From Cucumis sativus (lineage: Eukaryota; Streptophyta; Magnoliopsida; Cucurbitales; Cucurbitaceae): a stretch of 64,000 bases of DNA. Each line of letters starts with the position of its first letter. The stretch's first letter is position 1. The notes under the pieces are model-generated. The model saw only the letters and a list, made by a program, of their open reading frames with translations. It had not been told where the DNA came from and searched no databases. The position numbers and the translations under genes are program-made. Shown here piece by piece: positions 1 through 64,000 of this stretch. The DNA lies in assembly GCF_000004075.3 (NCBI RefSeq), contig NC_026658.2:23052075-23116074 (forward strand), written 5' to 3'.

Positions 1-2625
1 CCAACTGCTAGTTTGAATCCCCTTGCCAAGTTGCTCGCTGATGGACTTCTAAATCATGAAGGACAGAAATGGGTCAAACACAGAAAGATAATTAATCCTG
101 CATTTCATTTAGAAAAGCTTAAGGTATCATCTTTCTCTTCCATATCACTTTTCAACTATTTTAAAATTAACTTTCACAAACAAATATAACAAGCTAGTTG
201 TCTATCCAAATCTTATATATGAGAGCAACATGAATACTTGGAATCATATTTGTACAATGAATAAAGCACATACTTATTTGAACAAGATATAAACATATAA
301 GCTTATAATTGTTACTTTTACCTTTGAGTATCTTCGTTTCCTTATTTACTTTTTAGGGACTGTCTTCAAAATCCAAAGCAACCTTTGAAAAAAAAAAAAG
401 AATGGTTAAGATTTGTTCTTGGTTTTTGGAATTGGGTATGAATTCAATGAAACAAGAAATATAAAAAAGGTGATCAAAACTTGTTCTTGGTTTTAAGAAA
501 TAGTTCTTTAGTAACTATTTATGTTTCTAGAACTCATTGAACGTTGTCAAACAATACATATAATTTCAAGATCTTCATATATCATACTCTTTTGTAAAAT
601 CTGTTGAAATATAACCAGTGATCATACATATCTTTACAATGGTTGTTAGGATATGGTACCAGCATTCTATCACAGTTGTGACGAGATGATTAGCAAATGG
701 GAAAGCATGGTTTCAGTAGAGGGATTTTGTGAGTTAGATGTAATGCCTTACCTACAAAATATGACTGCTGATGTGATTTCTCGAACTGCATTTGGAAGTA
801 GCTATGAGAAAGGAAAAAAGATCTTTAAGCTTCAAACTGAACTAGGTGAGATGGTGATGCAATCTACCTTAGGGATTTATATTCCAGGATGGAGGTAAAA
901 ACCTAATTCATCTACAACATTATTATATAGATCTATGGTGAAAGATTTCATATATCATGATTTCTATTTTGTGCAGATTTCTACCCACAAAGTCAAATAA
1001 TAAAATGAAAGTGATAAGTAAAGAGATATCAACTTTGATCATGGATATTATAAATGAAAGGGAAACGTCTATGAAGTCAGGTGAAGCTATACAAACTGAC
1101 CTACTAAGCATTCTCATGGAATCCAATTTGAACGAAATTAAACAACATGGAAACAATAAAGACATTGGAATGAGCATAGAAGATGTTATTGATGAATGCA
1201 AACTATTCTATATCGCTGGCCAAGAAACTACAGCTACATTACTGACTTGGACGATGGTATTGTTGAGTTCATACTCAGAATGGCAAGAACGAGCAAGAGC
1301 AGAGGTATTTGAGATCTTTGGCAACAAGAAACCAGATTATGATGGTTTAAGTCGACTAAAAGTTGTGAGTGTGATGATATTCTTCTACATTTACTTTATT
1401 TTTTTTCTACTTTCCTCATATTAATTTTACCTCGTATATGTTAAATGCCCATCTTCTTATACAAAGCAATCACATTAGAGTTTTGGAGGTAAGAGTAGTC
1501 TAGATAGGTTTCTAGTTCTAATCTTAATTAAACTGAACCAAGCCTATTGCCTTTGGATTGTGTAAGTTGAAAGGATTTGGCTATTTGATAAACTTGACAC
1601 CTAAGAAGTGTGATCATTTTCTTTCGAACTAGCATGCTCATGAGTGTTAGACACGATGGTTCGTATCATACACTTGTTACTGCAATATATGTTTTAGAAA
1701 CTAGGTTATACAAAGTAATAGGTCCAACAATTGTTAGATATGCATTGAACAATTGTTGAGCATATACACTAAATACACATATATGACAAAAATAATAAAA
1801 TTTGATAGTGAAATATAAATACATCAAACTTATTTCTTTAAGCATATAAATGCATACAGTAGTAAAGACTTCCTAAAGCTTTAGCTAAATCAGTGACTGA
1901 GCATAGTTCAGTCAGATCAGCGACAAATAAATCAATGTTGAATTTCTTTCTCGCTTAATAATGATATTTATATATTTTTTTAAGAATAAATGTGTCCTTG
2001 TCATCTGTTTGTGTCATAAATTAAAAAAAGTGGCGTGTCACCGTATAGTTGTCGTGTCATATCTATATCTTGTATTTGTATTTTTTTCTTAGTCTTGACA
2101 CTTTAACAAGTGACTTTTGAAAGGATCTATTTCCTAAAAATATATATATTAACTAACAGATGGCAAATGACTTTTGCAATGACTCAGGTAACTATGATAT
2201 TGAACGAGGTTCTCAGATTATACCCTCCGGTGAGTATGTTTGGTCGTTTAGTTAAAAAAGAAACAAAGCTTGGAAAGTTGACTTTACCAGCAGGAGTTAT
2301 GTTGGGCTTACCAGTTGTTCTTATGCAATGTGATCCTGAGTTATGGGGAGAAGATGCACATGAATTTAAACCAGAAAGATTTTCTGAGGGAGTTTCTAAA
2401 GCAGCAAAAAATCCAGGTGCTTTTGTACCATTTGGTTGGGGTCCTCGAATATGCATAGGACTAAACTTCGCCATGATTGAAGCAAAAATGACATTATCAA
2501 TGATTCTACAGCGCTTCTCGCTTGAGCTTTCGTCATCGTATACACATGCTCCCATTGCTGCCATAACAACACAACCTCAACATGGAGCTCATATCATACT
2601 ACACAAATTGGAATTAGTTACTTAA
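1..2625 (+). CDS. CYP72A: CYP72A cytochrome P450, copy A (3' part; 5' end outside window)
   Basis: The visible exons are 1-123, 650-894, 977-1364 and 2188-2625; exon 1 and the start of exon 2 lie left of the window. Family knowledge: CYP72A enzymes are ER-anchored monooxygenases that oxidise terpenoids or gibberellins with electrons from P450 reductase. Visible motifs are the I-helix AGQETT, the K-helix EVLR, FKPERF and the haem loop [10 protein letters not shown] with its cysteine ligand. The C-terminus ends HKLELVT, four residues longer than in the other copies, which stop after HKL. Intron 4 (1365-2187) is the longest of the five copies. All visible exons are open and spliced phases match copies B-E, so the gene looks functional as far as it can be seen. 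The substrate cannot be told from sequence. Confidence 0.88.
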
Positions 2626-2774
2626 ACTAAGTATTAGGTTGCACATTATCAAAAAGCTAAGGAAGTTCTGTGCTTCTGTGCTTTGACTATATATAACTTC
2701 AAATCCTTTTGAGAAAAATGTACCCACGAATGTTCTCAACTAAATACCCTTTTCATTGCTCACCAGCTCTCCTA

Positions 2775-2780
2775 AATAAA
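2775..2780 (+). terminator. poly(A) signal AATAAA of copy A
   Basis: AATAAA followed by CAGTTTT lies about 150 bases after the stop. The same hexamer in the same local context follows all five P450 copies, which supports it as the 3'-end signal. Confidence 0.55.
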
Positions 2781-3639
2781 CAGTTTTAAGGGCAATGACA
2801 TCCCCTTCCATTTTCTGCTTGAGGTGATATTAGTGGTTGTAATTGTACCATTTATGTTTAAAATTTATAAAACGAACGAATCCACTGTTAGCCTGAACTT
2901 GAAGGGTAAGTCCATACACTAAAAATAATTTATGTTCCAGCTGATTCAAAATAGTCAAATTTATGCACTACAACTTTTGAAAACTGACCTTTCTCATTGT
3001 CATTTTATCAAACACTTCATCTGCAATGTGTTCATCATCAGCATTCTTGTTAACTTCAACCACAAAATGTACCACAAGACAAAGAAATAATGTTCAAGAA
3101 AAGGTATAATAATATAATTTCAAATCCTTTGAGAAAACCAAGGATGTGTGTAACTACGCCTACATCACTTGTTTGAAGTATGGTTTAGGCATTAGAAGTT
3201 CATATGCAAAAATAGATCTCTTGTTTTGTACTCTTCTTTCAGACAATAAATAAAATTTGGATTTAAATATAAGATCTTTCTGCAAATTACCAATCAATCC
3301 AAAAGCTTAAATAAATTTAATTAATCATATATCATCAAACACGTAGAAATCACGTTTGATATGAACATGGACAATAAAGTTGAAAAGATAGCATGATTCA
3401 CATCAGGAGTAACAACTTAGGACTGAAATAGACTATGAGAAATTGGCGTGTCCATGCCACGTTCCAAGTGACCAAATTGGCGTGTCCAATGGCACCCCTC
3501 TATCTCATCTCTACTCATCCAAATCTATAAATTAAAAGGGCAAGAAAATTAAAATCCAGAATCAATTTTTCTAATGTTAAATTTATTTTGTATCATTTAG
3601 TAGGATTTTTAGAGTATGTTAAAGACATTATTTTTTCTT

Positions 3640-4040
3640 TTAAAAAAAAACACTATTAATTACATAATTGTATATATTCAGTTGATTATGTATTTTAGAA
3701 GTAAAAATACTTTTTGATATTTCACATACGTTAAAAATTAAGGTAAGGTTTTTGAATTGAGTTGATGAAGAGCATTCCAAAATGATATTTTTCAAAAATA
3801 CTATAATTAAAATATTTTTCATTTTAAAACCAATACTATAATGTATATTTCAACAATTAAAATAATTGATTTATGGTCCACATGTAATTATGACAAATTG
3901 ACTTCCTTCCCTCTAATTTCAATGAATTTTTCTTGAACCTCAAGAAAATATTAAAAGAATATCTATTTTTTTTAATCTTTTTATAAAGAAAAGTCTAAAA
4001 AATATATCTTGGAGCTCAAGATGAACTATTTTTGTAATCT
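3640..4040. repeat. Shared upstream block of the P450 array (copy B version)
   Basis: This stretch resembles 15925-16300 (upstream of copy C) and parts of 30835-31850 (upstream of copy E). Shared runs include TTTTAGAAGTAAAA, AATGATATTTTTCAAAAATACT and TTTTTCTTGAACCTCAAG. It is an ancestral 5' flank carried along with the tandem duplications. Upstream of copy B it now lies about 3 kb from the start codon, because the 4500-6090 element was inserted between. Confidence 0.7.
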
Positions 4041-4499
4041 TGTAAAGGTCTTTTGGTCAATTTTCCCCTTTTAAATTGCTTTATTTTTATTTTAGTTGAG
4101 TTTGAATATTGCAATCATCTTATTTGGAATATTTAAATCAATAATCTATTAGTATATAAACAAGTAAAATAGAACTAACGTTATTTTAAAAAAGATTATA
4201 CGTTGATTTTGTTATACTAAAAATAATTCTAAAATTTTCTATTTAAATTATAGTTGTACATCGATATTTTTTTAGTATAATATATATAAAAAATACCATT
4301 TAAAATGAAAAAGAGTTGAAAAGATCTATATAAATCATAGATAGAAAGTAAACTTTTGGTATATATTTTGTTTAGTAAGTTTAACTTAGCTCATTGTCTC
4401 AGACTTTAAAACTAACCCTTTATATTTTCATTTCAAAGAAATAAATAAATACCAATTATTAATGGGTTGGGTTAAAATTAGATTCAAATTCAACATTTA

Positions 4500-6090
4500 G
4501 GGCCGTTTGGGAAGGAAAAGAAAGGAAATACTTGTTTGGCTTAGGGATTAAGGAGGGAAAATACTACCCTTAATCCATCTTATTTATTCTCTTTTTTCTC
4601 ATTTATTACCCATTTAATCCTCTCATTTTTCAATATAATTTTTCTCTTTTTTCTTTATTCTCTTTTCTCATTTATTTATTTTTCTGTGCAAATTAATCTT
4701 TTTATTTATTCTCTTTTTTAAACAAATTAATCACCATCTCTTATTCTTCGTTCTATTTGTGCCAAATGAATCAGTCATCTTGTATAGTATGTTGCTTATA
4801 ATTTTCGTGAAGAAAAAAATTAATAAATGAAAGAAAAAATAAAAACAACAAAATACAATTTTTTTATTGTAAGTATCGATGATACAAACTTAAAATACAA
4901 ATTTCTTTTTGTATTCTATTTACGGTACAATTTGAAAAAATATATTTTACATAAATGAAAAAAATAATACAATTTGTTTGTATCGTCTATTGTTTGTATG
5001 ATCCGACTTTTTTTTTTTATACAAAATCAATTTAAAAATTAATACATATTTGTTGTGTATTGCGATGTGTGTTGGGGTTACAGCAGAAATGAAGTATAAA
5101 CATTATTTTAATACAACTTTTCGTCGTTTTGGAAAATAGTACGAACAAAATAAATAAGTTCAAACAAATGCAAATATATATATGTATATATATATACAAT
5201 TTTTGTTTGTATGTGGTTTACGAAAAACATTTCATAAACATTTCTTACACACTAAAAAAAGATGTAATTCAATTTCTTTTTCACATGGGGTTGCGGTAGA
5301 AAAAAAAACAAATAGTTGCCATAAATTTTTTAAAAAAGAGCATAATTTTAATGTATTGGATTTACGGATCAAATTGAACTATAAATTGAAGACAAATGAA
5401 AAATTAAATAATACAATTTCTGTGTGAATTGAATTTACTATATAAATTTCGTAAACATATTTTACACAACAAAAAAAATAAATTAATACACATTATTCTA
5501 TGTACTTGATTTAATGTTAAAAAAGAAAGAAAAAACTATGGTACAAATGAGACAAAAAAATCTTTACTTTTCAAAGTATATTAGGTATACGTTGTAAGTA
5601 AAAAAATATTTATATAAAATAAAAAAAAGTACAATTTTTTTTGTGAACGCATAGATTACGATACAACCTAACTAAAATAATGAATTTGAATATAATTTTT
5701 TGTTGTAGAGGTTTTACCGTATGAAAAATTTACACAAATGCAAAAAATATTAGCACATTTTTCATTTTGTATTGGGTTCGTGAAAAAAAAAACAATAATT
5801 TCATTTTAAGAAAAAAGTAATTATATATATATCATATTGGAGTTAATGTACAAATAAAAAAAATTACACAAATGAAAAAAATACAATTTTTTTTGTCATA
5901 ATCCTTACCCCAAATGATCATTCTCCCAAACAAGAATTATAATAATCCCTTCACTTAATCATTCCTCCAAATAAGGATTATAAATAATCGATCCTTTCAC
6001 TTAATCCTCCCCAAGCAAGAATTATAATAATCATTTCCACCTCTTAATCTTTTTTTAATTCCTTTTTTTTCTATTGCTTTCCTCCCCAAA
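4500..6090. mobile_element. AT-rich element with degenerate terminal inverted repeats, no coding capacity
   Basis: The left end begins GGGCCGTTTGGGAAGGAAAA. The right end, read on the minus strand, begins TTTGGGGAGGAAAGC, so the ends are imperfect inverted repeats. A start of the GGGCCGTTTGG kind is common in plant non-autonomous DNA transposons. Inside are many diverged direct repeats around ACAAATGAAAAAAATACAAT at roughly 100-200 base spacing. No long open frame is present. A clear target-site duplication was not found, so the superfamily (hAT or PIF/Harbinger) is open. Confidence 0.5.
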
Positions 6091-7024
6091 TTTGAGTGAA
6101 GTGTATATTAAAATATAATAACAAAATGATTTGGATTGAAGCAAGTCAAATTGCTTTTTTCCTCACTCATATGGGTTTAGAAAAGAAAGAGAATTGACCA
6201 ACATTTAATGCTTTTTCTCCACAAGATAAAGGAAATAGGAACAAACTAGGAAAAAGCAACCATCAACATTATTGAGTAGAAATTTCAACCATGATGGGTA
6301 CCCTTCAAATTGGATCCTTATCATCTAATATCTTCCGTCCTATATCATCTTTTGATCTTAAATATATATTTTATATTGGTAGAGTTATATTTATATATAT
6401 TCTTTTTAATTAAAAATGATACATTAAGTTGTTTAACTTTACGTATATTTAAGTGGTTGGTCACTACAAAGTCACATATTAATTGAATTAACAAATAAAT
6501 AATATTTCCTTATCAAGGAAAAGACTAAAAGAGAAAAAGAAATAAGTAAAAAACACCAACACAAGCCAATAATTTATTTTTTGTCCACTCATCATATAAA
6601 AAACATCCACATCATCTTTTGACGTTAAAGCCATGGTTTCAAAACTTTATAAATTATTTATGATAGGTTTAGATTGATAAGAAAAAAAATGACTTATTTT
6701 AGTATTAAACACTTCAACATTTCAATCAAATGCATATTTAGAACTAATCATATTTGATTCTATATATTTATGATAAGTAATAATAATTAAGTATATATCA
6801 AATTGGAAGAGTTTGAAATTTTTTTGTTATATTTGTCTTTTTTTTCTTTGTTATATATGCTAATATTTTAAATTTAATGGTTATATTTACTTCATCCTAT
6901 TATTTAAAAAAATATTTTACCAAATTATTAAATTAAAAAGAAACATTTTTAATATATATATATTTTTTTAATTTTCCAATAATGATAATATCCATTAAAA
7001 TGAAAAAGAGAAAGATTGTAAGGT

Positions 7025-7032
7025 TATAAATA
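7025..7032 (+). promoter_or_regulatory. TATA box of copy B
   Basis: TATAAATA lies 92 bases before the ATG at 7124, inside a stretch shared with copies C and E (GTTATAAATAGAAGA). Its position and conservation across copies support it as the core promoter. Confidence 0.65.
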
Positions 7033-7123
7033 GAAGAGAGAAGTTAGAGAAGTGAATGCCCCAAAGTTATTGTCTGTTTAATAAACACAATTTTGAGAAC
7101 TCTGAGTTTCTTTGTTTACAAAG

Positions 7124-10100
7124 ATGTGGTATGTTCCTGATACGGTTTCAACTCCCACAGTAATGATAATTAGTTTTGTTTTAGTGTTATTATTGTTATT
7201 GGGATGGAAATTAGCTGATTGGATTTGGTTTCGGCCGAAGAAATTAGAGAAGCTTTTAAGGCAGCAAGGATTCGCCGGGAATTCATACCGGATTCTCCAC
7301 GGCGACTTGAAGGAGAGTGCGGCCATGAGAGAGGAAGCAATGTCCAAGCCCATGAAGTTCTCCAATCATATTGCTCCACGTGTCATTCCTTCTGTTCATC
7401 AAACCATCCAGCATTATGGTAACACTTTATCCCAAACTTCCTTTCTTATTTTTCTTATTTTTTTTCAGTAATAAAGGAAAATTGTCAAAAATTTACCCTC
7501 AGTAAAAATATCCAAAAATCAAGTGATTTTGTTCGATTTTGTTCTATATGGGTAAATAATTTGTCAATTTTCTTTTTCTATTTTTGAAAAAAAATTAATA
7601 ATAGAATACACTAAAGTCAGTTTATTGGGAAAATTTTTAGTTTTAGAAAACTGGGTATGAAATGCCTATGATGCCCTTACATGCTTCCTCCCACCTCACC
7701 TTTTTCTCTCATTTTTTTCCCTCTAATTTCTTTCTAACTTACTTTTCGTACTAATAAAATTGATTTTAAAATATCAAAAGTATTTTTCATCATTTTATTT
7801 AGTCTTTAAAATCAATTTTAAATCTCATAAAATCAATTTTCATAAATTTGTTTGTCTACGAATTGATTTTACAAAATTAGTTCTACTTATTTTTTTTTTT
7901 CTTTTCAAAATACTCCAACTATCACTCTTAAACGATAAGTACCGTAATCATATAATTTTTTTTAATTTTTTTTAAATATTGTAAAATAAATTTAAATATA
8001 AAAAAATAGCAAAATATCACTTCAAATTGAGTTAAAAAAATTTAAAACATAATTTTTTTTCTTTTTTAAATATACTAAACAAGGAGCTTTTTTTCGGGAA
8101 GAGCTCGCTTCCAGAAAATTTCTTTCGAGATTTTCCACCTCCACCCAAGTAAAATTGAAGGGGAATTAATTTTCGTGATAATACATGAATGAAACGAGAG
8201 CACAAAATACTTAAAATTTTTGGTTAAAGTATTCTTTATTTTATTTTACGTTTGTGTTTTCATAGTTAATTCATTAAAGTTACCAATAGTTTTGAAAGTA
8301 AAATTTAAAGGACTATTTTGTTTGATTGGGAGTGTAGGGAAGAATTCATTCATGTGGATTGGGACAGTGCCAAGAGTGCACATAATGGATCCTGAGCAAC
8401 TCAAAACTGTGTTCTCATTCATCAATGATTTCCAAAGGCCAACTATGAATCCTCTTCTCAAGTTGTTTACAAATGGTCTTTTCAGTCATGAAGGACAAAA
8501 ATGGGTCAAACATAGAAAGATTATAAGCCCTGCATTTCATTTAAAGAAGCTTAAGGTATCTCTATCTTTTTCTTTCTCTCCCTATATGTATATATATACA
8601 TATCTCATTTTTAAACTATTTTATCATAATCTTACTAGCTATGACCAACATACTCTTACATTGCCCTATATATAGGATATGATACCCGAATTCTATCATA
8701 GTTGTAACGAGATGGTTAGCAAGTGGGAAAGCATGGTCTCTGAAGAGGGATCTTGTGAGTTAGATGTAATGCCTTATCTCCAAAATATGGCTTCTGATGT
8801 GATTTCTCGAACTGCATTTGGGAGTAGCTATGAAAAAGGAAAAAAGATCTTCGAGCTTCAATCTAAATTAGGTGCCTTTGCAATTCAATCTAGCTTAGGG
8901 ATATATATTCCAGGATGGAGGTAAAACTTAACCCATCTACAACATTATGATACATCTATAGACTATGGTGAAAGATTGTATATCATGAATTATGTTTTGT
9001 GCAGGTTTCTACCCACGAAGTCAAATAATAAAATGAAAGAGATAAGTAAAGAGATATCAACTTTGATATTGGGTGTTATGAATGAAAAGGAAAAGTCTAT
9101 GAAGGCAGGTGAAGCTATACAAACTGATCTACTAAGCATTCTCATAGAATCCAATTTGAATGAAATTAAAGAACATGGAAACAACAAAGGCATGGGATTG
9201 AGCATACAAGATGTTATTGATGAATGCAAGCTTTTCTATATTACTGGTCAAGAAACTACAGCAACATTACTAATTTGGACGATGGTATTGTTGAGTTCAT
9301 ATTCAGAATGGCAGGAGCGAGCAAGAAAAGAGGTATTTGAGATCTTTGGCAACAAGAAACCAGATTATGATGGTTTAAGTCGGCTAAAAGTTGTAAGTGT
9401 GATTATATTCTCCAACATTTACTTTCTATTTATTTATTTTTTCCATTTTAATTTCATCTCATTTGTGAAATTTAAATGTCAACCCTATGAATCAAAACAA
9501 TCCCATGAGATAGTTTTGAATATATGAATATTCAACAAAGGTTTCTTAGCTTAATCTCAATCAAGTGTATTAACTTTGGATTTTGTAAATTGAAACTATA
9601 AAGGTCATTTGATAAAGTACTTGGCATATAAGAAGCACAAACAATTTGATTTGGCTAGCATGTTTATGTGTGTCAAGCACTTATGGTCATTTTTTGACAT
9701 GATTCAAACACTTGTTAGTGCAATAGATGTGTGATAGAAACTAGGTGTACAAAGTCAAGTAGGTATAACATTTATTAAATTTAATAGTTGTTGAGTGTAC
9801 TAAAATAGACAATATATGACCAGAATAATAAATTTTAATAGCAAAATACATCAAACTAATTTTTCTAGGTTTTGTAAAAGTGATATGCCACTAAATGGAT
9901 ATCGTGTCATATTTATATCTTGTATTTGTATATGTGTTTCTTTGCTAGATAGCATGTTGGCAAGGAGTGAGTACATCGTCTTTGACGTGTGGCTTTTGGG
10001 AATGTATCCTAAAAGGTTATGTATTAGCTAATAAATGATAAGTGACTTTTGCTATGGCACAGGTGACTATGATCTTCAATGAGGTTCTCAGGTTATACCC

Positions 10101-10488
10101 ACCTGTGAGTATGTATGCTCGTACTGTGAATAAAGAAACAAAACTTGGAAATTTGACTTTACCAGCAGGAGTGATGTTGAGTTTACCAATTATTCTTATC
10201 CAAACTGATCGTGAGTTATGGGGACAAGATGCACATGAATTTAATCCAAATAGATTTTCAGAAGGTGTTTCTAAAGCAACAAAAAATCCATGTGCTTATG
10301 TACCATTTGGTTGGGGTCCTAGAATATGCATAGGACTAAACTTTGCCATGATTGAAGCAAAAATGGCATTATCAATGATCCTACAACGCTTCTCATTTCA
10401 GCTTTCTCCATCATACACACACACTCCTATTGCAGGTTTAACAACACAACCTCAACATGGAGCTCATATCATACTACACAAACTCTAG
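7124..10488 (+). CDS. CYP72A: CYP72A cytochrome P450, copy B (523 aa)
   Basis: Five exons: 7124-7418, 8338-8555, 8676-8920, 9005-9392 and 10063-10488, with GT-AG introns. The ATG at 7124 gives the family-type N-terminus MWYVPD, a membrane helix at about residues 12-31 and the hinge [18 protein letters not shown]. Motifs: I-helix TGQETT at 333-338, ExxR at 389-392 and haem loop [10 protein letters not shown] at 464-473 with Cys471. Two departures from its neighbours: the I-helix Ala is Thr333, and PERF reads PNRF (444-447). The 3' part of intron 1 and its acceptor differ from the other copies (GTAG/GGAAG instead of GCAG/GCAAG). The role is presumably an ER monooxygenase of specialised metabolism; the substrate is unknown. 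Confidence 0.92.
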
Positions 10489-10657
10489 CTACCTTCTTAA
10501 ACTATGTACTAACTTGCACAATTATCATAGTTAAGAATAGGAATGTTTGCTATTTTTGCTTGTAATTTCCAATACTTTGCGAAAAAGTTAGCTACACATG
10601 TTCTAGATATATTTTCCTTTCAACTAAATTCTCTTTTTCATTTTTCACTAGCTCTTA

Positions 10658-10663
10658 AATAAA
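10658..10663 (+). terminator. poly(A) signal AATAAA of copy B
   Basis: AATAAA in the conserved context TTAAATAAACA lies about 170 bases after the stop, in the same relative place as in the other copies. Confidence 0.5.
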
Positions 10664-13189
10664 CAATTTTCAAGATAATAGCATCTACTCCTTTTTCAGC
10701 TCGGGATGATTAATTAATCCTTGTAATTGTACCATTTTTGTCTAATATGAAGAAAAAATCTCAATAGTCATAAATAATTAGTTCATTATTCAACATGGTG
10801 AAGTTTACGCCCTGAAACTGACCTTTTTTTTTTTTGCTCATAGTTATTTTTCTGCAATGAGCTTCTCAGCAACATTCTACTAAACTTCTACCATAAAAAA
10901 AACATACAACACAACAAACAAATATTCCAAATGAGATTATGAAACTATACCCACAAACTGTAATACTCATTACATATAAATTCAAGAAGAGGGTGTAATT
11001 CTTGGAAACAACGTGTAACTACAACTACATTATTAATTTGGACTAAGTCTTTTTTATTGAGCTCATACTTGCAAAAGCAAACAAGAATAGAGGTCATGGA
11101 AGTCTTTGTACACTACTACAAAACTGGTTTTACTTGACACTTAAAACCGGACAATGTTCTTATTATATTCAGTAGGCTTTTTATAATATGATCCCTTACG
11201 TAGATGTCCTAGTTAATATGAGTAATGCAATACCTTTTCAATCAGATTCATAAAAGACAACACATTTGCAATGTCGTATAGCCGCCTTACGTTAGTTGTA
11301 TATAATAAAAGATGTAATTATCAAGCATTTCCCCGTTCACATTCTAAAATTAATATCAAAGTTCAAGATTTCTTACTTCTCATTATTAATGAATTGTAGT
11401 CATCTCCTAATAAAAGCTTAGCAACTTTGTCAAGGGAAATCATATTCACCTATAAACCCAATTTCTATTAGTTAACGGAAATCGCAAAGAGGCTCATCAA
11501 CAAACAGTAAACGATAAGGTGGTTCAATTTTTCACTCACATGACTGCAGATAAATAGCTTAACAATTTCCAAATTTTGTCTGCAGATACTAATAGAAAGT
11601 GTAAGGGAATCTCATTGTGGGGGGCTACCCAATTTTATCTAGCACAACAAACATAAAAGTTGGAAATTGAACTACAACCATACAAAATGTTGTCCAAAGA
11701 CAGTTGCAGTTGAGGTCTGGCTGCCAGTTGGATTGGAAAATCTTTCATCCTCATCTTCATCATATCCAAGACCTAAATGTGACCAAATGCAGGACAAGGA
11801 ATGGTCAAATTCCAACCCATATACATGCAACAAATGGGAAGAAATGAGGAAATTTGAACTAAAAAAGGAAAAATAAACTGGCTTACTTTTGCATAATAGT
11901 TACCATCAGATGCCCAGCAATTCTCCCTCAATCCCTCTTCCTATCAAATAATTCAAAACAAATTACGCCATTTCCATAACCCCAAATGGAGAAAACAGCT
12001 GAAATGAAATCAGTCCCAACTTTATTTCTCCCTAGGAAATTTATACCGTAAATAAGAAAGATAAGTTTATAAATAATCCAATTTGACCACAGTAAATAAG
12101 GAAGATAAGTAGGACCTAAACTTAATTTTTGTGTATAATTGAATTAGTCACATTTAAGCTATGTAGACAGACCATACCCACAAGGCAACCAAGTCTAACC
12201 CTAACGAGATCCACAAACCAACAAGTACAAATACTGGTTGCTATTTGCTTGAATATTGTATACAACCAAAATGTATAGAACACAATGACACCTTGGCAAT
12301 GAATTATTAAATAATTAAGACATTACAAATATATAATTGCCTCTTAAAAAAACAAAAAATTAATCACCTTTATTAGTAAAAAAAAAATGTAATTAAGCTA
12401 ATCAAAGAATAATTCCAAACACACCACTGTCCCTTTTCTTTATACTAAAAAACAGAATCTAATTATACAAAAATTCAATATTAATCAAAGTCTAAATTAT
12501 TAAAATTACAAAGGAGCACAAAAGTCCCTAAGTTTTATTTATATATTACAGCAAATAATAGTCAATACATCTCTATATAGTTGAAGAAACTAGAACACAA
12601 GACAAAAAACAAAAAACAGAGCATCAATGAAAGAACTTAAAAACAAAAATCAAAATTCAATATCTTCATTTCCATCTAGGATAATGATTCTCCTTCTTGC
12701 TGTTCTTAAAAGCGCAGCATCAAAATGGAGTAAACAATGATGAGAAACACAAGTATAACAATATTAGTGATCGCCACCTTCTTCCAGTTCCTCTTCAAAT
12801 TATCCAACACTCCACCTCAACAAAGCCATTAACTGTCAATCTTAATACAAAGAACAACCACTTCACCAAAAATTGAAGATGCATCTTCACCAACACCTAA
12901 GATAATTTACAGAAAAAGAATCGACTTATCCTCAAGGAAAAGAAATATTAGTGAACAAATAAACTGTCAGCGGTAGTAAAAAGAAAAGAAATAGCTTAAT
13001 AACATTCAATGTACCTGGTAAAAAAATTATACACACAACTAAAGTATCATGGGAGACAACTGTACAAATATAATCTACTCAAACTTGAAACAAATCAATT
13101 CAATCTGAGTGTTCATTTCCTACAACGTGGATATCAGTATATACCTAATACACAAAGTTCTTAGTAAGCGCACCACAACAAAGGATCTA

Positions 13190-14040
13190 GAGATAATGTT
13201 GTTGTAATTTATGTCCTAAAACTCTTGTAAATATAATTCATTAACCGTTTTAATAAAATGTTATTAATGTAATAATTGTTATTAATTATGTTATTAGTTT
13301 TGTTTTAATGACTCAAATTCAATAAATTAATATTCTAAGCTGTATAATGAGTTTTGAACATATTTAGAGACATACAATGATCAATGTTCGAGATCAGCTT
13401 AAAGGATTTACAGTATAGAGATAAGGATGAGTACCTTATCCTGGTAACACAATGGATATGACGATTTGTATGGGTGAGAGTCGTCAAATCGCCGACTTAA
13501 TAAGCTTATCATTTTGGGGACAAGACCGAGTGGGGAGCTGGGAACATAATTACACAAGATAGAATTCACTCATTCCCTATTTTAAGGTAAGTAAATGGGT
13601 GTTCCCTTAAATGATGTCTCCAGGTCTTGAACAAAGAACCCTACCCTCTCTATGGAACAAGAGAAATTTTTGTTTATTGGTAGAACCATAAACAAGTTGT
13701 TCATTGGAGAAACACTAATATTTAAGGATTAGAGGTAACCTAGGGGTAAAACAGTAAATTGACACAGCTGGTGTTATGAACACTCGTGAAGGACTAACTT
13801 ATTGTTATTGGTCTATATCCGTGGACACAAAAATATATCTAAAGTGAGAAGAAAACAATTTTCTTTAACTTAAACCAACAAAATTCATTAAGAAAAAATC
13901 TCTCAAATATCTTTAAACATTTTCCTTTCCAATTGGTTTCTACAAACCAATCTCGTCCCAGATGATAGGAAGGTCTCCGACGGGTGGTGTCCCTAGTGAT
14001 TTGTAGATAGAGAGACGTCATCGAAAGTAAGTTCTATGAA
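13190..14040 (+). repeat. Dispersed repeat, probably LTR-derived fossil (forward copy)
   Basis: The stretch from about 13190 to 13850 is matched in inverted orientation by 40260-41080. Shared features include TCAATGTTCGAGAT, the GATAAGG...TACCTTATCC stretch, a TCATTTTGGGGACAAGA run and GTGGACACAAAAATATAT. The continuation to about 14040 has a perfect 8-bp stem, ATTGGTTT/AAACCAAT. No coding parts were seen. Its style recalls an LTR, but the ends could not be fixed. It lies within the CACTA-like insertion. Confidence 0.5.
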
Positions 14041-14254
14041 TCTTTTAATTTAAAGGCATGCTTAGTTTTTATTTAGAATTTTGATTCTAAAATTTTGTCA
14101 ATGTACTGCTATTTTAACATTCTCAAATTAGTTTGGGAAACGGTTCTTTAAATTCTTCTGTTACGTAGGGTTTTTATCCCTTCAATATATATGTCAATAT
14201 AAGTCTTCTTATTTTGTTGAAAAAATACGAAAACACCTAAAAAAAATATGGATT

Positions 14255-14545
14255 CTTGATTTTCTTGATGGGTAAAGTTTTCTTAGTTTCGTTGATGGCC
14301 CACAAACATCAAGAAAACTATTTCTTGATGGATAATAAACATCAAGAATAACATATTAATTAGTTGATTAACAATGCCCATCAGATTAATTAGGTTTTCT
14401 TGATGGATGAGGCCCATCAATGAATGAATTTTCTTGATTTGCAATGGCCATCATCGAAAAAAAATAATATATTTGTTTTGGATTTCTTGATGGGTTTAGA
14501 ATTTTCTTGATGAATCTAGGATTTCTTGATGCACAAAAACAAAAA
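14255..14545. repeat. Cluster of TTTCTTGATGG subterminal repeats
   Basis: At least eight copies of TTTCTTGATGG or its complement CCATCAAGAAA, or one-base variants, lie within 300 bases in both orientations. Such clusters near one end are typical of CACTA elements, where transposase binds subterminal motifs. They sit just inside the right boundary of the 11111-14595 insertion. Confidence 0.6.
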
Positions 14546-15290
14546 ACAGATCATCAACAAGGTCCATTAAGAAAAATGATATCTTAATGGACATCGTAAC
14601 CAGTGGTGTTCATTCTATTTTCTAATATTTTGTCTATTCGTTGGTCTACATACTTAATTTGGGTGATTTTCATAAGGATAACACAGGAATGAAAGATGAA
14701 TTAGGATTGGAAAATGCTCAAAAAAAATGGTCTTTCTTTAATGTCAACCATGTATGAATGTACCCATTTCTTGTTTACTCCTCTCACTCCTCATTCCATC
14801 CTCTTATTTCTTACTCACGTTCCTCGTCAACATAGCATTAAACCACTTTTGAATTTTCTTTTCCATAGTTGATTCTAACAGAAAGAGGAGAAGAAAAAAA
14901 AAGTGAAAACGAAAAAGACAGGAAGATATGTTAGAGTCTAAGGATGATAGCTATTAGATTCAAAGTATTAACATAAATGGTAACATTTTGCAAAAAAATA
15001 TTACAAATATAACAAAATATGTTAGAGTCTAAAAGTCTATCAACAACTTTGATATATTTGCAATTTTTAAAAGTGTTATTATACATTTCATAATTATCTC
15101 TAAAATTGCTACATGAACACTATTATATGTGTGATGTCGATCGATCGGTGAGTCTAAAATCTCATTGTACCTACTCTTATAGAATAAATAGTCAAATTTT
15201 GCATGTGTCAAAACTGATACTGATGACACCCATTTGGTTGGTTTTAGTAAACCAGAACGAATTTTGGGCCCACCCATGTTTGAGAGTTAG

Positions 15291-16310
15291 GTTGTATATA
15301 ATTGAGTTGAATTGGATTAATGATATTTGTTGCATTTATTTATGACCTAAATTGTTTTTGTATTAGTTATCTTTGTTTACTTAACCTTTTACATAACTAT
15401 TAATTATCCATTATGCTTATAATATACATATAGCCACGTGTCACCTTTCCTCACATCCAACTTCTATGTCATATCTTGACTATGTAATCCACGTCATGGT
15501 TATCAAATTGTTTATAAATAGAGACATTTAGTGAGTTTTGAAGAATACACATATCGGTGAAATGTCCAAAGAAACGAAAGAAAGTGGACTTTGTGGAGAT
15601 TTTAGTTTGAGATTTTCTAATTTCTAACATTTCTTTAATTTTTATTTTCTTTCTTTATTTTATTTAGATTTTTTTTTAAAAAAAGTAAATTTTATAAAAT
15701 AATTAACAGTTATAACAAATTCTATGCTGATAGTCGTTGATATGCTATATTAGTAGAATCCAAAAATTTACTAACTTATGTATATTTTATTTTATTTTAT
15801 TATTTTTAAAAATGTTTCATTTATTTTAATATTATATATTTTCAATTTTTGTATTTTGGCTATGCCTTATTTTTACACAAGAAACTATTGCTTAAATGAA
15901 ACTACCATATATATTTGCTTTCATATGAATTTTAGAAGCAAAAGTAGTATTTGATATTTCATATTATGTTGAAAAAATAAGAATAGGTTTTCAATAATTT
16001 AGTTGACGAAGACCCCACCAAAATGATATTTTTCAAAAATACTATTAACCGTCAAAATATCAATGTGTGGACTATATAATATATCTTTCAATAATTCAAT
16101 TAATGATTGTCCTATCTAATTACGACGAATTACAAAGGTTACGTAAATGACATGACTACTTCCTTCTATCAATTTTTCTTGGACCTCAAGAATAAACATA
16201 TATATAATATATAGACTTTCTTTTTTGTTTTTGAAAAAATCTAAATTTGTATCTATTTCAACAAGTATAGAACAATAATATTCTTGGACTTCAAGTAAAC
16301 TATTTTTGTG
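15291..16310. repeat. Shared upstream block of copy C
   Basis: From GTTGTATATA at 15291 the sequence runs parallel to 30365 onward (upstream of copy E) through the TTTGTTGCATTTATT, CATGTGTCAC-like and TTTTGAAGAATACAC runs. The part 15925-16300 also matches 3640-4040 (upstream of copy B). This is promoter-distal 5' flank duplicated with the genes. Copy C keeps a single version, while copy E has it nearly twice. Confidence 0.75.
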
Positions 16311-17284
16311 ACTTATTACGTGGAATTGATTTAAGAAAAAAAATACTTTTGTTTCCATTTTTTAAATTAAATATTTTAAAATATATTCCAAACACACTTT
16401 TAATAATAATCATTGCTGAAAAAAAATGTACCTAAGCTCTCTATAATTTATTATTGATTGAAAGCATGGTGTTGAAGGTTTGAACCTACATTTTAAGTAT
16501 CTAAAAACATATTTTTTCTTTTTGTTTTTTTCTATAGTATTAACAAATAAAAGAAAAGTAATGAACATCATTTAAACTTCAGAGACAAAATATAAAATAT
16601 ATATCAGTAGTAGGTTCAGATTGGCTTCTAAATCAACTTAGTACATTCAAAAAGTCATAAAATTATTATAATTTAAGTAGTCAAATCATTGTTCGAATTT
16701 AGTGATGATTTAATTTAAGATTTTATAAATATCTGGAAATAAAAAATGTCTAGAAAATATGCATGATGTATGAAAATAAAAAAAAAAATGATTATGTTTG
16801 GTTGTCGTGAAAAGTGCTATGGAAATTTTATAAAAAAAAATGTGTTCTGTATTTTATTGTTAAAAGTTGAGTAATTAAGTAATTAATAATTAAAATTAAC
16901 CAAAAATCAAAGTAATTGTCCAATTAATATATTTTAATGAAAGTGTTACTAATTAATAAATTGTGGATGAAAATGTTATTAACTTTTCCTAAGAGTAATT
17001 AATGTCTGTTATTTTTGTTGTTGTTGGACATAAATAAATGATATTTTATCTAAATTGTTTGATTCCTTAAAAAAAAAACCTGACAAATTGTATGCAATAA
17101 TAAAGTATTAAATCATCCAAATTTAATTTTCAATAATTTGATTCTAAAGTTTATGTCACTGAATTTTCAAATTCAATCAGTTAGGGTAATTATTTTCTAC
17201 GCATGGTAGCCGTTTTTCCTTTTTAAAAAACTCTTAATTTTTATTATATATATATAGTGATAAAAATTGCAAAGATTTTGGAGT

Positions 17285-17292
17285 TATAAATA
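17285..17292 (+). promoter_or_regulatory. TATA box of copy C
   Basis: TATAAATA lies 69 bases before the ATG at 17361, in the same context as upstream of copy B. Confidence 0.65.
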
Positions 17293-17360
17293 GAAGAATA
17301 GAAACGTTAGAGAACTCTATACCCAATCTTATTGTTTCTTCAATTATTGAGATTTCAAAG

Positions 17361-20300
17361 ATGTGGTATGCTCCCGATACAATAATAAGTATTGTTTTAG
17401 TGTTATTATTATTATTGGGATGGAAATTAGCTGATTGGATTTGGTTCCGCCCCAAGAAATTAGAGAAGCTTTTAAGACAGCAAGGATTCGCCGGAAATTC
17501 TTACCGGATTCTCCACGGCGACTTGAAGGAGAGAGCCGCCATGAGAGAAGAAGCAATGTCCAAGCCCATGAACTTCTCCAACCATATTGCTCCACGTGTC
17601 ATTCCCTCTATCTATCATACCATCCAACGTTATGGTAACACTTTTATTCCCTATTTTTCCTTCTCATATATCCTTTTCTTCTTCTTCTTCAAATAAGATT
17701 TCAAAGAAATAAATTAAAATTAGGGTTTCATTTGGTATTGAAGAGCTGTGTTTTATATGATTACATTTCTATTTACTGTTTGAAAATTAATTTATTACTT
17801 CTATCCATTTTCAATCAATGTTTTACAAAAGTAATGCAAATTTTTAAAGACTAAAACTGCTCTAGTCTTTTCCTTTTCAGAATTTACTTATTTTTACTTC
17901 ACAAAAATGAAAACCATGGTATGCAATTGGGAGGCTTAATTTAATTTCTATCTTAAAAGAATGTAAAAAAAAAACAATTTGTATGCTCTCATGGAAGTAA
18001 CATATATACTATGTATTTGCTGAAAATATTGAGTCACTAGTTAGTTTATCGATTTATTTAGGAAAGAAATCTTATTAAATTGTAACACTAAATTCTAAAA
18101 TAGAGATTAAATAATTACAAATTTTAAAGAATAGTAACTAAATTTTTCTATAGTAAAGATCAGGGACTATGGATTAAATCGTGATAAAATAAAGTATAAA
18201 AACTAAATTGCTATATTATTGTATAAGAACTAAGTTATGTACTGGGATTTTAATATATTCAGCAGCCAACCTATATTTACATACATAGTTTAACAGAATA
18301 AAATATAGATAGGATAGAAAAATAGAAAATTTATTGTAATGGGAAGAAGTATTGTTCAAAATAGTAACATGTATCGCTTTAGTAAAATGGTGCCTAAAAT
18401 GGATTATCATCAACTCCCAATATGTTGATTTTAAACTGTGCAGGCAAGAATTCATTTATGTGGCTTGGTCCCATACCAAGAGTGCACATAATGGACCCTG
18501 AACAACTCAAAACTGTGTTCTCATTCTACAATGATTTCCAAAAGCCAACTATGAATCCCTTTACCAAGTTGCTTGTACAAGGAATTGTAAATCTTGATGG
18601 AGAAAAATGGGTCAAACACAGAAAGATAATCAACCCTGCATTTCATTTAGAAAAGCTCAAGGTATCTATAGCTTTTTCTAAAAGTGAAAGAGATGACTAT
18701 TTCAGTTTTTTTTTTCTTTCAAAATACACTTTTATTATTATCTATAGTTCCTAAGAAACAAGAAATGCAATAAGAAAACGAAAAAAAGTTATCAAACGAA
18801 GTACCTAATTCTAAGTTCTCACACATACCTTTACATTGGCTCGTAGGATATGGTACCAGCATTCTATCACAGTTGTAACGAGATGGTTAGCAAGTGGGAA
18901 AGCATGGTCTCTAAAGAGGGATCTTGTGAGTTAGATGTAATGCCTTATCTAAAAAATATGGCTTCTGATGTGATTTCTCGGACTGCATTTGGGAGCAGCT
19001 ATGAGAAAGGAAAAAAGATCTTCAAGCTTCAAACTGAACTAACTAATTTTGTGATTCAAACTACCTTAGGGATATATATTCCTGGATGGAGGTAAAAACA
19101 CTATTTATATCCAACATGATTGTATATACATCTATTGTGAAATAATTCATGTCATGATTATTATTTTTTGTGCAGATTTCTACCCACAAAGTTAAACAGA
19201 AAAATGAAAGAGATAAGCAAAGAGATAACAACTTTGATATTGGGTATTATGGATGAAAGAGAAAAGTCTATGAAAGCAGGTGAAGCAATACAAACTGATC
19301 TATTAAGCATTCTCATGGAATCCAATATGAATGAAATTAAACAACATGGAAACAAAAAAGACATTGGAATGAGCATAGAAGATGTTATTGAAGAATGCAA
19401 GCTTTTCTATATTGCTGGCCAAGAAACTACAGCAACATTACTAGTCTGGACGATGATATTGTTGAGTTCATACTCAGAATGGCAAGAGCGTGCAAGAGCA
19501 GAAGTCTTTGAGATCTTTGGTAACAAGCAACCAAATTATGATGGTTTAAATAGACTAAAAGTTGTAAGTGTGATATCATTCTCCAACGTTTACTCTCTAT
19601 TAATCTTTTTTTTTTCATTTTGATTTCATCTCATATGTGAAATTTAAATGCCCATCTTCTAGTATAAAACAATCACATGAGCAAGTTTTGGAGGTATGAG
19701 TGAATATTCTTGGAATGTTTTCTAACTAAATCTCAATCAAGCTTATTGTCTTTAGAAGTTGAAGAGTATAAAGGCTACGTGATAATTAAACTTGACATCT
19801 AAGAAGCACAAACATTTTAATTTAACTAGGGTGTTTGTGTGTCAGACACTTAAGACACTCTAATAGGTTTCAAACACCTTGTTAGTATAATAGATTTATG
19901 TTAGAAAACTAGTTGTACAGTGTCAAACAAGTCCAACATTTATTTATATGCAACCAATGATGATTGGTATACTAAATAATTTATAAGCATATAAATGAAG
20001 GACTTCTTTGACCTTGAAGTTTTTTTCTTGTATAAAACTGGATTAAACATGTCCTTATAATGCCCATGTCCTCATTTATAACAGTGGCCACTATGTGGTC
20101 TCGTGTCGTGTCATATTCATATATTGTATTTGTATATGTGTTTCTTAGCAAGATAAGTTGTAAAAGAGTGACACATTGGCATGTGACTTTTGAGAATAAT
20201 GTGTCCTAAAAAGGTATGTACATGACAAGTGGCTTTTGCAATGGTGCAGGTAACTATGATCTTCAATGAGGTCCTCAGGTTATACCCACCAGGGAGTCTG

Positions 20301-20675
20301 TTTGTTCGCATTGTTAGGAAAGAAACAAGACTTGGAAATTTGACTTTACCAGGAGGAGTAATGTTAGGCTTACCAATTGTTCTTATCCAACGTGACCCTG
20401 AGTTATGGGGAGAAGATGCACATGAATTCAATCCAGAGAGATTTTCTGGAGGAGTTTCTAAAGCAACAAAAAATCCAAGTGCTTTTATACCATTTGGATG
20501 GGGTCCTAGAATATGCATAGGACAAACCTTTGCTATGATTGAAGCAAAAATGGCATTATCAATGATTCTACAACGTTTCTCATTTGAGCTTTCGCCATCG
20601 TACACACACTCTCCCATTGCCAGTTTAACAACACAACCTCAACATGGAGCTCATATCATACTACACAAACTCTAG
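17361..20675 (+). CDS. CYP72A: CYP72A cytochrome P450, copy C (516 aa)
   Basis: Five exons: 17361-17634, 18444-18661, 18847-19091, 19176-19563 and 20250-20675. Exons 2-5 have exactly the lengths seen in copies B, D and E. Exon 1 is 21 bases shorter than in B, so seven residues are missing just before the membrane helix ([14 protein letters not shown]). Motifs: I-helix AGQETT at 326-331, ExxR at 382-385, FNPERF, and [10 protein letters not shown] with Cys464. After the K-helix the usual PPVS is PPGS, and after the haem loop it reads GQTFAM where A and B have GLNFAM; both could shape the active site. It is probably an ER-bound monooxygenase; the substrate is unknown. Confidence 0.92.
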
Positions 20676-20844
20676 CTACCCTCTTAAAATATATATTATT
20701 AGCTTGCAAATTATAAAAAGGCTAGGAAAGTACTCTGCTGCTTTGTCTATGTATAATTTCAAATCCTTTGTGAAAAAGATACCTACACAAGGAATTGATA
20801 TCCTTTCAACTAGACACCTTTTCACTGCTACCCAGCACCTAAAT

Positions 20845-20850
20845 AATAAA
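20845..20850 (+). terminator. poly(A) signal AATAAA of copy C
   Basis: AATAAA followed by CAGTTTTCAGGCTTGGGAT lies 170 bases after the stop. The surrounding 3' flank matches that of copy E nearly base for base. Confidence 0.5.
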
Positions 20851-21543
20851 CAGTTTTCAGGCTTGGGATGTGATTAATGCTTGTTATTGCACCATTTTCT
20901 ACTAATATTCACAAACTTTTCACCATTTGAAAGGAAACTCAATATCCCTAGTCAAATTTATGCACTACAACTTTTGAAAACTAACCTTTCTTTCTCATTA
21001 GTCCCCCTCAACAGCATTCTACCATAAAATATTCCATACATAAAACAAAATGATCAAAATGAGATGATGAGACTGTAAACACCAATTGTAATACCCAAAC
21101 ACAGAAATTCAAGAAGAGAAGTCTGTAATTCTTGGAAACATCTAACTAAAATAACATTATTAGTTCAGACTATAGTTTTGTTTGATTAGAGTTCATACAA
21201 AAGTACATAAATAAAAATGGTCAAAATCTAAATGGTTGCGTTGCATATATAAATGACAACACAACATGACATAGAGGTAACTAAGATTTGTAAATGAGAT
21301 AATTCTTAGACCAATGGATCAAGTCGTGCAAAATGAAACAAAACTTAACCAACTATTTTACCTAAACTGATTGGGATTTATGGGGTGAGGGGCACATGAG
21401 TTTACCAAAAAAAATTAGATAAAAGTTTAGTGATAATAATCACTAATACTTCTAACTATAAATATTTAAAAATGGAGTGATTGATAATTAAAATTAACCA
21501 AAAAATTAGAAAAGGTAACTGAATAATAAATTACAAACTCTAA

Positions 21544-22805
21544 ATAGAAAATTTTGAGACCAATCACAAATTGTCACATCATTTACTAAATTAATGATGA
21601 AAAATACAAATATTTAAATTTGAAACTAATTAAAAAATTGACAGGTGTCCTAAATTAAAATTGAAAACATAAATGAGTCAATTCTAATGATGTCACATGT
21701 TTTCATTATGACCGTTGGATCAAGTTAATTATTTTGGTTCAATTAAATATTATGTACTTGAGCTAAGTTCAAATGAGCCCAAAAGTAAGCTTAATTTAGC
21801 TCGAATACTAAATATGACCCATATCCATATTCATGTGGTTAAGTCCATAGGTCTAGTCCATAGACCAACTAGACTCAACCCATAAAGTTCATCAAAGAAC
21901 TCTATAAAAAGAGGAGTTCTCCTCATTTGTAAGAAGTTGATCACCCTTGAAGATTGAAGCTATTTTGAAGATACAAGATATCTTCCAAGACTCCAACTTC
22001 AACAAGCTCTCTTCCAATACTCCAAAGAATTTACCCAAGAGCTAGAAGACTCCCTAGCTTCTGAAGTCGACCGACCTCGAAGATTAAAGCTCATTTGAAG
22101 ATACAAGATCTCTCTTCCAACACTCCAACTTCCCTCGAAGATTAAAGCTCCTTTGAGTTTTCTTCTAAGACTCCAACTTCTCCAACTTCAAGAACATCAC
22201 GTGCTTTGCTTCCTCCAAATCAAGCGTAGACGTTCAATCGAGAGAGAATCAAATGATCAAATTCTAGCAATCGAACCACATCGCATCAAATCAACAAAAC
22301 TATAACATCAACTTAAGTTCAACTCCACAAATCAAATTTCTTCAAAAATCTTGTGCGAACAAATTGGCATGTCCAGTAAGACCTCTCTATTTCTCATCTC
22401 TCTCTCGCATCAAATCAACACAAGCACAACATCAACTCAAGTTCAACTCCACGAATCAAATTTCTTCGAAAATCTCGTGCGAACAAATCTACATACCTAA
22501 ACCCATGGACTCAACCACATGGATTTTGGTCATATTTAGCATTTGGGCTCAAGTAATCTTATTTTTGGGCTCAATTGAACTTAGCCCAAGTAAACAATAT
22601 TTAATTGAATCAAAACAATTAACTTAATCTAACGGTTAGGATGAAAACATGTGACATCATCATAATTGGCCAATTTATGTTTTCAATTTTAATTTGGGAC
22701 GCATGTCAATTTTTTTAATCAGTCTCAAATTCAATTATTTCTACTTTTCATCGTTAATTTAGTAAATGATGTGACAATTTGCGATTGGTCTAAAAATTTC
22801 CTATT
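21544..22805. mobile_element. Element with about 290-bp inverted repeat arms, non-coding
   Basis: The left arm (about 21544-21830) and the right arm read backwards (22805-22505) match over their whole length. Examples are AGACCAATC, AATTGTCACATCATTTACTA, AAATTAAAATTGAAAACATA and TGATGTCACATGTTTTCAT. Between the arms are a TATA-like CTCTATAAAAAGAGGAG, clustered TTGAAGATT/CTCCAACTTC runs and a direct repeat of about 95 bases (22275-22375 against 22403-22500, including CATCAAATCAACA and CAAATTTCTTC). No protein frame was seen. It may be a Mutator-like or fold-back element, or two head-to-head copies of an LTR-type repeat. It lies upstream of copy D. Confidence 0.6.
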
Positions 22806-23804
22806 CAACCGCTGAAAATGGAACGAAGCATGAGCTTTCCACACCGATGACCAATGCCCATTGCCCGTTCTTCTTTTTACCAAATAGGCCATTAATAATA
22901 AAAATATCTTTTTAACTTTTCTCATAAGATAAAGAAAAGTGAACAAATTAAAAAAAACACACAACAATCAAAATTAAACTGGAATTTCTTCTATGATGGA
23001 TAAATCTTCAAACCAAATTGTTTGTGTGTTTAATCTTTAAACACATTAAATTAAGTAAGCTCATGTACAACAAAATTAAAGACACTCCTAACAAAGGAAG
23101 TAGTCTAATGCAATACAACGAGAATGAATCTCACTATAATAATATCCTTAGACACAACGAGGAATGATGAATAAAATTTTGTAGTTTTACAACGATGATT
23201 GATGACATATTTGTTAAAAGTATATGCATCTACAAAAGAGAAAACACAACGTCCAAGAGACGAATACAAATTTTGTCCAACTTTCACTTCTGTGTTCGAA
23301 ATATTATTTTAATTTTCAATTTTATGTTAAGTTAGTCTCTCATATATCTCTCCTTCCAAAAAAACAAAAGTAATTTATATATTTTGGAAGTTTAAACCAA
23401 TTTCCATCTATGGGAATTGAAATTAAACAGTATGCCGGCACACATTCATTTTTCTTTCTTTTCAATAAAAACAAAAATGATGGTGAGGATTACAATGCAA
23501 CATAACAACTCTTTTTAGTTCAACAACATACCAATTATTGTTTCACTTCAATCTATTCTTTTTCTTTTTGACAACACATCAATTGTTTTTTACAACATTA
23601 CGAAAGTATCATTCAAATATAAATTACTGATCAATTCTTACTTTATATATATATATATATATATTATATAGAAAAAAAGAGTCAAGTATTATTTTCTATG
23701 GCACAAATGTTTTTCTTTTTAAATAATTCTTTATTTTTATAATCATTAAATTGTATATATATATATATATATTATTGTGATAAGAATTGCATAGATTGTG
23801 GGGT

Positions 23805-23812
23805 TGTAAATG
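23805..23812 (+). promoter_or_regulatory. Altered TATA position of copy D (TGTAAATG)
   Basis: At the place where copies B and C have TATAAATA, copy D reads TGTAAATG, 66 bases before its ATG. A (TA)n run at 23753-23773 could substitute as a TATA element. The rest of the leader is conserved. Confidence 0.45.
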
Positions 23813-23877
23813 GAGAAGAGAGAAGAGAAGTAAGAGAACTGAAAACCCCAAAGTTCAGTTAATTGAGATTTACAAAG

Positions 23878-26800
23878 ATGTCGTATGTTGTAGATACGAT
23901 TTCAAATCGCATAGTAATGATAATCAGTTTCGTTTTATTGTTAGTATTATTAATATTGGGATGGAAAATAGTTGATTGGATTTGGTTCCGCCCGAAGAAA
24001 CTAGAGAAGCTTTTAAGACGGCAAGGATTCACCGGAAATTCATACCGGATTCTCCACGGCGACTTGAAGGAGAGTGCCGCCATGAGAAAGGAAGCAATGT
24101 CCAAGCCCATGAACTTCTCCAATCATATTGCTCCACGTGTCATTCCCTCTGTCTATCATACCATCCAAATTTATGGTAAACACTTTATCCCCAACATTTC
24201 CTTCTCATCCTTTTCTTCTTCTTCAAATAAGATTTAAAGAAATAAATAAAAATTAGGGTTTGATTTATTTTATTACATTTTTGTTTTGTGTTTGAAAATT
24301 AATTTTATAAACTTTTATTATTTCATCTCTATTTTCAATCAATCCTTTACAAAACCATGTAAATTTTTAAACACTAAAACTACCCTACTTTTTTTCCTTC
24401 TTAGAATAATTTACTTATTTTTACTTGAGAAAAATTAAAACGTGTAAGCAAATGGAAGGCTTAATTTAATTTAATTTAATTTAATTTAATTTTGTTTTTT
24501 TAAAAGAAAATTAAAACAATAAAACACATATTCCAAGTAACAATTTGAATATTTGGAAAGATATAATTTCAATTTTATAACAATTTAGTCATAATTGAAA
24601 TCTATCTTCAACTTTTATTATTTTATGAGGTATAATATACTATGTATTTGGTAAAAATACCTTGTCACTTATTAGTTTTTCGGCTTATTAATGAAAGAAA
24701 TTTTATTCAATTGTAACACTAAATTCTAGTATAGAATTTAAATAATTACAAATTTTATAGGATAATAACTAAATTTTTATATAGGAACTAAATTGCTATA
24801 TTGTTGTAATAGCTCCAAGAAGTAAAAGTATATATATCAATGGTCCTCGAAGTTATGTTTACTGAATTTCTACACAAATTAGGATTCTAATATATTCAGC
24901 AGTCAACCTAATATATACATAGTTTAACAGATTAAAATAGAGATCATTGGATAAAAAAATTGAAAAATTATTTTAAAGGGTAGAAGTGTTCAAAATATTT
25001 TACATCTATCACTTCAGTAAAACTATGCCTAAAATGGATTATCAAGTCCCAATATATATGTTGATTTTGAACTGTGCAGGCAAGAATTCATTTATGTGGC
25101 TTGGTCCCATGCCAAGAGTGCACATAATGGACCCTGAACAAATCAAAACTGTGTTCTCATTCATCAATGATTTTCAAAAGCCAACTATGAATCCCCTTAC
25201 CAGGTTGCTCGTACAAGGAATTGCAAATCTTGAAGGAGAAAAATGGGCCAAACACAGAAAGATAATCAACCCTGCATTTCATTTAGAAAAGCTTAAGGTA
25301 TCTATATCTTTTTGTAAGAGTGAGAGAGATTACTATTTCTACTTCTTCTCTTCGGGTTTGATAACCATTTTGGTTTTTTTTTTCAAAATACATTTTTATT
25401 ATTATCTCTACTTCCTAAGAAACAAGAAATATAATAGAAAGCGAAAAAAGTTATCAAACGAAGCACAAAATTTCAAGTTCTCACGCATACGTTTACGTTG
25501 GCTTGTAGGATATGGTACCAGCATTCTATCACAGTTGTAACGAGATGGTTAGCAAGTGGGAAAGTATGGTCTCTAGAGAGGGATCATGTGAGTTAGATGT
25601 AATGCCTTGTCTTAAAAATATGGCTTCTGATGTGATTTCTCGAACTGCATTTGGGAGTAGCTATGAGAAAGGAAAAAAGATCTTCAAGCTTCAAACTGAA
25701 CTAGGTAATTTGGTGATTCAAGCTAGCTTAGGGATATATATTCCAGGATGGAGGTAAAAACACTATCCATCTACAACATGATTATATATACATCTATTGT
25801 GAAAGAATTCATATCATGATTAATATTTTTTGTGCAGTTTTCTACCCACAAAGTCGAACAGGAAAATGAAAGAAATAAGTAAAGAGATAACAACTTTGAT
25901 ATTGGGTATTATGAATGAAAGGGAAAAGTCTATGAATGCAGGCGAAGCAATACAAACTGATCTGTTAAGCATTCTCATGGAATCCAATATGAATGAAATT
26001 AAACAACATGGAAACAATAAGGACATTGGAATGAGCATAGAAGAAGTTATTGAAGAATGCAAGCTTTTCTATATTGCTGGCCAAGAAACTACAGCAACGT
26101 TACTAGTCTGGACGATGGTATTGTTGAGTTCGTACTCAGAATGGCAAGAGCGTGCAAGAGCAGAAGTCTTTGAGATCTTTGGTAACAAGAAACCAAATTA
26201 TGATGGTTTAAATAGACTAAAAGTTGTAAGTGTGATAACTTTCTCCAACATTTACTCTCTATTAATCTATTTTTCTTATTAATCTATTTTTCTCATTTTG
26301 ATTTCATCTCATATGTGAAATTTAAATGCCCATCTTCTAATATAAAACAATCACATAAGCAAATCTTGGAGGTATGAGTAAATATTCATGAAATGTCTTC
26401 TAACTAAATCTCAATCAAGCTTATTGCCTCTAGATATCATGGAAGTTGAAAAAAAGATAAAGGCTACATGATAAACTTGACATCTAAAAAGCACAAACAT
26501 TTTAATTTGACTTAAGGTAGACATGTGTAAAATTCTATTCAACGTGTCTTCATAATGTTCATTATATAACAGTGACCCCTCTATTCATATATTGTATTTG
26601 TATCTATGTTTCTTAGCAAGACAAGTTGTAAGAGAGTGCATGACACATTGACATGTGACTTTTGGGAATGTGTCCTAAAATTATATGTACATGACAAGTG
26701 GCTTTTGCAATGGTGCAGGTAACTATGATCTTCAATGAAGTCCTCAGGTTATATCCACCAGTGAGTATATTTGGTCGCATTGTTAGGAAAGAAACAAAAC

Positions 26801-27144
26801 TTGGAAATTTAACTTTACCAAAAGGAGTAATGTTAGGCTTACCAATTGTTCTTATCCAACGTGACCCTGAATTATGGGGAGAAGATGCACATGAATTCAA
26901 CCCAGAGAGATTTTCTGAAGGAGTTTCTAAAGCAACAAAAAATCCATGTGCTTTTATACCATTTGGATGGGGCCCTAGGATATGCATAGGACTAAACTTC
27001 ACCATGATTGAAGCAAAAATGACATTGTCAATGATTCTACAACGCTTCTCATTTGAGCTTTCCCCATCATATACACACAGTCCTAGTGCAAGTTTAACAA
27101 CACAGCCTCAACATGGAGCTCACATCATACTACACAAACTGTAA
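23878..27144 (+). CDS. CYP72A: CYP72A cytochrome P450, copy D (524 aa), C/B chimera
   Basis: Five exons: 23878-24175, 25080-25297, 25509-25753, 25838-26225 and 26719-27144. The N-terminus begins MSYVVD. Motifs: AGQETT at 334-339, ExxR at 390-393, FNPERF, and [10 protein letters not shown] with Cys472. Departures: the residue split across exons 3 and 4 is Ser where the others have Arg (GWSFLPTK), and GLNFTM follows the haem loop where A and B have GLNFAM. Exons 2-4, introns and the first part of exon 5 resemble copy C. From about 26960 onward, including the 3' flank, the sequence follows copy B (GGACTAAACTTC; ACCTTCTTAAACTATGTA). This points to unequal crossover or gene conversion inside exon 5. 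The gene looks intact. Confidence 0.92.
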
Positions 27145-27317
27145 TAATTACCTTCTTAAACTATGTATTAGCTTGCACAATTATCATAATTAAGACTAGG
27201 AATGTTCTCTGCTTTGCTTATAACTTCTAATATATCATTTGAGAAAATTTTAGTTACACATGTTCTTTATATTTTCCTTTCAACTAAATTTTCTTTTTCA
27301 TTACTCACTGGCTCGTA

Positions 27318-27323
27318 AATAAA
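27318..27323 (+). terminator. poly(A) signal AATAAA of copy D
   Basis: AATAAACAG lies 174 bases after the stop. The flank is the copy B type, not the copy C type. Confidence 0.5.
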
Positions 27324-29159
27324 CAGTTTTCAAGTTAATGGCATCTACATTTTTTTCAACTTGGGATGATTAATCCTTATAATTGTACCATTTTTTGTTT
27401 AATGTGAAGGAAAAATCTCATCAGTCATAAATAATAAGTTCGTTATTCAAAATAGTGAAATTCACGCATTGAAAACTAACTTTTTTTTTTCTCAACGTCA
27501 TTTTTTCAAATGGTTTGTATGCAATGAATTTCTCAGCAGCATTCTATCTAACCTTCAACCATAAAAATATACAACACAACAAAGGTTCAAAATGAGATTT
27601 TGAAACTCTACCCACCAAATGTAATACTCATTGCATATGAAACTCTACCCACCAATTCAAGAAGAGGCTGTAATTCTTGGAAACAACATGCAACTACAAC
27701 TACATTATATTTGGTAAGAGCAAACAAGAATAGAGATCATGGAAGTCTTTGTAACTAGTGGCACTTACTCTAGTTTCTAACGTTTTAATCTATTCAAGTC
27801 CACGTACTTAATTTGGCTGATTTTCATAAAGATAACACACATAAATGGAAGATAAATTAGGATTTGAAAATGCTCAAAAAAGTATATTCTTTAACGTTTT
27901 AAAAGTGATTATATACTTCAATACTATCCCTAAAATTGCTACAAACCTAAATAAATAATATTCACCACACCACAATTATGATAGGATTAAACTCATGGTC
28001 TATGAAATAAATATGTTGAAAGTGGGTTAAGGAACACAATTAGGTACGACTTATTAATAATTCTATTAAGTTTCTGTTTTCCTTTCTTTGAATTTATGCT
28101 AATGGTTTGATTCTATGTTACTGGAGCATGAAGTTTGATAAACAAAATGATTAAGTATTGAATAGGTACACTGTGGAAACAAAAACAAAAATAAGAAACC
28201 ATCAAAATGACACAATTTAAGGAAACATAAACCCAACAAATAACCAACCCAGAAAATTAGTACATTTCAATAGATCAAATGCTAAAAGTAGCTTTATACT
28301 ACTCTAACCTTCTTCAAATGCTATCAAGAAAAGAACATAAGGGACAAAACAACTTCTTCTTTGATGCCCTAAACATAAGTTCTCTACAAATAAAAATAAA
28401 TTTACATTACATTATATCAATAGAGAAAGAAAACCTCCCAATCAACAAAAAAGAAAAAAAAAAACAATCAAAACGTATAAATAAAAATCTCTACATCTCA
28501 TGAGCTTAAGAAAAAGTATCAAGTAAATTATAAGCAGAAAGTTAGAATGAAATCAATACCAATCCAGCCCTAAACAACATCCCTGCAAAAGTTGAATGAA
28601 AGAGATTTTTGCTTAATACTTATTATATTTTCTTGTTTCCAAATATGTTTAGTCAAAACTCAGAAATCACCATGATTTTTCTAGTAATTAGAGGGAGTTT
28701 CTCAAAACAAAGCTAGAAAAAGCAACAACTTCCATGGAAATTTGAAAGGGAGCATTGGATTGGAAGAGATATTCTATTATCTAGTGAAAGCATAGGAATC
28801 AAGATATTCTACACACATATATGATGTTGTTATTGTGGATAGTATAAATGGGTGTAAAAGGAGTATAACTCTCAAACTTAATTCTTTGATTATCACGATT
28901 CCATCTCTGTTTGGTCTCTGGATCTCATCGTCGGCTAACTCATCACCTTCAGCCATGGGTTCTTCATCCAAATTTGTTTCTTTTCACGCTGAATTTTATA
29001 TTTTATATTTGGTTCTTCAGCCATGGGTTCTTCATACATCCTGTGGATTAGCACGCCCTCACTTACTGTGTTCATATATTATTTCTGATCTTGTTTCTAT
29101 TAGGAAGTTAGTTGTGGACTTTTGAAACTTTGTTTGGGCAGTTGTGTGTGGCTAAATTT

Positions 29160-29835
29160 CTTAGATGGAGAAACATGAAGTTGCTCGTCTCATCAGCACC
29201 ATTCTTGATGGAACAAATTATATTATTTGGACCCACCAAATGAGGAGTTTTTTGATAGGTCGAAAGTTATGGAGTTTCTTGCCCATCAAGGTACTCTAAT
29301 TCAACGCTCATGTCCTCACACATCTCAGCAAAATAGAAGAGTTGAACGCAAACATCGTCACATTCTTGACTCTGTTCGCGCTCAGCTTCTATCTGCTGCT
29401 TATCCAAAAAAATTCTGGGGCGAGGTTGCCCTCACCTCTGTCTATATCTTTAATCGTCTTTCTTCAAAAGTCACTCACAATGTTTCCCCATTTGAACGAC
29501 TATACGGTACTTCCCCCTCTTACTTCAATCTCAAGATTTTTTGTTGTGCATGTTTCGTATTATTACATCCTCATGAACATACCAAACTTGAACCACGTGC
29601 ACGTCTATGTTGCTTCTTGGGTTATGGTACTGAACATAAAGGATTTCGTTGTTGGGACCTCATCTCTCAACGATTACGTATATCTCGTCACGTTACCTTT
29701 TGGGAACATCCTCTGTTTTCTAGTCTCTCTTCATTCCATGAATTTCTTTCAAGTCCTCACCCATTCTTCATCGATCCTTCTATTGACCTCTTTCCCACAC
29801 TTGACTCGCCGTCTGACACTACATCACATTGTGGG
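29160..29835 (+). mobile_element. Ty1/copia retrotransposon fossil, broken
   Basis: A short stretch reads like the start of a copia gag (LDGTNYIIWTHQMRSF), followed by a stretch of integrase type (TSQQNRRVERKHRHILDSVRA, NRLSSKVTHNVSPFERLYG) with its C-terminal part (CCFLGYGTEHKGFRCWD). Protease, reverse transcriptase and RNase H are not seen, and no LTR pair was located. It is clearly incomplete and non-functional. It sits in the spacer between copies D and E, where the copy B-C spacer has nothing similar, so it arrived after that duplication. Confidence 0.85.
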
Positions 29836-30070
29836 TAAAATGAAAGCATTTGAAGTTAATATACTGTACAAATACAAATAATAGAAATAATGGTTGAGAT
29901 TCACCGGTGAGATCAGCGATGCAAGGGGTGTTGGGTGGTGGCGTCGGCTGAAGGAGAGAAATAGGAGGATTTCTGGCGTGTTGTTCCCGACGTGCGTGAG
30001 AGAGGGAGAGAGATGGTTAGCGGAGGGGAGGAAAAATCGAGAATGAGGGGTGACGCGTGGATCTTCCATA

Positions 30071-30112
30071 AAGAAGAAGAAAAAAAGAAGAAGAGAAGAA
30101 GAAGAAGAAGAT
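30071..30112. repeat. (GAA)n microsatellite
   Basis: An imperfect run of GAA triplets lies to the right of the copia fossil. Confidence 0.85.
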
Positions 30113-30345
30113 GAGGAGGTAGGGGAAGGGAAAAATCTTATTTTAATAAACTTTTGATTTAAAATGAATTTTATTTTAATAAATTAAATAAATTATTTTT
30201 TGTATCTTTTATGACACCAAATAACTGTCACGAAAAGTGAAATACGAAAAACTTCGTCTTTTCCCCCTAAAAACTCGAATTTTTAGCTTTCATGACAGTT
30301 TTTTTTTTCTCCTTTCAATTTGGGATGTATACAACTGTCATAGTA

Positions 30346-30364
30346 GGTAGTTTTTCTTGTAGTG
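30346..30364 (-). mobile_element. CACTA-type terminal inverted repeat (one end)
   Basis: Read on the minus strand this is CACTACAAGAAAAACTACC, the classic plant CACTA terminus. It ends exactly where homology with the copy C upstream block resumes (GTTGTATATA, 30365 against 15291), so it marks an insertion boundary. Just inside are ATGACAGTT / AACTGTCA motifs in inverted orientation (30190-30340). The partner end was not found between 27950 and 30340, so the size is unknown; the copia fossil may be nested within it. Confidence 0.65.
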
Positions 30365-30479
30365 GTTGTATATATATAATTGAGTTGAATTGGATTAATG
30401 ATATTTGTTGCATTTATTTATGAACTAAAAAAATTGTATTGGGTATTTTTGTTTGCTTAACTATTTATGTAACTATTCA

Positions 30480-31690
30480 TTATCCATTATGCTTAATACC
30501 CGTATAGTCATGTGTCACACTCCTTCAAAACACATGACATGTAATTTACTCCATACTTACCAAATTGTTTATAGATAGTGGTATTTGGTAAATTTTGAAG
30601 AATACACGTATCCGTGAAATGTCCAAAGAAACAGAATGTAGAATTTGTGGAGATTTTGAGATTTTCTAATTTCTAAGATTTCTTTAATTTTTATTTATTT
30701 AGTTCATTTATTTATTTTAATATTATATTTTCTCAATTTTTGTGTTCCAGTTGTTTCTTATTTAAATACAACAAAAATAGATATATTAGAATTGAAATTG
30801 CTTAAATAAAACTATAATATGTATTTGCTTTAATATGAATTTTAGAAGTAAAAGTATTATTTGATATTTGATGTTGTTAAAAAAATAAGATTAGGTTTTC
30901 AATTTAGTTGTCGAAAATCATACCAATATGAGCTTAGTTCAACTGGCACATGCATCTTCTTGTGGACAAGAGGTCCCGAATTCAAATCCTCATCCCAGCA
31001 TTTATTATAATACATTTGTAAAAAAGAAAATGATATCTTTCAATAATTCAATTAATGATTGTCCTATGTAATTTTGACGAATTCAAAAGGTTACGTAAAT
31101 GTAATTTTATTTTAAATTAATGATTGTCCTATATAATTAATGATTGTCCTATATTAGAGTTATGTGTAATATACATATAGCCATGTGTCATTGAAGAAGT
31201 TGAGAGTCCCACATATGAAAAACTAAGGAGACTCATATTCTATATAACATAGATATGTTAGATTCATATTCCATATAACATAGATGAGTTACTTCTTTTA
31301 AGTGACTACGTAATCTACCGTTATTTTGTAAGTTTTGAAGAATACAGATATGGGTGAAATGTAAAAAAAGAAAATGGAAGAATTTCCTAATTCAAAGTTT
31401 TCTTTTAATTTTTATTTTCTTTCTTTATTATTATTTATTTATTTATTTATTTTAATATTTTATTTTTTCAACTTTCCTATTTATTGCGCCTTATTTTTAC
31501 CCCAAGAAACTATTGCTTAAATAAAACTACCATATATATTTGCTTTAATATGAATTTTAGAAGGAAAAGTAGTATTTGATATTTCATATTATGTTAAAAT
31601 ACTATAACTATCCAAATATTAATGGGGTGGACAATAATAATATATCTTTCAATAGTTCAATTAATCATTGTAATTATGACAAATTAAAAA
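30480..31690. repeat. Upstream block of copy E, tandemly doubled
   Basis: The unit corresponding to 15415-16130 upstream of copy C appears twice here, roughly 30480-31080 and 31150-31690. Both carry TTTTGAAGAATACA followed by GTGAAATGT, then TTTGCTTTAATATGAATTTTAGAAG, then TTTGATATTT. Copy E thus has a longer, duplicated distal promoter. Confidence 0.65.
30928..31024 (+). mobile_element. tRNA-derived SINE-like insertion
   Basis: About 95 bases absent from the corresponding copy C flank. It has an A-box-like TTAGTTCAACTGG and a B-box-like CGAATTCAAATCC, spaced as in a tRNA gene, and ends in an A-rich stretch before homology resumes at AATGATATCTTTC. It does not fold as a complete tRNA, so it is a SINE or SINE fragment. 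Confidence 0.55.
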
Positions 31691-31806
31691 GTTTACGTAA
31701 AAGATAATGAATACTTTAATGACAAATTAAAAAGTTTACGTAAATGATAATGAACACTTAAATGACAAATTAAAAAGTCTACTTAAACGATAATGAACAC
31801 TTCAAT
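31678..31806. repeat. Three tandem 43-bp repeats
   Basis: Units start at 31678, 31721 and 31764, each beginning GACAAATTAAAAAGT and ending near GATAATGAA plus about 10 bases. The copy C flank has one diverged unit near 16122, so it expanded from one to three upstream of copy E. Confidence 0.85.
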
Positions 31807-33743
31807 CAATTTTTCTTCCACCTCAACAATAAATATATATATTTCAACTCACCAATATCTTACTGTTAATTTTGCATATGCTCATTTTAAATAGTTGTAA
31901 AAAATTTATTTGTTTTTCTTTTAAACTGACTTAATTTCTAAATTAGATATTTTAGAATGTATTCCATACACATTTGTAATAATAATCATTTTGAAAGAAG
32001 TTGTACTTAGGCTATATAACTTTAAAGTAAGGTGTTAAAAGATTAATACATGTTTTTCTTTTCTTTTTGTTTTTTATAGTTTAACAAATAAAATAAAAGT
32101 AACGAAGATCATTTCAACTTAAACAAACAAAATATATATCAATAATTGTTTAGTTAGGTTGAGATTTGGCTTTTAAATCAACTAATTAGTATATTAGAAA
32201 AGCAATAAAATTATTATAATTTAAGTTCATATTTAGGAGATGATTTAACTTAAGGTTTTATAAATATATGAGAATAAAAAATGTGTTTGTATTTAATTTA
32301 TGACATTAAGAATCAAATATAGATTATTTGATAAATAAATAATAAATATGAATCTAATATATTGATAAAAGTTGAGTAATTAAGAACCACTAATAGTTTT
32401 AACTATAATTATTCAAAAATCAAATAATTAATAATCAAAATTAACCAAATATCAAATGTCCAAAAAACAAAGTAATTATCCAATTAATATATTTTAATGA
32501 AAGTGATACTAAATAATAAATTATGCATGAAAATGTTATCAAATTTTCCTAAGAGTTAAGTAATGTGGATGTTGTTTTTTTCTTTCTTTTTTTTTTTTTT
32601 TGTATGATAATATCATCATCTTTGACATAAATAAATGATATTTTATTTAAATTCTGTGAGATCACTTTGACAAATTGTATGCAATAATAAAGTATTAAAT
32701 CACTCAAATTTAATTTTCATTAATTAATTTTAAATAGTTAATTTATTATTTTAAATTAATATTCTTAAACAGTATAACTTTATATATTATATTCATAGAA
32801 AAGAATAACTTTATGAAACAAATTTATAACAATAACATAAATAATAGAAGATGTAAGAAAATAAATATGTTTAAAAGATAAACATAATAATATGTCCCCG
32901 AATACAAACTATATAATATAATAATCTACTCTATCTTTGTTCGTCTTCTAAATTAGAAAAAATATATATATATTTCTAAATAAGAAGAAAATGTTAGTAA
33001 GACAATTAAAAAGTTAATTCAAATAGATGAAAATGGGACGAAACATAAGATCTAATAATAGAACTTTAAACAAATTAATTTCGATATATTGTGATTGAAA
33101 TTAAATAGTGTTGTATTTTCAATAAAACAAAAATGAGGGTGAGGATTACAATCTAACATTTCAACTTGCTTTTTGAGTGAGAGAGATTCAAATTAATCTA
33201 TAACTTTGCAATCTTAAAATATGTGTTAAAGTCACTGCAATAACATTAATATTAAAGTGACATATAAATAGGATTAAATGAGTAAAGAAAAGACTTTTAA
33301 ATTGAGAAGAAAAAAAAAAAAAGATGAACACACGAATTAAGTCGAGAAAATTTTTTTCTTAAATTGTATTCTCATTTTTTTAAAAAAAAATTCTCAAACA
33401 TGTCATGTGATCTTTCGAGAAATCTTAAACCATTTAAAATTATTGATTTATTCTTTAGTTTTATATATATATATATATATAAAGTAAAGTATTATTTGAT
33501 CCTAAAGTTTGATTTAAATCATATTTATGTCACTGAATTTTCAAATTGAATAAGTTTACCAAAGTTTGGTGTTCATACCACTGTTAGGGTAATCTCATTT
33601 TCTATGGCACACATTTTTTCTTCTTAAAAAAATCTTTATTTTTATAATCATTAAATTTAAAAGGAAAAAATCAATATATACTTTTATTGTTTTTCTATAT
33701 GTATATATATGTATTGTGATAACAATTGGAAAGACTGTGGAGT

Positions 33744-33751
33744 TATAAAGA
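33744..33751 (+). promoter_or_regulatory. TATA box of copy E
   Basis: TATAAAGA lies 60 bases before the ATG at 33811, in the conserved context GAGTTATAAA. Confidence 0.6.
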
Positions 33752-33810
33752 GAGGAGAGAAACTTAAGAGAACTCAATACCCAATTTGATTGTTATTGAG
33801 ATTTAGAAAG

Positions 33811-36649
33811 ATGTGGTATGTTCCCCATATGATTTCAACTCCCATAGTGATCATAACAAGTTTGGTTTTATTGTTATTATTATTCTTGGGATGGAAATTA
33901 GCTGATTGGATTTGGTTCGGGCCGAGGAGATTAGAGCAGCTTTTAAGACGGCAAGGGTTCACCGGAAATTCATACAAGATTCTTCACGGCGACATGAAGG
34001 AGAGTGCTGCCATGAGAAAGGAAGCACTGTCCAAGCCCATGAAATTCTCCAATCATATTGCTCCACGAGTCATTCCATCTGTCTATCATACCATCCAACG
34101 TTATGGTAACACTTTATCCCCTACTTTTCCTTCTCATCCTTTTCTTCTTCTTCTTCTTTATCTTTTTCTTCAAAGAAATAAATAGAAATCAGGGTTTGAT
34201 TTGGTATTGAAGGGCTGTGTTTTATATGATTAGATAATTTCTATTTATTGTTTGAAAATTAATTTTATAAACATTTATTTCATCTCTGTATGTTGTTCTA
34301 TTATCAACTATCTGTTTTCAAAAACAATGCAAATTTTTAAAGATTTTACCATAAATACTGGTGTTATTGGGAGGCTTAATTTTATTTTATTTTTCTTAAA
34401 GAAAAAAAAACACTTTTGATTCTTATACTACTTTGGTTTTGCTTGTAACGATTTACTTTCAATTGTCTAATAATTTAATTCATCTAATATGTCCATATTT
34501 ATTATTTTATGTCTTAGATATACTGTGTATTTGGTAAAGATATTGAGTTTATCGATTTTTTTTTATGAAAGAAATCCTATTAGATTGTAACACTAAATTC
34601 TGCACATAATTTAAACAATAATAACTAGATTTTTATACAAGGATGATACACAATGGACTATCGCAACAAATAAAAGCTTAAGGGGGCTAAAAATATATAT
34701 ATCAAGGATCCTAAAAGTTATGATCAGCAGCCAAATCGCGGCAAAAATGGATATTTACATCTATCACTTTAGTAAAACGGTGCCTAAAATGGCTCCCAAT
34801 ATGTTGATTTTGAACTGTGCAGGCAAGAATTCAATGATGTGGCTTGGTCCCTTGCCAAGAGTGCACATAATGGACCCTGAACAACTCAAAACTGTGTTCT
34901 CATTCTTCAATGATTTCCAAAGGCCAACTACGGATCCCTTTATCAGGCTTCTTATACATGGACTTGTAAGTCTTGAAGGAGAAAAATGGGTTAAACACAG
35001 AAAGATAATCAACCCTGCATTTCATTTAGAAAAGCTCAAGGTATCTATCTCTTTTTGAAGAGTGAAAGAGAATACGATTTCTGCTTCTTGTGTTTTTTTT
35101 TCTTCAAAATACATTTTTATTATTATCTCTAGTTCCTAAAAAATAAGAAATATAATAGAAAACGAAAAACATATAATTTCAAGTCCTCATACATACCTTT
35201 ACCTTGGCTTACAGGCCATGGTACCAGCATTCTACCACAGTTGTAATGAAATGGTTAGCAAGTGGGAAAGCATGGTCTCTAGAGAGGGATCTTGTGAGTT
35301 AGATGTAATGCCTTATCTACAAAATATGGCTGCCGATGTGATTTCTCGAACTGCTTTTGGGAGTAGCTATGAGAGAGGAAAAAAGATCTTCAAGCTACAA
35401 ACTGAACTAACCAATTTGGTGATTCAAGCTAGCTTAGAGACATATATTCCAGGATGGAGGTAGAAACACTATCCATCTTACCACATAATTATATACATCT
35501 ATTGTGAAAAATTTCATATCATGATTTAATATTTTGTGCAGATTTCTACCCACAAAATCAAACAGGAAAATAAAAGAGACGAATAGAGAGATAACAACTT
35601 TAGTATTGGGCATTATAAATGAAAAGGAAAAGTCTATGAAAGCAGGTGAAGAAATACAAACTGATCTGTTAAGCATTCTCATGGAATCCAATATGAATGA
35701 AATTAAACATGGAAGAAACAGTAAGGACGTTGGGATGAGCATACAGGCTGTTATTGAAGAATGCAGGCTTTTCTATATTGCTGGCCAAGAAACTACAGCA
35801 ACATTACTAATTTGGACGATGGTATTGTTGAGTTCATACTCAGACTGGCAAGAACGAGCAAGAGCAGAGGTCTTTGAGATCTTTGGTAACAAGAAACCAG
35901 ATTACGATGGTTTAAATAGACTAAAAGTTGTAAGTGTGATAACATTTCCAACATTTACTCTCTATTAATATATTTTTCTCATTTTTATTTCATCTTCTAA
36001 TATAAAACAATCACATGAGCATGTATTATACGTGTCCTTATCATGCCCATATGTCCAAGATTATATAACAGTTATGTGCCACTATATAGGTGTTTTGTCG
36101 TGTCATATTCATATAGTGTATTTGTATCTACGTTAGCAAGGCAAGTTGTGCGACTTTTGGGAATGTGTTATAAAACGGTATGTATTAGCTAGTACATGAC
36201 AATAGACTTTTCCAATGATGCAGGTAACTATGATTTTCAACGAGGTCCTCAGGTTATACCCACCAGTGAGTATGTTAGGTCGCACTACTAGGAAAGAAAC
36301 AAAACTTGGAAATATGACTTTACCAGGAGGAATAATGCTGAGCTTACCAATTATTCTTATCCAACGTGACCCAGAGTTATGGGGAGAAGATGCACATGAA
36401 TTCAATCCAGAGAGATTTTCTGAAGGAGTTTTTAAAGCAACAAAAAATCCAGGTGCTTTTATGCCATTTGGATGGGGTCCTAGAATATGCATAGGACAAA
36501 ATTTTGCCATGATTGAAGCAAAAATGGCATTATCAATGATCCTACAACACTTCTCATTTGAGCTTTCGCCATCATACACACACACTCCCTTTGCCGCCTT
36601 AACAACACAACCTCAACATGGAGCTCATATCATACTACACAAACTCTAG
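33811..36649 (+). CDS. CYP72A: CYP72A cytochrome P450, copy E (523 aa)
   Basis: Five exons: 33811-34105, 34823-35040, 35215-35459, 35542-35929 and 36224-36649. The N-terminus is [10 protein letters not shown] with a membrane helix, then [13 protein letters not shown], where the other copies have RPKKLEKLL (the hinge is less basic). Motifs: AGQETT at 333-338, ExxR at 389-392, FNPERF, and [10 protein letters not shown] with Cys471. Exon 3 begins AMVP instead of DMVP or DMIP. Intron 4 is the shortest of the array (294 bases). The 3' flank matches copy C. It is presumably an ER monooxygenase; the substrate is unknown. It is the last P450 of the array in this window. Confidence 0.92.
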
Positions 36650-36826
36650 TGCCTCTTAACCTATTTATTATTAGCTTGCACATTATCAGAAGGCTAGGAA
36701 AGCACTGTGCTTTGTCTGGTATAATTTCAAATCCTTTGAGAAAAAGATACCTACTACAAAAGGAATTGATATCCTTTCAACTAGACACCCTTTTCATTGC
36801 CACCCAGCTCCTAAATAATAAACAGT

Positions 36827-36832
36827 TTCAGG
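36827..36832 (+). terminator. poly(A) signal AATAAA of copy E
   Basis: AATAAACAGTTTCAGGCTTGG lies about 180 bases after the stop and is conserved with copy C. Confidence 0.5.
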
Positions 36833-37699
36833 CTTGGGATGTGATTAATGCTTGTTATTGCACCATTTTCTACTAATGTTCACAAACTTTTCACCATCCG
36901 AAAAGATACTCAATAACAATAGTCAAGTTTATGCACTACAATTTTTTAAAACTAACCTTTCATTCTCATTGTCATTTTCTCAAACAAGTTATCTGTAACA
37001 ATGAGTTCCTCAGCAGCATTCTCGTAGACTTCAACCATAAAAGTAATCCAGAACATATATGAATACTTGACACGATTTAGTTGAGATTACGTTTTGGTTG
37101 AAAAAATCTACCTTTAAAAAATAGATTACAAAAAGCCATATATTAGGTTAAAGCAGATTGGGACAAAAAGTGGAGGATAGTGCTTTTGAAAAAACAAGAA
37201 AGAGAAGCAGAAGCCAAAACAATGCACAAGTATTAGTTGATTTATTAGATAACGGGGAGATAAAAACTACTTTGAAATACAAGGGTGTTAATTACTTGCT
37301 ACTTGCAAATACATAAATGACAACTTAGGGGATTTAGTTTAGAATCCGTACATGAAACAATGTGAAGGAATTATGAGAATACAACTGTTCAATTATGTCA
37401 AAAGAAAAAATACACTCCCAAACTAAGTTTTCATATTCTAATTCAACATTTCTTATATTTTACAAGTTAGATTGGAGATTTACATAAACATTTCGTATCC
37501 TAAATCAAACCATTCAATTCACAAATATATCAAAAACATCTTCATCCTTTACTTGAAGATAAAAGTTTCGTGAAGCTATCAAAAACTAGCACCCAAAACG
37601 CCTATCTCAAATTCCTGAAAAATGTTGATAAAAAATAGGGGACGACCACATTAACCAAGTTCATCCAGAAAATACCTATGACTGTATTGATTGATTAGG

Positions 37700-38420
37700 A
37701 AAGATAGATAACTATTGATTACTTAAGAGAGAATGATTACGAGTAATGAGACAAACCCAAAGGACCGACTGAGATCAGATCGAATCGAATCAAACGCAGC
37801 CGAAAATTTCCACCGGTTAAATGGATTCATCGCAATAACCCCTAATTCATCTGTATTTCGTTCAAACCAACAACTCCACTAAAGGAAAACCCTAAGCCAC
37901 AGTAAACAACGTCGTTTGTCGAGAAAGATCCCTAAATGAACAGAATTACACAATCTAACTACAGAAATACATCACATACTTCAACATTCAAACCTAATCG
38001 CAAGAAGAGGGGAAAACGAATGAATAAATTGAAAAAAGGGGAAAATTTAGGGCAGTTCCCTGAATTAGAGCATGAATGAGAAACATGCAAAACCTTGAGG
38101 CTGCCCCAAAACAAATATCGGCCGGGTGAAATTGAGTACTCGAGTATTCGATTTACACGTCCGAGAACCCATTGGATCGGCCTTGAAGAAGAAGAGATTT
38201 TCAAAAGGAAAAAAAGAAAGACGAATGTAGAAAAGTCCTTCCTCATCGAAACTGCAAATTGCTTGATTTAGAATCAAACATAGAGATCGAAAGAAGTAGA
38301 GAAAGGAAACCATTTGATGTATGCCCGCAACGGAACAGTATCACCATCTTCATATCGGTGCTCTGTTCTCTCGAAGGCAATGTCTTAAACCCTAGATTGG
38401 CTTTCGGATTATATAGGCGA
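37700..38420 (-). other. Possible unidentified transcription unit (minus strand)
   Basis: This stretch is less AT-rich than its surroundings. On the minus strand it has TATATAA (38415-38409) followed about 25 bases later by AGGGTTT, the complement of the telo-box AAACCCT, a common arrangement in promoters of translation-related and small-RNA genes. A second telo-box-like AAACCCTAA lies at 37888. Short minus frames exist (38313-38065, 38246-37959, and one starting MNPFNRWKF near 37830), but none matches a family I know. It may be a non-coding RNA, a 5' leader with introns or a gene relic. Confidence 0.25.
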
Positions 38421-40255
38421 ATTCTGCAGCGTTAAATGACTCTTTTACCCTTACCAGATGACCGTTGCTTCTCAGTGCATTCTACTTATTTCAAACTAAA
38501 ACCAAGAAAACGACTAAAAAGTCCCCAACCTTTCACCGTTAATTTAGACTATTTTATAAAAATTTAGTCTCTATCTCATAAATAATTATTAAAAATTTTA
38601 AAAATATTTTACAAAAATAAACCATAAATTGTTATATACTCAATATTTTTATATAATACATAGTCTACGTCCTAAAATAATAAAAATTGACATCTAATAT
38701 TGGTATTATATTATAAAAACACTAGTGTATAATCTTAGAAATTTTTTTTTCGTAAATATTTGATTTGACCGGTATTAGTTTCTTAAATTAAAAAGATTGG
38801 TTTGGTTATTTGATTTTTGTAAGTGAAATGATACAACATATGATCGGATGTTTTAGTATTAAAAATTATGCACAATATAAATTAGCAATACAACATTGTA
38901 TAAGGGACTATTTGTTTTAATGTAATATATTATATTTCAGATTATTTGGAAGCGATACAAAACTATCATAGATAGTTTGTCCAAGTTAAAAACATATGAC
39001 AAACCGTAAGAACGATCAAAACATATGACAAACGAAGAGTCTTTTCATGTGTTTTTGTATTGTATCGACATAAACAATTTTAATTTTCCTTTAACTAATT
39101 TTCAACTATAAACAATTACTAAAAATGCAATTGTAGATTTTCATAAGAAATAATATGAATATATTTACATAGTATGAAGTTCATGACATTTTGATGTTCG
39201 ACTTAAATGATATACATTATTTAAAGATTAACACCCTTAAGTTTAGTTGTGATTTCTATTTTTTTTTAATTTGTTAAAGAAAATATTTGATTTGAGAATG
39301 GTAAACATAAATGGGTGTTAGGTCAAATGGTCAGCACTCAACCATCTAAAAACTAATTGATTTTTTAAAAAATAACTTAGAATCCATTTTAATTCAAATT
39401 TAAAAACACATTCTATTTATCACTTACAATTTTCTTTTGTTAATATTACATAATTGATAGATGGTAATAACTTATTTACATTTACATCCTACAATTCATA
39501 GCATATAAGTGTATGTAAAAGTAGGAAAAACAAATTGTTATTAGACTAAATATTAAAAAGAGAATGAGAGCTGTGGCCAATGAAACTATATGTAAATATT
39601 ATATTACAATTAGAAAATTTATTTAATCCATTTTTAAAAACGTTTGACTTGACCATCAATGCCATCCCTTTGGGCTTCTTTTAGGTGAGTATGAGATATT
39701 CACATGAATAACACAAATTCAATATTTTTTTTTCACGCTACTTTCATTTTAGGATGTAACATTTGCAAAAAATAGTAAAAGAATTTATGATAATAGGACT
39801 TATGTCATTCCATTTTCTTAATTGAAAAGTAGCAAATTTACAATTGGATAACTCATTGTAAATAGTTAAAACACAATAAATAAAATCATTGTAAACTAAA
39901 CAAATTGGCTAGACGTGCTTTTTTAAAAAATATATATAATTAGATTACAAATTGATATTAAAATAAATAAATTAAACTAAACTATTAATTAATTCTTCAA
40001 TTATAAAATATAAACCTTTTATTATAATGTATCGTCATACATTATATTAATTATTCTTTAAGTAAATTTGAACACTTTAAATTACATCTAATATATATTA
40101 ACCACATTACTCTTTACGAGTTATAAAAAGAACCTAATAGACCTGCAAATTACAAGCTACAACAATATGAAATTGGTTAGTTAAACTCATTAATCACATT
40201 AATCAATATTCGTTAATCGTGTGTACACTCCACAAGACTCATAACTGAACTTTTC
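38421..40255. other. AT-rich spacer, nothing recognised
   Basis: Only short open frames and A/T runs are present; no repeat ends or coding similarity were noticed. Confidence 0.6.
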
Positions 40256-40259
40256 TCGT

Positions 40260-41300
40260 TGTAGATATATTTTTGTGTCCACAAATATAGACCAATAATA
40301 GTAAGTCACTTCTTTGCGAGTGTTTGTAACACTAACGAGTCAAATTACAGTTTTACCTCGGGGTAATTTCTAGTCCTTAAATACTAGTGCTTATCTAATA
40401 AATAACATGCTTATGGTTCAACAAATAAACAGAAATCTTACTCGTGTCATAGAGAGGGTACGTAGGACCATTTGTTTAAGTCTCAAAGACACCATTTAAG
40501 AGAAAACTCATTCATTTACTCTAAAGTTGAGAATGAGTTAATTTCATCTTGTGTGATTCACAACTCCCCAACTCACTCTTGTCCCCAAAATGATAAGATC
40601 GGCAATCTGACCACTCACACCCTTACAATAGTTCAAATACACTTAAGATTAAAACTAAGTTAACTAGGTCATCCTAATAAAATATAAACTTAACTAGTTA
40701 ACAAAGTTATGTCTGTGTTACTATTTCGTGGTTTGGTCTTATGCAAACTCATTATATAGGATACACTCACTCATATGTTACCAACGTTATTGTGTTTGTA
40801 TCAAATACAAAGTCTACAATACAAATGTGACGTTGAGTAATTGTGTTTGTATCAAATACAAAATAAGTTGTATCCACAGTGGTACCTTATCCTTATAATA
40901 TAGACTCGTTAAATTGTATCTCGAACATTGATCCATTTCAAGACTCATCAAACTACTTATGATATTAGTTTATTGAATTTAAGTTATTAAAACAACTGAT
41001 AATCAATAATACACTTTACTAAAATTACAATAATATAACTTTATTAATAACGATCATCGAATTACATATAATAATAAATACTCTCACTCGCATGTCACCT
41101 ATACAAACGTGTTAGATTGTTGCAGTTTTAGTCGTATACATAATATTACTCAGACAAAAGTACTCGATCTTTCTCTATACTATAAATTGTTTAAGTTATA
41201 TCTTGAACACTAATCTATATATCACTTATCAATTATTTTAAGATTTCAATTTATTGAATTTAAATTATTAAGATAAAACTAATTATATACTAATAAATTT
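40260..41300 (-). repeat. Dispersed repeat, probably LTR-derived fossil (inverted copy)
   Basis: The part 40260-41080 is the reverse-complement relative of 13190-13850. It begins AGATATATTTTTGTGTCCAC and contains CTTGTCCCCAAAATGATAAG and GGTACCTTATCC. A further diverged partial copy seems to follow at 41100-41300. No coding parts were seen. Confidence 0.55.
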
Positions 41301-41617
41301 TGGTAGAATTTGGGTTGAGAAACGTAAACCAACTAAAACAACCCTAAACATTCAAAAAATGTGCATTTACTTTCACAATTTGATCAATCTATCTAATGTT
41401 GCTTCGTTTTATTTACTCTAAAACTTTAGAATAGGTATCTTTTCACTTACATCAGGACGACTTTCAATTATAAAAAGTAAGATCCAAACAACGTTTATAC
41501 TAAAAAAAAAAATATAGACTCTAAAACAAACTTTATACTTAAAATCACTTTTTATGACTAAATCTGCTTTTGGGCAAAAGTAATTGTTTCCCTCCTATAC
41601 TTCTTCTTCACTCAGCT

Positions 41618-42281
41618 TCAAGGGTAAATACAGTTCCCATAACCTACAACACCAAAAATTCAAACCACAAATTAAAACAAACACACAAAAGATATAAGAG
41701 TATATTATATATCCATTAAAATTGAACTCACTTGGATCAGTGATGACCATAAGACCAGATCCTCTAAAATCACAGTTCCATTGATTCTTCCCTTTGGAAT
41801 GGTAATACAAACTCATAGCTATGGCCGCACGGTTGATCAAAGTATCAGGATAAGAGCAGGGGCATCCTTTCTGCATTATTCTACAATCTACTTGTGCACA
41901 AGCGTAATTGATATTCGCTAACAACGTCGCTTGATCCGACGAAGGCTTCGGAATACACCACGTTTTCTGCAAATATCACAATCCGCGAATTCAAAATAAT
42001 TATTCAGAGAATTGTTGGTGTGGTTATAATTATTGTTTTGGTTTCTGCAAACCCCTAATTTGATAAGGATGAATAACTCGTCACCTGTGCATTTAGGGCC
42101 AGCAAATCTCGTCCTGAAGAAGGAAGAAGAGGAATAATAATAATCGGAAACAGAAAATTGTTGAGTGATAATTGGAAAAATCAGAGGAATGTGAAAGAGA
42201 AGTGGAGGGAATTAATTTATTACCTGAAAGGAAAGAGAGGAATAGAAGGAGAAAAGAGAGAGAGGCAGCTGGTTTAGCCAT
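41618..42281 (-). CDS. X8-domain secreted carbohydrate-binding protein (115 aa)
   Basis: Four exons on the minus strand: 42281-42224, 42113-42085, 41966-41732 and 41643-41618. Residues 1-20 are a hydrophobic signal peptide (MAKPAASLSFLLLFLSFLSG). The X8 domain follows from about residue 28, with cysteines at 33, 52, 57, 64, 66, 94 and 112 and the signatures KTWCIPKPSSDQATLLANINYAC and NQWNCDF. Family knowledge: X8 domains bind beta-1,3-glucan (callose) and occur in plasmodesmal callose-binding proteins and glucanase tails. This protein is a bare X8 domain; it ends NCIYP with no hydrophobic GPI-anchor signal, so it is probably free in the cell wall. It closely resembles what I recall of At1g78520. 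The 26- and 29-base exons are tiny but keep frame. Confidence 0.85.
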
Positions 42282-44406
42282 TTGAGATTCAGAGAGATAA
42301 TGTATCTGGAAAAGGCGATGATGATTGATGGATGATGAAAAAGAAGATGATTGGGAGGAGGGATTTATAGGAATGGAATAATATGGACTTTTGTGGAGAT
42401 TGGTAACGGCTAGAAATCCATTAATGGTTGAGACGTTACAGTGGGTGGGAGAATCGGAATCTTCTTGGAGGAAAAGGTGGAAAAAGGGTAGAGATCGAAG
42501 CAAGCTCAATGAACGCGCACATGATGCCGACCCTTTTTCTTCTTTTAATTACTTTTTACTCTCTACTTTTACAACAACGTTACTAATTAATAATACACCA
42601 CTTGAGTGTATAACTATTATAGAAACAAGTAAGTGTAGAAGTTTATGCATATAACCATAAATGTGACATTATATAAAAAAAGTAATCAATCTTTTTAATT
42701 ATTACTAATTCAAATGACATGTACTATGAACTCGAGTTACATTCAATTTGTTTATAATTTTTAATAATTATTTTATCATTAAATGTATTAGATTTGTATT
42801 AAAATTTCATCGATATAGATTAATAAATTAATTTAAAAAATCAAATAGGTAGAAGTGAATTAATCACTATTTCGTTTCAAATTCATAGTAGTCTCGTTAT
42901 TTTAAAGTTTATTTAATTTTAATCCATATTTATCCCTTCCTTCAGCTATAGTGTCACAACAAATCTTAACTTTAGTTTTAATGTTAGTCTAGGGTGTACT
43001 TTCTTTTATCTGTGAAATTTTTACCACAAACTTACAAAACATATTTTCATATATTCATATTTTATTGAATGAACATTATTATTATTTAATAAATTTCATA
43101 ATTTTGAAGAATATTGAACCAATTTTACAGTATAGACACCAAAATGGCCGCTTTCACTTTTTTATGTTTTAAAGATCAGTAAATATTTTATTAAAATGTT
43201 ATTTATTTAAGAACATACATCCACTAAAATAAAGTAAAGATCGTTGGTTTTGAATCAATTTAGTTGGGAGGATGATTATAATAATTAAATTGTGTTACTT
43301 TAATTTTACAAAAAGTTACTTTAATTCTACAAAAAGATCAGATCGAGGTGCACCTTGGAAGCAACATACTTTAATTAATTTGTTTTTTTTTTCATAATTT
43401 ATAATTTTTGTCCCAAAATATTGATTTACGATAGTAACAAAAATGTGTTATCTGGTTGCTTCGTTTAATTCAAAGTCATTATTTAGTTTTTACGTGTTTT
43501 ATTTAGTAATTTTGCAAGTATTGAACATAAAAAAAATAGAGCATTAAAAGTCAGCTTAAATACATCGAACTCTGATAAGAAGAGGCTAAATTACCAAGAT
43601 GTCATGCAAGTTTGCAATTGAAAGGTAGAAGGCTTCGAATTAGAGGAGGGTTGATGCCCATTTGTTTGACAAGATGGCAGCCCACAAGTTAGGGCAGGAT
43701 GCCACAATGCTACAAAGCTTTTTGTAAATATTTTCTTCGATTTTAGGTTAAGAACTATGATGCACAAATATTTTGTACGGGGCAAAACAATTTTTATCAA
43801 ATACTTATATATGTACTTGTTACTCAATTGAGTATTTTTGTTTTTATGCTGACATATTAAGTATTTATTTGATACTTTTATCTAAAAGAAAAATATAAGC
43901 AACCCAAGTAATATTTTCCAACTCAAACTTGTGTATTTTTTTTTTCTTTAGTCTTCTTCCTCTCCTCTAATTAATTTGTGTATTTTTTTTCTATTGCATT
44001 CTATCCAATATGGTACTTCCATAATTTATCTCTATTTAAGATTTTCTAAAGAAAAAAATATATCTTCAAGCATAGTAATATGTTAGTTTTTTTAGAAATC
44101 GGTATCCTTATATGTTTGTATCATGAGGAAAGTTTAGTTTGGTTTTACACCATTAGGCTCTGTAATATTTTCTATACAAATCACCTGCTTTATGAGTATG
44201 ATAAGTATGGATGAGGAAGAAACCACAGCAGAGAACTGTTGGTAATACGACAAAGAAATCCAAATCAAAATCTACTGTTTTGGGACATTAACTTGGAACT
44301 CAACAACACCAAAAAATCTCCTCTCTTATCCACTCCTTTTCACTTTTGTATACAACCAATTCAAAATCCCACTCACAGTTTTGAAAAAGCAGAAGAACTC
44401 TCTACA
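42282..44406. other. Divergent spacer between X8 gene and FAP3-like gene
   Basis: The spacer holds both promoters and AT-rich DNA. The stretch 43585-43740 is less AT-rich and has a short minus frame (WHPALTCGLPSCQTNGHQPS) that I do not recognise. No mobile-element ends were seen. Confidence 0.5.
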
Positions 44407-46899
44407 ATGGCTGCAAATGCTGTAAATTCCACCCCATTAAGCCTCCCATTATCCATTCCTACTGGGAAATTGAATTCCAGTCCTACAATTTGCCTTTTAA
44501 CAAAACCCTCAATTCCTACTCTCTCAATTCACTCTACTTTCTCTCTCAGCAACAACAACTTCAGATTTTATTCCAATTTCTCTCTCAGACCTTCTTCTTC
44601 TCTTGCTTCAGGTATCGAAATGTTGAATCATTCTTCCCCATATCTGCTGCTTTTGAACCTTGTATTCGTTATTTTGATGTTAATGGTGAGAAAATATGAA
44701 ACGATTCTTGGGTTTCTGCTTGAGATCGAGCTTTAGGGTCTGTTTGGATTGGCTTTGTAAGTAGCACAAATGTGGTTTTGAGTGAAAGTAAAAGTGTTTT
44801 TATTCGTTTAGAAAATCGATCTAAATAGACACTCTGTTTTTAAAATTTGGAGTTTAGGGTTTGATTCATTTATGAAAACAAATTTGTTGTTGAGAACAGA
44901 TGAAGTTAAGGGTAATGTTGAGTAAAGACTGTAGCTATTTGTAATCAAGTGATGTGTTCATTCATGTGCAAAGCATCTCGGAACTGAAATATGCCGGAAA
45001 GTTCTCAAAACCAAAATTTTTATGAATATCTAGGTTTAATGTACATTTGGAAGTGATTTTGAAATGATTAGCATCATATTCAGAGAATCACTTTTGGAGG
45101 TGATTTAAAGCGATCTTGGACATGAAAAAAAGTGATCTAAACCTTTAACGATCTTTTGGATTGATTGAAGGAAAAAATATTGTGCTGATTGAGAGATTGT
45201 ATCACTTTTAAACCAACAATCTTCTTCTCGAACAACGGACCACAAGCGGTCTTTTGCATTGTTGAAAAAAATATTTTTCAAAAAATTCATTTTTTTAGGA
45301 CTCTTTTGATAAAAGGGTTATCAAACACTCTCATTTTTAAAAAAAATGATTTTTAAATTAAACACTTGAAACTGCATTCCAAACGCACTTAAGTCTCATA
45401 TTGAAATGGATAGAGCATTGGCTCAAAAACACTTGAAAATCGTAATCTTGTTGTCTAATAATGTTCCATTGACTTAATTTGAAGTTGTAGGAAGAATAAT
45501 ATTTCATTTTTGTTATTTTTCTGAGAAAGTATTACTGAAACACTTTGCTTTTTAATCAATGGTTTACAACAGTTGGAAATGCAGGATTTGTGGAGGAACC
45601 TTCAACCAATGTAAAATTTCCAACGTCCTTAACTCTGCCAGGCTGCTCAACTTCGCTGTCGCTGCTTGGCACAGGTCAGTTCACCATGTTTTATACACTG
45701 AATTCTACTGAGAAATACAACTGATTTTATGAAAATTTAAACTGTCAAAATCATCTACAGCTCATATTTTTCCTGCAATGTGTATAAGATAAGAGAACCA
45801 TTAGAACCAAAAGCTCTATCACTGTATGCTGCAATTGGTATTTGGTGCATAAGTTGCATTTCTGCAGGAAAAAAAATATGCTTCCAGCCATCTAAAATGA
45901 GACAATTTTTTACATCTTTTTAGAATCAAACAAAACGATAAACGAACATCGTTAAAGGCACATTTTTGTTCGTTGTAAGAAGTTGATTATTTATTATCCT
46001 AAGGCTACCTATGACTTTTATACATCCAAAATGTTGATACTTTGAACTGAACAATATTCTTCAACCTGATCGTCATAAAGCTGCAAATATTTCAGGTTAT
46101 AGAGAGAAAGTATTTGCAATCATTGGTGTTAAGGTCTATGCTGCAGGACTATACATCAATTCATCTGTCTCAAATGAATTAAATGCTTGGAGGGGACGAT
46201 CAGCTGCTGCAATTCAGGAGGACTCTTCCTTGTTTGATATAATTTTTCAGTGTAATAACCATACATATAAATACATAACTGTATGATTATAGAAGTTGTG
46301 GAAAGTGAGAATGATAATCTCCTTTTCCATTTTTTCCAATGGCTTCAAGGTTGTGTAAGTAACTATAAGTTTATTATCTTCTAATGGCAGCTCGTTCAGA
46401 AAAATCTTTACAGATTGTTCTTGTCCGAGACGTCGATGGAAAAACTTTCTGGGACGCCTTGGATGATGCCATTTCTCCAAGAATCAAAGCACCAACACCG
46501 GATGATGAATCTGCATTATCTACCTTTCGTAGCATCTTTGAGGGACGATCTCTTAAGAAAGGAACTTTCATATTCTTGACTTGGTTGGAACCTCCAAAGA
46601 TGCTCGTATGTTTGAATTTTAACTGAACAACATTCTCTATTCTTTTCCAGCCAATAATGATATTGCATAGACACTCTTAGTTTCATATTTGAGCAAGTTT
46701 CGTTCTGTTTATTCTGATGCGGAGAATTGATGAATTTCAGGTTAGCATCTCGATAGATGGCTCACCAACAGGAATAGATGCTACAATTGAATCAAATAAT
46801 GTGACTTCGTCTCTTTTTGATGTTTTTTTCGGAGACTCTCCTGTTTCTCCTACTTTGAAGGCTTCTGTTGCAACTGGATTGGCTGCAGTTTTGAAATAG
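44407..46899 (+). CDS. FAP3: Plastid CHI-fold fatty-acid-binding protein, FAP3 type (278 aa)
   Basis: Five exons: 44407-44611, 45573-45674, 46096-46251, 46391-46605 and 46741-46899. Exon 1 encodes a Ser-rich, acid-poor stretch typical of a chloroplast transit peptide ([20 protein letters not shown]). From about residue 69 follows the chalcone-isomerase fold: [58 protein letters not shown] and [19 protein letters not shown]. Family knowledge: FAP proteins have this fold, bind fatty acids in the plastid stroma and lack isomerase activity in flavonoid synthesis. The donor of exon 3 is CAGT/GTAATA, chosen because it alone keeps frame. An alternative acceptor in exon 2 (after ATGCAG) would drop four residues. 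The stop lies only 117 bases from the stop of the convergent kinase gene. Confidence 0.87.
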
Positions 46900-47016
46900 A
46901 ACCACAATTTTCTTGTACTTTTATTAGTTTGAATGAAGATTTGGATATGGTTCCACCAAAAAAGTTACAAATGAGAGATTGCAATAAGTGTAATACAAGT
47001 TAGAGAAGGGACTGAC

Positions 47017-49051
47017 TCAAGAATCCGTTACATTGCTATTTGACCTTATCTGCTCAAGCACTTTAACAACCTCTGCCATTGTTGGACGCTGAGCGGGTTC
47101 CGGTTCAAGACACTTCAATGCAATGCTAAATACGACATTAACCTCATCAACCGGACAACAGCCCAAACGACGGTCAAGTACATATTCTTCCCTTTTCTCC
47201 TGAACAACTGTTTTCACCTGTCATTTACATGACACCATGAAAATTAGATAAGGAATAGCTTGTTGTTCAAGTATATACTCTTTATGTGAATGATGTTTCC
47301 AATTTATAGCACTTGAGTACTCAATCCATTGCCTCATGAAAAATGTCACTGCAACATCTTGGCTGTTGGTGAAATGAATGGCTTAAACGGAACGGTTTAC
47401 TCGAACGCATCAATTAAAAACTATTCATTTGTAGAATCAATATTCATGATCAACCAACCTAGAAGCTCTATGACTTTCTTAGGCTACTGAAAATGGTTCA
47501 TGATTCGCTTACCCATGTCACAAGTTTAGTTCCCTCTTCCATAAACGCCTCATCAGTCGGTTTTTTCCCTGTTAAGAGCTCGAGAAGTACTACACCAAAG
47601 CTGTAGACATCTCCTTTCACCGTTGCTCGACCCGTATCAAAGTATTCTGCCAAAATGAAGTTAGTATTTTCCATGTCAAGGGAGCGGTGAAGTAGAATAG
47701 CTTGTTAAATTCTACCTGGAGCCAAGTACCCAAATGTGCCTGCCACAATTGTTGATACATGAGTCTTGTCAGGTTCCATCAGCGTCGCCAATCCAAAGTC
47801 AGACACTTGAGCGTCCATGTTTTCATCCAACAATATGTTGCTTGACTTGATATCTCTATGTATGATGTGTGGGATACAGTCGTGATGAAGGTATGATATT
47901 CCTCTCGCTGCACCTACCGCTATTTTGTAGCGTGATGACCAATCCAAAACCTTCTCATTTGATTTTCCTGAGTACCATCAAATTTAGGACAGAATAATGT
48001 ATATATCATCATTAAGAAGTTTAGAAAAACTGAAGGTTTTGATATATATACATATACCATGTAGATATGCATACAAACTTCCATTAGGCATTAGCTCATA
48101 TACAAGAAGATTATAGTGAGGAGCAGTGTAGTATCCATAAAGCGTCACAACATTCCGATGTTTTATATCGCCCATAGCCTCCAATTCTCTCTCAAATCCT
48201 TGATCTCTTTCTGCACTTCCTCTGTTCAGTCTTTTCACAGCAAATCTCATAGAATCACTTAGTGCAAGTTTGTAAACAATCCCATGCCCTCCAGAGCCAA
48301 TGATGTCCTTGTTGTTTAGTTTTAGTGTTTTCTTCAGGAATGCATCTGATTTTAAGGACTTTGTTGCTGGAGACTTGAACATGACCATCTTCCCACCTGA
48401 TCATATACATTCGTATTAAACTTGTGTAAGACCCCCAATTATCCATACTTATAGGAGGAAGGGTAGAAAAGTAACTGCACAGGGAATTATTATGGAGAAA
48501 TGATTGGAAGGACGTTCTGAGTGGTAGGGCCCACTGGGCTGAGGAATATGTGAGTCTATAAATAGGATTATTAGGTTGGAGTAGCTAGGGTATTTTTATC
48601 TTTTAGGAGGTAGGGCTACAGCAGCCACCAGGGTCTCTTAAAACCAAGAGGCTGGTATGATCTTTTCTGCATTTTTCCTTGTTGTTTCTTGTTATTTCTT
48701 TTCATCTTGTGAATCTGGATCATTTGGCTTTATATATAAATAAAGTAAACCAGAGTACCGCCTCTGTTTAAGCCATTTATACAGTCCTTTCGGTCTAAAT
48801 TATTGTTAGTATCCTAACAACTTGTTACTCTCGCAAGTCGCACCATCTTTAATTCAACTAACTCTATGCATTCTCCTTGTCAAGTTCTGCTTATCAGATT
48901 TGGAAATGTTCATACCTGATATCCCATCTTCATATATTATGTGTCTTCTTTTCCAGCGCTTGTAAAGGAGCAATGCTATGAAGATCTTCGACACGACAAA
49001 AGCGATGCAACTGATTGTGACATAGAATGCTATAGCCTGGCCTTTATCCAT
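47017..49051 (-). CDS. Receptor-like Ser/Thr kinase, At1g78530 type (353 aa)
   Basis: Five coding exons on the minus strand: 49051-48916, 48396-48058, 47967-47716, 47646-47513 and 47217-47017. A single membrane helix at about residues 8-30 ([22 protein letters not shown]) is followed by a basic stop-transfer stretch KRWKRR. The extracellular part is only a few residues. The kinase domain has the Gly-rich loop GSGGHGIVY at 79-87, Lys100 in AVK, HRD at 195-197 and DFG at 215-217, so it should be active. HRD (Arg before Asp) marks the RD class. It agrees with the Arabidopsis protein I recall, including MVMF after the basic stretch. With no ectodomain it probably works with a co-receptor. A solo LTR sits in the first coding intron. 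Confidence 0.9.
48425..48819. mobile_element. Solo LTR (395 bp) in kinase intron
   Basis: It begins TGTAAGACCC and ends ATCCTAACA, with TG and CA termini. ACTTG stands directly on both sides (48420-48424 and 48820-48824), a perfect 5-bp target duplication. Inside are TATA-like CTATAAATAGG and TATATAAATAAAG. No internal retrotransposon region is present. As a solo LTR it looks whole. The identical target duplications suggest a recent insertion followed by LTR-LTR recombination. The family (copia or gypsy) cannot be told. Confidence 0.88.
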
Positions 49052-49580
49052 TTGATTATGCAGACCATGAAAAAATTCAGAACAGTTTACATGGAAGACA
49101 ACCTCAAACTTGTCACATTTCCTCCATTTAACTCTCCATGAAAGTACAAGTTGACTTTCTTTTCAACATATTTCTGAGTTTCAGTGAGCTAAAGTAGCTG
49201 AAGGCTTTTCTCTGCTACAAATGTAAGATACAGAAAAAACTTAATAACACCAATACAGAGATGACATTAGCAACCACAATCTCCAAGATCCATGTGGTTG
49301 GGCCAGTTTTCGAAAGACACAGAACATTTTTCATGAATTTTTCTGGACAAAAAGGAACTTCAAGAATGGAGCTTAAAACAAAGAAGCAAAAAGGACTTGG
49401 TCCATCAAGAGAATGCAAGATTTCAACAGAGAAACATAACAAAAACCAAAGCCAAAAAGAGAAAAGTGCTGTATAAATAAACTTACCGCATCTTCATCAG
49501 TTGTGGCATGAACAGGAATGGAAAGAAGAACAAGAAATAAGATGCATAATTGCAAGAAGATAACAGCTTTGCTTCAGAGA

Positions 49581-49590
49581 CTTATAAATG
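49581..49590 (-). promoter_or_regulatory. TATA-like box upstream of the kinase
   Basis: The minus strand reads CATTTATAAG here. It would start a transcript near 49555, about 500 bases before the coding start, implying a leader with at least one intron (good donor GCG/GTAAGT at 49487/49486). The first ATG of such a leader opens a 16-codon upstream frame at 49543. Confidence 0.4.
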
Positions 49591-50330
49591 GGAAAGGAAG
49601 AGAAGAAAGAGTTCATATCATGATTGGCTTATGTGACAAAAAAAAAAAAATGAAGGCTTTATCATTTGCTCATGTGGGTTTGTGATTTGTCTGTACTTTT
49701 CTGATTGAAATGCCTCCAATTTAATGCAAAATTTGTTAAAAGAGAAAACTGCTAACCACCAATCACATGCTGACACGTGTTTAGAAAAATGTCTTAGAAA
49801 TAGTACCTCAAGAGATTTGGATTATCTTCTCAAACTTAAACATTTCACTTACGCAAAGACTCCTCAAAATCAAGTTGAAATTAATTACTTCAATTTTGAT
49901 TTGCTAAGATTTTCCCCTTATCATGATTGCACAAAGAAGTGAAAGTAGTTGGTTTGTCCCATCAGTTTTTTGTATCTACTCAAAATATTCTGTTTCATTA
50001 ACTTTAGTTTATATGAATAAACAATTGGTTAATCATTTATTATCACAATTCTTTACAAAATTGAGAAGGGTTTTTATGAAAAATACTTTCTTCAAGTTTC
50101 TTCAAGTTTCATGTGGTTGGATCGTACTGTTTACACTTACAGCCTCTCATTTTGAATATTTTGGTTTCAAACATTTTTACACATTGCCTTTTCATTTTGG
50201 CTGCAATTCAAACTTATGACTTTGAGCAACAAATTATTGCTATTATTATTATTTTAGTACAAAAATTCAACCTTTGAAAATAGTTGCAATCAAATACCTA
50301 CCTTGTCTCCTTATAAAGGAAAAGCTTAAG

Positions 50331-50368
<38 letters not shown>

Positions 50369-51999
50369 GAAGAAAGTTGAAGGGTTCATATATGCGTGGA
50401 GATGGAGAATCAAATATCGAACTTTGAGTCAATAATATGAACACTATAACGAATTATGCTCACTTTTGAATAAAGCTTAAGTGCTTCTGACTTTTATCAC
50501 AAAGTAGACTTTAGCCTAGAATTACAATTTTCTTCGATAAAGTGTTTTCTTGATTGTATCTAATTCAATCACTATATTTTAATTAAAATTTAAATATACT
50601 TTGAAAGTTTTTACTTTTTAACTTTAAAAAATATTCAAATTCGATTGTGGTTCCTTTATTTTGGCCTGAACTTGTGTATTAATTGCTAACATGTGTATGT
50701 AATATTGTTAGGTATAAGTTGGCTAAAGTGAGAAAATGATGACAAAATTAGTTTAATTTAATTGTTTGTTTCTAATGTCATGGGGGCTTTAAAAGATTAT
50801 TTTTTAAAAAAGATGGAGAAACCAAAATATATATTATAACAATTATCGATCCAAAATATATATTTTTTTCTTCCAAAAAATAAGAATTTAAATATTAAAC
50901 AACCAAAACGAAAGTAAAAATTCAGACAAATTAGTCTATGTCTCTTATTATTTGATGATCAATGTATGCAAGTTAAAATCGTCAAAAAAAATTGTACGAT
51001 ATTAAACCTTAGATAAGTAGTTGTTACAGCCAAAATCTGTTTCTTCCCAAACATTTATTGTTTTCATGGCTTTTATTGATGTATAAAAAACTTGATGACA
51101 CTAAAATGATAACAAAATAGTAAGACTTATAAACAGAAGAGATGAAGATGAATAAATCAAAACAAATCCAGTAAAGTTGGAGAAACCAAGCATTGATGAG
51201 TTGGTAGAAAAAGTAGAGACTAAAAAGAGAAGGATGAAAAAGGAATTGGCAAAACATGCATCATGTGAAAGGCTGTGCTGTCATCCATGGATTCTGTACC
51301 ATCTGTCCTTTTGTCTTTTTCCCTCAAGGAGTGAGTTGGAAATCTCACAAACCAAACATATTAATGGCACAATTAGGAAGTAATATCTTTTCTAGACTCT
51401 ACTTCAATATTTATTCACATCACATGTTTGACTTACTGTGACCTGAAATGGGTTCTCAACATATACTACTTTAAACGATATTTTAAAAGGTAAGAAGAAG
51501 ATAGAGATTTCACCTAAATAATGGTAGATTTTGAATCACTCTTGGTATAACAAGTTTAACTTATACAATAGATACTACTTCGAGATTAAAAGAGAAAAAG
51601 AAAAACTCACAAGAATTGCCTGCTAATTCCAGGTTTTGTTAAAAGAAATACAACCAAAACTGCTGAGGGATGAGATATCCTGACTGAAGATGGTAATATT
51701 ATGTAATCATCTCTGATGTGCGAGTTCTTGTATGGGCGCTACTGGAGATGACAAAGTTTCACCTATAACTCGTAGTTTCTATGAGTAATGGTCTGAAGAG
51801 AGAAGTGTATATGATGATGATGACTGAACGGTTCACCTTTTGAAATCTTGGTTCTGGAATGGCTCCAACATGCCTATAAATATTCTTTTCCAAACAACTC
51901 CTGTATTCGCAATATGTACAACTTAACTGATGAGAGATATCTGTAACTGAAGGAAACTAAACAAAATGGTGTGGATGGATACTGCAATTTTGTAACGAT
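49591..51999. other. Spacer between kinase promoter and SH2 gene 3' end
   Basis: Mostly AT-rich, with an (AT)n run at 50334-50363. The part next to 52000 is probably the 3' leader of the SH2 gene. One unusual plus-strand stretch at 51150-51441 is listed separately. Confidence 0.5.
51147..51441 (+). other. Protein-like stretch, unidentified
   Basis: A plus frame without an ATG until its middle reads KPSIDELVEKVETKKRRMKK, strongly charged and helix-like. An overlapping frame from the ATG at 51256 gives 61 codons, starting MHHVKGCAVIHGFCTICPFV. Composition is less AT-rich than the spacer. It could be a small gene with an intron, a relic or chance; I do not recognise a family. Confidence 0.2.
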
Positions 52000-54900
52000 T
52001 TAGTGGCTTCGAATTGTCCTGCACGTCAAAGATTTAATAAACATTAGCAAAGCAGTCAGTCCCCTCCCCACAAACACAGGACGGAAATGGATGAAGTGAG
52101 ATTGAATGAAGAGACGAAAAGAATTTGTAAGGTAAGGTTTTGGATTGTTTGTACCTTCCCAAACGAGAGAGCTCGGGTTCTGCTAGAAGCATGTCCTGGA
52201 GACTTCTCATATTCTTCTCTCCTTCAGTAGAACTATGAAGAAAAAACCTTTTGGTTTAGGCATGCAGAAGGCAATTTTGCTTCTAATTAGAGTATATGAT
52301 CACTAAACTTGCAACCACATACAGGCGTCAATGATAACTTGTTGAGAATAGTTGAAATTTCTTTTGGACTACCTTTTATATTTTAATGGAAATCCATTAC
52401 ATTCATGTGATATATATCTTCCATTAGTTTATTTTTCATAAATCCTTTTCCATATAGCATACCCCAGAGAACCATGTTCATATTTCCATTAGTTGTTAAG
52501 TTTTCAACTCAAAAACTTGAGCATTACTGCCAGGCTCCCCACGTGGTTCTTCCAAACTTCACTTTAAACTTAGCGTTGGAAAGAAACTTAACTAAGAGAA
52601 ACTATCCAGCAAATATGATATGATATAAGTTGCAATGTAATTCATAACAAGGATAAACAAGATGACCATATTACCTGAAAATGCGATCAAGTGTAAGAAG
52701 TCTGTGATGAAGAGCATAATCATTGCCAACATAGGTAACTACCAAGCTACCGGCATCAGGATGAGGCCAGCTTCTTGAGGTGGGAAATCGAAGAATAAAC
52801 GTCCCAGGATCTTGAAGACCTGCTGGACTTTGAAGTGATAACTCAGCTTCTTCCTTGGTAATGAATCCTTCAATCCACTTAGGTGATAAAGAACTCCACA
52901 TTGCATTTATCCATTGTCTGGATAAAGTAAAAGCTACAGGATATAACCAACACCACATTCTTTCGAAGTTCTCTTGGGCCAGATACTCTTGACAACCAGA
53001 AATTCTTCTCAGCAACTCAAAATCCTGAAATTTATCAACATTAAGAAAATAATAAAAGATAAAAAGCTCTTTGATTCAGAGGCGAGTCTAAGGGAAATCT
53101 GTCTGTTGAAAGCTCACTCAAAGTCCTAAACGAATTAAGTGCAATAAGAGTGCAGACACCAACTCCGAAAACAACATAGATAATTTTGAAGTTGAAAGAA
53201 TTACAAAAAGTAAATTCTTCCTCGAGAACCAAGAAGAGAGGAATACCTGCTGAGTAAGAGATCTAGAGCTGCAGCCAGAAATTCTCATGAATTGCTCTTC
53301 AATCTCAAAAACAACATTCTCCCAATGAACATGATGCTTATTTTGTGAGATTGAGTTCCAAGCTCGTGTTCCCTCCTCTATTAATTTTCTTGACATTAAT
53401 ATTTGATGCCTGAAAGGAAAAAAAATTGTAAGTATTCTTTACTGGAAGAAAATCAGAATGAAATATATTCCTTACTGGAAGAGTATTAGAATAGTGTATA
53501 AGGCAAAAACTAAAAGTTACTTCCAAGAAAGGTTTGTCATGGCAAAGTAATCCAAGGACATCCAAGTTAGCATGCATAACTGTATCCTAACAATGGGAAA
53601 AGATACTGAAGCAATTCAAACTCAAAGTGAAATTGTATTGATGCAACACATAAAATTTCAAATACAGGGAAACTTTTAATTCTTTCAGACTGAAAATATT
53701 CTGATGAACATTATTGCAGGTCTGCAGGTATGTTACAGAAATCCCAAAATAAAGGACAACTTCCAGACATCAACGAATGAAGATTACCTGTGGTGCAAGC
53801 ATCCAGAATATAGAGAAACATGCTCAGCAAATTCCAAAATTTCTTCCTGTGACACAGAGGTTGCAATCTCCTTGAGCAGAAGTGACCTCTCAGATAAACC
53901 TCCTAGGCAATATTTGAAAATGTTCACATCTGATATTGGATTTCCATTGGTTCTAGTTCTATTTAGAACCGAGTGCCTTGCTTCAGTGCTTCCGGAGTCT
54001 GATGGGGAGGCTCCAGTCGATCCATTATTTTTGGATCTTTCTGTTCTTGAGCCAAACCCATTTCCAGCCTAGTGGAAACAACACTGGTTAACAATATATG
54101 ACTAAGGGGAGTAAATAGACAATCAAAATCAAAAGAACTTCTTCATAATGCAACCTAATCATCCTTGTCTTTACAAAAAAGTCTGCTTTAAATGATCGGT
54201 TATCCATTATTAGAGTGCATGTTAGTTTAGTTCAAAGTCAAGAAGTAAATGGCAAATACCCCATTAGCAGTAAAGGAATGAGAATTGCATTCCTCATCTG
54301 GTTGCCCTGATGAAGGATCATCGATAGGGGTTGGTCTATCTTGCCCTAATTTAACCCTCTTCAATAGTGGACTTGGCTTTTCTTCTTCAACTGAAACATG
54401 CTCATGTTCTGAGGTTCCATTGTCCAGACCAGATGACCGAGATACATCTAGTGGATGGAAGGTAGATCTTTTCAACATCAAAGTTGACATACGAGTGTTT
54501 CGACTCCTTGATATACAGCGAATTGGAGAAGAGAGAGCCTCGAAGAAGGGATACGCCTCAACTCTAGGTATACAAAATCTAATGCGGAAGAGCTTGTTAT
54601 CACATTTAGAAGATAACTGAAATCATAAAAAAGAAAAATGTCAGAGAGCCGCTATAAGCCTACAACACAAGCTGAGAAGAACAAGGCAGAGGAAATCTAG
54701 TTTAGACATAAGATAGAATTTTCTGTTCCTCAGTGTTTCCCATTATATAATATTAATTTATCTTTTAAAAAAATGATTCCTCATGGCAAGAAAAAGTGAA
54801 ATGCACAAATCAATTCATAACAAAACTGCCCTCATGGCGGTACAAGAGTTCCCAGTCAAGGAAATTATGATGTACATGATTCCTAATTAGCAAAACTTTC

Positions 54901-57900
54901 AAAGACAAATGACAGAATAGCCATATACTGGGAACCATAATCTTTATGTTCTTCTGAAGAACTCGAGAAAAAATCTCATAGTTATTATATAGTTTTGCTG
55001 AATGAAAATTAGTTGTTCAAGAATTTGAATATTGAAGTTGTGCAGACAAATATCTTCAGATTAATCTTGCGTATTTGTATCTACCTGAGATATTTTTAGC
55101 TTAAAGGAGGCACGCCCATGCAACAGTTTACTTGGTCTGTCACTGGATGCAAATTCAACACCATCATAGCTTGCCAAAAGGGGAGCTTCTTCATCACCTG
55201 ACTTCTCCACAGCTTCCCCGCTGTCAGCATAGATGAGGGAGGCAACAACCTGTTACATAATGAATAACAGTTCCAAACTGAGTGTCAAGATGTGAACCAA
55301 ACCTAATTTACCACTAGACAGATCATATAATATCATTGGCACAAACCTCAAGTTCCTTCAGAACTGGCTGGCCAGAGGAATCTAACAGCATAACATCCAG
55401 TGAAAAATTTCTACGACAAGATGGCTGTGGTTCGCAAGGAAGAAATGAAATTAAAAGTGATAAAAAAATATATATATCAATACGGCAGAAAGCTCCCTAA
55501 CCTTGCCACCAACTATATTCCAGATGCCATCACCCCCCTCTTCAATCTCCATGGTAGAAGAGTTGTCAATAAATAATTTAACAGGTAGGTCCTGGCATAA
55601 TAGCAGCATATATGAGAGAAAAATTCTTGATTTTGGCAAGAAATTCAGTTAGTTCGTCTTAAACGTAACATCAAAAAGATAGTCCTGCTGCACCTCAGCA
55701 TAATGATCCCTGATCAACGAAGCTGAAGGCAAAACCTTTTCATTATGAATATATCCCTGTAAGCTGATGTCTTCACCATTGTTGCCTAAAACAATCGTCC
55801 CCAAAGCCCTTGGAAAGGTGTCTTCACTGAGTGAAGATGACACAGGCTTTTCTCCAACCATTTTTCCATCAATATGCAGCCTGACAAAATCAGTGGAGAC
55901 CTGGAAATGTAAAGTAAGAAAGTAAGCACCTCTAATTTAGCTGGCACATTTTCCAAGGGGGAGAAGGGCAACCAACCATAAACGTGTGCAGTGTAGTTAA
56001 ATATTCGTGTATGAAGTTTCATTTCCAATATGCATACTCATAGCTTATGTGAAATTAGTTCAAACCACAAGTTCCTCCATTTTACCTCCCTAGACCCAAA
56101 GTAAAAGACGACTTGTTTTACCTTCAAGAACTCATCATCTTTGAGATGATACCATCAAACCGATAAACCTCTTATGATAAAAACTATCTTTACACAGTTC
56201 TTCTCTGATTTATATGTGCAATTATATCTCTGATTTATGCTGAAAAGAAATGCATAAACAGTCTTGGATACTAACTCTTGTTTCTTTCTCCTCACCACAT
56301 CCACCATCTACAATTCACATAATGGAGCACAATTGGATACATATCTTCCGCGATCTGTCACTTCTCTGTCCCGATCTTTAATTTTATTTTAGACAAATGT
56401 TTAATAATTTTTCATAATCATGTTCTAAGTTTAGAATTGCTATTCCTTAATGTATATTGAATTCCCATTCTTCATTTCCTAGATATTGGCACAACATATT
56501 TGGTACTCTCAACCTACATTCAACTTTAAAATAACTATCCCATTTGGTCCACCAATCTGCTAAGTTCTTTATAATAAATTGCTTTCCCTAAAACAATTTG
56601 TAACATATTTCAAACTGAAAATATTTATCACAATAAGTGTAAAGACCTATTTAATCAAATTACACAGTTTAGAAAATATATATTAAGCTGCAAAACTGGG
56701 CAAGTCACGGGGCCAATAGTAATGCAATATACCTCACATCCAATGTGAACCCATTTTTCCATAGGAAAATCGACATCTAGATATTCATGTGGAACTACAT
56801 TTGCTGAAGAAGAACTGCCAGGGCTGGAACCTTCATCAGCTTTGTGTAAGGTGGTCAAAGGCATAATCTTCAGTCTATTCCATTCACTCAGAATGAGAAA
56901 AGGAGTCATGCTTGAGGAATCTAATTGCACCTGAAACAACTCATCCAAAACAAAGTGGGAAAATTAAAATGGTTAATCAAAACATCTCTAGATTGTTCAT
57001 AACATCCTTTTAACCAGCTCAGCAAGCTAGAAATTCAACCGATTGACATAAGAAAACCAAGGAAGTAAGCTTATGGGGAAATATTTTTTGATGAAGGAAC
57101 AATTTCATTGAGTTAGCTCATGTGGAAATATGCCAATCAACACCCTATATGGCTATATCGAATATATTGTCTCTCACAGTGAAATAACCAGATTTTACCA
57201 TGAAATCACTAAGGCTCCACTGGATGCTATTTGGTTATTTGTTTTTTGTTTTTGAAATTAAGCTTATAAATACTCCTTCTAACGAGTTTCAAAGGTAATC
57301 TACTATTTGTAGTGTTTTAGAAAAGTCAGGACAAGTTTTTGACAAAATGAAAAGAGTAGTTTTTTTCTTATGGAATTTGGCTAAGAATTTGCGTGTTTCT
57401 TTAAGGGAGATAAAAACCATTATGAAGAAATTGTGTGAAAACAAGCATAATTTTCATAAACTAAATGGTCATAAAATGCTAATCAATAGTGATCCTTGCA
57501 TTTGAGTTAGGAGAAGAGTTCAATATCTATACACATTTCTTTATAATGGTTTTGCAGAATATCCAATGTTTCATTAAAAGTCTTAAACTTTGTAGAAGCA
57601 CTTGACACTGAAAAGCAGCTAACCATGTGGCTCTCTTAGTATTTACATGATCAGAGCAAAGAAATGATGCGCTTATTTCAAAAGACCCAAAAAATTCCAA
57701 AAGAAAAAAACATTAGAAACACCTGGAAGAAAACTAAGCAAACACATACACTAAGCTGCCTGAAAAATACGGTCCTGATGTTCAGAATGGTCATTACATA
57801 TGAATTTGAAAGATTTGATCAGATGTACTAAAAGCACAGAGCAGCCAATCTACCAACAAGGGGTGCTCACAAAATCATAGACAAAAAACAACACATGACA

Positions 57901-58124
57901 ATGGATACAAGATCAAAAGGGAGGAGAAATTAGGAAAAAGAAACAAAAGCACAAGTAGAGTATGAGCAAAGTTAAACCTGTTGAAGGATTGAAACAGGGA
58001 ATGTAGTAGAATTCATAAGATAAACCCAAAAGCAAACAGTAAAACACCCATCGTCTCCATCAAATTCCAGCCGCAGATTCTTGAGCAGCGAGTATTCGTC
58101 GCTTTCATTCACTTCGCTGCCCAT
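52000..58124 (-). CDS. SHA/SHB: Plant STAT-like SH2-domain protein (SHA/SHB type, 732 aa)
   Basis: Thirteen exons on the minus strand: 58124-57978, 56930-56733, 55900-55694, 55591-55502, 55424-55347, 55249-55085, 54616-54260, 54068-53788, 53586-53521, 53409-53247, 53024-52675, 52232-52155 and 52018-52000. The N-terminal half reads like a lectin-type sandwich (FDGDDGCFTVCFWVYL; EKWVHIGCEV; FVRLHIDGKMVGE). A linker of about 120 residues rich in Ser/Pro/charge contains KRVKLGQ, a possible nuclear signal. A helical linker and an SH2 domain follow, with WIEGFITKEEAELSL and GTFILRFPTS, the Arg being the phosphotyrosine-binding residue. Family knowledge: Arabidopsis SHA and SHB are the plant STAT-type linker-SH2 proteins, about 640 residues. 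The last exon is short (ending RTIRSH) and the least certain. Confidence 0.85.
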
Positions 58125-59893
58125 GATTCTCCTCACTCTTTGAACCCACAAACTCAAAAGGGTTCCTTTCTTTTACCAAAAACAACCCATCAAAGACGAA
58201 ACTCCATTCCCACCCTCGACCCTTTTTCTCTTTCAAACCAACGACTTTACCATGACCTCTCTCCTTCTCTCAGGTTGTTCGATAAAGCGAAACGCAGCTT
58301 CCTTCTGACGGCTGTTAACGGTTGGTGCAGTGTTCCGATGGCGCTAGGAAATGGGTTTTCATCCGGTGGTTCGATCTATACGGTACACAATTCAAATGAC
58401 CGGTTGTGATTTGAAGTTTGTAATTGTGTTTTGATCTTGTGGCATGGAAGAAGATGATTGGAAGAACAAATAGCATGGTGTTCATATATAATGGTAGTGC
58501 TACTAATTTGGACACTCCCCTCCCTCACTTTTTTTACCCTTTTATTCTTTACCATATGTGACGATAGAATCGAATCTTTGACATTTTAAAGTGAGAGTCA
58601 ATTCAACGAATTAAAATTGTATTGACGTTTAGATTATCAAGGTGTAGACATTTTTTTGACAATTATTAATCTTTATAACTAAGATACTAGATTTTCGTCA
58701 ATGTGTCTACATTCTCATCGATATTTCTATATATTATGGGTTTGATGTCAACCTACGAAGGAAATCGACATTTCTATTGTATTCTAAAAAAAAACCCACG
58801 AAACGTTAAGGAAAAAGAAATGTTGCTAATGGTAAATATAACATCAATATTAAATATTTTAATTTGTTTTGAAATTTTTGAAATATATATTATTCATCTA
58901 CTTTTCTTTTAAAAATGTTTATCATAATGGAAGTTTTGTCAATGTTTTAGACGTTAGTGGTAATCTTTATGCTTTAAATTTATTCTATTTTAGTGTTTAC
59001 ATCATTTGATCATATACCCAAACATACGCTAGAATTAAATAGTTTCTATAAATTTATTGATTTTTATTTTTGACGTTTGGTTAAGAATTCAAATGTTATA
59101 TAGAAAATATGAAAAATCGACTATATTTAAACATTTTTCTATTATAATATTTTAAAGGACAAAAACTCATTCTAGTCTTTTGTTTATTTAAAAGAAATAT
59201 CCATATACTCTCAAAAGTTAAGATAGTATAGCGGTGACCAAATCAATGTTTTTGATGTATGCCAAATCCAAATTCATGCTTAGGAGATACCAAATTAAAT
59301 TCATGCTTAAGAGTATCTCCTAGTTTGAAATGTGTTTAAGAAAAATAGTAGGACTTAGAAAATACAAATTTTATTTTTTAAAAATATAATTTAATCTTTA
59401 ACAAAGATTTGAAATATCAATATCTATATCTTTAACTTTCGTCAAAAATGTCTATGCAAATATGACGGTTCGGTAACCTTTTTGAAAAAATTAGAGATGG
59501 AAAAACTTAAAAATTAATGATATTCTTCAAATCTTAAGGATATTTTTTTATTTAACTCGTTATTATTTTCATGAGAAATTTATATTTTAGAAATTTGCAA
59601 AAATTGTATGTTTTAACTCAGCCTTGTTTTTATTTTAGTTGGTGAAAAAATTAATGAAAATTTGAGTCGATAGGAATATATTTTAATTTTTAAAATTCAA
59701 AATATATTTACAAAACATTTCAATATTATAAAAACAAATTTTTTCCATCCAAACAAAACTTGAAAGTTAAAACCATTTTATACCCAAACTATTTGATTAG
59801 TAACATTTTTAATAATTAATTTATCTTTAGTCGCTATATATATATATATATTGCGAATTGGAATTAAAATTTAAAAGAAAACCGCCAGAAAGC
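58125..59893. other. Divergent spacer between SH2 gene and PPR gene
   Basis: It holds the 5' leader and promoter of the SH2 gene and the promoter of the PPR gene, with a (TA)n run at 59834-59850 just before the PPR start. Plus-strand frames at 58140-58409 look like chance readings of the leader. No repeat was recognised. Confidence 0.55.
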
Positions 59894-61477
59894 ATGGGGA
59901 TGAAGAAAACAAGCTTCAAGCTTCCCTTGGCCTTGATCGTTTCTTTTGGATGTAACAATGGCCGCTCTCTCCCTTTCCCCCTCTCTCAACCATTCACAAT
60001 CCTTTCCCCCCATTTTTACCCCAAATCTTTTTGTTCTCAGTCGGTGAACGGCAAATCGAGGAACAGTACTGGCCACCGGGAAACCAACGACACCCAAATG
60101 AAGACCCAAAAGCCAATTTCTCCTTTTCGATTGTCTTCACTTCTTCGTCTCCAAAAGGACCCAACGCTCGCTCTTCAACTCTTCCTCAACCCTAATCCCA
60201 GCTCTTCAGAACCCCCCAAACCCTTTCGTTACTCTTTACTTTCCTACGATCTCATCATCTCTAAGCTCGGACGTGCCAAAATGTTCGATGAAATGGAAGA
60301 AATCCTCCAACAGCTCAAGCAAGAGACTCGTTTTGCTCCTCACGAGGTCATTTTCTGTAATGTCATTGCCTTCTATGGCCGAGCCCACCTCCCTGATCGT
60401 GCCTTCCAAGTGTTCGAAAGAATTCCATCGTTCCGTTGCAAGCGGACGGTGAAATCTGTAAATTCTTTGTTGGCTGCATTGTTGAAGAATCGGCAACTTG
60501 AGAAAATGACGCAAGTTTTTGTGGACATTAGTAACTATGGCTCCCCTGATGCTTGTACTTTTAATATTTTGATTCATGCTGCTTGTTTATGTGGTGATTT
60601 GGATGCTGTATGGGGAGTGTTTGATGAAATGCAAAAGAGAGGTGTAAAACCGAACGTGGTTACTTTTGGGACTCTGATTTATGGGCTTTCTCTGAATTCT
60701 AAGTTGAAAGAAGCATTGAGATTGAAAGAGGATATGGTGAAAGTGTACATGATTAAACCTAATGCGTCAATATATACTACTTTGATCAAAGGATTTTGTG
60801 GGGTTGGAGAATTGAATTTCGCTTTCAAGCTAAAGGAGGAGATGGTTACTAGCAACGTAAAATTGGTCTCGGCAGTTTACTCTACTTTGATCAGTGCGCT
60901 CTTCAAGCATGGTAGGAAAGAAGAAGTTTCTGACATTTTAAGAGAAATGGGAGAGAATGGGTGCAAACCTGATACCGTTACCTACAATGCCATTATCAAT
61001 GGACATTGTAAAGAAAACGATCTCGAATCTGCACATAGAGTTATGGATGAAATGGTGGAGAAAGGGTGTAAGCCAGATGTGTTCAGTTTCAACACAATCA
61101 TTGGATGGTTATGTAAGGAGGGGAAATTAGATAAAGCAATGGACTTGCTTGAAGATATGCCGAGACGAGGTTGCCCTCCTGATGTGTTATCATACAGGAT
61201 AATTTTTGATGGGCTGTGTGAAATGATGCAGCTAAAGGAAGCAACTTCCATACTGGACGAGATGATCTTCAAGGGTTATGTGCCTCGTAATGAAAGCATA
61301 AACAAACTCGTAGACAGGTTGTGCCAGGAATGCAATATGGAGCTGTTGTGGATGATCTTAAACAGTCTGGGAAGAGGAAATCGCATGAATATGGACATGT
61401 GGGCTAGAGTTGTTGCTTTTGTTTATAAGGAGAACCTATCGGAATCCTCCAACTTAATTGACTCATTGATTAGTTGA
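59894..61477 (+). CDS. P-class pentatricopeptide repeat protein (527 aa, or 459 aa from 60098)
   Basis: One intronless frame. About nine or ten 35-residue PPR motifs are visible, such as PDACTFNILIHAACLCGDLD, PDTVTYNAIINGHCKENDLE and PDVFSFNTIIGWLCKEGKLD, with no E or DYW domain. Family knowledge: P-class PPR proteins bind organelle RNA and act in stability, splicing or translation. From the ATG at 59894 a 68-residue N-terminal extension (MGMKKTSFKLPLALIVSFGC) could be a targeting peptide. The ATG at 60098 (MKTQKPISPFRLSSLLRLQKDP) matches the start I recall for At1g53330, which is about 470 residues. Both starts are possible; I give the longer one because it stays open and is rich in basic and hydroxylated residues. 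Confidence 0.9.
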   Translation: MGMKKTSFKLPLALIVSFGCNNGRSLPFPLSQPFTILSPHFYPKSFCSQSVNGKSRNSTGHRETNDTQMKTQKPISPFRLSSLLRLQKDPTLALQLFLNPNPSSSEPPKPFRYSLLSYDLIISKLGRAKMFDEMEEILQQLKQETRFAPHEVIFCNVIAFYGRAHLPDRAFQVFERIPSFRCKRTVKSVNSLLAALLKNRQLEKMTQVFVDISNYGSPDACTFNILIHAACLCGDLDAVWGVFDEMQKRGVKPNVVTFGTLIYGLSLNSKLKEALRLKEDMVKVYMIKPNASIYTTLIKGFCGVGELNFAFKLKEEMVTSNVKLVSAVYSTLISALFKHGRKEEVSDILREMGENGCKPDTVTYNAIINGHCKENDLESAHRVMDEMVEKGCKPDVFSFNTIIGWLCKEGKLDKAMDLLEDMPRRGCPPDVLSYRIIFDGLCEMMQLKEATSILDEMIFKGYVPRNESINKLVDRLCQECNMELLWMILNSLGRGNRMNMDMWARVVAFVYKENLSESSNLIDSLIS

Positions 61478-62216
61478 TTTCATAGCTCTATCAGGGACAG
61501 TCTTATAATATCCATGTTTAAACTCTTTTTAGTCCTGTCCTATTCCTATCTACCAGTTTGGACTTCCTGTCCTTTATAGGGTAAGAAACTCAACTTTCAT
61601 CTCCTTAGTCTAGGCATCTCAAAACGAGATGTCGAAGTGGATATACAACACACTCATGAAATTGGTTTTGAATAAGTCAGAACGGAACTTACTAGCCATG
61701 TTTTGTATGAAGAACTAGGAGATAGAGATCCTAGTTCTCTATCCATGCAGTATTCAACCGACTATAGCACCAACTCTGAGCACATCTTTCTAGTTGGAAA
61801 ATGAGAGAAGGCTTTATCCCTTAAAAATACATCTACTTTGATCAGGATCTCTTCGATCTACTTGACAATAGTCAGAGTAATGCGAGTCTCTGCAATGGCC
61901 CTATTTCTTAAGAATATAAGAATAAGGGGAGCAGCTATGAAGGGTCCTATTCTATTAGGGCTCAGAGTCAATTTGTCCAGATACTTGCTTCAGCTTGTGT
62001 TCTGCCTAGCTGCATTATATCTGGAACAATTACTCAAGATGGGGTCGTCTATCATGTTGAACAAAGACACGAGAGGTACAACCCAATGAAATTATTTTCA
62101 TTCAGCCCAATAAACGTGTACATCTTTCGAGAGTCCTCAGTTTATAAGCACAAACATGTAATGATTACGGGTTTCAGTTACAGAATTCGCAGGCAGGTAT
62201 GTTAATATCTTCACCA
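61478..62216. other. Convergent spacer between PPR and MSRB1 genes
   Basis: It holds the 3' ends of both genes. A perfect inverted repeat lies at 61711-61738: a 10-bp stem AGAACTAGGA / TCCTAGTTCT with an 8-base loop. No gene was recognised. Confidence 0.55.
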
Positions 62217-63273
62217 TCACTTATCTGGCTTCAATTTCAGTGCCGCACTGCAGAAAGTTTCATTTACAAGTCAGTTCTGACAACCAGCAGGTAGTTAAGC
62301 ACACAAGCACGCCAGCAACATCAACTTACCTATTGATGCAGTAACGTTTCCCAGTTGGCGGCGGTCCATCGTTAAATACATGGCCCAGATGAGCATCACA
62401 GACAGCACAAAGAACTTCCTCTCTAGGCATGAAAATGATGGAAAGGTCTAGCTTGGATTTGACATTATCACCAACAGGTTGGTAATATGATGGCCAACCA
62501 GTTCCACTGTCAAATTTAGTAGATGATCTGAAAGAGATAATATTCACACCATTATTGGAAATTCTATGAAATAACAGTAGCAGACAGAAGTTACAAAAAG
62601 AGTCAAAATATTTACTCAAACAGAGGTGTGTCACAACATATACAGTGGTATATCCCTGCCGTTTTGGTGTTCCAATACTCACTGAAATTGAAGAAAAAAG
62701 TTAAAAAGGAATCAGAACTGTGATCAATAGGTGCGTTATATTGAAGATATTCATTGAAGTATACCCAGTAAAAGCTCTCTCAGTTCCCTTCTGACGGGTA
62801 ATATAAAACTGCTCTCCCGTGAGCCGCTTCTTCCATTCATCATCGCTTAAAGATTTGTAATTCACGGTGCCAGCCTCTGCACCAACAGGCAACTAAGCTT
62901 CTTCAATGTTCAAAATCAAAGTCATGCACAGCATCAAATTGGTAGGAGAAATTCTCTGTCTATGTAAATTTTCTCATGCCACGCCATTGATAATCATTAC
63001 TTGAATTCATTATATCATAGATCAATATTTAGTAAATCTCAAGTTCATAAAGGAAAAGGAAAAACCTTTGATGCCATCTGGTTTCTGGGAAGAGGAGGAA
63101 GAGCAGCCCATTACTCTGGTAGAAGATGATGAAAGCTTTTTGTTTTTGATTGCTCTGAAACTTGGAGGAGAAGAAAAAGAAACAAAGTTGAAACTTTGTT
63201 GGGTTTTTGAAGTACTTATAAACCCAGTTGGAAGAAAAGATAAATTCAAACTTCTGGCAGCCATTGTCGACAT
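62217..63273 (-). CDS. MSRB1: Plastid methionine-R-sulfoxide reductase B1 (204 aa)
   Basis: Five exons on the minus strand: 63273-63066, 62876-62765, 62681-62616, 62527-62330 and 62247-62217. It reduces the R form of methionine sulfoxide in oxidised plastid proteins. Residues 1-55 or so are a Ser-rich transit peptide. The SelR domain has zinc cysteines C120, C123, C169 and C172 ([18 protein letters not shown]) and the catalytic C192 in RYCINSAAL. At residue 138 ([10 protein letters not shown]) there is Thr where two-cysteine MsrB enzymes have the resolving Cys. That marks the MSRB1 type, which needs another reductant than plain thioredoxin recycling. The exon 2 acceptor at GTGCAG/AGGC was chosen because it alone keeps frame. 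A second in-frame ATG at codon 4 could also serve. Confidence 0.9.
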
Positions 63274-64000
63274 ATTAAAAGGAGGAAGGAACTTGGGCTT
63301 TTAGTTTTGATTCAAGTACTCACCAGCGGAGGCCCGAGGGGGGAGGGTAAGGCTCATGTAGTGAGGAAAATTGATTAAGAAATGAACAATCTGCAATCTC
63401 AGACGCATGATGGAGTGTTTTAGATGATTGATGGAGTCTGGGTGGTTGGATTGAACGCTGAAGGGGCATTTGATTGGGTGGATGAGAAGTTGCCCTGTCG
63501 TAGCTTAAGTGGTCTTGTGTTGGCCACGTTTATTTTACATGGCGATGTATGCCTATCATTCTTCCATATTGAATACACTCTATTTTTATTTTTATTTGGT
63601 TAAACTCATTTTTATCGATGATTTTATTTATGGATTAATTCTAATGGGTCTCAATCACTCTATTTTTTTATTACATTTACTTCAAATTACGAATACATCA
63701 CATTCACTTTTATCATTATTATTAACAAACAGTAACTAAAATGATAAAGATAATGGTAACAGTAAATATGATAACGAGGTGTGATGACATGTCAAAGTTG
63801 TAAACATAGCTAGGTTGGCCTTATTTGTTTCTCCAAACTCGGAGTGTTGAAAGTTGCTATGGACAGCCTTTCACTCTTTGGGATACTTTCAGTTATTATT
63901 AAATCAAAGCAATATTGAAAATATAGTCTACAAAATTTGCCAAAGAAGAAAAGAGAGGGAGAAGGGTTGGAAAGCTTGAAGTAAAAATGTGAAAGAGAGA
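63274..64000. other. Upstream region of MSRB1, no further gene recognised
   Basis: It holds the MSRB1 promoter and AT-rich DNA. The last 60 bases become purine-rich (GAAAAGAGAGGGAGAAGG), like a plant 5' leader, so another gene may begin right of the window. Confidence 0.4.

Follow-up and report, generated by a model that had tools for sequence, protein, structure and literature searches.

Results

A tandem array of five P450 genes

The window (the whole 64-kb stretch of DNA that was analysed) carries five P450 genes, which we call copies A to E. All five are on the + strand and form a tandem array (Table 1). They are putative members of the CYP72A subfamily. The hallmarks of P450 proteins are the haem-binding motif FxxGxRxCxG and the ExxR of helix K, and we found both in the translation of copy D, the latter as EVLR. 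The D protein also matches the P450 profile PF00067 over residues 98 to 502 (E value, 1e-85; 288.7 bits against a cut-off of 22.8). Among the matches listed, its best solved relatives are CYP4B1 and CYP3A4.

Table 1. Genes, segments of copy D, and other coding frames in the window
Feature	Positions	Strand	Remarks
Copy A, from inside exon 2 to stop	1..2625	+	exon 1 and start of exon 2 upstream of the window
Copy B	7124..10488	+	five exons, GT/AG borders, open frame
Copy C	17361..20675	+	five exons, GT/AG borders, open frame
Copy D P450 gene	23878..27144	+	five exons, GT/AG borders, open frame, 524 residues
D exons	23878-24175, 25080-25297, 25509-25753, 25838-26225, 26719-27144 (stop included)	+	
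C/E-type part of D, nearest C	25080..26967	+	tree ((A,B),(C,D),E) on 25080-26991; PHI-style test negative inside 25080-26991
Switch interval	26968..26992	+	25 bases in haem-binding motif; B and C identical here; maximum chi-square break 26967/26993
D exon 5 tail, A/B-type	26993..27141	+	affinity mixed, with several changes in D only; pAU of left tree 0.002 on 26992-27141 (rejected); derived states at 26993, 27000, 27022
D 3' flank, sister to B flank (10490-11115)	27145..27757	+	77% over 658 aligned columns; tree ((B,D),(C,E),A) on 27143-27570
D-E intergenic DNA	27751..32734	+	collinear in pieces with B-C intergenic DNA 14596-17148
Copy E	33811..36649	+	five exons, GT/AG borders, open frame
X8 domain frame	41595-41975		Pfam
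Protein kinase exon	47984-48400		Pfam
PPR protein frame	59831-61477		Pfam
SelR domain frame	62326-62700		Pfam

A DNA search of the genome (226.6 Mb) with D exon 5 and a short piece of its flank as the query gave 13 matches. The five array copies are 85 to 100% identical to the query. The best match outside the array is 75% identical and lies on another contig.

The gene models differ in a few details. Copy A lacks a stop codon at the site common to B to E, and its frame continues for four residues (ELVT) to 2625 (2608-2625). Exon 1 of C (17361-17634, 274 bases) is 24 bases shorter than that of D and 21 bases shorter than those of B and E; the difference is in frame and near the N terminus. At 25838, the exon 3/4 junction, D alone reads PGWSF where A, B, C, and E read PGWRF, and the altered base is the first of exon 4.

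We also noted repeated elements between the genes. A fragment of a retroelement polyprotein (Pfam SH3_retrovirus) lies at 29209-29838 in the D-E intergenic DNA. A long inverted repeat at 21543-22805, between C and D, has arms of about 310 bases that are 85% alike and is perhaps a transposable element. Inverted copies of one repeat, 70 to 76% alike, lie at 13228-13850 in the B-C intergenic DNA and at 40253-41296, past E.

Copy D changes affinity within its haem-binding exon

We compared the copies with home-made versions of recombination tests (maximum chi-square, triplet, and PHI-style), written as our own simple scripts. When D was set between C and B, the maximum chi-square break fell at 26967/26993, and 0 of 10,000 permutations reached it. 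D set between E and B gave the same break, again with 0/10,000. Over 25080-27570, D was C-like at 234 of the 285 sites that distinguish B from C to the left of the break and at 34 of 96 to the right. The original prediction had placed a switch inside the haem-binding exon, at about 26960-26990, and the chi-square interval of 26967-26993 overlaps this claim.

We ran 30 triplet tests over 25080-27570. Nine gave 0/10,000, all of them among the 18 triplets that include D, and we concluded from this that D is the recombinant copy. Seven of the nine breaks fell within 26958-26993; the remaining pair lay at 26798/26811 and 27079/27080. The PHI-style test was positive on 25080-27570, 26719-27570, and 23878-27570 (0/2000 each) and negative within 25080-26991 (368/2000).

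These tests also bear on a reading in which D is unchanged and only looks foreign, C and E having swapped their 3' ends. C and E are indeed close in the 3' flank (K80, 0.169, versus 0.222 in introns 2 to 4). However, we saw no shift when C was set between B and E (633 of 10,000) or when B was set between C and E (6002 of 10,000). D does shift when set between B and E, a test from which C is absent, and 19 sites in 27145-27757 group B with D and set them apart from A, C, and E. We consider this swap very unlikely. None of the 12 triplets without D reached 0/10,000 (the smallest was 94), and an exchange of ends between C and E was rejected on that result.

An assembly artefact that fused two paralogues is more improbable still. 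Changes unique to D are present to the left and to the right of the joint, the D frame is open, and the window holds no N.

A two-tree likelihood scan in 10-base steps had its optimum at 27140, with 27060, 27150, and 27180 within 2 units of it; 26990 was 6.4 log units worse. We set this optimum aside because the change from coding to noncoding rates at the stop codon confounds the scan. We kept 26967/26993 since both the site test and the tree of the tail use ungapped coding sequence, and the coding tail already rejects the tree of the left side. A fair statement is that the departure of D from the C/E group falls at 26967-26993 and that its clear likeness to B starts at some point between about 27060 and 27185.

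The two sides of the switch have incompatible trees

On the left side (25080-26991), the best tree was ((A,B),(C,D),E), with a pAU of 0.987; the next two trees had pAU values of 0.037 and 0.022. The SH test, which is conservative, did not reject near alternatives (p-SH, 0.26 for both). On the right side (27143-27570), the best tree was ((B,D),(C,E),A), and again the SH test did not reject near alternatives in the 3' flank (p-SH, 0.30 and 0.20). Each tree fell outside the best six on the other side: on 27143-27570 the left tree trailed by at least 52 log units, and on 25080-26991 the right tree trailed by at least 42. A fit with two trees reached -9647.9 log units, compared with -9791.2 and -9793.9 for the single trees. 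The prediction of a switch stood to fail if one topology held on both sides, and the separate trees that we built were two and incompatible.

Short pieces give weak trees. Even so, the left tree was rejected on 26992-27141, on 27145-27320 (pAU, 1e-52), and on 27321-27570 (pAU, 0.003). It survived on 27571-27757 (pAU, 0.245), a piece with little alignable sequence in A and E. The right tree was rejected on 26719-26850 (pAU, 0.014) and survived on 26851-26991 (pAU, 0.19).

The single sites at which two copies differ from the other three follow the trees. On 25080-26991 they number 37 for AB, 13 for CD, 5 for CE, and 1 for BD, and on 27145-27757 they number 4, 2, 20, and 19, respectively. The AB and BD counts of the two segments differ with a Fisher P value of 5e-11. 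D is a real mosaic gene in a five-copy P450 array, and both parental types are present in the array with it. The two incompatible trees, the breakpoint interval, and the identity of D as the copy that moves are the part of our best explanation that we count as demonstrated.

The body of D is of the C/E type

CGTGACCCTGA and TTTATACCATTTGGATGG had been put forward as C variants in the body of D, and we found that, among the five copies, they are common to C and D only. In a sliding-window check with 100-base windows, D was 94 to 97% identical to C over exons 2 to 5 up to 26989; one window, which runs into intron 3, was at 89%. Identity fell to 85% and 88% in the last part of exon 5 and to 70% and 75% in the near 3' flank. 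Over introns 2 to 4, K80 was 0.136 for C-D and 0.369 for B-D. The 5' flank of D was 82% identical to that of E, 73% to that of C, and 66% to that of B. Trees of exon 1 and intron 1 did not separate C from E as the nearest copy to D.

The tail of D points to an A/B-type donor

Past about 26960-26990, D was predicted to carry B variants. The switch is present, but GGACTAAAC does not point to B alone, because it is present in A, B, and D. The first stretch, 26992-27062, fits A better than B and has ((A,D),(C,E),B) as its best tree. On 27063-27141, the best tree joins B and D. B is the nearest copy to D only in 27063-27141 and in the flank. Matches of D to B only number two in the exon 5 tail, at 27084 and 27090, and become dense from 27180.

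We polarised the tail sites with four near outgroup exons (L014-L017; 71 to 75% identity). These are four of six aligned outgroups; L018 and L019 (211 and 200 columns; 70.6% and 71.0%), which have T at 26993, were left uncounted. Going downstream from the switch, the first three derived states that D has in common with another copy are at 26993, in common with A and B, and at 27000 and 27022, in common with A only. Thus, the stretch after the switch is of the A/B type and is not merely ancestral. D is a mosaic, as predicted, but to call it a C/B chimera is to be too specific: its body goes with the C/E group (nearest to C on 25080-26991), and immediately past the switch it is of the A/B type.

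The similarity of B to D versus C, A, or E showed no significant shift by maximum chi-square (5097, 5784, and 2061 of 10,000). Compared with C and D, B sided with C at 53 of 104 left-side sites and at 37 of 91 in the 3' flank. As a separate observation, the exon 5 tail of B (10336-10485) is 92 to 93% identical to C and E, versus 86 to 88% for the rest of exon 5, and B may be partly converted. Given that B has no shift of its own and that D has A-type states in its tail, the donor may have been B before a change in its own tail or a lost A/B-type copy.

The second of these options, a lost or unsampled donor of which B is merely the closest survivor, fits either mechanism discussed below, and its odds overlap those of the other readings. 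We hold it to be a serious possibility at somewhat less than even odds. Consistently with it, D and A, and not B, have the tail sites 27000 and 27022 in common, the A-D tree is the best one on 26992-27062, the flanks of B and D are only 77% identical, B lacks a shift of its own, and just five of the 13 genome matches reach 85%. On the other hand, the tail of B is nearer to those of C and E (K80, 0.085 and 0.070) than the tail of A is (0.149 and 0.142), so B may have changed after it donated.

The change of affinity continues downstream of D

The whole 3' flank of D was predicted to follow copy B. It is indeed nearest to B up to 27757, but at an identity of 77% (27149-27757 of D against 10490-11115 of B) it is no recent copy of B. 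K80 between B and D was 0.300 in the first part of the flank and then 0.179; for C and D it was 0.419 and 0.430. At 27571-27757 alone, K80 was 0.18 for B-D, 0.43 for C-D, and 0.49 for B-C. If B was the donor, the divergence of the B and D flanks, 0.18 to 0.30, makes the event an old one.

When we compared the B-C intergenic DNA with the D-E intergenic DNA, we found 13 matches at an E value of ≤1e-6, including the flank and upstream DNA, and these are collinear apart from one internal duplication. Intergenic block 'd' aligned poorly and was left out of the comparison. We found no return to C-type sequence downstream of D, in intergenic DNA most of which has no usable C-D comparator. Pieces of homologous intergenic DNA are also present in A-B and C-D, and the DNA after C lacks the greater part of the unit. 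Collinearity alone is therefore no proof of crossing-over.

From the collinear downstream DNA, we favour unequal crossing-over over a short conversion. According to this model, misaligned neighbouring genes would have crossed over at or close to the 25-base part of the haem-binding motif in which B equals C, and D would have kept a C/E-type 5' region and body and gained a B-type 3' end together with the intergenic DNA that follows it. We give a probability of roughly 0.6 to this reading as a whole, in which the body of D (at least 25080-26967) comes from the C/D/E branch, its tail and flank come from the A/B branch, and the joint was made by unequal crossing-over.

Two observations run counter to the simplest form of this model. 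A single crossover that made D predicts like divergence on the two sides, but C-D divergence on the left (0.136) is unequal to B-D divergence on the right (0.300 and 0.179). The inequality could be accommodated if C and D underwent conversion later, if conversion was the primary event, or if the donor was a copy other than B. Also, a crossover that made E from C as well predicts C and E as sisters on the left, but the data prefer C and D.

The main competing mechanism is gene conversion, in which a B-type copy overwrote the exon 5 tail and 3' flank of D (at least 26993-27757) and copy number was unchanged. We think it distinctly the less probable mechanism. A tract of about 0.8 kb is plausible, and with C-D divergence on the left below B-D divergence on the right, the two sides may stem from separate events. 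However, D does not go back to the C type as far as we could follow it, and the D-E intergenic DNA keeps matching the B-C intergenic DNA in pieces to the next gene, over DNA that lacks a C comparator.

We also tried D as the donor to B, with the tree ((A,E),(B,D),C), and it was disfavoured. This tree fell short by 12.3 log units on 27143-27570 (pAU, 0.059), by 11.3 on 26992-27570 (pAU, 0.097), and by 12.5 on 26992-27760 (pAU, 0.039).

Separately, the 3' flanks of C and E (20680-20999 and 36652-36970) are about 90% identical, versus 71 to 85% for their introns. This likeness may come from a separate conversion between C and E.

The predicted effect on the enzyme is small

In its last 50 residues, D differs from C at five positions and from B at six. 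At two of the five positions that separate it from C, D has a state found in A and B or in A; one more reflects a change in C only, and the remaining two are changes of D only. The two in the A/B-type or A-type state both look imported: one is Q to L, which follows CIG just past the haem-binding loop, and the other, in KMTL, is A to T. Elsewhere in the tail, THSPxASLTT resembles C and not B. The prediction of a new enzyme combination therefore rests on two residues. It is a weak one, and the novelty is slight in a tail so close to both C and B. As judged from sequence, the effect on the enzyme is probably small, and the 3' flank with the 3' UTR would be the larger inherited change.

A bolder version of the model, which we rate as unlikely, would have the haem-binding motif as the crossover site and D as an old, fixed recombinant in which a promoter and body of the C/E type would be expressed together with a 3' UTR of the B type, the active site being almost unchanged. 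If this is true, then body and post-transcriptional control would have been paired anew in D.

Discussion

Gene trees of tandem P450 clusters often serve to assign function and orthology, and a whole-gene tree hides the two histories of D. Primers or probes in the 3' flank would place D with B, whereas the coding body places it with C and E. The 25-base stretch that is identical in B and C is a plausible kind of recombination site in P450 arrays.

The mosaic in D is of an ordinary kind for recombination between tandem repeats. Exchange between neighbouring P450 paralogues has also produced the CYP2D6/CYP2D7 and CYP11B1/CYP11B2 hybrids. In the titles and openings of abstracts that we searched, we found no literature on this array.

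In humans, conversion of CYP21A2 with its duplicated pseudogene causes a disorder (PMC3843699). As in the array, the exchange there is between neighbouring P450 paralogues. In contrast to that pseudogene case, B to E, parents and recombinant together, all have open frames. A survey of rice described 377 gene conversions in 626 families, and on the same chromosome their frequency drops with distance (PMC2277409). These are likewise exchanges among plant paralogues. Unlike in the rice conversions, the downstream intergenic DNA also seems to follow in D, which favours crossing-over.

Another close parallel is CYP337B3 of Helicoverpa armigera, a chimeric P450 that confers resistance and has at least eight alleles; the paper names recombination between two P450 loci in its title and uses the term unequal crossing-over 3 times and chimeric 19 times in its text (PMC6211633). 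D resembles CYP337B3 in being a chimeric P450 from recombination between P450 loci. It differs from that resistance gene in that its joint is near the 3' end of the coding region, so that few residues moved.
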